Under the pieces are notes generated by a model. That model saw nothing but the letters and a program-made list of their open reading frames with translations, was not told the origin of the DNA and ran no database searches. From Gammaproteobacteria bacterium (GTDB lineage Bacteria > Pseudomonadota > Gammaproteobacteria > Pseudomonadales > Pseudohongiellaceae): a stretch of DNA of 64,000 nucleotides. Numbering within the stretch: position 1 is the stretch's first letter; every line of letters begins with the position of its first letter. The translations under genes and the position numbers were made by a program. Shown piece after piece: positions 1 through 64,000 of this stretch. The stretch is taken from the NCBI GenBank assembly GCA_030828385.1, contig JAURCS010000006.1:19012-83011 (forward strand), in the 5' to 3' direction.

Positions 1-2
1 CC

Positions 3-1361
3 GGGCTGGTATTTAGCGGGCTTGTGGATATTTTCAATTATGATGACTGGGAAATTACCGCCGATCGCTTTTCAGAAATGTCGTTTGAGCCTGACGAGGA
101 GCATGATTCCCTGGATCAATATATCAGCCTGGTAGATGTGCAGGCGGGCAGGTTATTAATCAGTGGGCAGACCCTGGAAAACGTGCATACCAGAGTAAGC
201 AGAATCAATCAGGCGAATAGTGGTAATACCAATGCTGATAGTGAAAGCGGCTTTTCAGATGCTGCGGATAGTTGGTTGGTGCAACTTGAAAATGAATTAT
301 TGGGTGGCGATTTTATTTTTCCCGATGAGAGACAAAAGCCCTGGAATATAAACCTCAGCTATCTGCGCTTACCTGAAGCGGAAGAGCCCGAAGATGAATC
401 CCTTGAAGTCGAGGAGATTGATATTATGGCTGACATTAATCCCGCCACTTTACCCGACATGGATTTTCATACGGATGAATTTAGCGTAGGTGAGAAGCAG
501 TTGGGGGCGTGGGATTTCCTGATGCGTACCGATGGCGCAGCAGCGACTATTTCCGAACTGAAAATGACGACCCCTGATGCGAAAATCAGGGATCTTGGTG
601 GTGAGGAAGGCGCCAATCTGGATTGGCGTTATGACAATGGTATGCACACTACCAGTTTTAATGGTGTATTCAGTGCGGGCGACCTGGCACAGGTGTTGCC
701 GGGGTGGGGTTATGATGCCAACGTGGAGAGTGATAGCGCAGCCTTTGTCAGTAATTTGCAGTGGACGGGCTCTCCCGCGGCATTTGGTCTTGAAAAAGTA
801 GTTGGTACTGTTCAGGTTGATATTCGTAATGGTCGTTTTGTCGATATCGATTCAGGGGGTAGTCGCCTGTTTGGTGCTTTCAGTTTCGATTCCCTGGTGC
901 GACGTCTGCAGCTGGATTTTTCCGACCTGTATAGAAGAGGATTGGCCTATGATGCGATTCGTGGCGGCCTGCAATTTGACCGCGGAATTGTGACCACGCA
1001 GGGAGCATTCCGGATTGAGGGGCCCTCCAGCAGAATTACAATTGATGGTGAAATTAATCTACACAGCCAGACTATAGATGCGGATATGCTGGTTAACGTC
1101 CCTCTTGGACAGAACCTTTCGGTACTGGCAGGAATTCTGGGAGCATGGCCGATCGCTGTAAGTACCTATATTGCCGGCAAGATATTCCAGGATCAGGTAG
1201 ATGATTTCACTACTGTGCTTTATCGCCTGGAAGGCCCGTGGGAGGATCCTTCTTCCGGGTTTGAGCCGACACAGGAAATACTTAGAGCTGTCCCCCTTGA
1301 GGACGACACGCAAACTGTAGTTCCCGATACCGAAGAGCCAGAAATTCTTCCTGCTCCCTAA
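3..1361 (+). CDS. yhdP: YhdP-family AsmA-like protein, C-terminal part (5' truncated by window edge)
   Basis: The reading frame is open from the first bases of the window, so this is the C-terminal part (about 452 residues) of a much larger protein. The visible part matches the end of the YhdP/TIGR02099 family: a segment around SPAAFGLEKVVGTVQ, then SGGSRLFGAFSFDSL, LDFSDLYRRGLAYD and IEGPSSRI, ending with a hydrophobic stretch before a GPWEDPSSGFEP tail. YhdP is an AsmA/TamB-like bridging protein implicated in moving phospholipids across the envelope to the outer membrane. Downstream, 50 bp away and on the same strand, is a DUF445 membrane protein. The family assignment is firm from the motif order; the role is taken from the E. 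coli homologue. Confidence 0.9.
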   Translation, partial: GLVFSGLVDIFNYDDWEITADRFSEMSFEPDEEHDSLDQYISLVDVQAGRLLISGQTLENVHTRVSRINQANSGNTNADSESGFSDAADSWLVQLENELLGGDFIFPDERQKPWNINLSYLRLPEAEEPEDESLEVEEIDIMADINPATLPDMDFHTDEFSVGEKQLGAWDFLMRTDGAAATISELKMTTPDAKIRDLGGEEGANLDWRYDNGMHTTSFNGVFSAGDLAQVLPGWGYDANVESDSAAFVSNLQWTGSPAAFGLEKVVGTVQVDIRNGRFVDIDSGGSRLFGAFSFDSLVRRLQLDFSDLYRRGLAYDAIRGGLQFDRGIVTTQGAFRIEGPSSRITIDGEINLHSQTIDADMLVNVPLGQNLSVLAGILGAWPIAVSTYIAGKIFQDQVDDFTTVLYRLEGPWEDPSSGFEPTQEILRAVPLEDDTQTVVPDTEEPEILPAP

Positions 1362-1411
1362 GGGGGGAGGATATAAGTTTTGTAAGCGTTTTGAACAGGT
1401 AGTCTGAATTG

Positions 1412-2140
1412 ATGAATAAAAGTCTTGTTACCAATCTTGTTGCATTAGTGATTGTAGTTGTGGGGGTCTTTCTTGATGAAGAGGCCAATGCCCAGCTCAA
1501 GGCCCTGGTGCTGAATACCGGTTTATTTGCCCTTTCCGGCGGAATTACCAACTGGCTGGCGATACATATGTTATTTGAAAGAGTGCCGGGGTTTTATGGC
1601 TCCGGAGTAATCCCCGCCCGCTTTGAAGAGTTCAAGTCAGGCATCAAGACTTTAATCATGGAGCAATTTTTTACCCGCGCTAACCTGGATAGTTTCTTCA
1701 GCAAGATTTCCAGCACAGGCCCCGATGCCGAAGAAGAAACCGCGCTGGGTAAAATAATTGATTCGGTGGATCTTGATGCGGCGTTTACTTCTCTGGTTGA
1801 TGTCATCATGAATTCCTCTTTCGCAAGCATGTTATCGATGTTTGGAGGAGCGGATGCATTATCACCACTGAAGGAACCTTTTGTAGAAAAAATGCGCGCC
1901 TTTCTGTTACAGGTTGGTGAAGACAAGGAAATTCTTGATCAGGTCAGGCATGACTCCAAGCAGAACCTGCTTGATAAGGTGGAAGAAATTGTTGATCAAC
2001 GTCTTGAGGAATTAACACCCCAGCTGGTAAAGGAAATTATTCAGCAGATGATCAGGAAGCACCTGGGTTGGTTGGTAGTCTGGGGTGGGGTTATCGGTGG
2101 TCTGATTGGTCTGGTAACTACTCTGGTGCTGTTCTGGTAG
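1412..2140 (+). CDS. DUF445-family membrane protein
   Basis: This 242-residue protein has the DUF445 pattern: an N-terminal hydrophobic segment (residues about 6-24), a short motif GGITNWLAIHMLFERVPG around residues 40-58, then GSGVIPARFEEFK, a long charged helical middle, and a C-terminal transmembrane hairpin rich in Gly, Val and Leu (about 218-241). Proteins of this family are inner-membrane proteins of unknown function. I chose the ATG at 1412 rather than the TTG one codon upstream. The gene follows yhdP by 50 bp and converges with the hydrolase-like gene downstream. The function is unknown. Confidence 0.82.
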   Translation: MNKSLVTNLVALVIVVVGVFLDEEANAQLKALVLNTGLFALSGGITNWLAIHMLFERVPGFYGSGVIPARFEEFKSGIKTLIMEQFFTRANLDSFFSKISSTGPDAEEETALGKIIDSVDLDAAFTSLVDVIMNSSFASMLSMFGGADALSPLKEPFVEKMRAFLLQVGEDKEILDQVRHDSKQNLLDKVEEIVDQRLEELTPQLVKEIIQQMIRKHLGWLVVWGGVIGGLIGLVTTLVLFW

Positions 2141-2202
2141 TGTCTGTAGTTTTTCCTGTCAATTTCATCGCAGGCTTTACCCTGCCCACTGCCTTATTGG
2201 GG

Positions 2203-4098
2203 CTAGCGTGGTACAAAAAACTGCCGGACGTCCTCAAGCTCTGGTTCATTTTGCTGCCTATCTGCTTCCACATCGGTTTGCAGATCAGTTTGCATGGCAG
2301 GGGGGGCTGCAGTTTCTCCAGGTATTGGTGTTGCTTGCTGAAGCACACGGGCAACGGGTAGCCACAAACGGGAAGGGTAGCGGCGGCTGTGGTAAACCAG
2401 CTCGGTAGCTTTCGTTTCGGGTATCGAACCATCGTTTACCGGAACTATATCCAGGATCAGACGGTTACCGGCACTGAAACGATAGGACGTTTGTCGCATG
2501 GCAATATCAAGGCGGGTGACCTGGCCTGGCTGTAATGTTTGTTTTCCATCCAGTGCATACTGCGGTGAAAACTCTGTACTTTGTTGTTCATCCCTGGCCC
2601 TGGAAGACGCCTTGAGCATGCCCATTGAAACCGTGACATCCTGAATGAGGATGTCTTCAGTGTCAGCGCCAGGTTGTGCTTCGTTTGTCTGCATTGGTGC
2701 GGCAATAAAACTGGGTAATCTGGATACGGAACTCAATGGAGCTTGTGGCGTTATCTCTTCATGCAGAATAACTTCGAAAGCGGCGTCAGCGAAGGTGCTG
2801 GCAATATAGAGTTCGAGCATTAACGGGCCGGCAATTTCCAGATTCTGCGTTATCGGAGCAGACACAAAACGAATCCTTGCATCATTCTCCGCTGAACTGA
2901 AAGTGCTGATTTCCCGACTGCCCGGGTCTTGCTGTCCATTGAGCGTAGCAAGACTGTTGTTGTTCCCATCAAGCATGTTATTGAGAAACCAGGCTTCATG
3001 TCTGACGTTACCGGGGGGCCAGTTACTTTCGCGCTTGATAGTATTCTGACCTTTTGCCAGATAACGGATACGCGGCACTTCTATAAAAGGGGAGTCCGGT
3101 GGACGTCCGTTAAAGCACCAGTCGTAATAGGGCAGTAATTCCTGTGCCAGCAAGGAGGTATCCTGATACAGAGGCGAATCACTGGCAGGATCGGTGATTA
3201 GAATCTTGTTTGCCACATTCAGCTTGTCAAGAGCCCGCAGCGTACTGTTGAGACCCGGTTGGGTTCGGGCCATGCTCCAGTCATGAATGGCAAAGACCGG
3301 CACATTAACTTGTTGGGTATTTTCCACGCTGCTTCGAATGCGCCAGTAATCATCAAAACCTTGATGTAAAAGCTGGGCCAGACGCATGTCGTAATTAACC
3401 AGCCGTGGAGTGTCTGCTGAGTAAGCGTTGGCCAGTCTTACCTTGCGATCGTACCAATCATTGGTGAAGGCATTGTTTGACAGCCCTCCCGGGCTGATCC
3501 ATTCACGAAGAGGATCAAGGGTGCCATTAATCGGTGCAATACATGCCAGGTGGGGGGGGTTCTGTATAGCCATTTGCCATTGTGACGCGGCGTAATATCC
3601 CGCACCGGTGCCGGCTACTTTTCCGTCCGACCATGGTTGATCAGCAATCCACTCAATAATTTCATAATGATCCTGCTGTTCCTCTCTGGAAAAAAAAGCA
3701 AAGTCGCCACCAGAGGCTCCCGTTCCTCTGACATTAGCTACTACCACCGCATAACCCTGGCTGACATACCAGGAAACGGGACCCGCTTCGGTTTCGGTGT
3801 CAGTAAGCATGTCTATGCCATGAGGAAAGGGGCCGGCTGCATACAGGGTGGAGTAGCTTGTGTTGCCAGCAGGGCGATAGATATCCAGGGCGATAGCGGT
3901 CTCATCACGCATTTTGACCTGAACATTCGAGGCCGCAAGGATGTCACCAAACCCGGTACTTACTGTCGTAAAGTCGGGAGCCTCCTCGAGCGGGGCTGTT
4001 TCCTGGGCAAATAGCGGGCTCGATAAAAGGATTGTCAGTAAAGTCAGGAAACTTGCTTTTCCAAAAAACATAGAAACGCACCGGGCATTTAATGCCAT
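2203..4098 (-). CDS. CocE/X-Pro dipeptidyl-peptidase (S15) fold protein lacking the catalytic triad
   Basis: The protein has a signal peptide (SFLTLLTILLSSPLFAQ), an S15-type alpha/beta-hydrolase domain starting at VKMRDETAIALDIYRPAG, and a C-terminal jelly-roll domain (about the last 220 residues). Active family members carry Ser in a GxSYxG motif, Asp in AGWYD and His in GPWSH. Here the aligned sites read GTGAGYYAAS (Ser replaced by Gly), IHDWSMAR (no Asp at the expected place) and ITDPASDSP (no His). The oxyanion-region RGTGASGG and the overall length are retained, so the fold is probably intact but the enzyme is probably not a serine hydrolase. The start is uncertain: ATG at 4098 is used, and ATG at 4071 also gives a clean signal peptide. 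A divergent TetR gene lies about 400 bp away. Confidence 0.8.
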   Translation of the reverse strand: MALNARCVSMFFGKASFLTLLTILLSSPLFAQETAPLEEAPDFTTVSTGFGDILAASNVQVKMRDETAIALDIYRPAGNTSYSTLYAAGPFPHGIDMLTDTETEAGPVSWYVSQGYAVVVANVRGTGASGGDFAFFSREEQQDHYEIIEWIADQPWSDGKVAGTGAGYYAASQWQMAIQNPPHLACIAPINGTLDPLREWISPGGLSNNAFTNDWYDRKVRLANAYSADTPRLVNYDMRLAQLLHQGFDDYWRIRSSVENTQQVNVPVFAIHDWSMARTQPGLNSTLRALDKLNVANKILITDPASDSPLYQDTSLLAQELLPYYDWCFNGRPPDSPFIEVPRIRYLAKGQNTIKRESNWPPGNVRHEAWFLNNMLDGNNNSLATLNGQQDPGSREISTFSSAENDARIRFVSAPITQNLEIAGPLMLELYIASTFADAAFEVILHEEITPQAPLSSVSRLPSFIAAPMQTNEAQPGADTEDILIQDVTVSMGMLKASSRARDEQQSTEFSPQYALDGKQTLQPGQVTRLDIAMRQTSYRFSAGNRLILDIVPVNDGSIPETKATELVYHSRRYPSRLWLPVARVLQQATPIPGETAAPPAMQTDLQTDVEADRQQNEPELEDVRQFFVPR

Positions 4099-4506
4099 AC
4101 CACAAAAAGAGTTAAAACGAGAGTAAACGTATTTGTTTACAGATAAAAAACACAAATCTTTACTACCCTGATAACCTGATCTTTGAAAGTTTCCTGAAAA
4201 AAGGAGTCTGGAAACCTGATTCCACAGAATTATACCCTTAATTGTGAGGTCTGACTAAGCGCCCCAAATCAGGGCAGGTATTCCGCTTTTTGTGCAATAT
4301 GGACTCAACATTCAATATTCATGGGAGTTTTTTCCCTAATTTGAAAAATCATCGCATATTTAAGGGATTTTTTCAGTTGTAAACTGGTTACCCTGATTAC
4401 TTTGTACTAGAATGCGCCCCTTATTTTGACTGAGTAGTGTCTGGTTCTGAGTGAGCCAGCTGCAAGAAAAACCAATTACCAACAGAATTGAGGTTAGAAC
4501 TAGATT
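4099..4506. promoter_or_regulatory. Divergent intergenic region between S15-like gene and tetR
   Basis: This AT-rich 408 bp region has no convincing gene. A possible promoter for the TetR gene is TGGTTA at 4385-4390 and TAGAAT at 4408-4413 with a 17 bp spacer; the -35 match is weak. I did not find a clear long palindrome that would serve as a TetR operator. Confidence 0.3.
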
Positions 4507-5094
4507 ATGGCAAGACCAGTAGAGTTTGAAAAAGACAAGGTCCTTACCAAGGCAATGGAACAGTTTTGGAAAGAGGGTTATGAAGCCAGCTCGGTACAGA
4601 AGCTTCTTGATGCTACCGATATTAATCGTGGCACCCTTTATAATTCATTTGGTGACAAGGATGCCTTTTTTAAATCTTGTGTTGAGAAATACAATGAACT
4701 GGTTAAAGCCGACATTGATGCTACTCTCGGAAACAGCAAGCTCAATGCCGCGAAAGCAATTGACGCTTATTTTGATACTGCGATTATCTCAGCACCCAAC
4801 AAACAGCGTGTTTTGGGTTGCCTGCTGGTTAATTCGGTATGCGAAAGCATCAACTGGGACAAGGAAGTTCAGAAAGTCCTGAAAAGTGCCCTTAATGTGA
4901 TTCGCAAATCTCTCTTGGCCAGAACCAAGGAAATGGAAAAATCCCGTCTTCTGGTTCGTGGGCTAAAAGCCGATATGGCTGCTGACATTTTGATGAACCT
5001 GTACTCTGGTCTTCGTGTCGGAGCGCGCAATGGCAAGGGCCCTCGTCAGCTTGCAGATCTTGCCGGCTTTACTATTGGCTCAATCAAAAAATAG
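4507..5094 (+). CDS. TetR/AcrR-family transcriptional regulator
   Basis: This 195-residue protein has the usual TetR length. The N-terminal helix-turn-helix is at about residues 10-50 (VLTKAMEQFWKEGYEASSVQ, then LLDATDINRGTLYNSFGDKD, where LYNSFGDK is the family-typical helix end). The C-terminal part is the variable ligand and dimer domain, with a Cys-containing segment VLGCLLVNSVCES like that seen in many TetR proteins of the AcrR-C type. It would repress nearby genes or its own promoter. The obvious candidate is the divergent S15-like gene. It is followed by a strong intrinsic terminator, so it is probably monocistronic. The ligand is unknown. Confidence 0.9.
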   Translation: MARPVEFEKDKVLTKAMEQFWKEGYEASSVQKLLDATDINRGTLYNSFGDKDAFFKSCVEKYNELVKADIDATLGNSKLNAAKAIDAYFDTAIISAPNKQRVLGCLLVNSVCESINWDKEVQKVLKSALNVIRKSLLARTKEMEKSRLLVRGLKADMAADILMNLYSGLRVGARNGKGPRQLADLAGFTIGSIKK

Positions 5095-5119
5095 TATATA
5101 AAACATATGGTTATAAATA

Positions 5120-5147
5120 AAAGGAGGGTTTTTGCCCTCTTTTTTTT
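5120..5147 (+). terminator. Intrinsic terminator after tetR
   Basis: A GAGGG (5124-5128) and CCCTC (5135-5139) stem with a 6-nt loop is followed directly by a run of eight T. It starts 26 bp after the tetR stop. Confidence 0.75.
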
Positions 5148-5487
5148 GGGCTGTAAAAGCCCTCTTTAATCTCGGCAAGGCAGAGGGCGAAGATATCCGG
5201 GTATGGTATTGTGCAAGGCGTGTAAGGTGATATACTCGCCTATTCCTGAAAGCGCAGTGAGAAGTGATCAGCAAGCGACCCCAGGGGCGCCCTTTGCCAC
5301 AGCCAGTTCAGCTATATAAACACGCTATATAAAGAGACCTTTAATAACGTGATTATTAAAGACCTTGTCAGTACGTATTTAGTCTTCACTAGTACTTACA
5401 AGTAGTCATAAAAATCCATTAGCAGCCATAGACAAGGCTATTAAATATAAACAAGAACAGACAGCAAAAGATTTTCTGGAGTAATTA
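5148..5487. promoter_or_regulatory. Region upstream of exbD with inverted and direct repeats
   Basis: No gene is evident in these 340 bp. There is a perfect 9-bp inverted repeat CTTTAATAA (5339-5347) and TTATTAAAG (5353-5361) with a 5-nt spacer. A 10-bp direct repeat GCTATATAAA lies just before it at 5311-5320 and 5324-5333, 13 bp apart. The arrangement looks like a regulator-binding region for the exbD-like gene. An SD-like GGAG sits about 8 nt before the exbD ATG. Confidence 0.4.
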
Positions 5488-5901
5488 ATGAAAACAGTAG
5501 GCGGTTCACTTAAGAAGAAAAAAGACGAGTCCAATATCGACCTTACTCCAATGCTGGACGTTGTATTTATTCTTCTGATTTTCTTCGTGGTAACAGCTTC
5601 CTTCCTGAAAGAAAATGCCATGGATATCGAAGGCCAGGATCCGAATAACAATCCTCCACCGCCTTCCAATGATACTCCCAAAAACATACTGATCCAGATT
5701 GATTCACGTAATCAGCTTTTCTTCAATCAGGAACGTATTGATATTTCCGCGGTACGTGCCAGGGTTGCCTCAGCACGAGCTGAGAATCCAGCAGCGTCAG
5801 TGATTATTCGACCAGACAAACAGTCCAGCGCGAATTTCCTTGTAGAAACCATGGATTCGGCCAGGGCAGCTGGGGTAACTACTATTTCGGTAATGGAATA
5901 A
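5488..5901 (+). CDS. ExbD/TolR-family biopolymer transport protein
   Basis: The 137-residue protein has the ExbD layout: a short basic cytoplasmic N-terminus, one transmembrane helix DLTPMLDVVFILLIFFVVTA (about residues 18-37) with the conserved membrane Asp in PMLDVVF, and a periplasmic domain ending in VIIRPDKQSSANFLVETMDSA and GVTTISVME. ExbD works with ExbB and TonB to transmit the proton-motive force to outer-membrane receptors. No exbB/tolQ, tonB or receptor gene is in the window, and the gene is bounded by its own upstream repeat region and its own terminator. It may serve an ExbB encoded elsewhere. Confidence 0.9.
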   Translation: MKTVGGSLKKKKDESNIDLTPMLDVVFILLIFFVVTASFLKENAMDIEGQDPNNNPPPPSNDTPKNILIQIDSRNQLFFNQERIDISAVRARVASARAENPAASVIIRPDKQSSANFLVETMDSARAAGVTTISVME

Positions 5902-5980
5902 GCCTTAATAGAATGGGGTATCGCAATACGGATAAGCCCACTGGCTGAGTCAAGCCAGACACCAGTAAAAATTTAAAATG

Positions 5981-6005
5981 GCCCGGGTATTTCCCGGGCT
6001 ATTTG
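5981..6005 (+). terminator. Hairpin terminator after exbD
   Basis: A perfect 7-bp stem GCCCGGG (5981-5987) and CCCGGGC (5993-5999) with loop TATTT. The T-run after it is short (TATTT), so efficiency is uncertain. Confidence 0.55.
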
Positions 6006-6075
6006 CATTCAGGGAAGCTGAATTATTACGGAATGGATATCCTGAAAAATACAATCGATAAAGGTGAGGTGAAAC

Positions 6076-6477
6076 ATGGCACTGGTTATTTTAATTATCA
6101 TGCTGGCACTAATTGAGTACACGGTATTTTCTTTTCAGGTTGGAGGTGCCAGGATGAAGTATGGAGTCCATGCGCCGGCCACCACGGGTAATCCTGTTTT
6201 CGAAAGATATTTCCGCGTTCAGCAAAATACGCAGGAACAAATGATAATTTTTATCCCTGCCATTGTCTCGTTTGCCTGGATGGGGGAAAGTGTTGGCTGG
6301 GCAGGAAATTACATTGCCTCAGGTCTTGGCGTCATCTGGCTGATTGGCCGCTTTCTCTATGCCATCAATTACGTTAAGGACCCGGCCAGCCGCGGCATTG
6401 GGTTTATGATGGGCTTTATCCCTTCGGTATTGATGATACTGGGAACACTGGTCTGTATCGTTATTTCATTACTCTGA
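6076..6477 (+). CDS. MAPEG-family membrane protein
   Basis: This 133-residue protein has four predicted membrane segments (about 2-20, 56-75, 79-97 and 110-132). It has the MAPEG-type motif FERYFRVQQNTQEQM, in which the Glu-Arg pair, the Arg and the Asn-Thr-Glu near the end of helix 2 contribute to glutathione-binding in eukaryotic microsomal GST and FLAP relatives. The bacterial members are largely uncharacterised. The SD AGGTGAGGTGA lies just before the ATG. It ends 22 bp before the aldolase/dehydrogenase gene and is probably co-transcribed with it. Confidence 0.88.
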   Translation: MALVILIIMLALIEYTVFSFQVGGARMKYGVHAPATTGNPVFERYFRVQQNTQEQMIIFIPAIVSFAWMGESVGWAGNYIASGLGVIWLIGRFLYAINYVKDPASRGIGFMMGFIPSVLMILGTLVCIVISLL

Positions 6478-6499
6478 TTTCCAATACCAATTACTTATT

Positions 6500-8479
6500 A
6501 TGCAAAGTCGTTGGCAGGACACAGACGCTAAACCATTTCTGGACTCGGATTTACTGCTAAGGGTTTATACCTCAAGATTACTTGGGCAGGATGCTGACCT
6601 TGTGCTTCATGGTGGCGGTAATACCTCTGTTAAAAGCGCTTCAAAGGATATCTTTGGGCAGAGCAGGGAGACGCTCTATGTAAAAGGTTCCGGTTGGGAT
6701 CTTCGTACAATTGAAGCTGAAGGCTTCGCTCCCTGTGATCTTGACTATCTGCAGCAACTGGCTTCTCTGGAATCAATGACTGATAGTCAGATGATGCAGC
6801 AGTTGCGTTTGTCACTACTGGACCCGGCAGCCCCGACGCCCTCAGTGGAAGCCATTCTGCATGCCATCATTCCCTTCAAGTTTGTTGATCATACCCATAC
6901 CGATGCAGTAGTGGCTGTGAGTAATACTGCTGATGGTGAATCTATCCTGCGTGGTATTTTCGGCAAGGAGGTACTCATTTTACCCTATATCATGCCCGGC
7001 TTTGTGCTGGCGCAGCAGGTGTTTGAGCAAACCCGTGGGCTTGACTGGTCATCTATCAAGGGTATTTTCCTTATGCATCATGGCCTGTTTACTTTCCATG
7101 ACAATGCCCGAAGTAGTTATGAAAACATGATCGAGCTGGTGTCCGGGGTAGAAGATTATCTGGATCAAAAGGGGATCTTACAGCAGCAAGCCGTTGCCAC
7201 TTATTCCCCAAACACAGAGGACATGGTGCTACTGGCCACCATGCGTAAACAGGTCTCCGCGTTAGCTGGCCGTGCCATGCTGGCTCGCATGAACACCACT
7301 GAAGCAGCCACAGGCTTTGCCAGTCTTGAAGGCGTCGCAGATTTCGCCAGTCGCGGACCAATAACGCCGGATCATACGATTCATACCAAACCTGTACCGG
7401 CTATCGTGACGACCGATCCGCAGGCAGACATTACCGACTTTGCCATCCATTATCAGGCCTATTTTGAGCGTCATAATGATGGCAACCTGAGTTGTCTCGA
7501 TAGCGCACCGCGCTTTGCCGTGTGGGCGGAAAAAGGCATGCTCTGCTTCGCCCAAAATCACAAACGTTTGCAGGTAGTCTCAGACATAAGCGAACACACC
7601 ATCAAGGCGATCCAGTGGGGCGAGGCTCTGGGTGGCTGGCAAGCGCTACCGCCAGAGGATTTGTTTGCTGTTGAATACTGGGAGCTGGAACAGGCCAAGC
7701 TAAAAAAAGCCAGCAGTGCGCCAGCTCTGGAAGGCAAAGTGGGGCTGGTCACCGGCGCGGCCTCCGGCATAGGAAAAGCCTGCGTGGAAGAACTGATGCA
7801 AAGTGGTGCCTGTGTACTGGCGCTGGATATCAATCCGGAAATTACCAGCCTTTATGAGAATTCCCGGGTATTGGGACTGCATTGTGACGTGACTGATGTG
7901 CCTGGTGTTATGGCGTCCATTGAGCAGGGCATAGGCTATTTTGGTGGACTGGATATGCTGGTCAGCAATGCTGGAAGTTTTACCGCCAGCCAGAGCCTGT
8001 CAGAAATGTCCGATGAAAACTGGCAGTCCAGTATGGCGCTGAATCTTGATTCTCATATGAAGCTGATGCGCTGTGCACTACCGTTCCTGAAACAGGGACT
8101 TGATCCCGCCATGGTGATAATTGCCTCAAAAAATGTCCCCGCCCCTGGGCCGGGCGCTGGCGCCTATTCTGTCGCCAAGGCGGGTCTGACGCAACTGGCG
8201 CGGGTGGCAGCGCTGGAATTGGGAGAAGACGGTATTCGGGTTAACGTTCTGCACCCCAACGCTGTGTTTGATACCGGTGTCTGGGATGAGGAAACTCTTG
8301 CTACTCGAGCGGCGCATTACGGCTTGAGCGTTGAGCAATACAAACAAAACAATGTGCTTAAAAAAACAGTAACCAGTCGAGATGTGGCGATTATGGCGCG
8401 ACTTTTTGTGAGTCCGGATACCGGTAGTACCACCGGTGCACAGGTAGCGGTTGATGGCGGAAACGAGCGGGTTATTTGA
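6500..8479 (+). CDS. Bifunctional class II aldolase / short-chain dehydrogenase
   Basis: The 659-residue protein is a fusion. Residues about 15-400 form a class II aldolase/adducin domain, with LHGGGNTSVK (37-46), the zinc-ligand motif VDHTHTDAV (H131, H133) and LMHHGLFT around 191-198. Residues about 412-659 form a short-chain dehydrogenase, with the nucleotide-binding TGAASGIG (418-425), NAG, and the catalytic Y556-x3-K560 in YSVAK. Related fusions cleave L-rhamnulose-1-phosphate and act on lactaldehyde. Here no rhamnose gene is nearby. The next gene is mtnA, which makes methylthioribulose-1-phosphate, a substrate that class II aldolases can split to DHAP and methylthioacetaldehyde. A role there is inference. 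The SD is weak. Confidence 0.88.
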   Translation: MQSRWQDTDAKPFLDSDLLLRVYTSRLLGQDADLVLHGGGNTSVKSASKDIFGQSRETLYVKGSGWDLRTIEAEGFAPCDLDYLQQLASLESMTDSQMMQQLRLSLLDPAAPTPSVEAILHAIIPFKFVDHTHTDAVVAVSNTADGESILRGIFGKEVLILPYIMPGFVLAQQVFEQTRGLDWSSIKGIFLMHHGLFTFHDNARSSYENMIELVSGVEDYLDQKGILQQQAVATYSPNTEDMVLLATMRKQVSALAGRAMLARMNTTEAATGFASLEGVADFASRGPITPDHTIHTKPVPAIVTTDPQADITDFAIHYQAYFERHNDGNLSCLDSAPRFAVWAEKGMLCFAQNHKRLQVVSDISEHTIKAIQWGEALGGWQALPPEDLFAVEYWELEQAKLKKASSAPALEGKVGLVTGAASGIGKACVEELMQSGACVLALDINPEITSLYENSRVLGLHCDVTDVPGVMASIEQGIGYFGGLDMLVSNAGSFTASQSLSEMSDENWQSSMALNLDSHMKLMRCALPFLKQGLDPAMVIIASKNVPAPGPGAGAYSVAKAGLTQLARVAALELGEDGIRVNVLHPNAVFDTGVWDEETLATRAAHYGLSVEQYKQNNVLKKTVTSRDVAIMARLFVSPDTGSTTGAQVAVDGGNERVI

Positions 8480-8569
8480 GATTCGGATAAAGGAAAAAGG
8501 ATAAAGGATAAAGGTGGGCGGATGAAAGCGGCTAATCTGCAACCAATCCGTACCAAATCTGCACCCAAC

Positions 8570-8711
8570 CCGTAGGTCGGATAAGGACCGCAGGGACACC
8601 ATCCGACATGACGAACCCGGTTCGCCCCGATATAGAAGCGACAATACCCCGTAGGCCGGATAAGCGCAGCGCCATCCGAGGTGAAGAATGCGGTTCACCC
8701 TGATACACCGA
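8570..8711. repeat. Pair of REP-like palindromic repeats (cluster 1)
   Basis: Two imperfect copies about 79 bp apart (from 8570 and from 8649) share the head CGTAGGYCGGATAAG, a CATCCGA arm that forms the opposite side of the hairpin, and then a short CGGTTCRCCC segment. The head and arm match the classical REP palindrome pattern. No transposase gene is nearby. The elements separate the aldolase fusion gene from mtnA. Confidence 0.75.
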
Positions 8712-8768
8712 ACAAAAAAACACCAAACCATATTTACATCGCTCATGAAAAGAAAACTTAACTAAACC

Positions 8769-9848
8769 ATGAAAATCGACGGCACCCATTATCGTAGTAT
8801 CTGGTTTGATGCTTCGGATCATTCGGTAAAAATTATTGATCAGACCGGCCTGCCCCATTTTTTTGATGTGCTGTCGCTTACCTGTCTTGACGATGTCTGT
8901 CATGCCATCAGAACCATGCAAGTGAGAGGAGCTCCCCTGATCGGGGCAGCGGCGGCTTTTGGTCTTTATCTTTCTGTAAAAGAAGGAAACCTGCCCCCTG
9001 AGGAGGCAGGAAAACTTCTGCTGGCCACACGTCCGACGGCGGTCAATCTGCAGTGGGCGATTGCCCGAATGCTGGACAGGATCAGTGAAGAGTCGAATAG
9101 CGAGGCAAAAAACAGGGCGGCATTGGCAACAGCGCTGGCAATTTGTGAAGAAGATGTCAGCAACTGCACATCCATTGGCTTGCATGGGGTGGAGCTTGTT
9201 CAGGAAATTGCCAAAGCAAAAGCAGGCCCGGTGAATATTCTTACCCATTGCAATGCCGGCTGGCTCGCTACCGTGGATCGCGGCACCGCAATGGCACCGG
9301 TTTACCAGGCCTGGGAAGAGGGCATAGAGGTCCATGTATGGGTGGATGAAACGCGACCAAGAAACCAGGGTGCCAGCATTACTGCCTGGGAACTGGGAAA
9401 ACAGGCGATTCCCCATACCGTGATTAGTGACAATACCGGTGGTCATCTGATGCAATCTGGACAGGTGGATCTTTGTCTGGTCGGTAGCGATCGAACCACC
9501 TACAGAGGTAATGTCTGCAACAAAATAGGCACTTATTTAAAAGCACTGGCCGCCTACGATAATGATGTGCCTTTTTATGTAGCCGTGCCAGTGTCCAGTA
9601 TTGACTGGGACTCCGACGAAATACCCATTGAAGAACGGCACAGTGGAGAAATTACTTCTATTCAGGGTCTGAATTCCCAGGGCATAATGGATACAGTAAG
9701 ATTAACGCCCGAGGGTAGCGCAGCGCTCAATTATGCCTTTGATATTACGCCCTCCAGACTGGTATCCGGATTGATTACCGAAAAGGGTATTTTCTCTGCC
9801 GATGAGTCGGGGCTTGCCAGTTTGAGGGGCTTGTTAAACACTGATTAA
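8769..9848 (+). CDS. mtnA: S-methyl-5-thioribose-1-phosphate isomerase
   Basis: MtnA isomerises methylthioribose-1-phosphate to methylthioribulose-1-phosphate in methionine salvage. The 359-residue length is typical. Diagnostic motifs are QVRGAPLIGAAAAFG (51-65), NILTHCNAGWLAT with the catalytic Cys161, WVDETRPRNQG (191-201), and LVGSDRTT with the catalytic Asp241. The homology to eIF2B-alpha is visible in the C-terminal half. None of mtnB, mtnC, mtnD or mtnK is in the window. The upstream aldolase/dehydrogenase fusion is the only candidate neighbour for using the product. The genes downstream on the same strand are unrelated in function. Confidence 0.95.
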   Translation: MKIDGTHYRSIWFDASDHSVKIIDQTGLPHFFDVLSLTCLDDVCHAIRTMQVRGAPLIGAAAAFGLYLSVKEGNLPPEEAGKLLLATRPTAVNLQWAIARMLDRISEESNSEAKNRAALATALAICEEDVSNCTSIGLHGVELVQEIAKAKAGPVNILTHCNAGWLATVDRGTAMAPVYQAWEEGIEVHVWVDETRPRNQGASITAWELGKQAIPHTVISDNTGGHLMQSGQVDLCLVGSDRTTYRGNVCNKIGTYLKALAAYDNDVPFYVAVPVSSIDWDSDEIPIEERHSGEITSIQGLNSQGIMDTVRLTPEGSAALNYAFDITPSRLVSGLITEKGIFSADESGLASLRGLLNTD

Positions 9849-9911
9849 GCCTGAAGGGCTGATAATCAGGACTCAAGCAAATAAGAGCAGGCAATTTGCA
9901 ACAAGGATTAC

Positions 9912-10721
9912 ATGAAACCATTCCAGCTACAGTTGAAAATCACCGCCAGGCTTAACCGGAATCTGTTGAACTTGCTGGCAGTATTGAGTCTGTTTTTTTT
10001 ACAGACGAATATCGCCTTACTGGCAGCGGACGAGGTGCCGGTTTACAAAATAGAAGTGGTCAATACCTGGCCCCATGATGTGGCTGCCTTTACCCAGGGC
10101 TTGACCTGGTATCAGGGCAATTTATATGAAGGCACCGGTCGTAATGGTCAGTCCAGTTTACGCATGGTGGATCTGGAAACCGGTGAGTTGCTGAAACGCC
10201 AGAACCTTGCCCAGCGTTTTTTTGGGGAAGGCATCGCCATCGTCGATGATCGTGTTTACCAGCTGACCTGGCAATCCCATATGGGTTTTGTCTATGACGT
10301 AGACAGTTTTGAACAGCAGAAAACTTTTTTTCTGGCCGGCGAAGGCTGGGGTATCACCTTTGGTAATGATGCGCTCATCGTCAGTGACGGCAGTGCCTAC
10401 CTGCGTTTTCTTGATCCGGAAACCCTGCAACAGGAAAAGCGTGTTCAGGTCACACTCAATGGCAACCCGGTGCAGTCTTTGAATGAACTGGAATTTATCA
10501 ACGGCGAAGTCTGGGCCAATGTCTGGTATCAGGATGTGATTGTGAGAATTGATCCGCAGACAGGTAAGGTAAACAGTATTGTCGATCTCAGCGGTTTGTA
10601 TCCCCAACGCAAAAGCCGTGATGAAGTTCTTAATGGCATTGCCTGGGATGAAGAGGGCCAGCGTCTTTTTGTGACTGGCAAACTGTGGTCCTCACTTTTC
10701 GAAATCAACGTTGTGGAATGA
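9912..10721 (+). CDS. Glutaminyl-peptide cyclotransferase (plant-type, five-bladed propeller)
   Basis: The enzyme converts N-terminal Gln of peptides to pyroglutamate. The 269-residue protein begins with a signal peptide or anchor (NLLNLLAVLSLFFLQTNIALLAA), so it is probably periplasmic. It then shows the family pattern WPHDVAAFTQGLTWYQGNLYEGTG, GEGIAIVDDRVYQLTW, LNELEFINGEVWANVWYQD and LNGIAWDEEGQRLFVTGK. The stop codon overlaps the start of the YjbQ gene in an ATGA arrangement, which implies translational coupling. Confidence 0.9.
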   Translation: MKPFQLQLKITARLNRNLLNLLAVLSLFFLQTNIALLAADEVPVYKIEVVNTWPHDVAAFTQGLTWYQGNLYEGTGRNGQSSLRMVDLETGELLKRQNLAQRFFGEGIAIVDDRVYQLTWQSHMGFVYDVDSFEQQKTFFLAGEGWGITFGNDALIVSDGSAYLRFLDPETLQQEKRVQVTLNGNPVQSLNELEFINGEVWANVWYQDVIVRIDPQTGKVNSIVDLSGLYPQRKSRDEVLNGIAWDEEGQRLFVTGKLWSSLFEINVVE

Positions 10722-11146
10722 ACTGGTTACAGAAGCAAATTAACCTGTCGGGAAAAGCCCGTGGCTTTCACCTGGTTACCCGTGAATTGCTTCAGCAACT
10801 GCCTGAATTAAGCGCCTATCAAATCGGCACAGCGCATTTTTTTCTGCAACATACCTCCGCTTCTCTCAGTATCAATGAAAATGCTGATGGCTCTGTGCGT
10901 GATGATCTGGAAAGGCATTTAAATGTCATGGTGCCGGAAGATGCACCCTATTTTGATCACACTTATGAAGGCAGTGACGACATGCCGGCTCATATCAAAA
11001 GTGCCTTGCTGGGCTGTGAAGTCACCATTCCCATCACTAACGGTGAGCTGGTGCTGGGTACCTGGCAGGGATTATTCCTTGGAGAACACAGAGATCACGG
11101 CGGACCTCGCAGCGTCCTTGTCACTCTGAGCGGCGAGACAGTCTAG
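10718..11146 (+). CDS. yjbQ: YjbQ/UPF0047-family protein
   Basis: This 142-residue protein matches the YjbQ (secondary thiamine-phosphate synthase-like, UPF0047) family. Visible features are HFFLQHTSASLSINENAD, which carries the conserved His and Asn, then HTYEGSDDMPAHIKSALLG and GTWQGLFLGEHRDHGG with the metal-binding His cluster. The true physiological role is unclear; E. coli YjbQ has weak thiamine-phosphate synthase activity. The ATG at 10718 overlaps the preceding stop (ATGA), which decides the start against an upstream GTG/ATG extension inside the cyclotransferase gene. Confidence 0.9.
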   Translation: MNWLQKQINLSGKARGFHLVTRELLQQLPELSAYQIGTAHFFLQHTSASLSINENADGSVRDDLERHLNVMVPEDAPYFDHTYEGSDDMPAHIKSALLGCEVTIPITNGELVLGTWQGLFLGEHRDHGGPRSVLVTLSGETV

Positions 11147-11149
11147 CTG

Positions 11150-12232
11150 ATGAAACGGGATCTGCTCAGCGTGAAAAAAACAGCGATCTCTTTCTTCTGC
11201 CTTTTCTCATTCCTGTTTCTGGTGTCCTGCGAGTCCCTGTCATTTTATTCCCAGGCCATCAGAGGCCAACTCAGCATTCTCAGTAAGCGTGAAAATATTC
11301 AGGCCCTTATTGCTGATCCGGCTACCGATGCAGCGCTGAAAAAACGGCTTTCAAGCATTCTGGAGATTCGTAAATTTGCTGAAACCTCGCTGGCATTGCC
11401 GGTGGAAAAAAATTACGCCAGCTATGTGGATCTGCAGCGGCCCTTCGTAGTGTGGAATGTTTTTGCCGCACCGGAATTTTCCATGACTGCGCAAGACTGG
11501 TGTTATCCCGTGGCTGGTTGCGTCACTTACCGCGGTTATTTTAGTGAGCAAAAGGCGCAGGATTATGCCACCACCCTGAAAGCAAAGGGGCTTGATGTCT
11601 ATGTGGGGGGCGTGGCGGCCTATTCAACCCTGGGCTGGTTTGCTGACCCTGTGCTTAACACCATAATCAATCGCGATGAGCATCGTCTGGCGTCACTTAT
11701 ATTTCATGAGCTGGCCCATCAGCGTGTTTATATTCCCGGTGACACCATCTTTAATGAAAGCTTTGCCACTGCCGTGGAGCTGGAAGGGCTCAAGCGCTGG
11801 CTGAAACAGGTCGGTGATGCAAATGAGGCGGACCTGCTGATTGCCCAGGCCAATCTTGAACAGCAGTACCGCCGGGAATTTGTCAGCCTGGTGCAGAGTG
11901 TTATTCCCGCGCTGGAAGCGCTCTATAAGACTGACTTGTCTGCTACAGAGAAGCGTGCGCAAAAAGCCGCATTGATGGAAACCCTCAGACAGGATTACCA
12001 GCAAGTGAAGCAGGGCTGGCAGGGTTATAACGCCTATGATGACTGGTTCGCCGACGACATAAACAATGCCAAGCTGAATACAGTGGCCACTTATTTCAAT
12101 CAGGTGCCCGCCTTTGAAGCCTTACTGGCTGAAAGCGCTTATGAGATGGAGGGTTTTTATGACAGGGTGGATGCTCTTGCCAGTCTTGCTCCTGAAGCGC
12201 GTGAGCAAGCCCTTGCGCGCCTCACTCCTTAA
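11150..12232 (+). CDS. Lipoprotein zinc aminopeptidase (COG4324 family)
   Basis: The 360-residue protein starts with a lipoprotein signal (SFLFLVSC, Cys at about residue 26), so it is an envelope lipoprotein. It belongs to the predicted-aminopeptidase family (Aminopep, COG4324). Visible features are the gluzincin zinc motif HELAHQ at 186-191, followed by NESFATAVELEG with the third zinc-ligand Glu, and the family-specific DWCYPVAGCVTYRGYF upstream. It begins 3 bp after the yjbQ stop, so it is the third gene of a cyclotransferase-yjbQ-peptidase operon. Cyclotransferase and aminopeptidase both act at peptide N-termini, a plausible functional link. Confidence 0.85.
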   Translation: MKRDLLSVKKTAISFFCLFSFLFLVSCESLSFYSQAIRGQLSILSKRENIQALIADPATDAALKKRLSSILEIRKFAETSLALPVEKNYASYVDLQRPFVVWNVFAAPEFSMTAQDWCYPVAGCVTYRGYFSEQKAQDYATTLKAKGLDVYVGGVAAYSTLGWFADPVLNTIINRDEHRLASLIFHELAHQRVYIPGDTIFNESFATAVELEGLKRWLKQVGDANEADLLIAQANLEQQYRREFVSLVQSVIPALEALYKTDLSATEKRAQKAALMETLRQDYQQVKQGWQGYNAYDDWFADDINNAKLNTVATYFNQVPAFEALLAESAYEMEGFYDRVDALASLAPEAREQALARLTP

Positions 12233-12334
12233 AGGTGATCATCCTGTGATAGAATTTTAACCATTGCTTGCAGCATGCAAAAAAAACAAAAAAGAAATAA
12301 CAAACTACCAATAAAACAACCCAGGAATTTCAGT

Positions 12335-13522
12335 ATGGTCATTAAACCCCGTGTGCGCGGATTCATGTGTATTACCACTCACCCTACTGGTTGCGATGCC
12401 AACGTAAAACGCCAGATCGATGTGGTGAAAGCCAATGGCGCGCTGGAGAACGGCCCGAAAAAGGTTTTGGTCATTGGTGCTTCCACCGGTTATGGCCTGG
12501 CCTCACGGATCACAGCAGCTTTTGGCAGTGGTGCGGCCACCCTGGGTGTGTTCTTTGAAAAGCCAGGTTCGGAAAAACCCGGCTCGGCCGGCTGGTATAA
12601 CTCGGCAGCATTTCATAAATACGCTGACGCGGAAGGCCTGTATGCGAAAAGCATCAATGGCGATGCTTTCTCCAATGAAATTAAAGAAAAAACTATTGCC
12701 ACTATAAAAGAAGATCTGGGGCAGGTGGATCTGGTGATCTACAGTCTGGCCTCACCCAAGCGCCTGCATCCGGTCACGGGCGAACTGCATAGCTCCACCC
12801 TGAAACCCATCGGACAGGACATCACCATGCGCGGTATCAATACCGACAAGGAACAGATTCAGGAAATGTCTGTGGCCGCCGCCAGTGAAGAAGAAATTGC
12901 CAACACCGTCGCAGTAATGGGTGGTGAAGACTGGCAGATGTGGATCGATGCCCTGAAAGCCGCCGACGTGCTGGCTCCCGGTGCCAAGACAACCGCCTAT
13001 ACCTATCTGGGTGCCGAACTGACCTGGGATATTTACTGGAACGGTACCATCGGCGCCGCCAAGAAAGACCTGGACGAAAAAGCCAAAGCCATACAGTCCA
13101 GCCTGAATGATCTGAACGGTGAAGCCCGCGTGTCGGTACTCAAAGCTGTAGTCACCCAGGCCAGCTCCGCCATTCCCGTCATGCCGCTGTATCTGGCACT
13201 GCTGTTCAAGGTGATGAAAGAGCAGGGCACCCACGAAGGTTGCATCGAGCAGGTGGATTTATTATTCCGCGAAAGTCTCTATGGCGATACGCCGCACCTT
13301 GATGACGACGGCCGCTGGCGCGCCGACTACAAGGAACTGGAACCGGAAGTCCAGAACGCCGTAGCTGATCTGTGGTCAAAGGTTGAAACCGACAATATTG
13401 GCGAGCTCACTGACTTTGCCGGCTATAAAAAAGAATTCCTGCAGCTATTTGGCTTTGAAGTGCCCGGCGTGGATTACGAAGCCGATGTAAACCCCGAAGT
13501 CTCTATCCCCAACCTGGTATAA
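12335..13522 (+). CDS. fabV: Trans-2-enoyl-ACP/CoA reductase FabV
   Basis: FabV reduces enoyl-ACP with NADH in fatty-acid synthesis and is a triclosan-resistant alternative to FabI. The 395-residue protein starts with the family N-terminus [20 protein letters not shown], which fixes the start at the ATG at 12335. An in-frame ATG 60 bp upstream would add an atypical Lys/Asn-rich leader. Diagnostic motifs are the cofactor-binding [11 protein letters not shown] (48-58), YSLASPKR (136-143), and the catalytic Tyr234-x8-Lys243 in [10 protein letters not shown]. The SD AGGA lies 10 nt upstream. REP-like repeats follow the gene. Confidence 0.96.
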
Positions 13523-13556
13523 GCCCTAAGACAAACACTCCGACCTGCAACTTCTC

Positions 13557-13713
13557 CCGTAGGTCGGATAAGGCCTTTGGCCGTCATCCGACATTGACGT
13601 GTCACTCCTTCGGGAATTGTGCGGGCATCTCGTCGGATGCGCTGCGCTTATCCGACCTGCAAGCACTTGCTTGGCATCGTAGGTCGGATAAGGCATTTGG
13701 CCGCATCCGACAG
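13557..13713. repeat. Three REP-like palindromic repeats (cluster 2)
   Basis: Copies lie at 13558-13593 (CGTAGGTCGGATAAGG head, CATCCGAC arm), 13631-13661 in inverted orientation (GTCGGATGCGCTGCGCTTAT, then CCGACCT) and 13678-13712 (head and arm again). Each can fold as a hairpin, and the alternating orientation resembles BIME/REPIN arrangement. They fill most of the gap between fabV and rsgA. Confidence 0.8.
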
Positions 13714-13801
13714 GAACTCACACCAATCCCCAAAGCAAATCCCACTACCCTGACTTCTCAAAACTATGCTTCAATAATTTCAAAACACACGCGCTAATAA
13801 A

Positions 13802-14830
13802 ATGACCTCATTAAAAGCCCTGGGCTGGAAACCGGTTCTTCAACAACAGTTAACGCTGGACGAATACACCGACACCGATCCCGCCCGGGTCAGCGCAGTG
13901 CATAAAGACTCTTTCGTGTTGATGCACGAACGCGGCACCACCCAACTCCCGCGCATACATTTCAAGGACCTTCCTCCTCTCACCGTGGGTGATTGGTGTT
14001 TACTCACCCCGGAGCTCGACAAACCCACCAGAATGCTGGAACGCACCAGCCTGATTCAACGCAAGGCCGCCGGTGAAGAAACCGCCGTTCAGTTGATGGC
14101 CGCCAATGTCGATATCCTACTAATCGTCAGCAGCTGCAATGCCGACTTCAATCTCTCGCGCCTGGAACGTTACCTGGCGCTGGCCTTTGAATCCGGCGTG
14201 CTGCCCATTGTTGTGCTCACCAAAATTGACCTGTGTGAATCACCCGATGATTACCGCGGACAACTCACTGGCTTGCATCAGAATCTCAACGTGGAACTGG
14301 TCAATGCACTGGACTCATCAACCCTGTCTGGTATCAAAGCCTACTGTGAACCCGGTACCACGCTGGCCATGGTAGGTTCCTCCGGCGTCGGCAAGTCCTC
14401 CATCGCCAATGCACTGGGTGTCACCGATCAGGCCACCGCGCCGATCCGGGAACAGGATGCCAAGGGCCGACACACCACCACCGTGCGTTCCTTGCATACC
14501 ATCATCAATGACAGCGTGCTCATCGATATGCCCGGCATGCGCGAGATTCAACTCGCCGGTGGTGAAAGCGGGGTAGAGAAATTATTTGATGACCTGCAGG
14601 GATTCGGCGATTGCCGCTTCAAGGATTGTTCCCATACCACCGAGCCGGGCTGTGCCCTGTTGGCCGCCGTGGAAAAAGGCGAGATCGATCAGCGCCGCCT
14701 GGACTCTTACCACAAGCTGATGCGCGAACAGGAACACAACAGCGAATCCATCGCCCAGCGTCATGAGCGCATGCGCAAACTGGGTAAGCTGTATAAAACC
14801 GTGCAGGGTGAAAAACGGCGCGATAAATAA
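13802..14830 (+). CDS. rsgA: Ribosome small-subunit GTPase A
   Basis: RsgA is a late 30S-subunit assembly GTPase. The 342-residue protein has an N-terminal OB-like domain, then the circularly permuted GTPase order: G4 TKID (140-143) precedes the P-loop GSSGVGKSS (192-200) and G3 DMPG (242-245). The C-terminal zinc knuckle is C271, C276, H278 and C284 in DCRFKDCSHTTEPGC. The lysine-rich C-terminal tail is usual. Its length and motif order are normal for the family. Confidence 0.95.
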   Translation: MTSLKALGWKPVLQQQLTLDEYTDTDPARVSAVHKDSFVLMHERGTTQLPRIHFKDLPPLTVGDWCLLTPELDKPTRMLERTSLIQRKAAGEETAVQLMAANVDILLIVSSCNADFNLSRLERYLALAFESGVLPIVVLTKIDLCESPDDYRGQLTGLHQNLNVELVNALDSSTLSGIKAYCEPGTTLAMVGSSGVGKSSIANALGVTDQATAPIREQDAKGRHTTTVRSLHTIINDSVLIDMPGMREIQLAGGESGVEKLFDDLQGFGDCRFKDCSHTTEPGCALLAAVEKGEIDQRRLDSYHKLMREQEHNSESIAQRHERMRKLGKLYKTVQGEKRRDK

Positions 14831-14887
14831 CCAGGTATACAGGTGTGTGGATTCCAGGTTTGTAAATTGGTGCTAGATCGACTAAAG

Positions 14888-15023
14888 GACTAAAAGTGGA
14901 CAGATTTATTATGACTAAAAGGGGGCAGATTTATTTATTTAGACTAAAAGGGGACAGATTTATTTATTCGGATTTTTTATTCGGAAAACGTCCCAAAAAA
15001 TAAATCTGTCCTCTTTAACAGTC
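14888..15023. repeat. Three tandem direct copies and one inverted copy of the GGGGACAGATTTATT repeat
   Basis: The unit GACTAAAAGKGGRCAGATTT with an AT tail occurs at 14888-14912, 14913-14938 and 14942-14967. An inverted copy with core AAATCTGTCC lies at about 14995-15023. It is the densest site of the dispersed repeat family of this window. Confidence 0.75.
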
Positions 15024-15052
15024 CCTATTAACAACCGGGTAGAAAGTATTGC

Positions 15053-15925
15053 TTAATCGGCCCCTTCAGTTCTCGGAAAAAACGGCTCGTCGAAATCGTC
15101 TTCCAGATCAATCATGAACTGGTTGTTTTCCTGGCAGATATATTCCTTCATATCTGTTCCCTCAATCCAGGGGATATCCCACTCGGCTTCCCAGGGCTCA
15201 TAAAAAGCGCCGGGATCATCAATCACGATGCGGTAGTTGAGTTTTTCCTTGTAGGGACGGGTCATGTATTCGGTCGTTCGCAGCTGGTCGGTATGATGTG
15301 TTCCGCTGTAATCGAGCCAGGTCTTTTCGTTGTAGCCGATGGTGTCCACCACCAGGGTATCGCCTTCCCAATGACCCACGGAGTGGCCGAAGTAGGTTGG
15401 GTTCACTTCCTCCAGTGTCTGCTGCTCACGACCATCCATGAAGATTTCGCGCCAGACGTGGCCGCCACCCTCGAAAATAATCAGGATTCTGTCCTTGTGC
15501 TGAACAATTTCTGCCGGGTAGGGCGTGGCAAAGGCCCGTGGACCACCCGGTGGTAAACAAAATCCTTCCGGGTCGAACTTGGAGTCGTTACTGGTATGGT
15601 ATTCCCACATGGACTTGACCCAGGGGCGCCATGGCGCTTCGCGCGGCACATCCCTGGCATTGGCGAAATTGCTTACCCAGGGCAGATCCCAGTAGCCATC
15701 GCCGCTTAGATCCGGGGTGCCGTCAGCAAGTCGGGGTGTCGGCGTCCGTGGGCCATCATCATCAATCAGATAGGTATTTTCGGACCCTTTGACCGCCGTG
15801 GTATTGGCAATCGTTGGATGAAGTTCCTCGCCGTCCTCAAAGACCTGCGCTGTCGCGTGTTGCCCGAAAGCGGCAGCAATACTGCTCATGGCGAAGATCA
15901 GTGTCAGTTTGTAATGCTTCTTCAT
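15053..15925 (-). CDS. Secreted protein of unknown function (W-E-G-D-T-L-V-V-D-T family)
   Basis: This 290-residue protein has a cleavable signal peptide (LTLIFAMSSIAAAFGQHATA). It then carries a proline-rich start (PRTPTPRLADGTPDLSGDGYW), the segment CLPPGGPRAFATPYPAEIVQ, a strand ILIIFEGGGHVWREIFMDGR and the most conserved block, GHSVGHWEGDTLVVDTIGYN. Similar secreted proteins are common in Gammaproteobacteria and Acidobacteria but have no known function. A longer, more distant relative is encoded at 59494-60891 ([19 protein letters not shown]). It converges with the rsgA side and is divergent from the DUF6607 gene. Confidence 0.72.
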   Translation of the reverse strand: MKKHYKLTLIFAMSSIAAAFGQHATAQVFEDGEELHPTIANTTAVKGSENTYLIDDDGPRTPTPRLADGTPDLSGDGYWDLPWVSNFANARDVPREAPWRPWVKSMWEYHTSNDSKFDPEGFCLPPGGPRAFATPYPAEIVQHKDRILIIFEGGGHVWREIFMDGREQQTLEEVNPTYFGHSVGHWEGDTLVVDTIGYNEKTWLDYSGTHHTDQLRTTEYMTRPYKEKLNYRIVIDDPGAFYEPWEAEWDIPWIEGTDMKEYICQENNQFMIDLEDDFDEPFFPRTEGAD

Positions 15926-16042
15926 AGAGTACCCGGTAATCGTTTAGAGAGGCCGATTAGTCTACCAAAAAACGCAGGGGTGTAAATCACGGGGATCTGA
16001 CGCCTGTTGACACAAAAATCAGAAGCGTTATCTTTCAGAGCC

Positions 16043-17191
16043 ATGTCTCTTTTTCAAAACGGACCCCACACCATGTTGTTTCGATTGATCGCTCTGGTTT
16101 CACTGTCACTGTATTTCCTGCCGACGGCAGCGCAGGACCTTAATTGCCCACAAAATTATCGTTATACCTTTAGCTGGTCCCAGGCACAGGGCTGTGATTT
16201 TCTGCCCCGGGGCGGTACCTCAACCGGCACACCGGTCACACTGGATCCCGATCCCCATGCTGGCTGGCTTAGCCTGCAGGAACCTGGTCTCAGCAAAAAG
16301 GAACAAGACCGGCGCGCTATTCTTGCCATGGCGGGCCCTTACCGCACCAGTTTTGAATTTCTGGAAACCGTTGCCTATACACCGGACTTTGAACGCGGAC
16401 GTCCCTACCAAAGCTGGGGAACGGAATATATCTATGTGGTGGAAGAGCGCGAGGACTTCATCAGTCTGCAGCATATCATCGTGATGTATGTGAAGGGCGA
16501 GGATGAGCAGATCATGGGGCCCTTTGTTCAAAAACACTGGCGCCAGGACTGGGCCTATGAAAAAAACAGTGTGTTTGCCTATATTGGTCATGACACCTGG
16601 GCGCATCAGGGGGTTCCTGAATCCGAAATCAGTGGCAGTTGGGCGCAATCAGTTTATCAAGTGGATGACTCCCCCCGTTATGAGTCCTGGGGTCAATGGC
16701 AGCACTGGGAAAACGTGTCCACCTGGCTCAGTGCCGAGACCTGGCGTCCCATCCCGCGCCGTGAAAGCAGTGTGCGCGAGGATTACGACGTGCTGATTGG
16801 CACCAACCGCCATACCATCGTACCCACTGGCTGGGTGCACGAGGAAGAAAACTACAAGGTCGTGCTGAACGGCCATGGCGCTATAGATAACGGCCTGCCA
16901 TTTTTGTCCAAGGAACTGGGCGTCAACCGTTACGAGCGCATCATCGACTTTGATTTTTCCGCCGGTGATGACTACTGGTCTTCCACCTCACGCTACTGGG
17001 AAGATGCGCGCGCGGTCTGGTCGCAATTGTTTGCCTCGGCCCAGCAGCACACCATTGCCCCCAGTGTCGACGGGGTTCCCCTGTTCGCCGTGCTGTTTGG
17101 ACAAGCGCAGGAATTCTCTGGCGATGAGGAATATGATTCTGAAGCGGTGAGGACAATGATTCGGACTGCATTGCGGCCGTATTTTCAGTGA
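16043..17191 (+). CDS. Secreted DUF6607-like protein
   Basis: The protein has a signal peptide (MLFRLIALVSLSLYFLPTAA, cleavage before QD) and a family-typical body: DRRAILAMAGPYRTSFEFLE, DFISLQHIIVMYV, GPFVQKHWRQDWAYE, and many Trp and Tyr residues. These patterns resemble the DUF6607 family, secreted or periplasmic proteins of unknown function. ATG at 16043 is used; ATG at 16073 gives a shorter signal peptide and is about equally likely. The upstream TTG is unlikely. The molybdenum hydroxylase gene follows 95 bp downstream with a copy of the dispersed repeat between them. Confidence 0.72.
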   Translation: MSLFQNGPHTMLFRLIALVSLSLYFLPTAAQDLNCPQNYRYTFSWSQAQGCDFLPRGGTSTGTPVTLDPDPHAGWLSLQEPGLSKKEQDRRAILAMAGPYRTSFEFLETVAYTPDFERGRPYQSWGTEYIYVVEEREDFISLQHIIVMYVKGEDEQIMGPFVQKHWRQDWAYEKNSVFAYIGHDTWAHQGVPESEISGSWAQSVYQVDDSPRYESWGQWQHWENVSTWLSAETWRPIPRRESSVREDYDVLIGTNRHTIVPTGWVHEEENYKVVLNGHGAIDNGLPFLSKELGVNRYERIIDFDFSAGDDYWSSTSRYWEDARAVWSQLFASAQQHTIAPSVDGVPLFAVLFGQAQEFSGDEEYDSEAVRTMIRTALRPYFQ

Positions 17192-17232
17192 GACTAAATT
17201 AAAGTGAATTAAAGGGGACAGATCTATTTTTT
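17192..17232 (+). repeat. Dispersed repeat copy (GGGGACAGATCTATTTTT)
   Basis: The segment GACTAAATTAAAGTG is followed by AAAGGGGACAGATCTATTTT. It matches the repeat family seen at 14888, 36524 and 63968. It lies between the DUF6607-like gene and the molybdenum hydroxylase gene. Confidence 0.6.
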
Positions 17233-17285
17233 AAAATGCCTTCGTTCCCTTTGATTTTCCTGACTCATTGATTCAGGATATGCCC

Positions 17286-19520
17286 ATGACTATAAGACGC
17301 CACAAAGAATCCCCGTCATCATCAGGCCAGTTGAACCGTCGCTGCTTTCTGAAAGCCAGCACCATGGCCGGCGCCGGCTTTTCCCTGGCGACCTATTTCC
17401 AGGCCCCCAATGTACTGGCCGCTGACCAGCCCGGCTCCGATCAGCTCGAGTTGAATGCCTTTGTTGAAATTGGCCCCGACGGGTCTATTTCCCTCTACGC
17501 CCACAACCCGGAAAAAGGCCAGGGCACCAAGACCTCGCTGCCCATGATCATTGCCGAGGAACTGGGTGCGAACTGGAATGATGTCACCGTGGTCAGGGCC
17601 CCTTTTAATGAAGCCCGCTACGGCATACAACGCGCCGGGGGCTCCACCTCAACACCCCGCGAATTCGATCCCATGCGCCGCGCCGGTGCCGCCGCCCGCA
17701 CCATGCTGATTGGCGCAGCCGCCAGGCGATTATCTGAAGACCCCACCCTGTTTTACTCCGAGAACAGCCATGTCATCCATCGCAATAGCGGACAGGCGCT
17801 GACCTTTGCCGAACTGGCCCTGGATGCCGCCATAGAGCCAGTCCCGGACATGGACACTCTGGTCTTTAAGCCCCGAAGTGAATACACCATTATCGGCACC
17901 CATGTGGGCGACGTGGACAACCACACCATCGTCAGCGGGGCCAGCCTGTATGGCTCGGATATCCAGCTGCCGGGTATGCTGTACGCCGTCTATGAAAAAT
18001 GCCCTGCCACTTACGGCAGGGTAGTCAGTGTCAATCTTGATCACATCAAATCCTTGCCCGGCATTGTTGATGCTTTTATGGTCGAGGGTAATGACAATGT
18101 CGGTGAACTGCTGGACGGTGTCGCCATCGTCGCCCGCTCCACCTGGCAGGCCTTCAAGGCAAGACAGCAACTGGACGTGCAGTGGGACACCTCAAAAGCC
18201 TCCAAAGACGATAATGTTGATTTCTTCACCCGTGCCCAGGCGGTTGCCGATGCGCCATGGCCGGCTGACAAGCAGATCGCCGAATCAGGCAATGTTGAAA
18301 ATGAGTTCAACAGTGACCTGACCACCGTGGTCACCAGCAGCTACCATTTTCCCTACCTGGCCCATGCCTGCATGGAGCCCATGAACTGCACCGCCCATTA
18401 CCATGCAGATTCCAACTCTCTGGAGATCTGGGCACCCACACGCCAGCCGCAACTCACCGTGGCGTCCATGGGCAATGTCTTCGACATTCCCCCTGAAAAT
18501 ATCACTCTGCACATGATGCGCATGGGCGGCTCGTTTGGCCGTCGCCGCCTGCAGGATTATTCCTGCGAGGCCGCCGCCATTGCCCGGCGTTTTGATGTGC
18601 CGGTGAAACTACTCTGGACAAGGGAAGATGACCTTATGCATGACCAGTACCGCCCCGGCGGCATCTACGCCTTCAAGGGTGCGGTTAGCCGCGAGGGCAG
18701 GGTAGTGGCCATGCAGAATCACCTGATTGGCGGCTCCGTACGCGGCGTCGCCACCGCCGGCACCCGCCTGAGCCGTGACGAATTCCCGGCCCTGAATATC
18801 GATCACTACCGCGCCGCGGTATCTCTGATCGACACCAACACCCCCACCGGTTCCTGGCGCGCCCCCGGCTCCAACGCCACCGGCTGGGCCGTGCAAAGCT
18901 TTATTGACGAACTGGCCCACGCTGCTGGCCGCGACCCCGTGGAACACCTCATTGAGATGATGGGCGAACCGCGCTGGTTCGAAGAGGGCAGCACCGGCTC
19001 ACTGAATACCGGCCGCGCCGTGGACGTCATCAAACTCGCCGCCGAACAAAGCGGTTGGGGTAAAGCCCTGCCTGCCGGGCATGGCATGGGTATCGCTTTT
19101 CACTTCAGTCATGCCGGCCATGTGGCCGAGGTGGCCGAAGTCAGTGTGGATGCCAATAACAAGGTTACTGTTCACAGGGTCACAGCAGCGGTGGATATCG
19201 GGCCGGTCATCAACATGAGCGGCGCAATCAAACAGGTGCAGGGTGCGGTGTTCGATGGCATCAGTTCACTGGCCGGGCTTGAGATCACCATGAAAGACGG
19301 TGTGGTGCAGCAGGATAATTTTCATCAGTACAACTTGTTGCGGATAAAGAATGCACGTACCGAGATTGATGTGCATTTTATCCAGAGTGATCATCATCCT
19401 ACCGGATTGGGGGAGCCGGCGTTGCCACCGTTGATGCCGGCGGTTTGTAATGGGATTTTTGCGGCGACGGGGAAGAGGGTTAGGAAGTTGCCGATTACCA
19501 GGGAAGGGCTTTTGGTTTAG
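17286..19520 (+). CDS. Tat-exported molybdopterin-binding dehydrogenase large subunit (IorB/isoquinoline 1-oxidoreductase beta-like)
   Basis: This 744-residue protein belongs to the xanthine-dehydrogenase family of Mo hydroxylases, in the IorB-like subgroup with an exported large subunit. It begins with a twin-arginine signal (LNRRCFLKAS, arginines 18-19, then a hydrophobic Ala/Gly stretch ending NVLAA). Molybdopterin-contact motifs include MRMGGSFGRRRLQDYSCEAA and GSWRAPGSNATGWAVQSFID. The C-terminal GLGEPALPPLMPAV carries the catalytic Glu (E710). The partner [2Fe-2S] subunit (IorA type) and a cytochrome partner are not adjacent. The start is the ATG at 17286, 8 nt after AGGA. The gene looks visibly more GC-rich than the flanking genes. 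The substrate is unknown. Confidence 0.88.
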   Translation: MTIRRHKESPSSSGQLNRRCFLKASTMAGAGFSLATYFQAPNVLAADQPGSDQLELNAFVEIGPDGSISLYAHNPEKGQGTKTSLPMIIAEELGANWNDVTVVRAPFNEARYGIQRAGGSTSTPREFDPMRRAGAAARTMLIGAAARRLSEDPTLFYSENSHVIHRNSGQALTFAELALDAAIEPVPDMDTLVFKPRSEYTIIGTHVGDVDNHTIVSGASLYGSDIQLPGMLYAVYEKCPATYGRVVSVNLDHIKSLPGIVDAFMVEGNDNVGELLDGVAIVARSTWQAFKARQQLDVQWDTSKASKDDNVDFFTRAQAVADAPWPADKQIAESGNVENEFNSDLTTVVTSSYHFPYLAHACMEPMNCTAHYHADSNSLEIWAPTRQPQLTVASMGNVFDIPPENITLHMMRMGGSFGRRRLQDYSCEAAAIARRFDVPVKLLWTREDDLMHDQYRPGGIYAFKGAVSREGRVVAMQNHLIGGSVRGVATAGTRLSRDEFPALNIDHYRAAVSLIDTNTPTGSWRAPGSNATGWAVQSFIDELAHAAGRDPVEHLIEMMGEPRWFEEGSTGSLNTGRAVDVIKLAAEQSGWGKALPAGHGMGIAFHFSHAGHVAEVAEVSVDANNKVTVHRVTAAVDIGPVINMSGAIKQVQGAVFDGISSLAGLEITMKDGVVQQDNFHQYNLLRIKNARTEIDVHFIQSDHHPTGLGEPALPPLMPAVCNGIFAATGKRVRKLPITREGLLV

Positions 19521-19524
19521 GCGA

Positions 19525-19554
19525 GTTGCAAGCGTCCCTATTCGACCCTAGTCC
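19525..19554 (+). repeat. Half-copy of the GTTGCAAGCGTCCC repeat
   Basis: GTTGCAAGCGTCCC at 19525-19538 is identical to the inner part of the 22-bp inverted repeat at 41561-41633, and the TTCGAC that follows also resembles the flank there. It lies just after the molybdenum hydroxylase gene. Confidence 0.55.
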
Positions 19555-19575
19555 GAAACAAATTGATTTTGAAAA

Positions 19576-19602
19576 AAACCCACCATTTGGTGGGTTTGTT
19601 GT
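19576..19602. terminator. Bidirectional intrinsic terminator
   Basis: A 9-bp stem AAACCCACC (19576-19584) and GGTGGGTTT (19589-19597) has loop ATTT, with A-rich sequence before and T-rich after. It lies between two convergent genes and can serve both. Confidence 0.8.
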
Positions 19603-19607
19603 TTAAG

Positions 19608-19646
19608 AATCAAGGGGAATCAAGGAGTCAGGTTACTTGTTCCCCA
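19608..19646. repeat. Dispersed repeat copy (GTCAGGTTACTTGTTCCCC)
   Basis: AATCAAGGGG and AATCAAGGAGTCAGGTTACT followed by TGTTCCCC match the second flavour of the dispersed repeat, seen also at 30756 and 37568. It lies just inside the convergent gap before the esterase-like gene end. Confidence 0.6.
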
Positions 19647-19657
19647 GATTAAGAGTT

Positions 19658-20686
19658 TTATTGACGAGTAAACTGGTCGAACCATTCGAAGGCTGGTGCA
19701 CCAAGTACCTCATGAGTACCCGGTCGTACCGTTACTCTCAAATTATCCACGGCGCGTCGCAGATAAATCACCCGTCCCGACAAGGGATCCACACGTAGCG
19801 TTTCTTCTGGTGGAATTTCCGCGTTCGGCGCAAATTTTTTGATATCCTGATCAGAAATCAGACCTGGAGCCAAGGCCCTGAAAGCACGCAAGGAGTTTTG
19901 TACGGGCACTAAACCATCTCCCAGCTGACCGTTCAAATCCAAGGGAGGAAGGTGCAATCCTGGTTCGAAGTGATTAATTGGTGAACGCACATTGATCTTG
20001 TCGCGTATGTCAGCCGAGAGATCTGGATCACCGCCAAAGCATTCTCGCATCGAAGCACCGTAGCGATTGTCCTTGTCCTTCTCGTACATCACCAAAAGGT
20101 CTCCAAAACCACTCCAGGCGCTGACAGCGGCCCAAACCTCGGGGTGCCTGTGCGCCATGATCAAGCTCATAAATCCACCGCCGGAGAAGCCAACCAGATA
20201 AATCTTGCTCTCATCAATGGAGTAATTGGATTTAGCCCAGCTCACAACATCAAGAATGTCCTGCTGGGCAAACTCATTGCCGCAGTGGTTAACAAAGGGG
20301 CCACGGTAATCCGGAATAGCAAGAAGCCAGCCGCGTTCGGCCGCAGCAGCCTCAATGTCCGGACGCCGGTCGGTGTAGCCGACACTCCAGCCGTGCAGGT
20401 AAACCACCAGGCCCATAGGATACTCAATTTTATCCTGGGGAACGACAATGGCGACATTCTGTTCCTTACCATCCAGACTACTGGGTATCTGGACTACTTC
20501 ATAGCCGGGCGGTTCTGGCAGTGAAGCTGTCGGCGGCAGGTTATTGATTGCTGCCTGATCGATATCCATTACGACAGCGGGTGTAGAAGTTAATGTCGAG
20601 GTTAACGCCCCGCAGCCGACGAGAGCTATGCTGCTGGCAAAAACCACCAGCAGGGAGGCACGTAAGTTGGTCAATACATGTAGCAT
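19658..20686 (-). CDS. Lipoprotein alpha/beta hydrolase (PHB-depolymerase/feruloyl-esterase-like)
   Basis: The 342-residue protein has a lipobox (IALVGC, Cys25), so it is membrane-anchored in the envelope. The hydrolase domain shows the oxyanion motif YLHGWS (96-101), the Asp/Arg-rich DRRPDIEAAAAERGW, and the nucleophile motif GFSGGG (Ser168). Candidate triad partners are an Asp in NGQLGDGLVP and a His in RPGTHEVLG near the C-terminus, so the triad looks complete. This pattern fits secreted esterases of the polyhydroxybutyrate-depolymerase type (LpqC-like). The SD AGGAGA lies 6 nt before the ATG. The substrate is unknown. Confidence 0.83.
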   Translation of the reverse strand: MLHVLTNLRASLLVVFASSIALVGCGALTSTLTSTPAVVMDIDQAAINNLPPTASLPEPPGYEVVQIPSSLDGKEQNVAIVVPQDKIEYPMGLVVYLHGWSVGYTDRRPDIEAAAAERGWLLAIPDYRGPFVNHCGNEFAQQDILDVVSWAKSNYSIDESKIYLVGFSGGGFMSLIMAHRHPEVWAAVSAWSGFGDLLVMYEKDKDNRYGASMRECFGGDPDLSADIRDKINVRSPINHFEPGLHLPPLDLNGQLGDGLVPVQNSLRAFRALAPGLISDQDIKKFAPNAEIPPEETLRVDPLSGRVIYLRRAVDNLRVTVRPGTHEVLGAPAFEWFDQFTRQ

Positions 20687-20926
20687 AAGTATTCTCCTGG
20701 AATTTTAATATTCGTGTTAACCGAAGTCTTGATTGTGCCTCGACATATCCGGGACCTTGCCGGGACTTGCCTGTCTCTGCCAGCCTGTGCAGAAAAATCA
20801 TGATTGGCCCGCCGGGACATCTGCCCGGAACAAACGGAATTTGAGTTAACTGTTATATTTTGTACCTGTATAAATCAAATGGATAAAAATCTGAAAGGAC
20901 CGCTCTGTTAGCAAACCTGTGACTTG

Positions 20927-22240
20927 CTATTCCAGTTCACTCCGACATGTTTCATTCGCGGTAAATGCAGTCACAGCAACCAGCAAGGTTATGGCAAGAG
21001 CAAAACTGCCGACTTTCAATGGAATGTTCTCAGAACCCGGTGGCGCAATGGCGATAAATACTGCCGGGAAAAAGGCAGTGATCATGGTGCCGAGGTTTTG
21101 TGAGATTGCCATCGCAGAAACCCTGACTTTGGCCGGGAAAAGTTCCGGGTAAAAACTGGGAAAGACAGCATTGTAGCCCTGGTAAATAATCCCCCACATC
21201 AATAGTGATAGAGCAATGGCCATCGGCATATTGTGAATGCTGATGGCGTAGAGGTAGGCAAAAGAGAGTAATCCGGCACCCAGAGAGCCAAACATGATTG
21301 GCTTGCGTCGGCCTATCCCGTCGGACATTTTTCCGACAAATGGAATTACCACCACTGCGATGATGTTTCCCAGAACCGGTATCCATAAATAGACGGCAGT
21401 TGAAAAACCGATGCCGTAACTTTCCTGCACAGCATAGGCAGCACCGAAAACAGTGGCAACGATGGGAATGACATTCATCAGTGACATCACCATGACACGC
21501 AGCATGTTTGGCCAGTGCTCCCGGATAGCTGTCAATGCGGGAAGGACTTGATCCTTGCTGTCTTCCACTTTGGCATTGAAAACGGGTGTTTCATCTACGC
21601 TTCTGCGAATGATGAAGCCGGCAATAATGACAATAAAGCTGAGCAGGAAAGGAATCCGCCAACCCCAGCTTTCGAAACCTTCCGGGGACAGGTAATACGC
21701 CAAAGGCAGAAATATGGCTGCCGCCAGGATCTGTCCGGCCTGAACACCTTGCAGGGTAAAGCTGGCATAAAAGCCACGCTGTCCTGCGGGGGCGTGTTCC
21801 AGGATCATTGTACTTGCCCCGGAAATTTCCCCGGCTACGGCAAAGCCTTGTATCAATCGTAGAAGAACCAGTATAAGCGGTGCCATCCAGCCTATTTGCT
21901 CGTAAGTGGGTAGCAATCCCACCCCCATGGTGGAGCCTCCCATCATGAACATGCATAAAAGCAGTACTTTTTTGCGACCATGGGTGTCTCCCCAATGGCC
22001 AAGGAAAATGGCCCCAATGGGTCTTGCTATATAACCGACACCGTAAGTGGCCAGCGAGGCGATCAGAGCCACGCGTGGATCCTCTGAGGGGAAGAACAGT
22101 TGCGGAAACACCAGTGCCGAAGCGGTGGCATAAATGAAAAAATCATAATATTCAAGCACCGAGCCTATCCAGCCACTGGCAGTAGCCTTGCGTGTTTGCT
22201 CGTGAACTTGGGTTTTTCCTTTCAACAGGTCACTTATCAT
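20927..22240 (-). CDS. MHS-family MFS transporter (metabolite:H+ symporter)
   Basis: The 437-residue protein has 12 predicted transmembrane helices. It shows metabolite:H+ symporter signatures: SVLEYYDFFIYATASALVFP in helix 1, GHWGDTHGRKKVL in the first cytoplasmic loop, RLIQGFAVAGEISGASTMI with GE in helix 4, and GKMSDGIGRRKPI in the central loop. Relatives carry shikimate, alpha-ketoglutarate, proline/betaine or aromatic acids. It is the last gene of a minus-strand operon behind a shikimate/quinate-dehydrogenase-like gene and a hydroxycinnamoyl-CoA hydratase-lyase remnant. An aromatic or hydroaromatic acid is therefore the likely cargo. Confidence 0.9.
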   Translation of the reverse strand: MISDLLKGKTQVHEQTRKATASGWIGSVLEYYDFFIYATASALVFPQLFFPSEDPRVALIASLATYGVGYIARPIGAIFLGHWGDTHGRKKVLLLCMFMMGGSTMGVGLLPTYEQIGWMAPLILVLLRLIQGFAVAGEISGASTMILEHAPAGQRGFYASFTLQGVQAGQILAAAIFLPLAYYLSPEGFESWGWRIPFLLSFIVIIAGFIIRRSVDETPVFNAKVEDSKDQVLPALTAIREHWPNMLRVMVMSLMNVIPIVATVFGAAYAVQESYGIGFSTAVYLWIPVLGNIIAVVVIPFVGKMSDGIGRRKPIMFGSLGAGLLSFAYLYAISIHNMPMAIALSLLMWGIIYQGYNAVFPSFYPELFPAKVRVSAMAISQNLGTMITAFFPAVFIAIAPPGSENIPLKVGSFALAITLLVAVTAFTANETCRSELE

Positions 22241-22242
22241 TA

Positions 22243-22702
22243 TTATTTTCTGGCAAACAACTCAGTTGGAACAGCATCAATACCTATTCGGGATTGAGAC
22301 TTATTATAACCGTCCAGTCCCGGCTTGTAGGTTTTATGATCAATGAACTGCTTGAAACCGTCTTTGCGGCCTTCATGGTCAAAATAATTAGTCGCTTTCT
22401 GTGCCGTCACCAAGTAATCCTCTGCATTGTCATAGGTCATGTACATAACGTGTCGGATTGCGTCCTTGGTGGTCTTCATCGGTTAGCACTAATACACCGA
22501 CATCGTCTCTATATTCCAGAGCATCCAGAACGCGCAAAATCTGCCGGTTTAGTTTCGAGTTCATACAATTGCGTTTTTCCGGGCGATTGAATTTTACCCA
22601 GGCAAAATTGTTTTTCATTTCATAGGCTACTGTGTCTTGTTTTTGTTCTTTATATGCCATTGGGTGCTCATAATTTTTTCGTGTTAGTTTTATTTGTGTC
22701 AT
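22243..22702 (-). pseudogene. Remnant of hydroxycinnamoyl-CoA hydratase-lyase (enoyl-CoA hydratase family), internal deletion
   Basis: Two out-of-frame pieces remain. The first (from 22702) has the N-terminus VAYEMKNNFAWVKFNRPEKR, then N-C-M-N-SKLNRQILRVLDALE and VGVLVLT. The second (22479 to 22243) has the C-terminus NAEDYLVTAQKATNYFDHEG and GFKQFIDHKTYKPGLDGY. Both ends match the p-hydroxycinnamoyl-CoA hydratase/lyase (Ech/HCHL) family, about 275 residues long. The whole catalytic core (oxyanion-hole GG motif and catalytic Glu) is missing, a loss of roughly 370-400 bp. The gene is packed between the dehydrogenase and transporter genes. An assembly deletion is a possible alternative. Confidence 0.75.
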
Positions 22703-22786
22703 TCAGCATCAAATCTCTGGTGAAGGTCACCTGATAAATAGACTGATGCAATAGATTTTTTCATCTGGGTTTACAGTCTACTTTTT

Positions 22787-23629
22787 TCAGTCAAACCAGT
22801 TGCGTATTGTTGCCAGCAGTTTTTCATCGGGCTCTATTTCAATCCCCGTGAAGATAGTAAAAGCATCTAGGCCCTGGTAAATCCAAAGATCATAGCCGGA
22901 GATACATTGCAACCCGGCATCACGACACTTGGAAAGAAGTTCAGTTTCCATGGGAGTGTAAACCACATCAAATGCCCACTGCTGTTTGTCGATCAGCTCT
23001 AAATTAATGGCAGAGCCAGGATGGTTGTACATTCCCAATTCGGTGCAGTTGACCAGACCATCGGCTGACAATACGGCTGACTCGATATTCCCGCAGGTCA
23101 CCACACTCGCATTCAACCCTTTTTGCTCAAGAGTCTTTGCCAGGATCCGGGCCTGCATTTCCTTGCGATCATAAATCACCATCTCCTTACAACCCAGTGT
23201 CGCCAGGGCGAAAGCAATAGCTTTACCGACACCCCCAGCTCCTACCAGGAAGACTTTTCCGGGTGACTGCTGGTTTCTATGCTTGTTGTAGGCACGGATA
23301 AAGCCGCTGTAATCTGTATTGGCTCCTAGGATTTGACCGTTCTCAAATTTCAGGGTGTTAAAGGAGCCAATCTGGTCATGCTCAGAGATGATGGGGCGTG
23401 CTACCAAGCTCACCACATCACTTTTATAGGGATGGGTAATATTCAGGCCGGTGTAATTTTCCTGAACAGATTTTTTTACAATTTCTATGGGACTGAAGCT
23501 TGCATGCAACTCGCCATCGACCTTGCCATAGTTGATGTCTATGCCTGAAACTTTGCCAAGGTATTCCTGAAGCTGGGGCATACGTGAATGCTTGATGCCA
23601 GAACCAACCAGATTAATTTTCAGAACCAT
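22787..23629 (-). CDS. Shikimate/quinate dehydrogenase family protein (AroE/YdiB-like)
   Basis: The 280-residue protein has the substrate domain with GIKHSRMPQ (variant of the shikimate-binding HSxSP), GLNITHPYK with the catalytic Lys69, and GANTDYSG with Asp106. The Rossmann domain has GAGGVGKA (130-137) and a basic-residue-containing YDRKE after beta-2. It ends with CISGYDLWIYQGLDAF. A housekeeping aroE is usually elsewhere. The operon context with an aromatic CoA lyase remnant, a transporter and a divergent LysR regulator points to catabolic quinate/shikimate use. That role is inference. It is the first gene of its operon. Confidence 0.87.
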   Translation of the reverse strand: MVLKINLVGSGIKHSRMPQLQEYLGKVSGIDINYGKVDGELHASFSPIEIVKKSVQENYTGLNITHPYKSDVVSLVARPIISEHDQIGSFNTLKFENGQILGANTDYSGFIRAYNKHRNQQSPGKVFLVGAGGVGKAIAFALATLGCKEMVIYDRKEMQARILAKTLEQKGLNASVVTCGNIESAVLSADGLVNCTELGMYNHPGSAINLELIDKQQWAFDVVYTPMETELLSKCRDAGLQCISGYDLWIYQGLDAFTIFTGIEIEPDEKLLATIRNWFD

Positions 23630-23723
23630 TCAGTCTCTCTCTATTCGGGAAATAAAAATGTTGAGACGGGCAATTAGAAGGTATTACAGCCTGCTAAGTA
23701 AAATATCCAAATTTCCAAAGCCT

Positions 23724-23738
23724 ATAACATAGTGTTAT
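23724..23738. promoter_or_regulatory. Putative LysR-type operator (T-N11-A dyad)
   Basis: ATAAC-N5-GTTAT is a perfect dyad with the T-N11-A core typical of LysR-type regulators (T at 23725, A at 23737). It lies 43 bp before the lysR start, in the 151 bp gap shared with the divergent dehydrogenase operon. Confidence 0.55.
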
Positions 23739-23780
23739 GAAGCGATTTTAGTGTAAGCTTTGTGGATTTGGGGGTAATGC

Positions 23781-24671
23781 ATGATTCTGAATTTCAGGCA
23801 ATTAGAAGTTTTCCGGGCCATCATTATTGCCAAGACAGTCAGTGGCGCTGCAGATATGTTGCATGTGTCCCAACCCGGAATCAGCAGGCTGCTGAAGTAT
23901 ATGGAATACAAGCTCGGCATCGTCCTGTTCGAGCGCCACAAGGGCAGGTTGCTGCCGACACCGGAGGCCCTTGAGCTGTTCCGGGAACTGGGCCCAATTT
24001 ATGATCGGATCGAAGGTCTGGACCTGGTCGTCCAACGCATTACTTCCAACGAAGACCTGGAATTCAAGATTGCCTGTACACCAAGCGTTGCTAATTATTT
24101 GTTGCCTTCCCTGATGGCAAGGCTCGTTAAGAATAAGCCGGGTATTAAAATCAAAATGGAATCATTTCCCAACGAAATTATTACTGATTACATAATCCAG
24201 AGGCGCCTGGATTTTGCCATCGCTTTCCATACCCAGGACCATCCCCTGTTACTGGCAGAACCCGCACTCTCTCTGAAACTGGAGTGTGTTGTGCCGAGGG
24301 GCCATGCCTTAGCCGGTCGAAAGGGCGTCAGCTTCAGGGATATTATCCAATACCCTCTTGTGACATATTATAACGATACATTGCTGGGCACGACATTGAA
24401 TAAGGCCTGTGAATGCCTGGAAAAAGAGCCGGAAACAGCGGTTGTAGTGCGTTTTGCCAACGAAGCCTGCGCTCTGGTGGAACAGGGGCTTGGTATCACC
24501 ATAGCCTATCAATATACGGCATTGCCTGAACGCTATCCGACACTCACTACGATACCAGTGAAAATGGAAAGTCAGCGCCTGCATTTCCTCCGGCACAACG
24601 GTATTCCGATGTCAAATAATGTCAGAGAGATTTACGATCTGGCCAAATCTGAATTACGTAAGCTGGTTTAA
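23781..24671 (+). CDS. LysR-family transcriptional regulator
   Basis: The 296-residue length is typical. The N-terminal winged helix-turn-helix covers about residues 1-60 (FRQLEVFRAIIIAKTVSGAA, MLHVSQPGISRLLKYMEYKL, VLFERHKGRLLPTPE). The C-terminal type-2 periplasmic-binding-like effector domain starts near residue 90 (EFKIACTPSVANYLLPSLMA) and ends with ACALVEQGLGITIAYQY. It is divergent from the dehydrogenase/HCHL-remnant/MHS-transporter operon and has a T-N11-A dyad between. It is therefore the likely activator of that operon, responding to an aromatic or hydroaromatic acid. Confidence 0.92.
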   Translation: MILNFRQLEVFRAIIIAKTVSGAADMLHVSQPGISRLLKYMEYKLGIVLFERHKGRLLPTPEALELFRELGPIYDRIEGLDLVVQRITSNEDLEFKIACTPSVANYLLPSLMARLVKNKPGIKIKMESFPNEIITDYIIQRRLDFAIAFHTQDHPLLLAEPALSLKLECVVPRGHALAGRKGVSFRDIIQYPLVTYYNDTLLGTTLNKACECLEKEPETAVVVRFANEACALVEQGLGITIAYQYTALPERYPTLTTIPVKMESQRLHFLRHNGIPMSNNVREIYDLAKSELRKLV

Positions 24672-24752
24672 AACGTGCACTTTTCTTAATCTACACGCTC
24701 AAAATCCTAGTTCGACTGAATCTCAGAACCTATAATTCCATGTTATGGATGC

Positions 24753-24796
24753 CCAATTAATCGGTATTGGTGTACATTAATCTATTATGGATTAAT
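24753..24796. promoter_or_regulatory. Inverted-repeat pair upstream of hydrolase-cytochrome operon
   Basis: CCAAT and ATTGG flank 24753-24770, and ATTAATC-N7-GATTAAT is a perfect 7-bp inverted repeat at 24776-24796. Both sit about 135-175 bp before the hydrolase start and could be operator sites. No regulator is assigned. Confidence 0.3.
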
Positions 24797-24929
24797 GCTA
24801 CCATTGGTACTCATTTATTCGATTGCATGGATTTTTTCTTGTTGTGATTGTAAGCATGATTTCAAGACATATTCTCAGACAGTGATATCAAAATCCATAA
24901 AAACAAGCACTGCAGATTTTGGTTATAAC

Positions 24930-25904
24930 ATGAAAACTAGTTTTCACCTGAAGGCTGTCCTGGCCCTCATGACAATCGCCGTTGGCATAAATACTACTAT
25001 CGCACAGGATTTCGACATTTCGATCCAGCCGGTCGGCATACTCGGAGAAACAGGCGGCTCGGGTCCCTATCCTGCGGTTGCGCGTGCTTTTGCTGACATG
25101 CGTGAGAACACGGTGTATGTGCCCGCCACGCTGCCCGAAAAGCCTATGCCCTTGGTGATATGGGGCACTGGAGGTTGCCATGACAATGGTCTTGGTTATG
25201 CCGGATTTCTGCGCGAGATCGCGTCATACGGATTTATTATTATTTCCGGGGGATATCCGCGCTTTGAGCGCGAACTGTTGTCACCTGAGCAGTTGGCAGA
25301 GAGGAACTATAACAACTCCCCGAACCCGCTTGCTGCTTTGGAATTTACGACAGTTGCCCAACTCAAGGGGGCAATTGACTGGGCCAGGGCAGTTAATGAG
25401 GATGCTGCAAGCCCACTGCAAGGCAATATCGATCTCGATCGGATAGCCGCGATGGGACACAGCTGCGGTGGACTACAGGCAATTACATTGTTTGCCGATC
25501 CACATGTTGATACTGTGATTGCCTTCAATAGCGGCGCATTGAACGAACTACCTCCGCAACACTTGCGTCATAATAAAAACCTGAATGTAGGCAAGGAGAT
25601 CCTCGATGATCTGCATGGCCCTATTGCCTATATTAACGGTGGACCAGGCGACATCGCCTACCCGAATGCCAGTGACGACCTGGCACGGATCGAAAGCGTA
25701 CCGGTATTTTTTGCTGAGAATGGCGTCGGCCACGGTGGCACATTCCACTTTGACGCAAACGGTGGTGAGTACGCGAAAGTTGCAACAGCGTGGATGCAAT
25801 GGCAGCTCAACAATGACAAAGACGCTGCTAATATGTTCCTTGGCCCAGATTGCGGACTGTGCATAAGTGAGGGCTGGAAGGTGCAGCGAAAGGGAATCGA
25901 ATGA
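24930..25904 (+). CDS. Secreted alpha/beta hydrolase with C-terminal Cys pair
   Basis: The 324-residue protein starts at the ATG at 24930, which gives a signal peptide (HLKAVLALMTIAVGINTTIAQ). The domain has VIWGTGGCHDNG as the oxyanion region, the nucleophile motif GHSCGG (Ser178), and a His in GVGHGGTFHF near the C-terminus, so a triad is plausible. The chain ends with DCGLCISEGWKVQRKG. A paralogue at 28418-29296 has the same order of motifs and the same DC-x2-C...VQ-K ending. The stop overlaps the next start (ATGA), so hydrolase and cytochrome are translationally coupled. The substrate is unknown. Confidence 0.8.
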   Translation: MKTSFHLKAVLALMTIAVGINTTIAQDFDISIQPVGILGETGGSGPYPAVARAFADMRENTVYVPATLPEKPMPLVIWGTGGCHDNGLGYAGFLREIASYGFIIISGGYPRFERELLSPEQLAERNYNNSPNPLAALEFTTVAQLKGAIDWARAVNEDAASPLQGNIDLDRIAAMGHSCGGLQAITLFADPHVDTVIAFNSGALNELPPQHLRHNKNLNVGKEILDDLHGPIAYINGGPGDIAYPNASDDLARIESVPVFFAENGVGHGGTFHFDANGGEYAKVATAWMQWQLNNDKDAANMFLGPDCGLCISEGWKVQRKGIE

Positions 25905-27466
25905 TGAGAGACTTCATGCCGGGCAAACATGTTCTGCTGCCGGCGCTGCTGCTCATGGCGGTCCAGTTACACGTAGCTGCACAGAATAACGCAGCAGGCG
26001 AAAACGAGGCGGCTGCAGATACTTCCATTGGCGCGTGGTGGGCGCCTGACGAAGGACGTCTGTTCCCCGCCTATTCGGAATATGGCAACGCTACTGGCCG
26101 GCTCGGTATTATCAACAGCGCCGGCGATCTCGATACAAGAGAGCATCCTTTTTTCACAGCACTGGGTAGCAACGGTCGAGCATGCGTGACCTGCCACCAG
26201 CCGGGAGATGGTATGAGCCTGTCAGTGGCGAGCATCCGTCAACGCTGGGAAGCGACTGATGGCAAAGATCCTCTGTTCGCGATGATAGATGGTGCCAATT
26301 GCCCTGACCTTCCACCCGGTGAGGAAAGCTCCCATTCGTTGCTGTTGAACAAGGGACTGATACGCATTGGTATGCCTTGGCCACCTGCCCCATATGAACC
26401 AGATCCGGTGGAGACCGAGTTCGATATCGAAGTCGTGCGTGACCCCACCGGCTGTAACCTCAGCACCAAATGGGGGATCGACAGCGATAACCCGACCATT
26501 TCGGTATTTCGACGCCCAAGACCTGTGCTGAACATCGCACACATGGTGGAACTGCCCCATGGAGTCGGTGCACATGATGTGTTTTTCTATGCAGACAAAA
26601 ACCTGCTGCATACCGATCCCGAAACCGGAGAGTTTGTCCAGGGACTACTGATGGCGGATGCGCGTGGGCTGACGCCGCGAAACCAGGCCCGCGACGCGGC
26701 AAAAAACCACCTTGAACTGAAACGTCCGCTGAGCGAAGCAGAGTTGCAGGCGCTTGAGGCGTTTGAGTTGCAACTGTTCGGTGCCCAGAGCTTTGATACC
26801 GGCGCAGGCAATCTTGACGGGGCGGACACACCACCCGGGCTCGGCCCGAACGCGCCGCGGCTCGCCCCGCGCGGAACACTGGGCAACAACCCTGTGAATC
26901 GCGTATTCGGTGATTTTTCGATGTGGAAAGCCGGTCAGGCAAGCAGCGATGAATATGCTGATTTCAAGGCATCGGTTGAGCGTGGCGCCGATGTTTTCTT
27001 CAGCCGCCGCTTCTATATTAACGATGTTGGGGCCTACAACGACAAGGGACTCGGAAACCCTTTCAAGCGTTCCTGCGCAAGCGGCTGCCACAACACGCTT
27101 GCAATGGGGATGGACATGGGCCCGTTCCCGATGGACTTGGGTACTAACACCTATCCCTGGCAGCCAAATCGTGACGATCTACCGTTGTTTAAAGTGACTT
27201 GCAAACCAAACGCCACGCCACATTCCTATCTAGGCCCGGTGGTCTATACCCATGACCCAGGGCGGGCCTTGATCACTGGACGATGCCGGGATATCGGTGC
27301 CACCATGACCCAGCAAATGCGCGCACTTGCAGCGCGACCGCCTTATTTTGTAAATGGTTCTGCAGACACGCTGCGGGAATTGGTCGACTTCTACGATCGT
27401 CGTTTCAATATCGGCTATACCGACCAGGAGAAAATCGACCTGATCAACTTCATGAGGGCGCTATGA
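25901..27466 (+). CDS. Exported multi-haem cytochrome c (MauG/peroxidase-like)
   Basis: The 521-residue protein has a signal peptide (KHVLLPALLLMAVQLHVAAQ). There is one canonical haem site CVTCH (C95, C98, H99). A second site, CASGCH at 392-397, has three rather than two residues between the cysteines. The layout, with a first haem region, a Pro-rich middle (FRRPRPVLNIAHM), AKNHLELKRPLSEAELQALE and a C-terminal second haem region, resembles dihaem cytochrome c peroxidase/MauG-like proteins. It overlaps the hydrolase upstream and the OmpA-like gene downstream by 4 bp each. It probably oxidises or accepts electrons from a product of the hydrolase; that is inference. Confidence 0.8.
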   Translation: MMRDFMPGKHVLLPALLLMAVQLHVAAQNNAAGENEAAADTSIGAWWAPDEGRLFPAYSEYGNATGRLGIINSAGDLDTREHPFFTALGSNGRACVTCHQPGDGMSLSVASIRQRWEATDGKDPLFAMIDGANCPDLPPGEESSHSLLLNKGLIRIGMPWPPAPYEPDPVETEFDIEVVRDPTGCNLSTKWGIDSDNPTISVFRRPRPVLNIAHMVELPHGVGAHDVFFYADKNLLHTDPETGEFVQGLLMADARGLTPRNQARDAAKNHLELKRPLSEAELQALEAFELQLFGAQSFDTGAGNLDGADTPPGLGPNAPRLAPRGTLGNNPVNRVFGDFSMWKAGQASSDEYADFKASVERGADVFFSRRFYINDVGAYNDKGLGNPFKRSCASGCHNTLAMGMDMGPFPMDLGTNTYPWQPNRDDLPLFKVTCKPNATPHSYLGPVVYTHDPGRALITGRCRDIGATMTQQMRALAARPPYFVNGSADTLRELVDFYDRRFNIGYTDQEKIDLINFMRAL

Positions 27467-28287
27467 AATTGGTTCTACGTTCATTGTTTGGCCTGCTGAC
27501 ACTTGGCGCTGCCTTCTCCGCTCAGGCCCAGACCTATATTAACTTCGTCACCTGTCCGGTTGTGCGGGATATCGGAGCAGAGTTAGATGTGTGTTTTTAT
27601 GCTGATTACCAAGGGGAAACCTATCATCTGTCACCCATCGGACTGATCGACTGGGGGCAACCTGAGCTCAAACATCGTCTATTGGTGGAAGGAGAGGTAG
27701 TAGAGGATCAGGCCTATTGTGGCGGCAAGCGCTTTATCGGCCGTACCACAGTACTCCCTGATGTTGATCTTGAGTGCAACGATTACATGCCGTTCAACAA
27801 TCTCATCATCGGCGAACAGCGTATCGACAAACGCCCGGAGCACCCTAAATATAGAAGCGTATTCGAAGCCATGAAGACCGACCCTTCAGTATCGATTCAG
27901 CCAGCGCCGGTCAGCCTCCCGGTGGAGAGCGCTATCAATGATGAGGGGGGGCAGGTGGAACGCGATCTCGTGGTCTATTTTGCTTTCAACCGCGATCGTA
28001 TAGACGGCGTAAGCGCAGGCAAACTCTTGGATTTCGCAGAAGCCGCCAAAAACGGAGATTATCAGGTTGTGGCCAAAAGTTATCAGGCCGAGACCCGCCT
28101 GGATTCAGGTGAAAAACTCGCGGAACATGCGGGCATGGCAGAGCAGCGTTCAAATAAAATGCTGCGAATACTGACGGGCCTTGGCATAGACCCACAACGA
28201 ATCAGCTTCGATAACTACGACGGCAACATCGCCGGTAGCGGTAAACATGACTGGAAACACCGGCGCATTGAACTGTCGCTGGAGTAA
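27463..28287 (+). CDS. OmpA-like C-terminal domain periplasmic protein
   Basis: The 274-residue protein starts at the ATG overlapping the cytochrome stop. It has a signal peptide (MKLVLRSLFGLLTLGAAFSA, then QAQ). The first 170 residues contain four or more Cys (TCPVV, DVCFY, YCGGK, ECNDY) in an unrecognised domain. The last 110 residues look like a divergent OmpA/MotB peptidoglycan-binding domain: VVYFAFNRDRIDG, then QRSNKMLRILTGLGIDPQRI and a final HRRIELSLE. The role may be to anchor the hydrolase-cytochrome partners at the cell wall. It closes a three-gene overlapping operon. Confidence 0.72.
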   Translation: MKLVLRSLFGLLTLGAAFSAQAQTYINFVTCPVVRDIGAELDVCFYADYQGETYHLSPIGLIDWGQPELKHRLLVEGEVVEDQAYCGGKRFIGRTTVLPDVDLECNDYMPFNNLIIGEQRIDKRPEHPKYRSVFEAMKTDPSVSIQPAPVSLPVESAINDEGGQVERDLVVYFAFNRDRIDGVSAGKLLDFAEAAKNGDYQVVAKSYQAETRLDSGEKLAEHAGMAEQRSNKMLRILTGLGIDPQRISFDNYDGNIAGSGKHDWKHRRIELSLE

Positions 28288-28417
28288 GCCGTGAGTAACG
28301 CACTATCCTCGATTTCATGGGCATCCTGCTACCTGGCAAGTAGCCATCGTGTATGCGGTAAATAATGAACGCAGGCAAACACTGTTATCGTCTACAGAAA
28401 AGTGATACTTCAGGTAA

Positions 28418-29296
28418 TTAAAAATTTTTATTTTGTACTGTAAAGAGCTCTCTCTGACAGTAATCGCAATCCTCAGCCAGCAGTTTTTCTCCGGCTGTAT
28501 CATTTCCCTTCAGCGCATAATCCAGCCAGGTGGTGCCCAGGTTGATGGATTCAATTAGGACGCCCATGTCAGGTTGATCGTCCAGGAGACCGTAAGTCAG
28601 TCCGTTGTGGCCGGCTCCAGTCGCTGTCACCAGTATAAAGGGGGCATCACTGCGTTTATAATTGGCCACGGCGTTATCAGCCGCCATATCGGAAGGGCCG
28701 CCATATGCCAGTAGCACTGGGACGCTGACATCATCTATATGTTCCAGTTCAACCCCCGGAAAATTGGCAGCGCCAGGGAAAAAGCCGGTACTCAGTGCCA
28801 GTACCGCATCCACTCGTGAATCCACCGCTGCCAGCAAGGCCTCGAGTCCACCACAGGATGTACCTGCTGTGGCAATCCTGCTGGCATCCAGCCGGCCTTT
28901 GAACTGCTTTCTGGCGGCATCACTATTTAGCCAGTCCATGGCGGCTATTGAATTTGCCGGATTGGCGGTGCCTGTTTGAATGTCTGTTTCGTTAATACCA
29001 CCAACAGCGACAACGAGATAGCCACCCTGTGCCAACCCGGTCAGGTAACCGATATAACCGTAATGGGATTTCCGGCAGCCACCATTGTTCCAGATCACAA
29101 CGGGTAATTCACGTTCACCATAAGCATTCAAATCTGCAGGTCTGAAAATCGTATGGGTCGGCAGGCCATTGGCGGCTTCCCGTGTGACTGCAACAGGATC
29201 AGGGGAGGATGCTGGCTGCAGATCTGCTTTTGCCAGTTGGGTCCAACTCATGCTTACCAGGATAGATAAGCCTATAATAAACATGTGTTTATTCAT
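28418..29296 (-). CDS. Secreted alpha/beta hydrolase, paralogue of the 24930 hydrolase
   Basis: The 292-residue protein starts at the ATG at 29296, preceded by GGAG, and has a signal peptide (MNKHMFIIGLSILVSMSWTQ, then LAKA). Motifs are VVIWNNGGCRKSHYG, the nucleophile GTSCGG (Ser147) and GAGHNGLTYG with a candidate catalytic His. It ends with EDCDYCQRELFTVQNKNF, matching the DC-x2-C...VQ-K tail of the hydrolase at 24930. It converges with the OmpA-like gene. The two paralogues flank the cytochrome operon from opposite strands, which suggests local duplication. Confidence 0.8.
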   Translation of the reverse strand: MNKHMFIIGLSILVSMSWTQLAKADLQPASSPDPVAVTREAANGLPTHTIFRPADLNAYGERELPVVIWNNGGCRKSHYGYIGYLTGLAQGGYLVVAVGGINETDIQTGTANPANSIAAMDWLNSDAARKQFKGRLDASRIATAGTSCGGLEALLAAVDSRVDAVLALSTGFFPGAANFPGVELEHIDDVSVPVLLAYGGPSDMAADNAVANYKRSDAPFILVTATGAGHNGLTYGLLDDQPDMGVLIESINLGTTWLDYALKGNDTAGEKLLAEDCDYCQRELFTVQNKNF

Positions 29297-29437
29297 ATGA
29301 TCTCCGGTGAAAGCTGCTATCTGCTTAATTTCGTCTTCATTATTTACTGAGGGTAAAATCAATCCACTTTGCATCGAAATAAACCTGTAGCAGTTTATAA
29401 ACAGCCAGATGTTCATGAGTAAGCAAAGATCAGGAAT

Positions 29438-30373
29438 CTACCTGACAGTGGGCAGAGTACCTTGTTCTCTCATCCAGTCAAATAAGCGTGGTCCCCACAG
29501 TTCTACGGTCATCGAAAAATTGGGTACTTCGTAAACATGCAGCTCGACAGGCTGCCCGGCATCTTTCCAGATGGAGAATATGGCCAGCAGACCGTCTGTC
29601 ACCGGCCCATGATTGGCCTCCGTAACCAGAAAAAGTGGTGCTGCATCGTCGGCCGGTGCCTGTATGTCCACCAATGAGGGTCCGAATATCGACACTAGAA
29701 AATCGGGCTTTTCCTCCTCCGGCGCATCAGCCATCAGCGCGCTGAAGCCGACACCGCCTCCCGCGGAAGTGCCGATGACACCAATCCTGTCCGGGTTGAT
29801 TTGCCACTGCTGAGCATTCTCGTGGACGAGGCGCAGTGCGGCATGTGCATCCTCAGTGGCCAGGCGCAGGACTTCATTCAATGCCGGATCGTCCGGTGAG
29901 GGGTTGGCGTTACCGTTGCGAATCTCCATTTTTGGAAATACGGTGGGGGGAGCATCCGCCGGAGGTGGCGTACTGCGCCTTTCAATCTCTTCCGGTGTCA
30001 TCTGCAGTGTGCGGTATTCCAGCAGAACCACTGTAATACCCTGGGCAAGCAGAGTCTCTATTTGGGCGCTTCTGTCGGCGCTCACAGTAAGCCAGCGCAT
30101 GGCGCCGCCTGGCAACATGACGACTGCGGCGCCGGTTGCGTTGTCAGACGATGGCAGGTGCACTTCATAGACGGGTTCTATGGTGTTGTAGATGGTACGT
30201 TGTTCGCCGCTCTCGATCACCTGACGCTCGTATATCCAGGATTCCGATCCCTCGGCAGGATTATCATACAGAGGTTGGCTGGAAATGTATGTGGATCTAG
30301 TTTGGGCAGCAATTAGGGTGGAATGTGTCAACAGTGTTAGCAGTATTCCAATGGCGAAAGTATATACACCCAT
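29438..30373 (-). CDS. Secreted alpha/beta hydrolase (BD-FAE/acetyl-xylan-esterase-like), triad incomplete
   Basis: The 311-residue protein starts at the ATG at 30373, after GGAG with a 5-6 nt spacer, and has a signal peptide (AIGILLTLLTHSTLIAAQ). It has the esterase pattern MLPGGAMRWLT (oxyanion), NPDRIGVIGTSAGGG (nucleophile Ser203) and VSIFGPSL. The usual C-terminal HGF motif carrying the catalytic His is replaced by VPNFSMTVELWG, and the usual acid motif reads VTEANHGPVTDG. The serine site is intact, but the other two triad residues are not at their expected places. It is probably co-oriented with the upstream neighbour on the minus strand. Confidence 0.75.
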   Translation of the reverse strand: MGVYTFAIGILLTLLTHSTLIAAQTRSTYISSQPLYDNPAEGSESWIYERQVIESGEQRTIYNTIEPVYEVHLPSSDNATGAAVVMLPGGAMRWLTVSADRSAQIETLLAQGITVVLLEYRTLQMTPEEIERRSTPPPADAPPTVFPKMEIRNGNANPSPDDPALNEVLRLATEDAHAALRLVHENAQQWQINPDRIGVIGTSAGGGVGFSALMADAPEEEKPDFLVSIFGPSLVDIQAPADDAAPLFLVTEANHGPVTDGLLAIFSIWKDAGQPVELHVYEVPNFSMTVELWGPRLFDWMREQGTLPTVR

Positions 30374-30482
30374 GAAGTTCTCCATATTAGAGCGATTGAT
30401 GTTTTGCCTGAGCATTCTTATTAACCTGATAAAGATACACTATTTGCTTTTATCAGCAATCTTCATTGAGGATTTAGCGATC

Positions 30483-30756
30483 ATGCCTGTCGCCGAATCA
30501 AAAGTAAGAAGGCGATGAGCCTCCAGGCCTGAACGATTTTGACGCGCTCGAACAATCGGTGGCGTTGCGACGTGACATCTCAAGGGTGCAATCGCGCATA
30601 GCTTTAGACGTCGACGCATCGCGGCATCTCGAACAGCATCTCCAGCAGTTTGGCTTGGTCGGTTTCACCTCAGAGATGACGTGCACTTACGATGATAAGC
30701 ACACCCAGAAAGTGGCGTGGTTCGGCGTTTTCACCAAAGCTCCGGTGGGGGCCTAG
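30483..30756 (+). pseudogene. Small gene of unknown function with a frameshift
   Basis: An ATG at 30483 with a good upstream GAGGA starts MPVAESKVRRR and stops after 11 codons. The next frame then continues without stop as EGDEPPGLNDFDALEQSVAL, ending in FGLVGFTSEMTCTYDDKHTQ and VAWFGVFTKAPVGA at 30756. Joined at about 30508, the two give a protein of about 90 residues. The second piece has no start of its own other than a GTG at 30559. I do not recognise the family. A sequencing indel is a possible alternative to decay. Confidence 0.4.
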
Positions 30757-30795
30757 AAAATCAAGAAATCAAGTAACCTGACCCCTTGATTCTTA
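30756..30795. repeat. Dispersed repeat copy (inverted orientation)
   Basis: AATCAAGTAACCTGACCCCT followed by TGATTC is the reverse complement of the copies at 19608 and 37568. It begins at the stop codon of the frameshifted small gene. Confidence 0.6.
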
Positions 30796-31067
30796 TATTC
30801 CTTGCTTGCGGAGCAAGATAGATGCTAACTACAATCTGGTGTGAAGACGTAAACCTGTAACTGGTGCCAGTTAGATTGGACGGCATAACCATCGCAAATA
30901 TTGGAATTTTTCAGAGGAAGCTCGACGAGGTTGGAATACCTGTTTATTCTTACCAGACACAAATTGTCCGGATTAACGGACTACTTTCCCCAGCCGGGGT
31001 AATGGAACAGAAAAGGGCTAAAATACCCGCAGTTTGATTTTCCTTGTCTTGGCTTGTAGGTGATGCA
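30796..31067. other. Intergenic region before DUF1592 gene
   Basis: I see no gene in this 272 bp stretch. It runs from the repeat copy at 30756-30795 to the SD AGGTGA of the DUF1592 gene. Promoter elements are not clear. Confidence 0.3.
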
Positions 31068-33473
31068 ATGAATAGAGCAGTCAACGTGCTGTCTGTAGTT
31101 CTTTCCATATTGATCGGCTGGAGTCCTCCAGCCATCGGTGGTGATGAAGCACCCGTGAGCGGGGATATTAATCACACAGGATTTGAAGCGTGGGCAGGGA
31201 ATAGTGATCGGGAACTGGAAGTCCTGGAGCAATACTGCATTGAATGCCATAACTCTTCGGATTGGGCGGGAGAGGTAGCCTTCGACATTATGTCCTTGCA
31301 GGACCTGGATTACGACGCGGCGATTTGGGAAGAAGCGATACGCAAGCTTCGTGCGGGGCTGATGCCCCCCCAGGGAAATCCGCGTCCGGCGCGTGCGGTA
31401 CTTGATGACATGGTGCAATGGCTGGGAACGGGCCTGGATCTGGCCTGGGATATGTCGCCCAACCCGGGTGCAGAACCGGTTTCACGCCTCAATCGCACAG
31501 AGTACGCAAACGCGGTGAGAGATTTGCTGGCCTTCGACGCGGCGGAACTCGTGGGCACGCTTCCCGCTGATGCAACCGCTGGCGGGTTCGACAATATTGC
31601 CCAGGCTCTCAGCATGTCGCCGACCTTGTTGGAGGGCTATCTCTCGGTGGCTCGACAGATCAGCCGACAAGCGGTAGGGGATATGGCTACTGCACCGACA
31701 CAGATCGAGTACCAGGCGGGTGGCAGGGATACCCAGCAAGCTTATGTCGAGGGACTTCCGCTCGGCACCCGCGGGGGCATGAAAGTCGAGCATTATTTCC
31801 CGGTTGATGCGGAGTACGATTTTCAGGTCGCGGCCAATATCCCCATCGCCGGTCGGGGCAACGATACAGGGCGGATGATCTGGTGCGGCGAGACCACAAT
31901 GGAAGTCATGTTCAATGGCGTTTCAATCCCGGTGCAGGATCCTAAAAGTTTTCGGCTTCAGGTACCCGCAGGTACACATGAAATCGCCATGGCGCTCATT
32001 GATGAACAGCGCTGTGTTGGCGCCGGTGAGCTCTATCTCGCCGAGATCAGTGCTTTGAGCGGCAGCGTCCAAGGTCTGGAGATTGATGGGCCGTACAATA
32101 TTAGCGGACCAGGGGACACGTCCAGCAGAAGGGCAATTTTTGTTTGCCAGCCGACACAGACTCAACAGGAACAGGCTTGTGCCCGTCAGATATTGAGTAA
32201 TCTCGCCACACGTGCCTATCGGCACCCTGTTGGTGACAATGATCCTGAAGTGGATACCTTGATGCGCTTCTATGCGATGAGTCGCAGCGCAGAAGATGGC
32301 GATTTCGAGAGTGGCATTCAGGGCGCTCTGACGTGGTTGTTGGTAGACCCCAGGTTTCTGTATCGGTTTGAGGAAGAGCCGGTGGATCTGGCTGCCGGGG
32401 AGGTCTACCGCATTAGCGATTTGGAGTTGGCTTCCAGATTGTCTTTTTTCCTGTGGAGCAGTATTCCCGATGCGTCCTTGCTGGATTTGGCGGCGCAGGA
32501 AATGCTGAACGATGAGAACGTGCTGTCGCAGGAAGTGCAACGCATGCTGGCGGATCCACGGGCCAGGGCCTTGATGGAAAACTTTGTCGGCCAGTGGTTG
32601 AATTTGCGCGAGCTGGAAGAAGTGGTGCCACAGGATTCGGCATTCGATGACACCTTGCGAGAAGCCATGCAGCAGGAGACCTTGCTCTTTTTCCAGAGCC
32701 TGGTGCGGGAAGACAGAAATCTGCTGAGCCTTCTGGACGCGAATTATACCTATCTGAACGAACCCCTCGCGGCGCACTACGCAATAGAAGATGTGTGGGG
32801 CGGGTATATGCGCAGAGTTGAATTAGCAGAAAACAGTCCCCGTCGAGGACTACTGGGGCATGGGAGCATACTTACTGCGACGTCGGTACCGGATCGCACT
32901 TCCCCGGTGATACGCGGGGCATGGATCATGGAAAACATACTCGGGGCCCGTGTGCCAAGTCCGCCACCTGGTGTCGAGACTAACCTCGAAGCGGCGGCAC
33001 CCGGCCAGCAAGTACAAGCTGATACGCTGCGACAAAGATTGGAGATGCATCGTGTTGACCCGGCATGTGCGTCTTGCCACAAGATCATGGACCCCGTCGG
33101 CTTTGCATTGGAAAACTTTGATCTGGTTGGTCGCTGGCGATCACTCGACAATGGACTGCCAATCGATACCACATCGGAGATGGTCGACGGTACTTATGTC
33201 GATGGCCCCGCTACACTGCGAGCCGCCTTGCTGGCCCGGCCGGATGCCTTCATGGCTTCTATTAGCGAACGCTTGCTCACCTACGCACTGGGCAGGGAGT
33301 TGGAGCACTATGACGAGCCTGCGGTGCGAGGCATAGTGAAACAGGCAAACTCTGAAGGGTTTACCATGACTGCATTGGTGAAAGCGGTTGTGATGAGTGC
33401 CCCCTTTCAACAGCGCATCAAGCTGGAGCCAGAGTCTTCAATCACTGCGCAAAATTTGTCATCTCAGCAATAG
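31068..33473 (+). CDS. DUF1592/DUF1588/DUF1585 domain protein with c-type haem sites
   Basis: The 801-residue exported protein has a planctomycete-type architecture. It starts with a signal peptide and an N-terminal cytochrome-like segment with CIECH (57-61). DUF1587 follows (SRLNRTEYANAVRDLLAFDA), then a beta-rich middle, DUF1595 (ATRAYRHPVGDNDPEVDTLM), DUF1592 (RISDLELASRLSFFLWSSIP), DUF1588 (RRGLLGHGSILTATSVPDRT and DPACASCHKIMDPVGFALEN, with C667-x2-C670-H671), and a C-terminal DUF1585. Such proteins occur beside DUF1552 partners and are thought to be redox-active secreted proteins, but no reaction is established. The SD AGGTGA supports the ATG at 31068. Confidence 0.88.
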   Translation: MNRAVNVLSVVLSILIGWSPPAIGGDEAPVSGDINHTGFEAWAGNSDRELEVLEQYCIECHNSSDWAGEVAFDIMSLQDLDYDAAIWEEAIRKLRAGLMPPQGNPRPARAVLDDMVQWLGTGLDLAWDMSPNPGAEPVSRLNRTEYANAVRDLLAFDAAELVGTLPADATAGGFDNIAQALSMSPTLLEGYLSVARQISRQAVGDMATAPTQIEYQAGGRDTQQAYVEGLPLGTRGGMKVEHYFPVDAEYDFQVAANIPIAGRGNDTGRMIWCGETTMEVMFNGVSIPVQDPKSFRLQVPAGTHEIAMALIDEQRCVGAGELYLAEISALSGSVQGLEIDGPYNISGPGDTSSRRAIFVCQPTQTQQEQACARQILSNLATRAYRHPVGDNDPEVDTLMRFYAMSRSAEDGDFESGIQGALTWLLVDPRFLYRFEEEPVDLAAGEVYRISDLELASRLSFFLWSSIPDASLLDLAAQEMLNDENVLSQEVQRMLADPRARALMENFVGQWLNLRELEEVVPQDSAFDDTLREAMQQETLLFFQSLVREDRNLLSLLDANYTYLNEPLAAHYAIEDVWGGYMRRVELAENSPRRGLLGHGSILTATSVPDRTSPVIRGAWIMENILGARVPSPPPGVETNLEAAAPGQQVQADTLRQRLEMHRVDPACASCHKIMDPVGFALENFDLVGRWRSLDNGLPIDTTSEMVDGTYVDGPATLRAALLARPDAFMASISERLLTYALGRELEHYDEPAVRGIVKQANSEGFTMTALVKAVVMSAPFQQRIKLEPESSITAQNLSSQQ

Positions 33474-33503
33474 CGGTAGACAGGACAGAAAACGGAGCAA
33501 AGC

Positions 33504-34787
33504 ATGCATTTTTTAACAAAGAAACATTTATCCCGCCGCAAGCTACTTCGCGGCGCCGGCGTTTCACTGGCCCTGCCGTTTCTGGAGTCCATGATTCCCG
33601 CCGGAATGGCACGCGCTGCTGAACTGGGCTCGCCCAGGTCGAGGCTGGCCTGTCTCTACGTGCCGCATGGGGCAATTCAGGACCGGTGGGAGCCGTCGAA
33701 GGTTGGCAGGGATTTTGAATTCACTCCGACACTGAAAGTCCTGGAGCCATACCGCGATTACATCAATATCGTCAGCGGTCTGGATTTACCGGTGGCCTAT
33801 GAAGGCCCTCCCTCGGCTGGTCAACATCACAATCGTTCTTCCCAGTGCTGGCTTACCTGCGTCGCACCGGGAACCGGCCCGTCGCCGACATCGATGGATC
33901 AATTGGCTGCGGATTACATCGGTCAGGATACGCAGCTGCCGTCTTTGGAACTCGCGCTGGAAGCTCGTGCCTCGATATCCTACCGAACGCCGAACAATCC
34001 GATGCCCATGCAGGTCAATCCGCGCGTGGTTTTTGAACGGCTGTTCGGCGACGGCAGTACGCCGCAAGAGCTTGCCGCACGTCGGGCACAAACACAGAAT
34101 ATTCTGGATATCGTGCGGCAGGAGATCAATTCATTACAGAGCACACTGCCATCGGGCGACCGGATACGCATGGAGCAGTACCTGAACGATGTCCGCGAAG
34201 TGGAGAGGCGTCTGAGCCTGGAGACGGACACCATGCCGGCTAAGTTGGACTTGCCGGACAGGCCGGCGGGCATTCCGGAGAACTTCGAGGATCATGCGAA
34301 GATGATGTTCGATCTGATGGTGCTTTCCTGGCAGGCCGACCTGACGCGTGTGTCCACGTTCATGTTGGCGCGAGAATTGAGTAATCGAGCGTTTCCGGCA
34401 AGCGGTGTGAATGAAGGCTTTCATAATTGCTCGCACCATATGGACGTTGCAGAGAACATGAATCGTCTCGCGCAACTGAACGCGTACCATTTACACAACA
34501 CCATGGGCTACTTCGTAGAAAGACTCAATGCCACACCAGATGGTGACGGCACTTTGCTGGATCATTCCCTGGTGCTTTACGGAAGTGGGATGGGAAATTC
34601 GCAGGATCACAATCATAGCGAGCTACCGGTCGTGCTTGCGGGCGGGGCATCCGGAAGAGTAACTGGTGGAAAGCACATACGCGTGGACAGCGGTACCCCG
34701 ATTTCAAATCTCCTGGTGACCATGCTCGATAAACTGGACGTGCCTGTCGACGGCTTTGCGGACAGCAACGGCATCGTGCCACTTTAG
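33504..34787 (+). CDS. Tat-exported DUF1552 protein
   Basis: The 427-residue protein has a twin-arginine signal (HLSRRKLLRGAGVSLALPFL). It then shows the DUF1552 pattern: LACLYVPHGAIQDRW, GLDLPVAYEG, AGQHHNRSSQCWL, DQLAADYIG, LARELSNRAFPASGVNEGFH, and SLVLYGSGMGNSQDHNHSEL. This is distantly related to the sulfatase/alkaline-phosphatase-like DUF1501 family. It follows the DUF1592 gene by 30 bp, and this pairing is widely conserved. The enzymatic role is unknown. The His-rich motifs suggest metal binding. Confidence 0.88.
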   Translation: MHFLTKKHLSRRKLLRGAGVSLALPFLESMIPAGMARAAELGSPRSRLACLYVPHGAIQDRWEPSKVGRDFEFTPTLKVLEPYRDYINIVSGLDLPVAYEGPPSAGQHHNRSSQCWLTCVAPGTGPSPTSMDQLAADYIGQDTQLPSLELALEARASISYRTPNNPMPMQVNPRVVFERLFGDGSTPQELAARRAQTQNILDIVRQEINSLQSTLPSGDRIRMEQYLNDVREVERRLSLETDTMPAKLDLPDRPAGIPENFEDHAKMMFDLMVLSWQADLTRVSTFMLARELSNRAFPASGVNEGFHNCSHHMDVAENMNRLAQLNAYHLHNTMGYFVERLNATPDGDGTLLDHSLVLYGSGMGNSQDHNHSELPVVLAGGASGRVTGGKHIRVDSGTPISNLLVTMLDKLDVPVDGFADSNGIVPL

Positions 34788-34821
34788 AATTTTGAGAACA
34801 GAAAATAGAGAAGAGGCGGTA

Positions 34822-36462
34822 GTGAAAAAATTGCAGGGAAAGGTTTCATGTTACTCGCATCAGTTGGGCGAGGTCCTGGTGATCTGCGCGATCGTGCTGT
34901 TTGGCGAGCCACTGATTGCCCAGCCTCTTTCTGTGCCCAGACCTGATCAGGTGCAGGCATCGCCAGTAGCCGAAGCTGCCAGGCAAGGGGACCGACAAGC
35001 AGTACAGGCTCTTCTCCGACAAGAGCTGGACGTTAACGGCCTGGGCCGGGACGGCACACCAGCATTGCACTGGGCAGTACGCGTCAACGATCAGGAACTG
35101 GTCGACTTGCTGCTCGATGCCGGGGCACACATAAACGGTGTCAACCGGTATGGGCAAGCCCCGCTGCATATTGCCTTGCAGAGCCGTCATACAGACATGG
35201 TGCGGCGGCTACTCGACGTTGGCGCTGACGTGGAACAAGCGGATCTAGGTGGCGAACCGCCACTGCTGTTGGCAACACGGCTGGGTGATCCCGACATGGT
35301 GGAGGTGTTGCTGGAGGCCGGGGCGCAAGTAGATACCCGGGACCTGAACTATGGACAAACAGCACTGATGATTGCCGTACGAGAGGAACATGCAGGGTTG
35401 GTAGAGCGACTTCTTGTGGCCGGCGCCGATGTTAATGCGCAGAGTTTTGCCGGTGAGGTGCACAGAATGGTTTTGCCCAGCGAAGTTCCCGTGGGTACGT
35501 CGCAGGGCGTGGGTATCAATCGGTCCGGATTGCCAGATAGAGGGATGCGTTACCCGATCACCGGTATGAAGACCCCGCTTTTGTATGCGACCCGGCAGGG
35601 CAATTTAGAACTTACACGCCAATTGGTGGAAGCCGGGGCCGACATCGAAACTGCGGATGCCAATGGCATCACGCCACTGATCAATGCGATTCTTAATCAC
35701 AGCATCGTCAACGTGAATCGCTCCGGGCAAAGTGATCATCTGAAGATTGCGCAGTATCTGGTCGAGGCAGGGGCCAACGTCAATGCCCAGGACTGGTATG
35801 GACAGACAGCTCTTTGGGTCTCCGTTGATACTCGAAACCTGGAATTTGCAGTGACAGAAACGACCAATCGGGTGGACAGAGAAGGGGCCTTTGCGCTGAT
35901 AGAGTCCCTGCTTGCTGCGGGTGCGGATCCCAATCCACGGACAAGGGAATTCCCTCCCGAAAGACGCTTCATCGCTGGCACCGGTTCCAACGGTTGGGTC
36001 GATATGACAGGACAGACGCCATTTTTGCGCGCCTCGGTTGCGGGCGACCTGCGGGTTTTACAACTGCTGCTCGACTACGGTGCCGATCCCAATATAACTA
36101 CCTTTGATGGGACTAACGCGTTGATGCTTGCTGCCGGCATCACCTGGGCTGTCGCGGAAACTTTCGATGAAGGTGCTGATGCTCTGCTGGAAACGGTGAA
36201 GCTGACACATGCCCTGGGCAATGATATCAACGCCGGAAACTCGCTGGGTCTGCGGGCGATTCACGGTGCTGCCAATCGAGGATCCAACGACATCATTTCA
36301 TATCTTGCTGAAAACGGTGCGCTGCTGGATGTGGCCGACAATGAAGGCCGTACAGCCATCAATTGGGCAGAGGGTGAGCTCACGGGTGCGCGTGCACCGA
36401 CGCGAAAGCCGGAGACCATCGCCTTACTGCAGAAGTTGCAAGCCAGGGCTGCGCCAGAGTAA
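34822..36462 (+). CDS. Secreted ankyrin-repeat protein
   Basis: The start is taken as GTG at 34822 after an AGAGGCGG SD-like stretch. The signal peptide VLVICAIVLFGEPLIAQ is at about residues 18-36. From about residue 55 to the end there are about ten ankyrin repeats with the usual pattern (DGTPALHWAVRVNDQELVDL, YGQAPLHIALQSRHTDMVRR, YGQTALMIAVREEHAGLVER, EGRTAINWA), with two longer insertions. It is the third gene of a DUF1592-DUF1552-ankyrin set in the same orientation, and probably acts as an extracytoplasmic protein-binding partner. That pairing is often seen in related genomes; the function is unknown. Confidence 0.85.
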   Translation: MKKLQGKVSCYSHQLGEVLVICAIVLFGEPLIAQPLSVPRPDQVQASPVAEAARQGDRQAVQALLRQELDVNGLGRDGTPALHWAVRVNDQELVDLLLDAGAHINGVNRYGQAPLHIALQSRHTDMVRRLLDVGADVEQADLGGEPPLLLATRLGDPDMVEVLLEAGAQVDTRDLNYGQTALMIAVREEHAGLVERLLVAGADVNAQSFAGEVHRMVLPSEVPVGTSQGVGINRSGLPDRGMRYPITGMKTPLLYATRQGNLELTRQLVEAGADIETADANGITPLINAILNHSIVNVNRSGQSDHLKIAQYLVEAGANVNAQDWYGQTALWVSVDTRNLEFAVTETTNRVDREGAFALIESLLAAGADPNPRTREFPPERRFIAGTGSNGWVDMTGQTPFLRASVAGDLRVLQLLLDYGADPNITTFDGTNALMLAAGITWAVAETFDEGADALLETVKLTHALGNDINAGNSLGLRAIHGAANRGSNDIISYLAENGALLDVADNEGRTAINWAEGELTGARAPTRKPETIALLQKLQARAAPE

Positions 36463-36523
36463 AAAATTAATTAGTTTTAAGGTCCTCTTCTTGGTCTGGC
36501 CGAAAGCATAAAAAGGGCATAAA

Positions 36524-36570
36524 AAGGGGACAGATTTATTTTATTTTATGAAAAATATATCTGTCCCCTT
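36524..36570. repeat. Perfect 12-bp inverted repeat of the GGGGACAGAT family (REPIN-like)
   Basis: AAGGGGACAGAT (36524-36535) and ATCTGTCCCCTT (36559-36570) form a perfect 12-bp inverted repeat around a 23-nt AT-rich spacer. It lies between the ankyrin gene and the NmrA-like gene and could also act as a terminator hairpin. Confidence 0.75.
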
Positions 36571-36686
36571 GATTCGCAGTGGCCATTCCTCCAGGACCAG
36601 TAGTCGTAATAGTCGCAAGCTTGCTTGTATAATGTCGGCATGTCATAGCTACAACTTCATACCAAGAAAAATTACAGGGGCACACC

Positions 36687-37562
36687 ATGATTTTCGTTTC
36701 CGGAGCGAACGGGCAATTTTCCCGTGCAGTGATTGAATCCATCCTTGCGGCCGGGCGGGGGAATGAACTCGCTGTGGGAACGCGTAATGTAGATTCCCCT
36801 TTTGCACAAGAACTTGCAGCACAGGGTGTTAGTGTGCGGCATGCTGATTTCCTTGATCCGGATCTCATGCAAAGCGCACTTGAGGGCTGCGCCAAGGCGC
36901 TGTTCATTCCCACCTACGATACCAACGATGTCCGTCTGCAGCAGAATCTCAATGCACTCGAAGCAGCGCGCGCCGCAGGTGTTGGTCACGTGGTCTACCC
37001 CAGCTTCATTAATGCGGAATCGCCTCTGGTCGAGCACAGCCGCCTCGTGCACCTGCCGACCGAGCAGGCGATTCGCGATTCTGGCCTTGCATTCACCATC
37101 CTGCGGCACGCGCTTTACGCGGATGTCATGGTAAGCGATCTGCAGGACACGCTCGCCACTGGTGTGCTTCATCGACCTGGTGGTGAGGCACGCTGCGCTT
37201 ACGTGGCACGCGCGGATCTGGGGATATCTGCAGCACAGGTGCTGATGCGCGACGAGCCCTCGGGACGAACCTACTCCGAGACCATGGAACGCACGTATTC
37301 CGGTAGTGAGATAGCAGACATGATGTCAGAAGTTTTCGGCAGACCAGTACGTTACCAATCCATCGCAGCAGTCGACTGGCCGCACTATGTGACAGAGCAT
37401 TGGGGTGTACCACTGGAGATCTCGAAAAGCATGGTGGGCACTTCACTAGCCTTAGAGGCCGGGGATTTCGACCTTGTCAGTCCAGACTATGGCGAGATTA
37501 CCGGCCATCCTCCACGTACGATGCGCGCCTTTCTGGAATCGGTGCGCGACGGCGGAAACTGA
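36687..37562 (+). CDS. NmrA/QorB-like NAD(P)-binding reductase
   Basis: The 291-residue protein starts with a Rossmann fold (MIFVSGANGQFSRAVIESIL), the GxxGxxS variant typical of atypical SDRs. Further features are NALEAARAAGVGHVVYPSFI, a common NmrA/quinone-oxidoreductase 2 pattern, FTILRHALYADVM, and SGSEIADMMSEVFGRPV in the substrate domain. Relatives are NAD(P)H-dependent quinone reductases or redox sensors. There is no catalytic Tyr-x3-Lys motif, as usual for NmrA-like proteins. It stands alone between two repeat copies. Confidence 0.85.
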   Translation: MIFVSGANGQFSRAVIESILAAGRGNELAVGTRNVDSPFAQELAAQGVSVRHADFLDPDLMQSALEGCAKALFIPTYDTNDVRLQQNLNALEAARAAGVGHVVYPSFINAESPLVEHSRLVHLPTEQAIRDSGLAFTILRHALYADVMVSDLQDTLATGVLHRPGGEARCAYVARADLGISAAQVLMRDEPSGRTYSETMERTYSGSEIADMMSEVFGRPVRYQSIAAVDWPHYVTEHWGVPLEISKSMVGTSLALEAGDFDLVSPDYGEITGHPPRTMRAFLESVRDGGN

Positions 37563-37567
37563 AGGCA

Positions 37568-37594
37568 AGAATCAAGGGGTCAGGTTACTTGATT
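37568..37594. repeat. Dispersed repeat copy (GGGGTCAGGTTACTTGATT)
   Basis: AGAATCAAGGGGTCAGGTTA followed by CTTGATT matches the copies at 19608 and, inverted, at 30756. It starts 6 bp after the NmrA-like gene. Confidence 0.6.
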
Positions 37595-37604
37595 TCCTGT
37601 TAAC

Positions 37605-39116
37605 TTACTCCGGCGCGAGAGAAGGCGCTGGTTGCTGGGGCGTGTTGGGTGCGCGCCACGGCTCGACGTTCACGGCAGGGAAGTAAGTTGACAAGCGCTG
37701 TTTTACCGCTTCCAGAGCGGGATCATCGGCCAGATTGGTCCACTCGTTGGTATCGTTTTCATGATCGTAGAGTTCCTCGGCGCCATCGGCATAACGGGTG
37801 TAGCGATAACGCGGACCTCGCACTGAATGATTGTTCTGGCCCCAGGTACTCAGCACAGCGCGATCCCACTCCATGTCCGGATTCTCCAGAAGAGGCATCA
37901 GGCTGTCCCCACCTTCCAGGTGATTCGGTGCCTCCAGTCCCGCCAGTTCGACCAGGGTCGGATACAGATCCATGGAAGACACGGGCACATCGGAACGGCT
38001 GCCTGGTGAGGTAACCCCGGGAGCAACAATAATCAGTGGTACCTGCAGCGCTACTTCCCACAGGGTTTCTTTTTCACGCTGGTTCTTTTCACCAAGTTGG
38101 TAGCCGTGGTCACCCATCATGATAATGATGGTGTTATCGGCACGCCCACTCTCATCGAGAGCATCCAGCAGTCTGCCCACTGCGGCATCGGCCACGCTGA
38201 CACTGGACAGGTAAGCCTGCACCGCTTCTTCCCAGGCGCCGGCTTCCATGATGGGTTTCATACGCTCAGTGGAGTGATGCGCCGGATCAATATCATCCAG
38301 GTCATTTTCAAGATAAGGCGGTGTCTGCACGCTTTCCAGAGGATATAGATCAAAAAATTCCTGCGGGTTGTACCAGGGGGCATGGGGTCGATAGATGCCG
38401 GCGCCGATAAACCGGGACTGGTTCAATGCATTGGTCTCTCCCATGCGTTGCACAACATAGTTGCTGGTCATGCCGTCGATGGTGGCTTCGTAATTGCTGA
38501 CCACGGGGCCCCAGTTGAACTGCAACTGGTTCACAGCAGCAGGTTTGATCTCATCAGGTAACTGCCAGTCCAATGCTGGCCAGAAGTCATCCCAGGCATT
38601 CACATCATTAAACCCGGGATGCCCGCCAGGAAAAAACGTATGGGCATGGAAAATCTTGCCGGCTCCAAAACTCATATATCCTGAATCCCGGAAATAACGG
38701 GGCAGGGAAGCATAGTTTTCAAACTCGGGCATTTGTCGCCAGTCCTGACCGTTGTTGTAAACCCCGGAACTGGAAGGCCGTCTGCCAAACAGGGCGGCTG
38801 TACGAATGGCATTACATTGTGGCGCAATGGTGTGCGCATTGGTAAAAATCATTCCGCGTGAAGCCAACTCGGTCATGTTTGGTGTGATGGCCTGCGAATC
38901 CCCCATTGGCGCTATCATGGTATTGAGGTCATCCACCATGATCAGCAGTACATCCGGTCGCTCACCCTGACCTGCAGCCGGGCGAATCAGTGTCGATTGC
39001 ACGGGCGAAGCGTCTGCGTCAGTAACTGATTCATCCATGTCCGGTGTCTGACCACAGCCAGCCACCAACCCGGATAGGGCTATAGCCAAACCTGCATGAA
39101 AATACGCTTTCTTCAT
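37605..39116 (-). CDS. Lipoprotein sulfatase (iduronate-2-sulfatase-like) with CNAIR active site
   Basis: The 503-residue protein has a lipobox (SGLVAGC, Cys21). The sulfatase fold is clear: VLLIMVDDLN with the metal-binding Asp62-Asp63, FTNAHTIAPQC, LFGRRPSSSGVY and MMGDHGYQLGEKNQREKETL with the second metal cluster. The formylglycine site is C101-N-A-I-R105, where C-x-P-S-R is usual. This still fits the broader C-x-(P/A)-x-R motif accepted by maturation enzymes. Similarity is to arylsulfatase/iduronate-2-sulfatase types that act on sulfated polysaccharides. Its product may link to the G8-domain proteins about 3 kb downstream; that is inference. Confidence 0.88.
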   Translation of the reverse strand: MKKAYFHAGLAIALSGLVAGCGQTPDMDESVTDADASPVQSTLIRPAAGQGERPDVLLIMVDDLNTMIAPMGDSQAITPNMTELASRGMIFTNAHTIAPQCNAIRTAALFGRRPSSSGVYNNGQDWRQMPEFENYASLPRYFRDSGYMSFGAGKIFHAHTFFPGGHPGFNDVNAWDDFWPALDWQLPDEIKPAAVNQLQFNWGPVVSNYEATIDGMTSNYVVQRMGETNALNQSRFIGAGIYRPHAPWYNPQEFFDLYPLESVQTPPYLENDLDDIDPAHHSTERMKPIMEAGAWEEAVQAYLSSVSVADAAVGRLLDALDESGRADNTIIIMMGDHGYQLGEKNQREKETLWEVALQVPLIIVAPGVTSPGSRSDVPVSSMDLYPTLVELAGLEAPNHLEGGDSLMPLLENPDMEWDRAVLSTWGQNNHSVRGPRYRYTRYADGAEELYDHENDTNEWTNLADDPALEAVKQRLSTYFPAVNVEPWRAPNTPQQPAPSLAPE

Positions 39117-39438
39117 AATATGTCCCCGTCTGGCTTTTTGTTTTTATGATCTACACCTGGTTTTAATAGCGGCACCCGAAGCATAAAGCAGTATAAAGGG
39201 ATACCCACTTCTCAAGCAATTTGCTGTTTTCCGAATTTGGAATGAATCAAGTGTATCAAGGGGGCAGAGTTCTTGATCCCCGTCCTCTTGACCAGAATGA
39301 CCGGGCTATTTCTGATATTTTTAGAATTATAAAAACCAGAGCAGTTTTTTCATTATCTAGAACTCTGACCCCGTGATTGCTTTATTAATATACCGGGCCG
39401 ATGGTATCGTAACCCTCACATTGTTAACGGATAACGTC
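39117..39438. other. Gap with inverted copies of a dispersed repeat
   Basis: No intact gene is present. GGGGGCAGAGTTCT (39260-39273) and AGAACTCTGACCCC (39359-39372) are inverted copies with one mismatch, about 85 bp apart, each flanked by remnants of AATCAAG. This is a variant of the dispersed repeat family. Confidence 0.5.
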
Positions 39439-39588
39439 ATGCAGGCGATGCTTTTGCCACAAGCCAATGCCCCCCTGGAACTTGTCGACATCGACAAGCC
39501 GCAACCCGGAGCGGGAATAGCGTCCCTATTCGACATGAGCATTTTTGCAGTAAAGGTCAGCAGGGACTATATTACCGGAACACTCTGA
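39439..39588 (+). pseudogene. N-terminal remnant of a zinc-type alcohol dehydrogenase
   Basis: The 49-residue reading frame starts MQAMLLPQANAPLELVDIDK, then PQPGAG. This matches the first 25 residues of the medium-chain zinc alcohol dehydrogenase family (MKAMVL...PLELVDIPDPEPGPG). It then diverges into SLFDMSIFAVKVSRDYITG and stops. The rest of the gene is absent. It is a truncated relic. Confidence 0.55.
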
Positions 39589-39641
39589 ACCAATTTATCC
39601 AGAGATTATCTGCAGTTCAGGGAGTCGATGGGGGAAGGGCA

Positions 39642-40169
39642 TTGAAACCAATTACTGTTACATTAATGACATGCATGCTGAGCGTACTTCTGGTTCCACA
39701 GGTGCCTGCCGCGACCGCAGCTGAACCTTCACTGGAAACTCTTGCTGCAAGAGTGCAGCTGCTGGAAGATCGGGAGTCTATCCGTAACCTGATCCTGGCC
39801 TATGGCACTGCGCATGATAATCGTGATTACCGCACCTTTGCCAACCTGTTTGCCCGGGAGGGCGAGTGGGTGAGTGGCATGGGTTCTGCAAAGGGGCCAG
39901 ATGCCATATTCAAGCTCATGGATGGCATGATAGGGCACAACCCCATGCCCGAAGGCTCCGGGACCTATCATCTGTTGAGCAATGAAAATATTGCGATTGA
40001 TGGTGATTATGGCTCGGCGGTCACCAAGTGGGTGTATATCACTCCGGATGCCAACGGCGCGCCGGCCGTTACTATTTTGGGGCATTACAACGATCTATTT
40101 ATTCGTGAAGCTGGCCAGTGGAAGTTTCTGCGCCGGGAAGCCCCCATGGATTTACCTGCCGGTGGCTAA
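39642..40169 (+). CDS. Secreted SnoaL/NTF2-like protein
   Basis: The 175-residue protein has a signal peptide (CMLSVLLVPQVPAATAA). It then has an NTF2-like cone fold: LEDRESIRNLILAYGTAHDN, FANLFAREGEWVSGMGSAKG, TYHLLSNENIAIDGDYGSAV and GHYNDLFIREAGQWKFLRRE. This is the SnoaL_4/bile-acid-dehydratase-like variant with Tyr and Asp/His residues lining the pocket. The start is TTG at 39642 after a strong GGGGGAAGG; no better ATG is in frame. The substrate is unknown. A second, two-domain NTF2-like gene follows. Confidence 0.78.
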   Translation: MKPITVTLMTCMLSVLLVPQVPAATAAEPSLETLAARVQLLEDRESIRNLILAYGTAHDNRDYRTFANLFAREGEWVSGMGSAKGPDAIFKLMDGMIGHNPMPEGSGTYHLLSNENIAIDGDYGSAVTKWVYITPDANGAPAVTILGHYNDLFIREAGQWKFLRREAPMDLPAGG

Positions 40170-40181
40170 TTTCCCATGCCA

Positions 40182-40214
40182 AATCAAGGGGAACTAAAGC
40201 AGACAGATTTTTTT
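40182..40214 (+). repeat. Dispersed repeat copy
   Basis: AATCAAGGGGAACTAAAGCA followed by GACAGATTTTTTT is a divergent copy of the family, just after the SnoaL-like gene stop. Confidence 0.5.
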
Positions 40215-40296
40215 GTTCTATAAAAATAGTATTAAGACAATTTTGGCGCACATCTCAGGATTGCGCGTTTTATAAAATCCCTACAGAGTATTTATC

Positions 40297-41181
40297 ATGA
40301 AAATTCCTGCTTCTTTCCTGTTGATATTTTTAACCATCGGACTCAGCGGAGTATCTGCTGCCCAGGATATGCCCTTGGATTACGGGGCCTATGTGAGGGA
40401 TTTCAATTCCGGGAATGACGAGGGTCTGGTGGAGAAATATTTTGCTGAAGATACGGTGATGATCAGTGGCAGTGGTGAGTTTCATGGCCATGCCGGCATG
40501 AACGAGTTTCTTGCCTGGGCTCATGATGGTGTGCGTGAAATACTCAGGCCGGTCAATATTGCCTATGATGACAGCAATATCTTTGTCGAAGTGGATATGG
40601 ATTTTGTCGCATCGAAAGAGAGACCGGAATTTCCTTTTGGTCACATGCTGCCGGGCGATATCGTCACGGTGAAGTTTCTGGTCCATTACATTGTTAATGA
40701 GGACGGTCTCATCCAGGAGTTGCAGACCATGACCTGGGAACCGGAGAGAGAGGTCAGCAAGATTCCCCGCCTGGGTGAGCACCCGGGACAAAAAGCGGCA
40801 TTTCTGGCCTATACAGCGGCTTTCAGTGCCGGTTTGCCGGATCAGTATTCTGCTTATTATACGGATGATGTGGTACTGGAATTACCGTCCGTCGACAGTA
40901 TCTCAGGCAAACAGGGGATTGTGGATTTCTATACTGACATGTTTGTTACGGTGCGGGAGTCACTTGAAATCAATACCGTGATTTATGATGAGCATGCCAT
41001 AGTCGGTGACTTTATCAGTGTGTTCACGGCCTCTGCTGATGCGCCCGATTTTCCTGTCGGTCCGCTCAGGGCAGGAGAGCAGTACCGGGTTCCCGTATTA
41101 GTCTATTACACGCTGGAAAATGGTCTGATCAGCCACATTCGTGTGGCCCGCATGGGGGATGCTTTATTAAATCGCCCATAG
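40297..41181 (+). CDS. Secreted protein with two tandem NTF2-like domains
   Basis: The 294-residue protein has a signal peptide (MKIPASFLLIFLTIGLSGVS, cleavage after SAA). It carries two consecutive SnoaL-like domains. The first (about 25-150) starts YGAYVRDFNSGNDEGLVEKY and has TVMISGSGEFHGHAGMNEFL. The second (about 165-290) starts AAFLAYTAAFSAGLPDQYSA and has LELPSVDSISGKQGIVDFYT. The two halves have the same element order, so an internal duplication is clear. It follows another NTF2-like gene in the same direction. No catalytic assignment is possible. Confidence 0.75.
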   Translation: MKIPASFLLIFLTIGLSGVSAAQDMPLDYGAYVRDFNSGNDEGLVEKYFAEDTVMISGSGEFHGHAGMNEFLAWAHDGVREILRPVNIAYDDSNIFVEVDMDFVASKERPEFPFGHMLPGDIVTVKFLVHYIVNEDGLIQELQTMTWEPEREVSKIPRLGEHPGQKAAFLAYTAAFSAGLPDQYSAYYTDDVVLELPSVDSISGKQGIVDFYTDMFVTVRESLEINTVIYDEHAIVGDFISVFTASADAPDFPVGPLRAGEQYRVPVLVYYTLENGLISHIRVARMGDALLNRP

Positions 41182-41189
41182 TCAGTGTT

Positions 41190-41214
41190 GAATCAAGGGG
41201 CCGTCCCTATTTAG
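41190..41214. repeat. Dispersed repeat copy
   Basis: GAATCAAGGGGCCGTCCCTA followed by TTTAG is a short divergent copy at the end of the tandem NTF2-like gene. It overlaps the end of the convergent monooxygenase-like gene. Confidence 0.4.
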
Positions 41215-41524
41215 TTTCAAAAACAATCGCCTCCAGGGCATTGTCCGCAATCAACGGCGTTTCGAAATAACGGATGGTTGGTTCAGTCCCATAGGTTTCC
41301 ATAAGCCGCTGCCTCCAGGCGGCATCATGAGCCTTGTCTGCCGCCTCTCGATTATGCCAGGTATACAAGGCCCCTCCCTGATTTTTCCCGGCATCATAAA
41401 GAAAGGTCTTGCGAATCAGGTCAGGATTTTTTCGCCAGTGAGGGGCAATGTCTTCCATGTCTTTCACTACCTTTTCGCGACTGATACCAACAGGCAAATC
41501 AAACAGTACATATTCCGAAATCAT
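41207..41524 (-). CDS. YdhR-like dimeric alpha-beta-barrel monooxygenase family protein
   Basis: The 105-residue protein matches the ydhR/monooxygenase family: MISEYVLFDLPVGISREKVV, APHWRKNPDLIRKTFLYD, GGALYTWHNREAADKAHDA and YFETPLIADNALEAIVF. Members are small ferredoxin-like dimers, some similar to antibiotic-biosynthesis monooxygenases. The length is typical. It is convergent with the NTF2-like gene. Confidence 0.85.
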   Translation of the reverse strand: MISEYVLFDLPVGISREKVVKDMEDIAPHWRKNPDLIRKTFLYDAGKNQGGALYTWHNREAADKAHDAAWRQRLMETYGTEPTIRYFETPLIADNALEAIVFETK

Positions 41525-41560
41525 TTTCCTAATCCTGAATTAAAGGGGACACGGTAATAG

Positions 41561-41633
41561 GGACGCTTGCAACTTAGCAACCTATAAATACGCCAAATAT
41601 ATTTTGTAAAGTTGCTAAGTTGCAAGCGTCCCT
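41561..41633. repeat. Perfect 22-bp inverted repeat (GGGACGCTTGCAACTTAGCA core)
   Basis: The left arm is at 41561-41582 and the right arm at 41612-41633, an exact reverse complement over 22 bp around a 29-nt loop. It could form a long hairpin between two minus-strand genes. A GTTGCAAGCGTCCC half-copy occurs at 19525-19538. Confidence 0.85.
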
Positions 41634-41685
41634 TCTTCGACTGAAGGGCGTCGCCGTTTGTCTTTATGAAACAGTCAGGCGCAAC

Positions 41686-44304
41686 CTAACGGCTTACGAC
41701 GAGGCTCTGTCCGGGAACAGGGCCACCCGCGCTGCCGGGGGGGCCACCGCCGCCACGGATATCACCAGTGGAGACCAGCTTGACCCACAAGGCGTCGTTG
41801 TCTTTGTAATAGGAGGTGGCATTGGCCTTGCGTAGTGCTTCCAGGCTGCTTTGCTGCGCACCTGAATCTGCTGCAGTGAATCCTGGCAGTTCGAACATTA
41901 CCCACGAGCCGGCATCCATCTCAGTCAGGCTGAGGTTCACGGATTCTCTTTCGGTGCTTACCTTGTACTGCGTGCCGGCGCGCACATTGGTTGTCCCGTT
42001 AGGCGTAAATTCATGACCATTGCGGCTGAGTACAACAGGTATCGAGGGCGGACGAACCCCCCTGATACGGCCGCCACCTGGGGCGATTTCAAGGGTAGCA
42101 GCAGCGCCAGCCCCGAAGCCTAAAGGACCACCACCGCCGCCGACATTCATGCGTCCGATATCACCCGTGCACACATAAGCGTTCCAGGTGGGCCTGGCTT
42201 CACAGGCGTCATCGGGGTCGATGCCGGTCTCATTGATGATATAGGAATTGGGGATGCCGGTGATGGTGCCGTCCCTGTCGTTGAAGACCGAGGTCAGGTA
42301 AACCGCATTGCCATAATCATCGTTGCTCCACCGGTTGTCGATCGGCGGGTAATATACCGGCTTGGCATCGACGAATGTGGAGCGCGCTACCGTGTTATTG
42401 GAGCTCATGCCGAAGCTGGTAAACAGCAGGTAGGAGATCGCCCCGGTCTTGCGGGTGTCATTGTCCTCGTAATTGATGAAGGTGTTGTTGTCCAGTTCAT
42501 GATGGGAGTCATAGAACTCGTAGCCGCGGATAGGGAAATCCGCGACAGCGGGTTGCGGCAGGCTGCGACCGTAGGCCAGTTCAGCGGGCTCGCGGGGGTT
42601 GCCGATATTGCCGGATTCACCCACGAACAGCGAGTCAACCACCCGTGACGTATACAGGGATGAGCCACCGCCAGTGGCATGGGTGAAGCCAATACCGTTG
42701 TCTGCCATCTTCAGGTTCTTGTAAAGGTGCATCTGACCCCTGGCCCAGATACCACTGTTGCGGTTTTTGTAGGCAGTAAAATCCTCAACGACGGACTCCA
42801 CTTGCGGGCTGTTCGGGTCAGCAGGATCGGCGAGGGCTATATACCCACCCACGGCGAAATGGCCATCGGCCCGGGGGGCACGGTCGCCCATGAAAGCGTC
42901 AAAGTTGGAATGGGCGACGTTGCCCTTGAACTCGCGGAACTTCGTACGGCGCGGCCAGGTGTTGAGGCTGTCCTCCGAACCTTCGAACGCACCGGTGGGA
43001 TGCACGGGGAAGGCAAACCAGAATCCGGTCGAGTCTGAGCCCGCAGCCACGTTGTTGATGTAGGTATTTTCCGGATTGGTAATCCAGAAAGACGAGGCTG
43101 TGTTGTCAGAAGGGATCAGGATTTCCGGGTGGTCCTGGCCGGTGGTTTTGAAGTTCAAACCGTCCGGGGACGCCCCGAACGGGCCAAGGTTGGTCGGATC
43201 GCAGGGCAGGCTGGTGTGGCACTTGGTCTGGATTGCCAGATTGCTGATGTACTGGTTGCCTTTCTCGATACCGTCTTCCATAAAGAAGCAGTGGCCCACA
43301 GTATTGTAGGTTACGTTATTCTCAACCTGCAGGTTGTTGGTGCCGTGGACCGTCACACAGCGGTTGTAGGTGTCGTGGATCGCCGAGTTCCTGACGTACT
43401 GTCCCGCACCAGCATCACCGACCAAATGCCAGTGTATCGGGTAGCGCGCAAGCTCCAGGTTCTGGCCCATGCGATAGAGCTCAACACCCTCGACATACAT
43501 CTTGCTGGTGACCATGCCCATAATGTGGCCGCCAAAGAAAGTCTCTTCAGCAGAGTCGGAGGCCTGCACCTTGATATTGCGCGTCAGCAAACCCACTTCA
43601 CCGCGCTCATCCACCCCGAAGGTGATCTCGCCGTAGTGCATGTACTCCAGGGGCTCATCCAGGGTAATGGCGTTAGCGCTGATGGCTGTGATATGTCGTG
43701 TTTCAGCCTGGCGTGGATTGTAATCTGTCGAGGCGAGGACAATCTCGTCACCCACCTGCCACTGGTCAGCGTTCAGCACATCAATGGTGTTGCTGCCAGC
43801 CTCGGCGGTCCTGGCCAGCTTGGTCCAGGCATTGCTGCGGTTGCCGTGCAGGTTCAGGGTGCCACCGGAGAGCATGATGCCACGATCGCCCATGCCCATC
43901 AGCTGTTCATCCTTGACCTTGTCAGTGAGGGTGATGGTAGCCTTGCTTGTGTGGGGGCGGGCTTCGGTGCCTATCTCCAGTTCGCCGAATACCATAATCC
44001 ACTCGGTGGTCAGTTCAAGATCAGTGTTGTCAGAAAAACGGAGTTTGCCGTTGATGGTCAAGCCGGCCAGTGCCGGCGGGCTGACATCAAGAATCATGTC
44101 CTGGTCACTCGCAATGACGACCCTGTCGCCAGCCGCTGGCACCTTGTTGTCTGGCCAGGAGGCAGGATCGGACCAGCGTGCTTCCTGGGCCATGGCAAGG
44201 GGAGCGCCGCCAAGTAGCAAACACACTGGTAAGACTCTGCGAAATAATTGCATGAGTAAACGAGTTGGTCGTGTCAGAAAGGACATGTGTGAACAGCTTG
44301 ACAT
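41686..44304 (-). CDS. G8-domain, CEMIP/TMEM2-like secreted beta-helix protein A
   Basis: The protein is 872 residues, starting at the ATG at 44304 after AGGGGA. The signal peptide ends near LLLGGAPLAMA-QE (about residue 39). A G8 domain follows (from about 44): ARWSDPASWPDNKVPAAGDR, LDVSPPALAGLTINGKLRFS, LELTTEWIMVFGELEIGTE. A right-handed beta-helix comes next, with RYPIHWH (287-293), NRCVTVHGTNNLQVENNVTY (from 314) and HCFFMEDG (338-345). Further blocks are AAGSDSTGFWF, ADNGIGFTHATGGG, SLFVGESGNIGNP and DFPIRGYEFYD, and a C-terminal TSYYKDNDALWVKLV. The block order matches animal CEMIP/TMEM2. A Gly/Pro-rich linker precedes the final VVSR. The substrate is unproven; hyaluronan-like glycans are the obvious guess. 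Confidence 0.88.
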   Translation of the reverse strand: MSSCSHMSFLTRPTRLLMQLFRRVLPVCLLLGGAPLAMAQEARWSDPASWPDNKVPAAGDRVVIASDQDMILDVSPPALAGLTINGKLRFSDNTDLELTTEWIMVFGELEIGTEARPHTSKATITLTDKVKDEQLMGMGDRGIMLSGGTLNLHGNRSNAWTKLARTAEAGSNTIDVLNADQWQVGDEIVLASTDYNPRQAETRHITAISANAITLDEPLEYMHYGEITFGVDERGEVGLLTRNIKVQASDSAEETFFGGHIMGMVTSKMYVEGVELYRMGQNLELARYPIHWHLVGDAGAGQYVRNSAIHDTYNRCVTVHGTNNLQVENNVTYNTVGHCFFMEDGIEKGNQYISNLAIQTKCHTSLPCDPTNLGPFGASPDGLNFKTTGQDHPEILIPSDNTASSFWITNPENTYINNVAAGSDSTGFWFAFPVHPTGAFEGSEDSLNTWPRRTKFREFKGNVAHSNFDAFMGDRAPRADGHFAVGGYIALADPADPNSPQVESVVEDFTAYKNRNSGIWARGQMHLYKNLKMADNGIGFTHATGGGSSLYTSRVVDSLFVGESGNIGNPREPAELAYGRSLPQPAVADFPIRGYEFYDSHHELDNNTFINYEDNDTRKTGAISYLLFTSFGMSSNNTVARSTFVDAKPVYYPPIDNRWSNDDYGNAVYLTSVFNDRDGTITGIPNSYIINETGIDPDDACEARPTWNAYVCTGDIGRMNVGGGGGPLGFGAGAAATLEIAPGGGRIRGVRPPSIPVVLSRNGHEFTPNGTTNVRAGTQYKVSTERESVNLSLTEMDAGSWVMFELPGFTAADSGAQQSSLEALRKANATSYYKDNDALWVKLVSTGDIRGGGGPPGSAGGPVPGQSLVVSR

Positions 44305-44524
44305 AATGGCTTCCCCTAAATAGTCGTATAAGCAGGAATGAAACATTCTCATTCCCTATCTTAAGTGATGGTATAACCGAAGTTTGTGAATTAAAAATGA
44401 AAATGTGAATAGCCCACGCTCATCCAGGCTTTCGGAACCTCTGAAAAACCCCAATAGGCCCAAAACACCAGCTTCGCAAATAGGGCCAACTCTGGTTGTT
44501 ACACCCCGATTATTCCTGCTGATC

Positions 44525-45397
44525 TTATTGCCCGCCACCTGGCCGGCCTCTGCTGCAACCTGGCGTTGTACAAACTGTTACTTCGTGAATGTAACGATTC
44601 ATACCGTTTTCAACCCGGAACTGCTGACTGGCAGGGGTTCCCGGATGATAAGGCCCGAGTCCGGCATCAAGCCAGGAAAAGTTGTGAAAAATGCTCACGG
44701 CACCCATGGTCTCATCGATGACGAAGCGGCGGCTGCCGGTGTTAATCGGTTGCGGGAATGCCCCCATGGTGCAGGTCTGTCCCTGGGGGTCGCGGGTGCC
44801 TGTGTAAATGCGGCCCTCAAGTCGAGCACAGGGCGTACCGTGCGGTACGGGCAGAAAGGGATCGCCCCAGTTGTTGATATAGGCCTCGGCTGCTGCCTTG
44901 ATAACGCCCCTCATGTCACGCTGGTCTTCGGGGATTACGCCCCAATCCTCTTGCTGAGTGTATGAAAGAAAGACATCTGCGCCGAACACCCAGTCACCCT
45001 CATCGGTGACCACTGATTCCATGATGGTCACCTCATCCTCATCATTCACTTCCATACGCGTGTGGATCACATAAGGGTGCTCATGGGTGGCTGCCACAAA
45101 CTCTGTGAAGGTGGCGCACAGGGTGGTATCAAAGAAACTGCGCGTAAAGTCGGCAGTAATGGCTTCGGACAACATACCTTCGGCAATGTCCGTGGGCTTA
45201 TCATTCTCTCCGTAATAGGCAGCGGCCGCCAGGGGTAGCATGGCAGCATTGCCGGTCGTCTGAGCTTCAACATAGGTGTCGGTTAACTCCTGGAGCGACT
45301 CACGAGTGCATGCCGCTGAGGCATCTGCAATAAATGCTATGCCAGCAAGGGCGATTGACCAGTACTTAATTGTGAAGCTTGTTATTTTTCTTTTCAT
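44525..45397 (-). CDS. Secreted protein resembling fungal DUF8021 proteins
   Basis: The 290-residue protein has a signal peptide (YWSIALAGIAFIADASAA) and an N-terminal Cys. Conserved-looking blocks are LTDTYVEAQTTGNAAMLPLA, TTLCATFTEFVAATHEHPYV, TIMESVVTDEGDWVFGADVF, WGVIPEDQRDMRGVIKAAAE, VPHGTPCARLEGRIYTG and RRFVIDETMGAVSIFHNF. This pattern resembles a secreted family best known from ascomycete fungi (DUF8021), including an NTF2-like part and a Cys-containing C-terminal part. I place it from memory of the motif style. It lies on the same strand between the two G8 genes A and B, 49 bp from the stop of B and 221 bp from the start of A. It is likely part of their unit. The function is unknown. 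Confidence 0.7.
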   Translation of the reverse strand: MKRKITSFTIKYWSIALAGIAFIADASAACTRESLQELTDTYVEAQTTGNAAMLPLAAAAYYGENDKPTDIAEGMLSEAITADFTRSFFDTTLCATFTEFVAATHEHPYVIHTRMEVNDEDEVTIMESVVTDEGDWVFGADVFLSYTQQEDWGVIPEDQRDMRGVIKAAAEAYINNWGDPFLPVPHGTPCARLEGRIYTGTRDPQGQTCTMGAFPQPINTGSRRFVIDETMGAVSIFHNFSWLDAGLGPYHPGTPASQQFRVENGMNRYIHEVTVCTTPGCSRGRPGGGQ

Positions 45398-45445
45398 TGA
45401 CGTAAGTCCTTCCAGGATTTCAGATATATTGATTCCAGTAATTTT

Positions 45446-48016
45446 TTAACGACTGACTTTCATTGTCACACCGCCGCTGTGCCCACCGCGGCCGCTGTCT
45501 CCAGGAGAGACCAGCTTGACCCACAACGCATCGTTGGCCTTGAAGTAAGACGTGTCATCGGCCTTGCGCAGCGCATCCAGGCTGGCAACTGACATACCCG
45601 AGTCTGCCCGGGTGAACTCCGGAATCTCAACGATAACCCACGCGTCTTCTTCCAATTCAATCATGTGGAGCTCCATCTCCGAGCGCTCAGTAGTCGCCTT
45701 GAACTCGGTATTGGCCCGGATGTTGGTGCCTACAGGGATGCTGATTTCATAGCCCTCACGACTCAGGATCACGGGTGGCAGGCTCGCATCGATGCCGAAG
45801 CCACCGCCGAAGCTTATTGGGTCAAAGGCAAGGCCTTTACCGTTTATAAAGCTCATGCGGCCGACATCGCCGGTACACAATGCGGCGTTCCAGTCGGGCT
45901 TGATTTCACAGGCTTCTTCGTCAACAGCAATGCTGTCATTGACGCCGTCGTGGATGACTACGAAAGAAGGTCTGCCAAGGCCAAGGGAGCCGTCCCGATC
46001 CCTGAATACGGCAGTCTTGTAGGCCAGACTGCCTGCGTTATTGTCGTTACCCCATTTTTTTTCCATCGGGGGATAAAACACCGGTTTGGCGTTCTCGAAT
46101 TTGAGGTTCTCCACGGCATTGTTGGAGCTGGCGCCGAAGCTGGTGTATAGCAGGTGGGAGATCGCTCCCGTCTTGCGGGTGTCATTGTCCTCGTAGTTCC
46201 GGAACGTGGTGTTCATGACGTCATGCCGGTAGTCGTAGTACTCGTAGCCACGGATCGGGAAGTCCGGCATCGTGGGCTTCGGGAAAGTGCGGCCATAGGC
46301 TTTCTCCTCGGGCGTTGAAGGGTTGCCGACATTTTCGGTTTCGCCCACAAACAGGGAATCGACAACCTGTGAGGAATATTCAAGTCGGCCATCACCGCCG
46401 GCATGGGTGAAGCCCATGGCGTTGTCGGCGAACTTCACATTCCTGAACAGATGCAAGCTGCCACGTCCCCAGATGCCGCCATTGCGGTTCTTGTAGGTAG
46501 TGAGATCCTCGAATACAGAGACCAGCGCCTTGCTGTTGGGATCGGCGGGATTCTCACGGCCACCATGGGAGGAGCCGGTAACACCAAAGGTGTTATCCGG
46601 GTTGATATTACGGTCGAACATAAAGCCATCATAGGCGGAGTGGGCAGTGTTGCCCCTGAACTCACGGAAATTTGTGCGCCTGGGCCAGGTGTTCAGGCTG
46701 TCATCAGAACCTTCGAACGCGCCGTTCGGGTGCTCTCCCAATGACATCCAGAATCCGTTTGAGTCGGATCCCGCAGCCACGTTGTCCACATAGGTATTGT
46801 CCGGGTTGGTGATCCAGTAAGAGGCCACCGTGTTGTCCGAAGGCAGCAGAACATCCCGTGATTGCTGACCTCTCGGTGCGCTTGCCTGCCGCACTTCAGT
46901 AGACTCACCTTCCGCGGAGAGATTGGTTGGTTCGCAGGGTCTGGTGGGATGGCACTTGACCTGGATCGCCAGGTTGTTGACAAACTCATTGCCGTGCTCA
47001 ATGCCATCTTCCATGAAGAAACAGTGGCCGACGATGTTGTAGGTCACGTTGTTCTCGACTCTCAGGTCGTTGGTGCCGTGCACCGTCACACAACGATTGA
47101 AGGTATCGTGTATGGCAGCATTCCTGACGTATTGGCCTTTGCCGCCGTCGCCCACCAGATGCCAGTGAATCGGATAGCGGGCAAGCTCCAGATGTTGCCC
47201 CATACGATTAAGTTCAACACCTTCCACATACATTTTGCTGGTGACCATCGCCATAATGTGACCGCCGAAGTAGGTCTCGGCCGCATCAGAAGAAGCTTGA
47301 ACCTTGATATTGCGCGTCAGCAATCCCACTTCGCCGCGCTCATCCACGTCAAAGGTAATCTTGCCAAAGTGCATATACTCCAGGGGCTCGTCCAGTGTAA
47401 TGGCGTTGCCGCTGATCGCGGCAATTGTGCGACGCTCAGCCTGTCTGGGATCGTAATCCGTCGACGCGAGAACAATCTCGTCACCCACCTGCCACTGGTC
47501 AGCATTCAACACCATGATGGTGTTGCTGCCTGCCTCGGCGGTATTGGCCAGCTTGGTCCAGGTGTTGGTGCGGTTACCGTGCAGGTTCAGGGTGCCACCG
47601 GAGAGCATGATGCCGCGATCGCCCATGCCCATCAGCTGTTCGTCCTTGATGTTGTTGGTGAGGGTGATGGTGGCCTTGCTTGTATGGGGACGAGCTTCGG
47701 TGCCGATCTCCAGTTCGCCGAATACCATAATCCACTCGGTGGTCAGTTCAAGGTCAGTATCGTCAGAAAAACGGAGTTTGCCGTTGATGGTCAAGCCGCT
47801 CAGTGCCGGCGGGCTGACATCAAGTATCACTTCCTTGTCGCTGGCAATGACGACATTCTCGCCTGCCGCTGGGACTTTGTTTTCTGGCCAGGTGGCAGGA
47901 TCGGACCAGCGGGCTTCCTGGGCCATCGCAAGGGGAGCACTGCTGAGTAGCAAACACACTGGCAGAATCCTGCTGAGTAAACGCATTAGTAAGGATGCGC
48001 GAGAATAGTTTGTCAT
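45446..48016 (-). CDS. G8-domain, CEMIP/TMEM2-like secreted beta-helix protein B
   Basis: The 856-residue paralogue is closest to protein A, co-linear over almost its whole length. It has a signal peptide (MRLLSRILPVCLLLSSAPLA), a G8 domain (from ARWSDPATWPENKVPAAGEN at about residue 35), and beta-helix motifs RYPIHWH (280-286), NRCVTVHGTNDLRVENNVTY (from 307) and HCFFMEDG. Further blocks are AAGSDSNGFWM, YKNRNGGIWGRG, SLFVGETENVGNP and DFPIRGYEYYD. The CEMIP-type Cys pair is in ACEIKPDWNAALCTGD, and the C-terminal TSYFKANDALWVKLVSPGD is followed by a linker and KVSR. The SD AAGGGA precedes the ATG at 48016. It is the first gene of a minus-strand run B, DUF8021-like, A. Confidence 0.88.
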   Translation of the reverse strand: MTNYSRASLLMRLLSRILPVCLLLSSAPLAMAQEARWSDPATWPENKVPAAGENVVIASDKEVILDVSPPALSGLTINGKLRFSDDTDLELTTEWIMVFGELEIGTEARPHTSKATITLTNNIKDEQLMGMGDRGIMLSGGTLNLHGNRTNTWTKLANTAEAGSNTIMVLNADQWQVGDEIVLASTDYDPRQAERRTIAAISGNAITLDEPLEYMHFGKITFDVDERGEVGLLTRNIKVQASSDAAETYFGGHIMAMVTSKMYVEGVELNRMGQHLELARYPIHWHLVGDGGKGQYVRNAAIHDTFNRCVTVHGTNDLRVENNVTYNIVGHCFFMEDGIEHGNEFVNNLAIQVKCHPTRPCEPTNLSAEGESTEVRQASAPRGQQSRDVLLPSDNTVASYWITNPDNTYVDNVAAGSDSNGFWMSLGEHPNGAFEGSDDSLNTWPRRTNFREFRGNTAHSAYDGFMFDRNINPDNTFGVTGSSHGGRENPADPNSKALVSVFEDLTTYKNRNGGIWGRGSLHLFRNVKFADNAMGFTHAGGDGRLEYSSQVVDSLFVGETENVGNPSTPEEKAYGRTFPKPTMPDFPIRGYEYYDYRHDVMNTTFRNYEDNDTRKTGAISHLLYTSFGASSNNAVENLKFENAKPVFYPPMEKKWGNDNNAGSLAYKTAVFRDRDGSLGLGRPSFVVIHDGVNDSIAVDEEACEIKPDWNAALCTGDVGRMSFINGKGLAFDPISFGGGFGIDASLPPVILSREGYEISIPVGTNIRANTEFKATTERSEMELHMIELEEDAWVIVEIPEFTRADSGMSVASLDALRKADDTSYFKANDALWVKLVSPGDSGRGGHSGGVTMKVSR

Positions 48017-48269
48017 AATTTTTTCCCTTATTTTTTCTTTATTTTTTTCCCAGAGTCGAACAGGTAAGGATGAACCATCCTTATAACTAATGGTGCATGA
48101 TGGTATAACTGAAATTTGTTAATAAAAAGTAAAAACAGGAAAAATCCCACGCCAAAGCAGATTTTGGTACACTGCCGCCCTGAAGTCTGTTGGTCATGGA
48201 TTGCTCTGTTGCGGCAACCTCGAACCATTCAAACCAGAAGAATCAACACTGTTAATATCATTCAAATCA
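48017..48269. promoter_or_regulatory. Divergent promoter region between G8-B and cytochrome c
   Basis: These 253 bp separate two divergent genes. They are AT-rich on the G8-B side. No strong operator is evident, and I see no gene in it. Confidence 0.3.
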
Positions 48270-48680
48270 ATGTTTAGAATTCCCATCATGCCCAATTTTC
48301 GCCGTTTGTTAGTCGTTGCCACTGCAGTTTTAGCCTCGGCCAGCTGTGCAGCAGATACTACCATTACGCCGGATATTGAACACGGCAAGGCAACATTTAA
48401 CACCATGTGCGGCGTCTGCCATTCAGTGCAGAAAACAGGCGGTCCTGTAGAGGGGCCCAATCTTCTTGGGCTTGTCGGCCGCGAGGCAGCCAGCCAAGCT
48501 GATTTTGCCAAGTACTCGCCGGCGCTCAAGACCTCCAATCTCACCTGGAGTGAAGAGACCCTTGACCGTTTTCTGGTGAACCCCATGGCGATGGTGCCAG
48601 GCACCTTGATGCCAATGTTGATACGTGACGACAAGACCCGGGCGGATGTGATTGCCTATCTCGCGACGCTTAAACAGTAG
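48270..48680 (+). CDS. Exported class I cytochrome c
   Basis: The protein is 136 residues from ATG 48270; ATG 48288 is a possible alternative. It has a signal sequence (RRLLVVATAVLASASCAA) and a single haem site CGVCH (C47, C50, H51) in FNTMCGVCHSVQKTGGPVEG. The distal Met lies in NPMAMVPGTLMPM, as in mitochondrial-type cytochrome c. It is a small periplasmic electron carrier. The SASC sequence is not a canonical lipobox. It is divergent from G8-B and convergent with the ferritin-like gene. Confidence 0.9.
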   Translation: MFRIPIMPNFRRLLVVATAVLASASCAADTTITPDIEHGKATFNTMCGVCHSVQKTGGPVEGPNLLGLVGREAASQADFAKYSPALKTSNLTWSEETLDRFLVNPMAMVPGTLMPMLIRDDKTRADVIAYLATLKQ

Positions 48681-48836
48681 GACTGCGGTATATTACGACA
48701 GGCACATTTCACGATGGGTCATCCGGCGCTTCGTTCAAAATGACGGATGATAATCATATAAGACCGGCAGACACCGGTTAACTGGTGGCTCACCATTAGT
48801 CCATTAGACCATTAGCAATTTTTACCCAAGACCACA

Positions 48837-49697
48837 TCACACTTCATTCAGAAGCTGGTCATACATCTGGATATTGAAATCGGCCGGCAAAAGGTGCTCG
48901 ATCGAGCGGGCAAAGTCGCGGGTCTCCTGCAGCATCAGATGCGTAACGCGTTTATTGGCAGCAGCATTGAGTCCTGGATTGAAGCCCAGACTCAGCGGGT
49001 CGAACGGCACTGCGGAACCTTTGGTTGGCAAGTACCGGGCAATTGAATTAAGAGACCCCATCATGATGGCCTGTGCCAGCGCGACCTCAGGCGCGGAACT
49101 GCTTCGGTAGGCCGAATCCAGCATCAACAACATGCTCCAGTAATTCATATTGCCGAGCCAGGCCAGGGCCCTCAGATCAGTATCCTCAATGCTGGTCGGA
49201 CGTCCATCATAGGCCGTCGGATTTATGGGTACATCATAGCTCGGATAGCGCGCATCGGAAGCGGGTAGCGACCAGATGTCAGGAGTGTTCTTGATCAGTG
49301 GATGGGACGCTTCATAGAGGGAATGAAAGAACTTGAAGTGGCCGAACTCTCCTTCGGCTTTGACGTCGCCGATTTCCTGAAACCAGGCGTTGAAATCCAG
49401 ATTCAGATCACCGACTTGCTTGAGTTCAGCAAGCGTGGTGATAACGGCATCGTAGAGTTTTCCGACATGATTGGCTGTAATTTCGCCACCGACGATTTCA
49501 GCATACTCTGGCTTGAGTGCATAAGCACTGTAGAGGTACTGAACCATGAGGTCATGTTCTATTTTGGGGCCTTCCTTCAAGAGCCGTATAAGCTCGAGAT
49601 AAGGATCGTCGAAACTTCGCTTTACCGTGGAAAACCGGTGCGTCTTCCTGGCGGCGAGAGCCCTGCCTGGGCCTGCGACCATACCAAACATGGCCAT
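48837..49697 (-). CDS. Ferritin-like domain protein, Tat signal interrupted by a frameshift
   Basis: The protein from ATG 49697 is 286 residues. It shows a ferritin-like helical domain: LLKEGPKIEHDLMVQYLYSA with the Glu/His pair of a di-iron site, EGEFGHFKFFHSLYEASHPL, and later QETRDFARSIEHLLPADF. It belongs to the ferritin-like/VioB-like family. The visible protein starts MAMFGMVAGPGRALAARKTH, the tail of a signal. In the -1/+1 related frame immediately upstream, from ATG 49737, lies MKDKEFSRR. Joining the two across one base at about 49705-49716 gives SRRxLLRSMAMFGMV, a classic twin-arginine signal. The gene is thus probably frameshifted or contains a sequencing error. Confidence 0.78.
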   Translation of the reverse strand: MAMFGMVAGPGRALAARKTHRFSTVKRSFDDPYLELIRLLKEGPKIEHDLMVQYLYSAYALKPEYAEIVGGEITANHVGKLYDAVITTLAELKQVGDLNLDFNAWFQEIGDVKAEGEFGHFKFFHSLYEASHPLIKNTPDIWSLPASDARYPSYDVPINPTAYDGRPTSIEDTDLRALAWLGNMNYWSMLLMLDSAYRSSSAPEVALAQAIMMGSLNSIARYLPTKGSAVPFDPLSLGFNPGLNAAANKRVTHLMLQETRDFARSIEHLLPADFNIQMYDQLLNEV

Positions 49698-49737
49698 ACT
49701 GCGCAGCAGCGCGGCGGGAAAATTCCTTGTCTTTCAT
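49698..49737 (-). pseudogene. Out-of-frame N-terminal piece (SRR Tat motif) of the ferritin-like gene
   Basis: ATG at 49737 encodes MKDKEFSRRAA. With a one-base shift the following codons read LLRSMAMFG in the frame of the downstream gene. It is part of the same ancestral reading frame. Confidence 0.5.
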
Positions 49738-49884
49738 AGGAGGTCGTTCCCAAAATCGAAAGCTATTTATCGATAGCTATATTCAATAATTGTAACCGCT
49801 CTTTCCAGCAAAAATTTAATAGAAATAAGAAAAAACGGGGGACATCTCTTGATGGATTAGTTCTGAACCTGCCTTTACAGGGGG

Positions 49885-50286
49885 TTAGCGATCAACCTGC
49901 TCGACCATATATTCGATTGCTTCGATAATTTCTTTATCAGAGAGGTCAAGTCGCTCACCCTTTTTTGGCATCACACCAGTGTTGCCTGAGAATCCGTTCA
50001 AGGCATGATCGATAAGTGTATCCATGCCCTGGGCGATGCGTGGAGCCCAGGCTTCGGCATCGCCTAATGCTGGTGCGCCACCAACACCGGGTGGGTAGTG
50101 GCAGGCGACACAGACGTTGTTGTAGACCTGCTCTCCATTCATTCCAGTGGCTGCTGCATCAGCACTTGAAACAGGCGCGCCTGATCCTTCCGATGCTGCC
50201 AGAGCGATCGACGTGAAGGCCACGCCGATGAGCATGCCGAAAAGCAGCATGTATTTGCTGTAAGCTGGCTGGTATAGGTCCCGCAT
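49885..50286 (-). CDS. Cytochrome c5-like exported cytochrome
   Basis: The 133-residue protein has a membrane or signal segment (YMLLFGMLIGVAFTSIALAA) and a cytochrome c5-type domain. The haem motif is CVACH (C59, C62, H63), then YPPGVGGAPALGD, LIDHALNGFSGNTGVMPKKG with the distal Met, and LSDKEIIEAIEYMVEQV. It is a periplasmic carrier. It is divergent from G8-C and on the same strand as the ferritin-like gene upstream of its stop. The three redox genes sit between the two G8 pairs. Confidence 0.88.
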   Translation of the reverse strand: MRDLYQPAYSKYMLLFGMLIGVAFTSIALAASEGSGAPVSSADAAATGMNGEQVYNNVCVACHYPPGVGGAPALGDAEAWAPRIAQGMDTLIDHALNGFSGNTGVMPKKGERLDLSDKEIIEAIEYMVEQVDR

Positions 50287-50561
50287 GGAGCTGTTCCTGT
50301 GTTTTGAGCATCGCGATTATAACGTATCGCAATCCTACGGACTATCCAGCAAGCGCCTTTGCAGGGGGGCAGTTATTCAGACGTAGCTCTTGCCTTGCAC
50401 CGCAGTAGTTAACTCCTACCTGGCAACAAGTGACAAGAATTAGTGAAGTTTCGCCACAGGCTTGTCTTACAGTGACTTAATGTTGGAAAATCCTGCTATC
50501 CTTTAATTTCTTCAATTACAGAAATTGAAAAAATACTTTCCAAAACTAGAGGTCTGGTTCC
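50287..50561. promoter_or_regulatory. Divergent region between cytochrome c5 and G8-C
   Basis: These 275 bp hold no gene. The leader of G8-C ends with GAGGTCTGGTTCC before the ATG, similar to the GGGGAGTCTGGTTCA leader of G8-D, so both genes appear to share a translation-initiation context. Confidence 0.35.
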
Positions 50562-53099
50562 ATGCGAATTAACAGTCGTTTATTGTTTTTATTAATACTT
50601 TTTACTGCCTGCTTACCCACCCAGGCACAGGCGCAGGGGCCTTCTGCGGTAAAAAGCGGCATGTGGTCTGATTCATCCACCTGGTCCGGTGGCGTGCTGC
50701 CAGCGGAAGGTGACATAGTCACCATTGGCGAAGGTATGAACATAGTCCTGAATGTCAGTCCACCTGCACTGAATGGTATTAACCTGAACGGCAGTCTGAC
50801 TTTTGCTGATGGCGCGGAACTGGAGCTTACTACAGAGTGGATCCTGAACCGTGGCAGGTTGGAGATTGGCACTGAAAGCGATCCTTTCACGGGTAAGGCA
50901 ACCATTACGCTGACGGACAATGTTAAGGGCGAAAACATCAATGGCATGGGCGACCGCGGTATTCTGATGGCGCCAGGTGTGCTGAGTCTGCATGGTGATC
51001 GGGAAAATTCCTGGACCAAGCTGGCGGAAACCGCCGAGGCCGGTGCAACACGTATTGAGGTACTTGATGCCAGCGGCTGGAAAGTCGGTGACAAAATCGT
51101 CCTGGCCTCAACGGATTTCAATCCCCGTCAGGCCGAGAGACGCCACATTACACGCATCAGGCGCAACCGCATTACCCTGGATGAGCCACTGGAATACATG
51201 CATTTCGGGGAAATCACCTACGGCGTGGATGAACGTGGCGAAGTGGGTATGCTGACGCGCAATATCAAGGTGCAGGCGTCTGTTGATGCCGATGAAAACT
51301 ACTTTGGCGGACATATGATGGCAATGGCCGGTAGCCGAATGAATGTTGCCGGCATCGAGTTGAATCGTATGGGCCAGCACATGGAGCTCGCCCGCTACCC
51401 GATTCACTGGCATATAAACGGCGACGTGACCGGGCAATATATCAAGAACTCCGCGATTCACGACACCTACAACCGCTGCGTGACTATACATGCCACGGAT
51501 AACCTGCTGGTCGAAAACAATGTTACCTATAACACCGTAGGCCACTGCTTCTTTATGGAAGACGCTGTTGAAACGGGTAACATTGTCGTCAAGAACCTGG
51601 GCATCCAGACCAAGTGTCATCCGACACTGCCATGCCAACCCACAGGACTTTTTCTGCCCATTCAGAATGAAGATGGCCAGAAGGCCGATCATATTCTGCT
51701 ACCCTCGGATAATACCGCGGCGACATTCTGGATCACCAATCCGGATAACATCTATAGGGATAATGTGGCAGCCGGATCTGATTCCACAGGCTACTGGATG
51801 GCCTTTCCAACCAATGGTATCGGCGCCTTTCTGGGTACGGAGAAGGGCGAGAATACCTGGCCCGGACGTAGCCCGCTGCGCGAGTTCAGCGGCAACGTCG
51901 CCCACTCGAATTTTGACGGGTTTATGCTCGATCGCGGCCCAAGGCCTGACAACACTTTTGGTATCGCTGGCCCCAACCTGATCAGCCGCGCCGATCCCGG
52001 TGATCCGAATAGCGAGATAGTGGTCGCACATTTTGACAATTTTACCGGCTATAAGAACAGCAATAACGCTATCTGGGGCCGTGGTGAAATGCATCTCTAT
52101 ACCAATCTGAAACTGGCCGATAACGCGATTGGCTTCACCCATGCGTCCGGTGCTCCAGGTGCCGCGCCTTACACTTCACGGGTCGTCGACTCGCTGTTCG
52201 TGGGGGAGAGCGACAATATCGGTAACCCCAGCAGACCTGAAGAAATCGCTTACGGTCGCAGCCTACCAGCCGCTGCTCCGGATTACCCGATCCGCGGTTA
52301 CGAGTATTATGATTTCCATCATGAAGTGGAAAATGTGAAGTTCGTGAACTACGAAGCCAACGAGATTCGCGATGCAGGTGCGCTCTCCTATCTTTTATTC
52401 ACAAGCTTCGGCATGAGCACTTCGAACTGGGTGAAGAGCATCACATTCGAGAATGCCAAGCCGGTTAGTTTTCCGCCGATCCAGAGTCGCTGGGCGGCAG
52501 ATTTAGGGCGTAGTTCCGCCTATAAGAGTGCGGCCTTCCAGGACCTGGACGGCTCGGTCAGCGGAATTCCCGGTGCTTACGTTGTCATCGATAACGGCAT
52601 CGCAGCCGATGAAGAAACCTGCCAGATGAAGCAAGCCTGGAACGCTGCAGTGTGTGAGGGAGACATGGGTCGCCTTAGCATTTCCGGTAATTTCGGTGGC
52701 TTCCAGAATAGCCCCATTACCGAGCCGATCATCCTCGAACGCAATATGAAGCGCTTCGAATATGTCGGACAAACCACCATCGGTAGTGGTGCGCAGATAA
52801 GTGTTGAAACTGCCAGAGAGGAGCTGTCCCTGACCCTGTCGGAAATGGACAAGGGGTCCTTCGTGATTTTCGAACTTCCCGAATTCACCAGTGCCGACAA
52901 TGGCAAGCAACAAAGCAGTCTGGCTGCTCTGAAGAGCGCCAGTGAAACCTCATACTACAAGGATGAAGATTCCCTGTGGGTCAAACTTGTGGCCGCGGAG
53001 ATTGAAGCGCCAGCTGGTCCCGCAGCGCCTTTTAATCCCTTTGCTGCCGGTGGTCCCAGTGGGCCCTGTACAGGAATCTGTATCGACGTCAGCAGGTAA
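50562..53099 (+). CDS. G8-domain, CEMIP/TMEM2-like secreted beta-helix protein C
   Basis: The 845-residue paralogue is closest to protein D. It has a signal peptide (LLFLLILFTACLPTQAQA). The G8 domain spans about 34-145: GMWSDSSTWSGGVLPAEGD, VLNVSPPALNGINLNGSLTF, ELTTEWILNRGRLEIGTE. The beta-helix has RYPIHWH (278-284), NRCVTIHATDNLLVENNVTY (from 304), HCFFMEDA, SLFVGESDNIGNP and DYPIRGYEYYD. The CEMIP-like Cys pair is in TCQMKQAWNAAVCEGD, and the C-terminal block is TSYYKDEDSLWVKLV. A Pro/Ala/Gly-rich linker with two extra Cys leads to the final DVSR. In NRCVTIHATDN, Gly of the usual HGT is Ala. A strong terminator follows. It is monocistronic or leads only weakly into the small lipoprotein gene. 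Confidence 0.88.
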   Translation: MRINSRLLFLLILFTACLPTQAQAQGPSAVKSGMWSDSSTWSGGVLPAEGDIVTIGEGMNIVLNVSPPALNGINLNGSLTFADGAELELTTEWILNRGRLEIGTESDPFTGKATITLTDNVKGENINGMGDRGILMAPGVLSLHGDRENSWTKLAETAEAGATRIEVLDASGWKVGDKIVLASTDFNPRQAERRHITRIRRNRITLDEPLEYMHFGEITYGVDERGEVGMLTRNIKVQASVDADENYFGGHMMAMAGSRMNVAGIELNRMGQHMELARYPIHWHINGDVTGQYIKNSAIHDTYNRCVTIHATDNLLVENNVTYNTVGHCFFMEDAVETGNIVVKNLGIQTKCHPTLPCQPTGLFLPIQNEDGQKADHILLPSDNTAATFWITNPDNIYRDNVAAGSDSTGYWMAFPTNGIGAFLGTEKGENTWPGRSPLREFSGNVAHSNFDGFMLDRGPRPDNTFGIAGPNLISRADPGDPNSEIVVAHFDNFTGYKNSNNAIWGRGEMHLYTNLKLADNAIGFTHASGAPGAAPYTSRVVDSLFVGESDNIGNPSRPEEIAYGRSLPAAAPDYPIRGYEYYDFHHEVENVKFVNYEANEIRDAGALSYLLFTSFGMSTSNWVKSITFENAKPVSFPPIQSRWAADLGRSSAYKSAAFQDLDGSVSGIPGAYVVIDNGIAADEETCQMKQAWNAAVCEGDMGRLSISGNFGGFQNSPITEPIILERNMKRFEYVGQTTIGSGAQISVETAREELSLTLSEMDKGSFVIFELPEFTSADNGKQQSSLAALKSASETSYYKDEDSLWVKLVAAEIEAPAGPAAPFNPFAAGGPSGPCTGICIDVSR

Positions 53100-53120
53100 A
53101 TTCGGGCTTGCTGAATGAAT

Positions 53121-53150
53121 AAAAAACCCCGGCGTATACCGGGGTTTTTT
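53121..53150 (+). terminator. Strong intrinsic terminator after G8-C
   Basis: A 12-bp stem AAAAAACCCCGG (53121-53132) and CCGGGGTTTTTT (53139-53150) with loop CGTATA. It lies 21 bp after the stop codon. Confidence 0.9.
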
Positions 53151-53281
53151 GATTTGGCAGACTGTAAAATGAAATTTTTCTGGCGCATTCCATTTCTTTT
53201 GATATAAGTTAGCAAATAAAGTTAATCTGATCCCATTCATTGTATTTTTTTTGCATTTTTCATTCCTACTGGAGAATATTT

Positions 53282-53518
53282 ATGTCGCGTTTAGTCCTGC
53301 TGGCCCTGGTATCGGCCCTGTTTTCCTGCTCTAGCGTCACCGATAAATCGGGCCTCTACAGCGAAACTGACAATGTACTGACAGATCGAGGTCGTGAGAT
53401 GTATTTCGATTCCAATGCCAATCGTCGAGGAAGAATTGTTTGTACATACAAAGATGGCAGCTTTTTAAAAGTGGAAGCTGGCTATACCTGCCCGGCTGTG
53501 TATCCTGATCAGGACTAG
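53282..53518 (+). CDS. Small lipoprotein of unknown function
   Basis: This 78-residue protein starts at the ATG at 53282 after GGAG and has a lipoprotein signal (MSRLVLLALVSALFSC, Cys16). The mature part contains RGREMYFDSNANRRGRIVCT and ends CPAVYPDQD, with two Cys that might form a disulfide. I do not recognise a family. It lies between G8-C and G8-D. Confidence 0.6.
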   Translation: MSRLVLLALVSALFSCSSVTDKSGLYSETDNVLTDRGREMYFDSNANRRGRIVCTYKDGSFLKVEAGYTCPAVYPDQD

Positions 53519-53595
53519 TCACTGGTTACTACAATTAATATGATTCTGGTGATAAATCAGGATAGCTGGCTTGTCCCGTTAAAGGAACACAGTTG

Positions 53596-54168
53596 ATGAA
53601 GTTCGACACCAATCATGCAGCACAGCTGATCGCGGTAGCCATCGTTGTAACGGCTATCACGCAGTTGGTGTATGTCATTCTCGGTGGCGGTGGAAATTCG
53701 CATAAAGCCTATCCTATCTGGCTAATTGAGACGCTTTCAGCCTTGGTCGTAGCGCTGTTTTCTTTCGTCATAATCAAGTGCAATGCCTTGGTGGGGGGGC
53801 TCTTCGGCCGTAGCCGGAATATTTAATGTGATTCAGACTGGAATGGGACTGACTATCTTCTACCAGCTGGGTTATGGTGGTGAAACGCCGCCTAATGAGG
53901 TCTTCTTCCCCGTGCTGCGAATTTCATTCTTTCTCTTTTACTGCCAAAGCAGCAACCGGTGTGGCAGCTATCACGCTGGGCATGGTGCTGTGGCAGACTC
54001 TCGATGGAGGGGTGTAGCGCAATGGTTGGTGCGCTACTGTTGAATGTCGCCGCAATGATATTGGGACTGGGCGTGGTGCCTTTCGTGGGTGCAGTTGGCG
54101 CAGTCGCTGCAGTGCTTTACGCAGTTGTGCTGATTCTTGGGATCAAGCCAGTTTTTTATTTCCGATGA
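53596..54168 (+). pseudogene. Multi-spanning membrane protein gene with frameshifts
   Basis: Four consecutive open segments in successive frames encode hydrophobic helices. The first (53596-53826, ATG start with an AAGGAACA SD) is AAQLIAVAIVVTAITQLVYV and ETLSALVVALFSFVIIKC. After a G7 tract (about 53790-53796) the next frame reads AVAGIFNVIQTGMGLTIFYQ. Then comes FSFTAKAATGVAAITLGMVL, and finally AMVGALLLNVAAMILGLGVV through ILGIKPVFYFR at 54168. Together they make a membrane protein of about 190 residues broken by at least two frameshifts and one stop. The family is unknown. Confidence 0.6.
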
Positions 54169-54308
54169 AAAAGCGGTGAGAAAAGGCAACCTTGTTATTG
54201 AACCCTTTATTGAAACGCTTAAGCTATGCAATTGCATAGAAAATAATGCTAATGTTGCATTTAAAAAAACGGAAATAAAAAAACTTGAGTAAAGGGGAGT
54301 CTGGTTCA

Positions 54309-56807
54309 ATGCGTATGTACAGTCGTTTCTTTCTTCTTTCATTGCTTGTTACAACCTGCTTTAGTGTCAGTGTCAGAGCACAAGCACAGGCGAAGGGCCC
54401 GGAGGCGATAAAAGACGGGATGTGGTCTGATACAGCCACCTGGTCCGGCGGCACTCTGCCGGGGCAGGGTGACGTAGTCACAATTGGTGCAGGCATGGAC
54501 GTTATCCTCAACGTCAGCCCACCGGCACTGAACGGCATCAATCTTAACGGCAGCCTCACATTTGCCGATGGCGAGGAACTGGAACTCACAACCGAGTGGA
54601 TCCTCAATCGAGGCAGGCTGGAGATTGGCACTGAAAGCAATCCTTTCACGGGCAAGGCGATCATTACGCTGACTGATAATATCCCTGATGAGAACATCAA
54701 TGGTATGGGCGACCGCGGCATTCTCATGGCACCTGGGGTACTAAGTCTGCACGGTGATCGGGAGAACTCCTGGACCAAACTGGCGCAAACTGCTGAGGCC
54801 GGTAGCACTCGCATCGAGGTGCTTGATGCCAGTGGCTGGCGTATCGGTGATGAAATTGTGCTGGCTTCAACGGATTTTAATCCCCGTCAGGCCGAAAGGC
54901 GCCATATCACCCGCATAAGACGCAACCGCATCACGCTGGACGAGCCGCTGGAGTACATGCATTACGGTGAAATCACCTACGGCGTGGATGAACGCGGTGA
55001 AGTGGGTATGCTGACCCGCAACATCAAGGTGCAGGGCTCCGAGTCAGCGGAAGAGTCCTACTTTGGTGGTCATATCATGGCGATGGCCGGCAGCCATATG
55101 ACAGTCTCGGGCATTGAGTTATTCCGCATGGGTCAGCACTTGACGCTGGCCCGTTACCCCATCCACTGGCATATCAATGGCGATGTGGCTGGGCAATACA
55201 TTAAAAATTCTGCGATTCACGATACCTACAACCGCTGCGTGACCATACATGGCACCGATAACCTGCGCGTCGAAAACAATGTTACCTACAACACTACCGG
55301 GCACTGCTTCTTTATGGAAGACGGTGTCGAGACAGGAAATCAGGTGGTTAAAAACCTGGGCATCCAGACCATGTGCCATCCGACCCTGCCGTGTGATCCG
55401 ACCCACCTTGGCCCGGGACGGCCTGCCTCCAATGGCCAGAACTCCGAGCATGTTCTGCTTCCCTCGGACAATACGGCGTCGACGTTCTGGATCACTAATC
55501 CGGACAATAGCTATATCGACAATGTGGCGGCGGGTTCCGATGCAGTAGGGTACTGGTTCGCTTTGCCCGTGCACCCCATCGGGGCGTTCGAAGGCACCGA
55601 GAGAAGTGCCAATACCTGGCCGCGTCGCACCAAAGTCCGCGAGTTCAGCGGCAACACTGCCCATTCAAATTTTGACGGCTTCATGTTTGACCGTGGCCCC
55701 AGGCCCGATAACACATTCAGTGTGGCGGGCAGCAACTACCATGTAAGCTATGCGGATCCGGCTGATACGGACAGTGAGATGCTGGTGTCTGAGTTCAAGA
55801 ATTTTACTAGCTACAAGAATCGCAATGGCGCCGTCTGGGGCCGAGGCGAACTGCACCTGTTCGAAAATCTCAGGGTTGCCGATAATGCTATCGGCTTCAC
55901 CCATGCGGCATCCGCCGTTGGTCAGGCCCCCTATACCTCAAAGGTTGTAGATTCTATTTTTGTCGGGGAGTCCGACAATATCGGTAATCCAGAAACACCA
56001 CAGGAAATTGCCTACGGCCGCAGCATGCCCAACGCCATTCCGGATTTCCCGATTCGTGGCTACGAGTTTTACGACATGCGTCATGATGTGGTGAACACGA
56101 CCTTTGTAAATTTCCAGCCCAACGAGCTTCGCGATGCCGGTGCACTCTCCTATCTAATGTATACCAGCTTCGGGATGAGCACAGAGAACGCAATTGAGGG
56201 CGCAAATTTCACCAACGCCAAGCCGGTCAGTTTCCCGCCTGTGGTACGCAGATGGGCTTCTGATTTTGGCCGCGGCAATGCCTGGCGCGGTGCGGCGATC
56301 CATGACCGGGACGGTTCGGTCAGTGGTGTCTCTGATTCCTACATTGTTCTGGACAACGGCATCGCCTCTGATGAGGATGCCTGTGAGATCAGGCCAGAGT
56401 GGGGGGCTGCGGTGTGCGAAGGTGATTTTGGTTACTTCGGCCTTGGTACGAGCATGGGTTTCGGCAGTGGCCCTATTGTAGAACCGATAATGCTAAGCCG
56501 TAACGCCAGGCGCTGGGAGTACACCGGGCAAACCACAATTCGCAGTGGCGCCGAGGTCAGGGTAGAAACAGCCAGAGATTCCCTGTCCCTTTCCCTGAGC
56601 CAAATGGATAAAGGTTCTTCCTTAATTTTTGAACTGCCCGGTTTCAACAGCGCCGCTGCAGGCGCGCAGCAAATGAGTCTTGCTGCCTTGAAGGGCGCTA
56701 ATAACACGTCATACTACAAGGATGACGATTCTTTATGGGTTAAGCTTGTGGTCGACAATACTGAGGGCTCTGATAATGCAAGTAGTAGTATCGAGGTCAC
56801 TCGATAG
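54309..56807 (+). CDS. G8-domain, CEMIP/TMEM2-like secreted beta-helix protein D
   Basis: The 833-residue protein starts at the ATG at 54309 after AAAGGGGAG and has a signal peptide (FFLLSLLVTTCFSVSVRAQA). It is most similar to protein C, with the same block order. The G8 domain is GMWSDTATWSGGTLPGQGD and on from residue 38. The helix has RYPIHWH, NRCVTIHGTDNLRVENNVTY, HCFFMEDG, SIFVGESDNIGNP and DFPIRGYEFYD, and the Cys pair is in ACEIRPEWGAAVCEGD. The C-terminal TSYYKDDDSLWVKLV is followed by a short acidic/Ser linker and IEVTR. A perfect terminator follows. It is the last of the four paralogues. Confidence 0.88.
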   Translation: MRMYSRFFLLSLLVTTCFSVSVRAQAQAKGPEAIKDGMWSDTATWSGGTLPGQGDVVTIGAGMDVILNVSPPALNGINLNGSLTFADGEELELTTEWILNRGRLEIGTESNPFTGKAIITLTDNIPDENINGMGDRGILMAPGVLSLHGDRENSWTKLAQTAEAGSTRIEVLDASGWRIGDEIVLASTDFNPRQAERRHITRIRRNRITLDEPLEYMHYGEITYGVDERGEVGMLTRNIKVQGSESAEESYFGGHIMAMAGSHMTVSGIELFRMGQHLTLARYPIHWHINGDVAGQYIKNSAIHDTYNRCVTIHGTDNLRVENNVTYNTTGHCFFMEDGVETGNQVVKNLGIQTMCHPTLPCDPTHLGPGRPASNGQNSEHVLLPSDNTASTFWITNPDNSYIDNVAAGSDAVGYWFALPVHPIGAFEGTERSANTWPRRTKVREFSGNTAHSNFDGFMFDRGPRPDNTFSVAGSNYHVSYADPADTDSEMLVSEFKNFTSYKNRNGAVWGRGELHLFENLRVADNAIGFTHAASAVGQAPYTSKVVDSIFVGESDNIGNPETPQEIAYGRSMPNAIPDFPIRGYEFYDMRHDVVNTTFVNFQPNELRDAGALSYLMYTSFGMSTENAIEGANFTNAKPVSFPPVVRRWASDFGRGNAWRGAAIHDRDGSVSGVSDSYIVLDNGIASDEDACEIRPEWGAAVCEGDFGYFGLGTSMGFGSGPIVEPIMLSRNARRWEYTGQTTIRSGAEVRVETARDSLSLSLSQMDKGSSLIFELPGFNSAAAGAQQMSLAALKGANNTSYYKDDDSLWVKLVVDNTEGSDNASSSIEVTR

Positions 56808-56835
56808 ATTCTGCACTGGTTCAATAACTGAATGA

Positions 56836-56869
56836 ACGAAAAAACCCGGTGGAAACCGGGTTTTTTCGT
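56836..56869. terminator. Perfect 15-bp terminator after G8-D
   Basis: ACGAAAAAACCCGGT (56836-56850) and ACCGGGTTTTTTCGT (56855-56869) pair perfectly around a GGAA tetraloop. It can terminate transcripts from both directions, including the convergent MetE-like gene. Confidence 0.9.
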
Positions 56870-56972
56870 CAGGGGCTTGCTATTTTTTTGGGAGGGGCAG
56901 AAAAACAAATGCGGCAGGGTAAAAATTGAACGATAACATGATGATCAATGAATAAATTTGGTCGGAACCCGA

Positions 56973-57995
56973 TTATTTAACAGGCAGTGCTGCATGTATT
57001 TTTAGTAAATCGAGAATCGTGTCAGACTGACGTCTACCAAAACCACATTCTGTAGCAATTGCATAATCTCCAACTACTTTATTTGCGGTGTCCATGCGCT
57101 CAAGCGTGCCTTCCACGCCATCTGTATAATGAATAAGTCCAAGCACCAGTTCTGCATTGTTTATGTCCAGATTTGTTAGTGGACGGAAATATGACTCATC
57201 TTTACGTTCGCGTAATACTGGCATATGGAAATAATTTATTGGTCTTGTTGATTTGGCTTGTAGTACGTTGGCAAATTTTACGCAATTGCCCAGGTCTTCG
57301 GGATCAATAATATGTTTATGCCCGGGATCGCCATAACAAAGATGAATGCCTGTTTCGACAGCCTCGGGAATTTGATCCACAAGTTTTGCAACACGTTCAC
57401 ATGTGCCATCGAAAATATTGGCATAGGGCAAAGAAAAGTTCCCTTCAAATGCTACCAACTCATGAGCAATATCCCATTGCATAGCTAGTTCATCAGCAGG
57501 GATATTTGCTAAAATGGTATGCATCTCAGCTTCCATAGCCTTTGTATACGCTGGTTCAACCAGGCTTCTATGCTCTGGTATGAGAAAAGTCATTAGTACT
57601 GCAACTGGTGTGGGTAAGGAGACTTGAAAGCGCGTCTTTGGTGGAATGACGCCGTCTCTTTTTAATGATGAAAAGAGCTGAAAGGAAGCAATCGCTTCAG
57701 AGGCATAACCCAGCGGGGTAAAGGCCAATTCAGATATATCAACTGGACTTTTCAGTCGATAAAGGCGTGTCTTATTAGCGGTATCGGTTAGCTTTTCTCG
57801 CTCAGCATCAAATTTAAAAGCAGGATGATTCCCAAACACCTCGCCTTGCCACTGCACCCAGTAATGACGTTTACCTGTTTCTCCATCAGGATAGCGTCGC
57901 GCTTTGCTACCTATGATTTTGCCAAGGTTTCGAAAAACAGAGTCGGCATCTTCAAGGCCAATACTTCCTACGAAATGAATATTTGTGATAGTCAT
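56973..57995 (-). CDS. MetE-like (methionine synthase II/UROD-superfamily) protein
   Basis: The 340-residue protein corresponds to the C-terminal catalytic barrel of cobalamin-independent methionine synthase, without the N-terminal homologous half. Candidate zinc ligands are H218-x-C220 in GIHLCYGDPG and C317 in ATECGFGRRQ, matching the H-x-C and final C of MetE. Other blocks are RYPDGETGKRHYWVQWQ, FQVSLPTPVAVLMTFL and AMQWDIAHELVAFEGN. Proteins of this single-domain type act in methyl transfer or have unknown roles. A SAM methyltransferase gene lies about 330 bp upstream on the same strand. No methionine-pathway genes are adjacent. The substrate is unknown. Confidence 0.8.
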   Translation of the reverse strand: MTITNIHFVGSIGLEDADSVFRNLGKIIGSKARRYPDGETGKRHYWVQWQGEVFGNHPAFKFDAEREKLTDTANKTRLYRLKSPVDISELAFTPLGYASEAIASFQLFSSLKRDGVIPPKTRFQVSLPTPVAVLMTFLIPEHRSLVEPAYTKAMEAEMHTILANIPADELAMQWDIAHELVAFEGNFSLPYANIFDGTCERVAKLVDQIPEAVETGIHLCYGDPGHKHIIDPEDLGNCVKFANVLQAKSTRPINYFHMPVLRERKDESYFRPLTNLDINNAELVLGLIHYTDGVEGTLERMDTANKVVGDYAIATECGFGRRQSDTILDLLKIHAALPVK

Positions 57996-58322
57996 TATTT
58001 TATTATTAGATATGGATATTTAGTTGCTTATCTAAAGTGTTAAAAGGCGCAAAGCCCGTGCTAATGCATTCTCAAATAAATCAAGTAACGCAGTCCGTGC
58101 TCACTCGGGCTGAAATAGAAAGATTAAACAAGGAACAAGGCCTAGTCAAAGAGCATGTTTAACTTCTCTGTATTAATTTGGTTTGGCGGAGAAATGTGCA
58201 GAAAAGCGCCCGGATTCTGATTGTATATAAAAGAACATGAATGCATAAAAGGGCGGCAGATTATCTTTTATCAAAGCAGTATGAAACGTACTAAAACACC
58301 TGGTCTTTCACTTTTTTTAAAG
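57996..58322. other. Gap with one marginal short ORF
   Basis: This 327 bp gap is AT-rich. A 32-codon frame at 58064-58162 is listed separately. I see no promoter, RNA or repeat that I could name. Confidence 0.3.
58064..58162 (+). CDS. Possible small ORF, unknown
   Basis: ATG at 58064 opens a 32-codon frame ending TRAEIERLNKEQGLVKEHV. The helical, charged composition is protein-like, but there is no clear SD and no known family. It could be a relic or chance. Confidence 0.2.
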   Translation: MHSQINQVTQSVLTRAEIERLNKEQGLVKEHV

Positions 58323-59378
58323 TCACCTTGATGAGGCGTCAGTTTTTCGTGCACAAAATTCAGGAGTAAGACGCGGGTCAAGCAATGTTGTGCTGACTTC
58401 TTTGTTGCAAAGCACTGCCAGCATCTGGGTTGGGGTTATCTCTCCTGAAAGAATGGCTGCATCGTCCCGGGCATGAACGCGGTCTATAAAATCCCTGTCC
58501 CATTCTCCTTTTGCATCAAAATTATGCCCAAAGGGTCTGTCTATAAACACGGTGACAATATTGGCAAACGGAATAAATAACTCGAAGTTAAAATACTCAT
58601 TCAATAAAGGCAGAATATCCTGAGCGCGAATACCCTCAAAACTGGAGACTGAACAATCATGATTTATATATTTCTGCTCCTGCCGTTGCATAAGCCGATT
58701 GTAACGATAGTTCTCAGGTAATTCGTCCCAGAATTCCCTAACTATTTTCAGTGCTTCAGGCCAACGTTGATGGCCGTTTCTGCCAATCATGTCTGAAGTT
58801 AGAAAATAACCATCTTGATGCAGGGCTGATTTGATGGCGGCAAACAGGTTTTCCAGTTCGACTACATGGTGCAGGCACTGGTTGGCCAGCACCAAATCAT
58901 AGGTTTTGTCAGGCTGCCAATGATTAAAATCCCCATAGCGGGGAAAGATATATCTCTCAACATCAAGATTTCTTGCGTGCTCTCGGCCTCTCTCCAGCAT
59001 GGTTTCGTTTATATCGAGACATTCAATAGAGAATTGAGAAATACCCTCATCAACCAACCTTTTTGCTAGACGCGCTTCCATGTCACAGTTTCCACTGCCA
59101 ATGCTCACCATTAGCATTGCTTTTCCCGGATTAGTCTCATGGTATTTTTTTGCATATAGATAAAAGAATTGTTCCGGGTCAGTGATGCCAAACTGATGAA
59201 ATTTTACCGGAGCAAGATGTTTGTTTGACCAGTAATGAAATATTTCCGGTAGATCATGCACATTGGTGCATTCGTCAAATGATGACAATTCATTGGCGAT
59301 TCTTTCCTGATACTCCACCTCTTCCGCTAAAGGTTCTGGGTCGCGATTCCTGAAAATATTTCTGATTCTCTCTAGCAT
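58323..59378 (-). CDS. Class I SAM-dependent methyltransferase
   Basis: The 351-residue protein has an N-terminal helical region of about 80 residues, then motif I MLMVSIGSGNCDMEARLA (89-106), a motif II acidic residue in IECLDINETML, and motif post-II YGDFNHWQPDKTYDLVLANQ with LHHV. A C-terminal extension of about 150 residues is unusual for simple methyltransferases. The ATG at 59378 is chosen over a TTG five codons upstream. It faces the secreted protein gene on the same strand. The substrate is unknown; lipid- or peptide-linked acceptors are possible given the extra domain. Confidence 0.85.
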   Translation of the reverse strand: MLERIRNIFRNRDPEPLAEEVEYQERIANELSSFDECTNVHDLPEIFHYWSNKHLAPVKFHQFGITDPEQFFYLYAKKYHETNPGKAMLMVSIGSGNCDMEARLAKRLVDEGISQFSIECLDINETMLERGREHARNLDVERYIFPRYGDFNHWQPDKTYDLVLANQCLHHVVELENLFAAIKSALHQDGYFLTSDMIGRNGHQRWPEALKIVREFWDELPENYRYNRLMQRQEQKYINHDCSVSSFEGIRAQDILPLLNEYFNFELFIPFANIVTVFIDRPFGHNFDAKGEWDRDFIDRVHARDDAAILSGEITPTQMLAVLCNKEVSTTLLDPRLTPEFCARKTDASSR

Positions 59379-59493
59379 GAAAATGATGTCCAAATAGTTA
59401 TGGATTAATGAATACCGTTGCCTTGAAAATCAATTTCCAAACTGGCCTTCGATTGCCAGTGAATGTATTGAGCAGGCCAACGCGAAAATCCTT

Positions 59494-60891
59494 TCATTCA
59501 AAACTGAAAATGTCTTCCTCTTGCGGCCGCTCCATGCCTTCTTCCCAGTATTTTTCCCAGATGTGCGCCCAGGGTCTCCCATACATGTCCGGTATTTCGT
59601 ACTCGATCATGTCACCTGGTGAGACCGGGCTTGGAGAACCCTCGAGGGGGAAGATTGTCTGCACGCACTCGACGAAAGTCTGCGGGTTGCCCTGCTCGAA
59701 TCCGCTCAGCCTGACAACATTGCGGATAATACGCACCGGTTCCACAAGCACTTCAGGGTCATAAAGAATCGACTCATGATTAAGGCCAAGGAAGGTGCCA
59801 TCATCGTCCCGGTTCGGCGTGTAGATCTCGATGGTCTGCATGCGATTCGAGTGCTCAAACGCCGCGTGGCTGGTCCACCCCTGGATGTTTGAAGTCCAGG
59901 TGATCAGCACATCCCCGTCCCAGAAACCAATGGTCTCGCCATACCAGCGCGGCACGTCGGCGCCCAGTCGGGGCACCTCACCATCCAAATTGAATTCCCG
60001 ACCGATGTGAACATTGGTAATGAAGTTGCGCGCCACGCCAGCCAGAATCTGCACCATGTTCGGGGTCACCATGATGGATTGTTCCCACAGCGCGGACTCG
60101 TGCCAGCGGCGCAGGAAGCCTTCCGGCCAGCAGTATTGCGATGGCCATTGCGGCGCATTGGTGTGACCATGGTGATAGGCCTCCTGCACCATGCGCAGTT
60201 GCGAGTCCGGCGTCAGCAGGGAAAGGATAGTGGGAATTTGAACATGCCGCATGCGCAGCCAGTACTGGTTATCCGACAGCGCGGGATGCTGGTAACGCCC
60301 GGTCCATTCGCCTGGTACGGTAGCGTAAGTGTGTTGAGTTGGGCCGCCACGCTCGCGTGTTTCCGCAAGCAATGCTCCGTAATGTGCCTGCGCGGTGCTG
60401 AATGGGTAGGGGCTAACGATTGATTCGCGCGGATAGTCGCGGTCGCAATAACCCCAAGGTGCTGAAACCGGTGGATTCTCGCCTACCAACTCCTCTTCGC
60501 CCCAGAAGTCCTCAAGCGCGGCGGAGCTGTTACAGCGAAAGTAGCGCGGATCACTCCACCGCTCACGATCCTGGTAGAAGTCAGTGGTAGTGAACAGATC
60601 CACGTCGAGCGGCTCGATCCCGGGCGGCGTCTCACCATCGCGTGCGGAACCGACGAAGTCGGTTTGCGGATCGCGCCGGGGATCAAACGGAATCTGCGTT
60701 CGGTAGGCTGGATTACCCAGTCCCCGACGCAGCGTCGCGCCGCTCATATGATACTCGTTCAGGTCGGCTTCCAGCGGCCACGCGCGGCCGACGCTCTCGA
60801 AGTCAATCTGTGCGACACTCTGCGCCTGAGTGGAGGTCATCGAGAATATTATCAAGGCGGACACGGCGAGCCGCAGGGCATCGTTTCTCAT
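59494..60891 (-). CDS. Large secreted protein of unknown function (relative of the 15053 protein)
   Basis: The 465-residue protein has a signal peptide ([19 protein letters not shown]). Its N-terminal part contains [15 protein letters not shown] and many Trp/Arg/Pro residues. The C-terminal half has [40 protein letters not shown] and [18 protein letters not shown], which parallels the WEGDTLVVDT block of the 290-residue secreted protein at 15053-15925. No catalytic motif is recognised. It is divergent from the sulfotransferase gene. Confidence 0.7.
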
Positions 60892-60940
60892 GCTTGTCTT
60901 TCCTTATCGTGTCAGTTCTAAATAGTTTATAGAGTTAATA

Positions 60941-60972
60941 GGGGGTCAGAGTAACCTGATTTTAGTGTCCCC
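60941..60972. repeat. Dispersed repeat copy
   Basis: GGGGGTCAGAGTAACCTGAT followed by TTTAGTGTCCCC combines both flavours of the repeat. It lies between the divergent secreted-protein and sulfotransferase genes. Confidence 0.5.
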
Positions 60973-61097
60973 GACTACCCAAATTCAATTTGTATAACTG
61001 GTTTAATATTTACAGTTAGCGGAATAACCATGGTTTGTTTCAGGTATTTTGCTAGAATTTTACTTTTGCCAGATCCACAACAATCGAAGAGGAAACT

Positions 61098-61730
61098 ATG
61101 GCTCTTGATGTCATTGGCGCGGGTTTCGGCCGCACCGGTACCATGACCTTACGTGATGCCCTGAACCGCCTGGGTTTTGGCCCTTGCTATCACATGTCGG
61201 AAGTGATCAATAATCCTCATTTTGCCAGTTACTGGGCAACACTTGCCCGTGGCGGGCGTATGGACTGGGAGGAGGTCTTTGCCGGTTACCACTCAACAGT
61301 GGACTGGCCCGGCTGTACCTACTGGCGTGAACTTATGCAGCAGTGGCCTCAAGCTAAGGTGATCCTGAGCGTGCGCGATCCTCACCGCTGGCACCAGAGT
61401 GTGCTGAACACTATTTTTTCTGACGCCCATGTGGCACGTTTCGAGGGTCCCGATGCCCATCCGGATTTTCAGGCCATGGTGCGCAGGCTGAACCAGCAGA
61501 CTTTCGACAACCGCAGTCAGGATGAAGAGTATGCAATCTCTATCTACCAGGCGCATAACGACGCGGTAATTAGCGAAGTACCTCCCGAAAAATTATTGGT
61601 ATTCAATCCTGCCGAGGGCTGGGAACCCCTTTGCCAATTTCTGGGTGTGGCCACACCGGACGAGGAGTTCCCAAGGGTCAATTCAACTAAGGAATGGCAG
61701 GAGCGTCCGCGCAAGCAGATTAAGGGTTAA
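61098..61730 (+). CDS. Sulfotransferase-family protein (P-loop)
   Basis: The 210-residue protein starts with a PAPS-type P-loop GAGFGRTGTMTLRDALNRLG (from residue 7), followed by GPCYHMSEV and VDWPGCTYWREL, and a 3'-phosphate-binding-type region VILSVRDPHRWHQS. It ends with LLVFNPAEGWEPLCQFLGVA and a short PRVNSTKEW. It resembles the small sulfotransferases of bacteria and eukaryotes (Sulfotransfer_4). The acceptor is unknown. The SD GAAGAGG precedes the ATG. It is followed by a secreted amidohydrolase in the same direction. Confidence 0.85.
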   Translation: MALDVIGAGFGRTGTMTLRDALNRLGFGPCYHMSEVINNPHFASYWATLARGGRMDWEEVFAGYHSTVDWPGCTYWRELMQQWPQAKVILSVRDPHRWHQSVLNTIFSDAHVARFEGPDAHPDFQAMVRRLNQQTFDNRSQDEEYAISIYQAHNDAVISEVPPEKLLVFNPAEGWEPLCQFLGVATPDEEFPRVNSTKEWQERPRKQIKG

Positions 61731-61836
61731 TCGGCATCAGATAGCAATCAGCGGAAACCAATCATCAGCGAGTAGTGGCGATGGGGTCTGCTATGGATTA
61801 TGCTTTCCAGATTATTGGTTATAAAGGTCGCAACAC

Positions 61837-63456
61837 ATGATTCGTAAAATCTTGAATGTCTCATTCGCATTTCATCTTCTTTACTTGTCAGGCGTTGTAT
61901 TAGCACAATCCTGTCCGGGCACTGCGGACCTGCTTCTCACTAATGGCACCATCCTTACCATGGATGAAAACAATACAACGGTCTCAGCCGTTCGCGTCCA
62001 GGGCAATACAATCGTTGCCGTTGGTAATGACCTTGATACCAGTGGAGACTGTATAGAGGTTATAAATCTTGAAGGGCGCACGGTGATTCCGGGCCTTATC
62101 GATTCCCATACTCATTTCATTCGTACTGCCCAGGCGCCAGGTCCATTTATTCAGGGCCAGGAATCAGCATCAAGCATTGCCGCTTACCAGGACGCACTGG
62201 CGCAAGCGGCTGCAAAAGCAGACCCCGGTGAATGGATTGTCGCTGTAGGTGGATTAACACCTTTGCAGTTTGATGAACAGCGACTGCCCAATTATGAGGA
62301 ATTGACTGCCGCTGTGCCTGGCAACCCGGTCTGGATCCAGCGTGGTTATCTTGCCGATGGCATCGTCAATGAGCTTGGCAAACGTACCTTAATCGAGCGG
62401 GGTATACCGGTGAATGAGGATGGTATTTCGGCAGCGGGAGATGGCGGACTCAGATTCATTCTGCGCACCCGCACAGATGAACATATGCTTAGCCGTTTTC
62501 GTGACTATATGGCCTATGCTGTTTCCACCGGACTGACAACCATTGTTGATCAGGGCTGTTGCGATTTTCTGGGGGCTGAACTGGATATCGATGAGCGTCC
62601 AAATTTTCGCATTCTGGATATTCTCTGGCGCAATGGTGAGCTGCCTTTGCGTATGCGTCTGCAATATGATCATCGGGATATTCTGGACCAGGATGACCTG
62701 CGATCTGTCAGTGCCCGTGTGCTGAATTCCACCCTGGGTATGGGCGACGATTTTTACAAAGTGGTGGGGGTAGGCGAGCGGGTTATTGCCGATGAAGCCA
62801 CTGATGAGGAAGTGTTTCAAGCCTATATGAATGTAGCCAGGGCGGGCTGGCCACTTTCCCAGCACACGATCTGGGAAGATGAAATTGAACGCTATCTTTC
62901 GATCATGGAAAGAGTGGCGTCGGAGTTACCCATCACTGAGCTGCGCTGGACCCTGGAACATATTTTTGAAATTACCCCGCAGCAGATTGACAGGCTGAAA
63001 GCTATCGGTGTCTCTGTGCGTGTTCAGGATCATGACATTCTGCGCAATGGATCTAGCGGCTGGCGTCCCGGACCACCCATGAGAACGCTACTGGATAGCG
63101 GTATACGCATGGGGGCAGGGACAGACTCCGGTGTGGTAGGGCCACTGAATCCATGGTTGTCACTATATTTCATGGTGACCGGCAATCATATGGGTGGTAA
63201 ACCAATCATTCCCGGGGAGCAGATCAGTCGCCTGGAAGCGCTCAGGCTTTACACCGCGGACAATGCCTGGTTTCTTGGTGAAGAGGATTCCATGGGCACA
63301 ATAGAAGTGGGTAAGTTGGCTGACATGGTGGTAATCGACAGACCATATCTGGATGTGGATGCGGAAGATATTCGATACATCACGCCTGTCTTGACACTGG
63401 TGAACGGAAAAGCGGTACATGCCACTGGGCCCTTTTCAGGTCTGCTAAGGCAGTAA
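61837..63456 (+). CDS. Secreted amidohydrolase (YtcJ-like)
   Basis: The 539-residue protein has a signal peptide (AFHLLYLSGVVLAQ). It has the amidohydrolase-3 features: ADLLLTNGTILTMDENN, VIPGLIDSHTHF with the metal-binding H91-x-H93, LRWTLEHIFEI with His, and GAGTDSGVVGPLNP with the Asp near residue 430. It ends GTIEVGKLADMVVIDRPYLD, a classic C-terminal cap. Members hydrolyse N-formyl or N-acyl amides and related cyclic amides. The exported location is notable. It follows the sulfotransferase gene by 106 bp. Confidence 0.86.
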   Translation: MIRKILNVSFAFHLLYLSGVVLAQSCPGTADLLLTNGTILTMDENNTTVSAVRVQGNTIVAVGNDLDTSGDCIEVINLEGRTVIPGLIDSHTHFIRTAQAPGPFIQGQESASSIAAYQDALAQAAAKADPGEWIVAVGGLTPLQFDEQRLPNYEELTAAVPGNPVWIQRGYLADGIVNELGKRTLIERGIPVNEDGISAAGDGGLRFILRTRTDEHMLSRFRDYMAYAVSTGLTTIVDQGCCDFLGAELDIDERPNFRILDILWRNGELPLRMRLQYDHRDILDQDDLRSVSARVLNSTLGMGDDFYKVVGVGERVIADEATDEEVFQAYMNVARAGWPLSQHTIWEDEIERYLSIMERVASELPITELRWTLEHIFEITPQQIDRLKAIGVSVRVQDHDILRNGSSGWRPGPPMRTLLDSGIRMGAGTDSGVVGPLNPWLSLYFMVTGNHMGGKPIIPGEQISRLEALRLYTADNAWFLGEEDSMGTIEVGKLADMVVIDRPYLDVDAEDIRYITPVLTLVNGKAVHATGPFSGLLRQ

Positions 63457-63613
63457 GTTACCCTCACGTAATCTAAAGCAGGTTTAAACATCGAGAGCAG
63501 ATCTTGTTTCAGGTCGCCAAACTGATTCCGCTTTGCTCATTTTTTATTTAAATAAGTGGCAGCTCGGTCGTCTGTTTAACAGTCTGCATCACAAAACTTG
63601 AACTGACATCCGA

Positions 63614-63742
63614 CTAATTGGCTTTGATCAGTTGTTTGTATAACTTATCATAACCTTTAATATCTTCCACGACGGCCCTTAACAGGTAGCTTAGATCCCC
63701 GCTCATGCGATAGACCTGCAATCCGGAGGGCTGAATCTTTAT
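63614..63742 (-). pseudogene. C-terminal stub of an Lrp/AsnC-family regulator
   Basis: The conserved C-terminal segment GLQVYRMSGDLSYLLRAVVE and DIKGYDKLYKQLIKAN is the end of an Lrp/AsnC (RAM-domain) protein. The N-terminal DNA-binding part is absent. Upstream of about 63740 the frame reads antisense LysE sequence. The stub ends at 63614. Confidence 0.6.
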
Positions 63743-63968
63743 GGCAGCATTGCTACCCCATTTCATAAGCTCGGATCGGAATATCATTTCCCGGGTGGTC
63801 CTGCTGTTATTTCTTATTCTGATGGTTGAATTCACCAGTCATCTTATTTTTTGGTCGCGGGGGCGGGCTTTGAAGGAGTTGCTCACAGGACTTGGTCTGG
63901 ATCACTGGTTGAATCGCATTTCTGCCTGCATGATCGGGGATATTGCCGTCTGGTTGGTATTGTCCTAA
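63741..63968 (+). pseudogene. C-terminal stub of a LysE/RhtB-family exporter
   Basis: The 75-codon frame reads LPHFISSDRNIISRVVLLLF, then ILMVEFTSHLIFWSRGRALK, then ELLTGLGLDHWLNRISACMI and a final VWLVLS. This fits the last third of LysE/RhtB amino-acid exporters (LPQF, two helices, GRLRRWLRRP-like loop, WLNRLSG helix). The N-terminal two-thirds are missing. It abuts the Lrp stub head to head. Confidence 0.6.
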
Positions 63969-64000
63969 AAAAAGGGGACAGATTTATTTTCTAAAAAATT
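63968..64000 (+). repeat. Dispersed repeat copy at the window end
   Basis: AAAAAAAGGGGACAGATTTA followed by TTTTCT matches the copies at 14942 and 36524. It directly follows the LysE stub. Confidence 0.6.

Follow-up and report, generated by a model that had tools for sequence, protein, structure and literature searches.

The window examined here, a 64,000-nucleotide stretch of gammaproteobacterial DNA, raises the question of what four secreted relatives of the human protein TMEM2 are doing in a bacterium. The four genes encode G8/CEMIP-type beta-helix proteins A (41686-44352, minus strand, 888 aa from the first ATG), B (45446-48016, minus, 856 aa; the copy that was modelled), C (50562-53099, plus, 845 aa) and D (54285-56807, plus, 840 aa from the first TTG), with lengths counted from the first start codon. 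Protein A probably starts slightly downstream, for example at the ATG of residue 23, which opens a plausible signal peptide, and for D the ATG at residue 9 is probably a likelier start than the first TTG; with A and D read from a later start, a Sec-type signal peptide can be recognised by eye in all four. The minus-strand pair A, B and the plus-strand pair C, D stand around two c-type cytochrome genes recognised by Pfam (48201-48680, plus, 159 aa; 49885-50286, minus, 133 aa) and a weak ferritin-like gene (48837-49697, minus, 286 aa, just below the Pfam cut-off). The second cytochrome gene is divergent from gene C, an arrangement that recurs in other loci. The first-pass annotation spoke of a cluster of four G8 beta-helix paralogues, and in the window there are indeed four open frames, each over the Pfam cut-offs for both domains, but the host genome (2.6 Mb, 149 contigs) holds six such genes in total, the two further copies lying close together on contig C72.

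Sequence and predicted structure agree on what these proteins are. In all four, G8 (PF10162, E 3.5e-25 to 2.2e-31) is followed by CEMIP_beta-hel (PF24606, E 3e-79 to 9.6e-82), each over its curated Pfam cut-off, and no NCBIfam model matches any of them at E 0.1. Searched against PDB sequences, B matched a single entry, 8C6I, which is human TMEM2 (CEMIP2; E 2.9e-79), and a profile built from 54 family members matched TMEM2 at 426 bits (E 1.7e-126), a similarity far beyond chance. The two proteins share 227 identical residues over the 656 aligned positions of B, and a keep-length alignment has 129 columns in which identity among the 54 bacterial sequences reaches at least 98% and TMEM2 carries the same residue. 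A structure search with the model of B returned the TMEM2 core as its overall fold, well above the level of generic beta-helices; uronate epimerases and lyases are among the nearest of the other folds, and the beta-helix lyases and epimerases AlgE, AlgG, K1 capsule lyase, RbmB and PL6, compared at the overall level, are 12-16% identical. The kinship with CEMIP/TMEM2 that had been read from conserved blocks is thus borne out by the Pfam, PDB and profile searches, the predicted fold and the common columns. The block order proposed at the same time is also correct, but the literal motifs are a consensus, with RYPIHWH present in all four copies and the other blocks one or two letters off in at least one. 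A-D are real, deep homologues of a human protein family of disputed function, and form a lectin-less bacterial branch of that already known family.

The animal side of this comparison is the TMEM2 sequence, with that of CEMIP/KIAA1199/HYBID outside it. TMEM2 and the bacterial proteins have in common the G8 domain, the CEMIP beta-helix, a C-terminal beta-sandwich and the Cys pairs C309/C332 (paired by elimination from the structure paper's list of unpaired Cys) and C703/C714. The bacterial members begin with a signal peptide, judged by eye, and have no counterpart of lectin-like/GG domain 1 of TMEM2 (about residues 249-421; chain 167-339): 8 profile positions separate the two stretches matched in TMEM2, where this domain is inserted in the helix, and R265, D273 and D286 fall in the missing region. 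The C-terminal lectin-like domain is missing as well, the end of B aligning with TMEM2 residue 1156 in an ectodomain that runs to 1383.

A candidate active site emerges from distant relatives. We aligned 66 proteins, comprising the 54 family members, TMEM2 and 11 distant bacterial G8 proteins from Vitreoscilla, Planctomyces, Leisingera (two), Antarctobacter, Ruegeria, Salipiger, Rhodobacteraceae S2214 and Acidobacteriota (three, two of them from one genome). The bacterial G8 proteins of these groups share with the window proteins the G8 domain, the beta-helix and the fixed residues described below, and score 104-268 bits with the family profile, below the 426 bits of TMEM2. Under a strict filter requiring the same residue in at least 53 of the 54 family rows and in all 12 outside rows, 19 positions remain (B numbering): G79, L81, G105, G141, G147, W175, T186, R235, H253, G273, R280, Y281, H284, H286, H313, G330, E336, E340 and N348. 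Several outside rows span only the first half of the helix, and invariance is accordingly judged up to about residue 350. Eight of these positions, H253, R280, Y281, H284, H286, H313, E336 and E340 (54/54 each within the family; TMEM2 H519, R546, Y547, H550, H552, H585, E608 and E612), are invariant in all 66 proteins and make up the candidate site, whereas Cys309, Cys332, Arg308 and His331, taken from earlier motifs, fail the strict filter once the distant rows are added. By alignment, the candidate block lies at 43264-43527 (minus) in A (H276, R303, Y304, H307, H309, H336, E359, E363), at 46997-47260 (minus) in B, at 51312-51572 (plus) in C (H251, R278, Y279, H282, H284, H310, E333, E337) and at 55071-55331 (plus) in D (H263, R290, Y291, H294, H296, H322, E345, E349).

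In the model of B, three of these residues are the first after the third strand of three successive turns (IHW-H286, VTV-H313 and FFM-E336, by DSSP), and strand register suggests that the eight would meet in space. The sheet formed by the third strands has ten family-invariant polar or aromatic sites in common with TMEM2, against none and three in the other two sheets, when six of its nine strands are extended by one residue beyond DSSP and the other two sheets are left unaltered; without the extension it has six, H286, H313, E336 and D468 being the added residues. Two loops said to obstruct the concave face of TMEM2 (PMC10206443) map either side of these strands, which would place the candidate site on the concave face of the helix. 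The authors of that structure weighed a chondroitinase-B-like calcium site and were unable to assign an active site (PMC10206443).

We consider it reasonably probable that A-D are secreted polysaccharide depolymerases with the catalytic core of TMEM2. On this view they are exported enzymes with a right-handed beta-helix, have ancestry and core in common with animal CEMIP/TMEM2 but do without its lectin domains, and would cut an extracellular polysaccharide in a groove that one of the helix's beta-sheets forms. H253 and the invariant residues of R-Y-x-x-H-x-H, H and E-x3-E, which sit on adjacent turns, would form the active site, as metal ligands or as acid/base groups. The chain may be gripped by five residues of that sheet lying farther on, W401, W423, W516, D468 and R518, all invariant within the TMEM2-like subfamily. 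Here we infer both that these residues catalyse and that the substrate is a polysaccharide.

Experiments on hyaluronan cutting by the animal proteins are in discord. The purified TMEM2 ectodomain was inactive after HisTrap purification, its crystal containing one Ni2+ whose location is not stated (PMC10206443), whereas a cobalt-resin preparation is described as active with only buffer and CaCl2, the group finding activity attributing the discord to the quality of labelled hyaluronan (PMC10474455). A further report has mouse TMEM2 active in cells and human TMEM2 not (PMC10276149), and HYBID is characterised as endo-beta-N-acetylglucosaminidase-dependent and HA-specific (PMC6888145). The TMEM2 mutations named in these reports, R265C, D273N and D286N and mouse H248 and A303, all fall within the lectin-like/GG domain or at its border (PMC10206443, PMC10276149); since that domain is absent from the bacteria, the TMEM2 data do not probe the candidate site. 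Such mutations would also be in keeping with a need for the lectin domain itself. Because the bacteria keep the helix and lack the lectin domain, the lectin domain would more naturally serve substrate handling and the helix be the core.

The strongest pointer to a polysaccharide comes from genomic context. In the genome collection, 128 stretches encode relatives, and locus counts rest on the best 80 of these, equal to 78 distinct loci of unequal length and partial non-independence; frequencies are raw counts. Neighbouring genes were labelled from a crude gene call, based on the longest ORFs of either strand, with clusters of antisense ORFs over G8 genes ignored. In all six Rhodobacterales loci examined (L151, L152, L153, L180, L181, L182; two from non-independent Leisingera, a seventh record, Leisingera NJS201, being left out, and with incomplete plasmid gene tables) the G8 gene has a glycosyltransferase among its annotated neighbours, with sulfotransferases in three, GH16 in two and O-antigen ligase in two. 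This group is only 26-30% identical to B. No polysaccharide-utilisation locus was seen in the annotated part of the window and no glycosaminoglycan pathway near the four genes; the window neighbours, which include cytochromes c, SnoaL/NTF2-like proteins, a sulfatase, a sulfotransferase and an amidohydrolase, would equally fit small-molecule catabolism. Among them is a 290-aa protein (44525-45397, minus) with a signal peptide by eye and no Pfam match, whose model shows an alpha-beta pattern twice, a predicted tandem NTF2/SnoaL-like fold. Its structural matches include Lsd19 and ketosteroid isomerase, VIA matches covering the first half, and its family occurs in 12 of the 78 loci, adjacent to the G8 gene in nine, across Gammaproteobacteria, Alphaproteobacteria and Acidobacteriota. 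The host's second G8 pair on contig C72 adjoins a MarR regulator, a Rieske/VanA oxygenase, DUF6152 and a sulfatase, and a Croceibacterium plasmid has MarR, G8, a TonB receptor and DUF6152 together.

Three further features of the window were noted in passing. The nearby gene at 37605-39116 (minus), taken in the first-pass annotation for an iduronate-sulfatase-like lipoprotein, is a real sulfatase, over the Pfam Sulfatase and SGSH_C cut-offs, but the iduronate specificity is not borne out, the best NCBIfam model being choline-sulfatase, below its cut-off (181 of 433 bits). The usual sulfatase motif is C/S-x-P-x-R; this protein has CNAIR at that position, and a lipobox-like LVAGC. The gene leaves room for a sulfated glycan. 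DUF1592-type (PSD4/PSCyt3), DUF1552 (HXXSHH) and ankyrin genes stand in a row at 31044-36462 (plus), and members of this trio occur in five to six of the 78 other G8 loci. The genes at 59494-60891 (minus) and 15053-15925 (minus) belong to one family without a Pfam match, found in 16 of the 78 G8 loci and adjacent in only two.

Among the alternatives, the one that survives best, though we hold it unlikely, is that A-D are bacterial hyaluronan- or glycosaminoglycan-type uronate lyases working by beta-elimination through Tyr, His and Arg, with the unsaturated ends removed by GH88. Uronate epimerases and lyases among the closest other folds speak for it, as does the presence of GH88 in 9 of 10 G8-positive relatives against 1 of 28 G8-negative ones (Fisher p 5.9e-7, uncorrected for kinship; two of the ten matches, one on each side, are below the Pfam cut-off). 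However, the G8 carriers in this set are confined to two genera, GH88 is found in 7 of 21 other G8-positive genome entries and lacking in 14 (G164 and G442 among the 21 look like one genome, with the same coordinates), and the host's own GH88 gene is on a separate contig, C56, preceded by cytochrome maturation and transporter genes and followed by DUF1592, DUF1552 and ankyrin genes, the same trio as in the window. If uronate lyases fed a catabolic path, GH88 would be expected with the genes; this attractive link in the close relatives fails outside the two genera, and we regard it as unproven. The earlier suggestion of a glycosaminoglycan theme is not supported, GH88 tracking the genes in close relatives and not in other carriers. 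The failed co-occurrence weakens the claim of a pathway, not lyase chemistry as such, and the HYBID description leaves lyase versus hydrolase undecided (PMC6888145).

That A-D are redox or metal enzymes partnered by the neighbouring c-type cytochromes, with an H/H/H/E cluster that binds metal and either oxidative cleavage or oxidation of a non-glycan substrate, seems to us quite improbable. Four His and two Glu are fixed in all 66 aligned proteins, the TMEM2 crystal holds its one Ni2+ (PMC10206443), cytochromes c of the two window families occur in 16 of the 78 loci, in 15 of them directly beside the G8 gene, and genes labelled by eye as PQQ-dependent dehydrogenase-like in five; against this, some of the 78 loci come from the same or close genomes, the cytochrome is absent from the other 62, many of them short, and the purified TMEM2 ectodomain is reported to act in buffer with CaCl2 alone (PMC10474455). 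Still more improbable are non-catalytic surface or binding proteins with the beta-helix as scaffold, which would suit the inactive TMEM2 ectodomain of one group (PMC10206443) and the inactive human TMEM2 of another (PMC10276149). A scaffold alone, however, does not readily explain why His, Tyr, Arg and Glu are kept in such distant relatives, even if a structural metal site might.

The history and distribution of the depolymerase candidates were considered in turn. Proteins A and B are 67.6% identical and C and D 72.5%, and the first-pass annotation had suggested two rounds of duplication. Recent tandem duplication is not supported by either tree: the partner of A, of B and of C comes in each case from a different genome and is not the adjacent protein of the cluster, and the place of D shifts with sampling, from a protein of another genome in one tree to an unresolved group of five including C in the other. 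TMEM2 changes position between the trees: the quick one, of 63 rows, nests it within the family (fork support 80, drawn open), whereas the careful one, of 34 rows, leaves it outside and nests Vitreoscilla and two Acidobacteriota proteins within the family; constraining TMEM2 with Vitreoscilla is not rejected (p-AU 0.146). Long branches mark both trees, and the second was thinned, keeping the four window proteins and alternate rows of the remaining family and omitting L142, L151, L152 and L153.

Three of 398 sampled Pseudomonadota (host genome counted) carry CEMIP_beta-hel, as do 4 of 199 genomes of the Acidobacteria carrier's phylum (carrier counted) and 10 of 38 relatives, where it is present in 7/7 of the host's own genus, 3/3 of one other genus of the family and 0/28 of the rest; sixteen carriers reached through the loci have 1-12 matches each, some of them fragments. 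Ten plasmid records, nine of them examined, hold relatives that are 26-34% identical to B over parts, most annotated as G8 domain-containing protein. NCBI thus already names such proteins, and the newness first claimed for them does not stand; no paper on bacterial CEMIP-type proteins was found among the best-ranked open-access literature matches, subscription literature being outside that scope. A phage or viral origin was rejected: phage records gave no match, and all 13 candidate stretches from viral contigs failed confirmation. Locus L174 was rejected as a member: it has a weak G8 match, but its frames above 300 aa have no family-profile match at E 1. At L106/L108 (G192:C4:829377-830590) the beta-helix match is divided between two frames, of 498 and 648 aa, that overlap; this G8 gene is broken or misread, and the same genome has intact copies. 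Contigs labelled as Klebsiella pneumoniae and Bordetella parapertussis MAGs (L046, L080, L084) carry the family, and we suspect that these bins are misnamed.

A wider reading, which we regard as doubtful, is that the whole G8 beta-helix superfamily from bacteria to TMEM2/CEMIP forms a single enzyme class whose helix bears a cupin-like His/Glu metal site, the animal lectin domains having been added for substrate handling; joined to it and equally doubtful is the assignment of that site to TMEM2 H519, H550, H552, H585 and E608. If it were true, a metal lost or exchanged on Ni or Co affinity columns could help explain the discord over TMEM2 activity, giving a second reading beside the quality of labelled hyaluronan. 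The proposed active site is concrete, and can be checked in the existing crystal structure and by mutation: the distant relatives narrow the choice to eight residues, which can be changed singly in human TMEM2, in CEMIP and in the bacterial proteins, and the lectin-less bacterial homologues offer smaller, single-chain models of the family.
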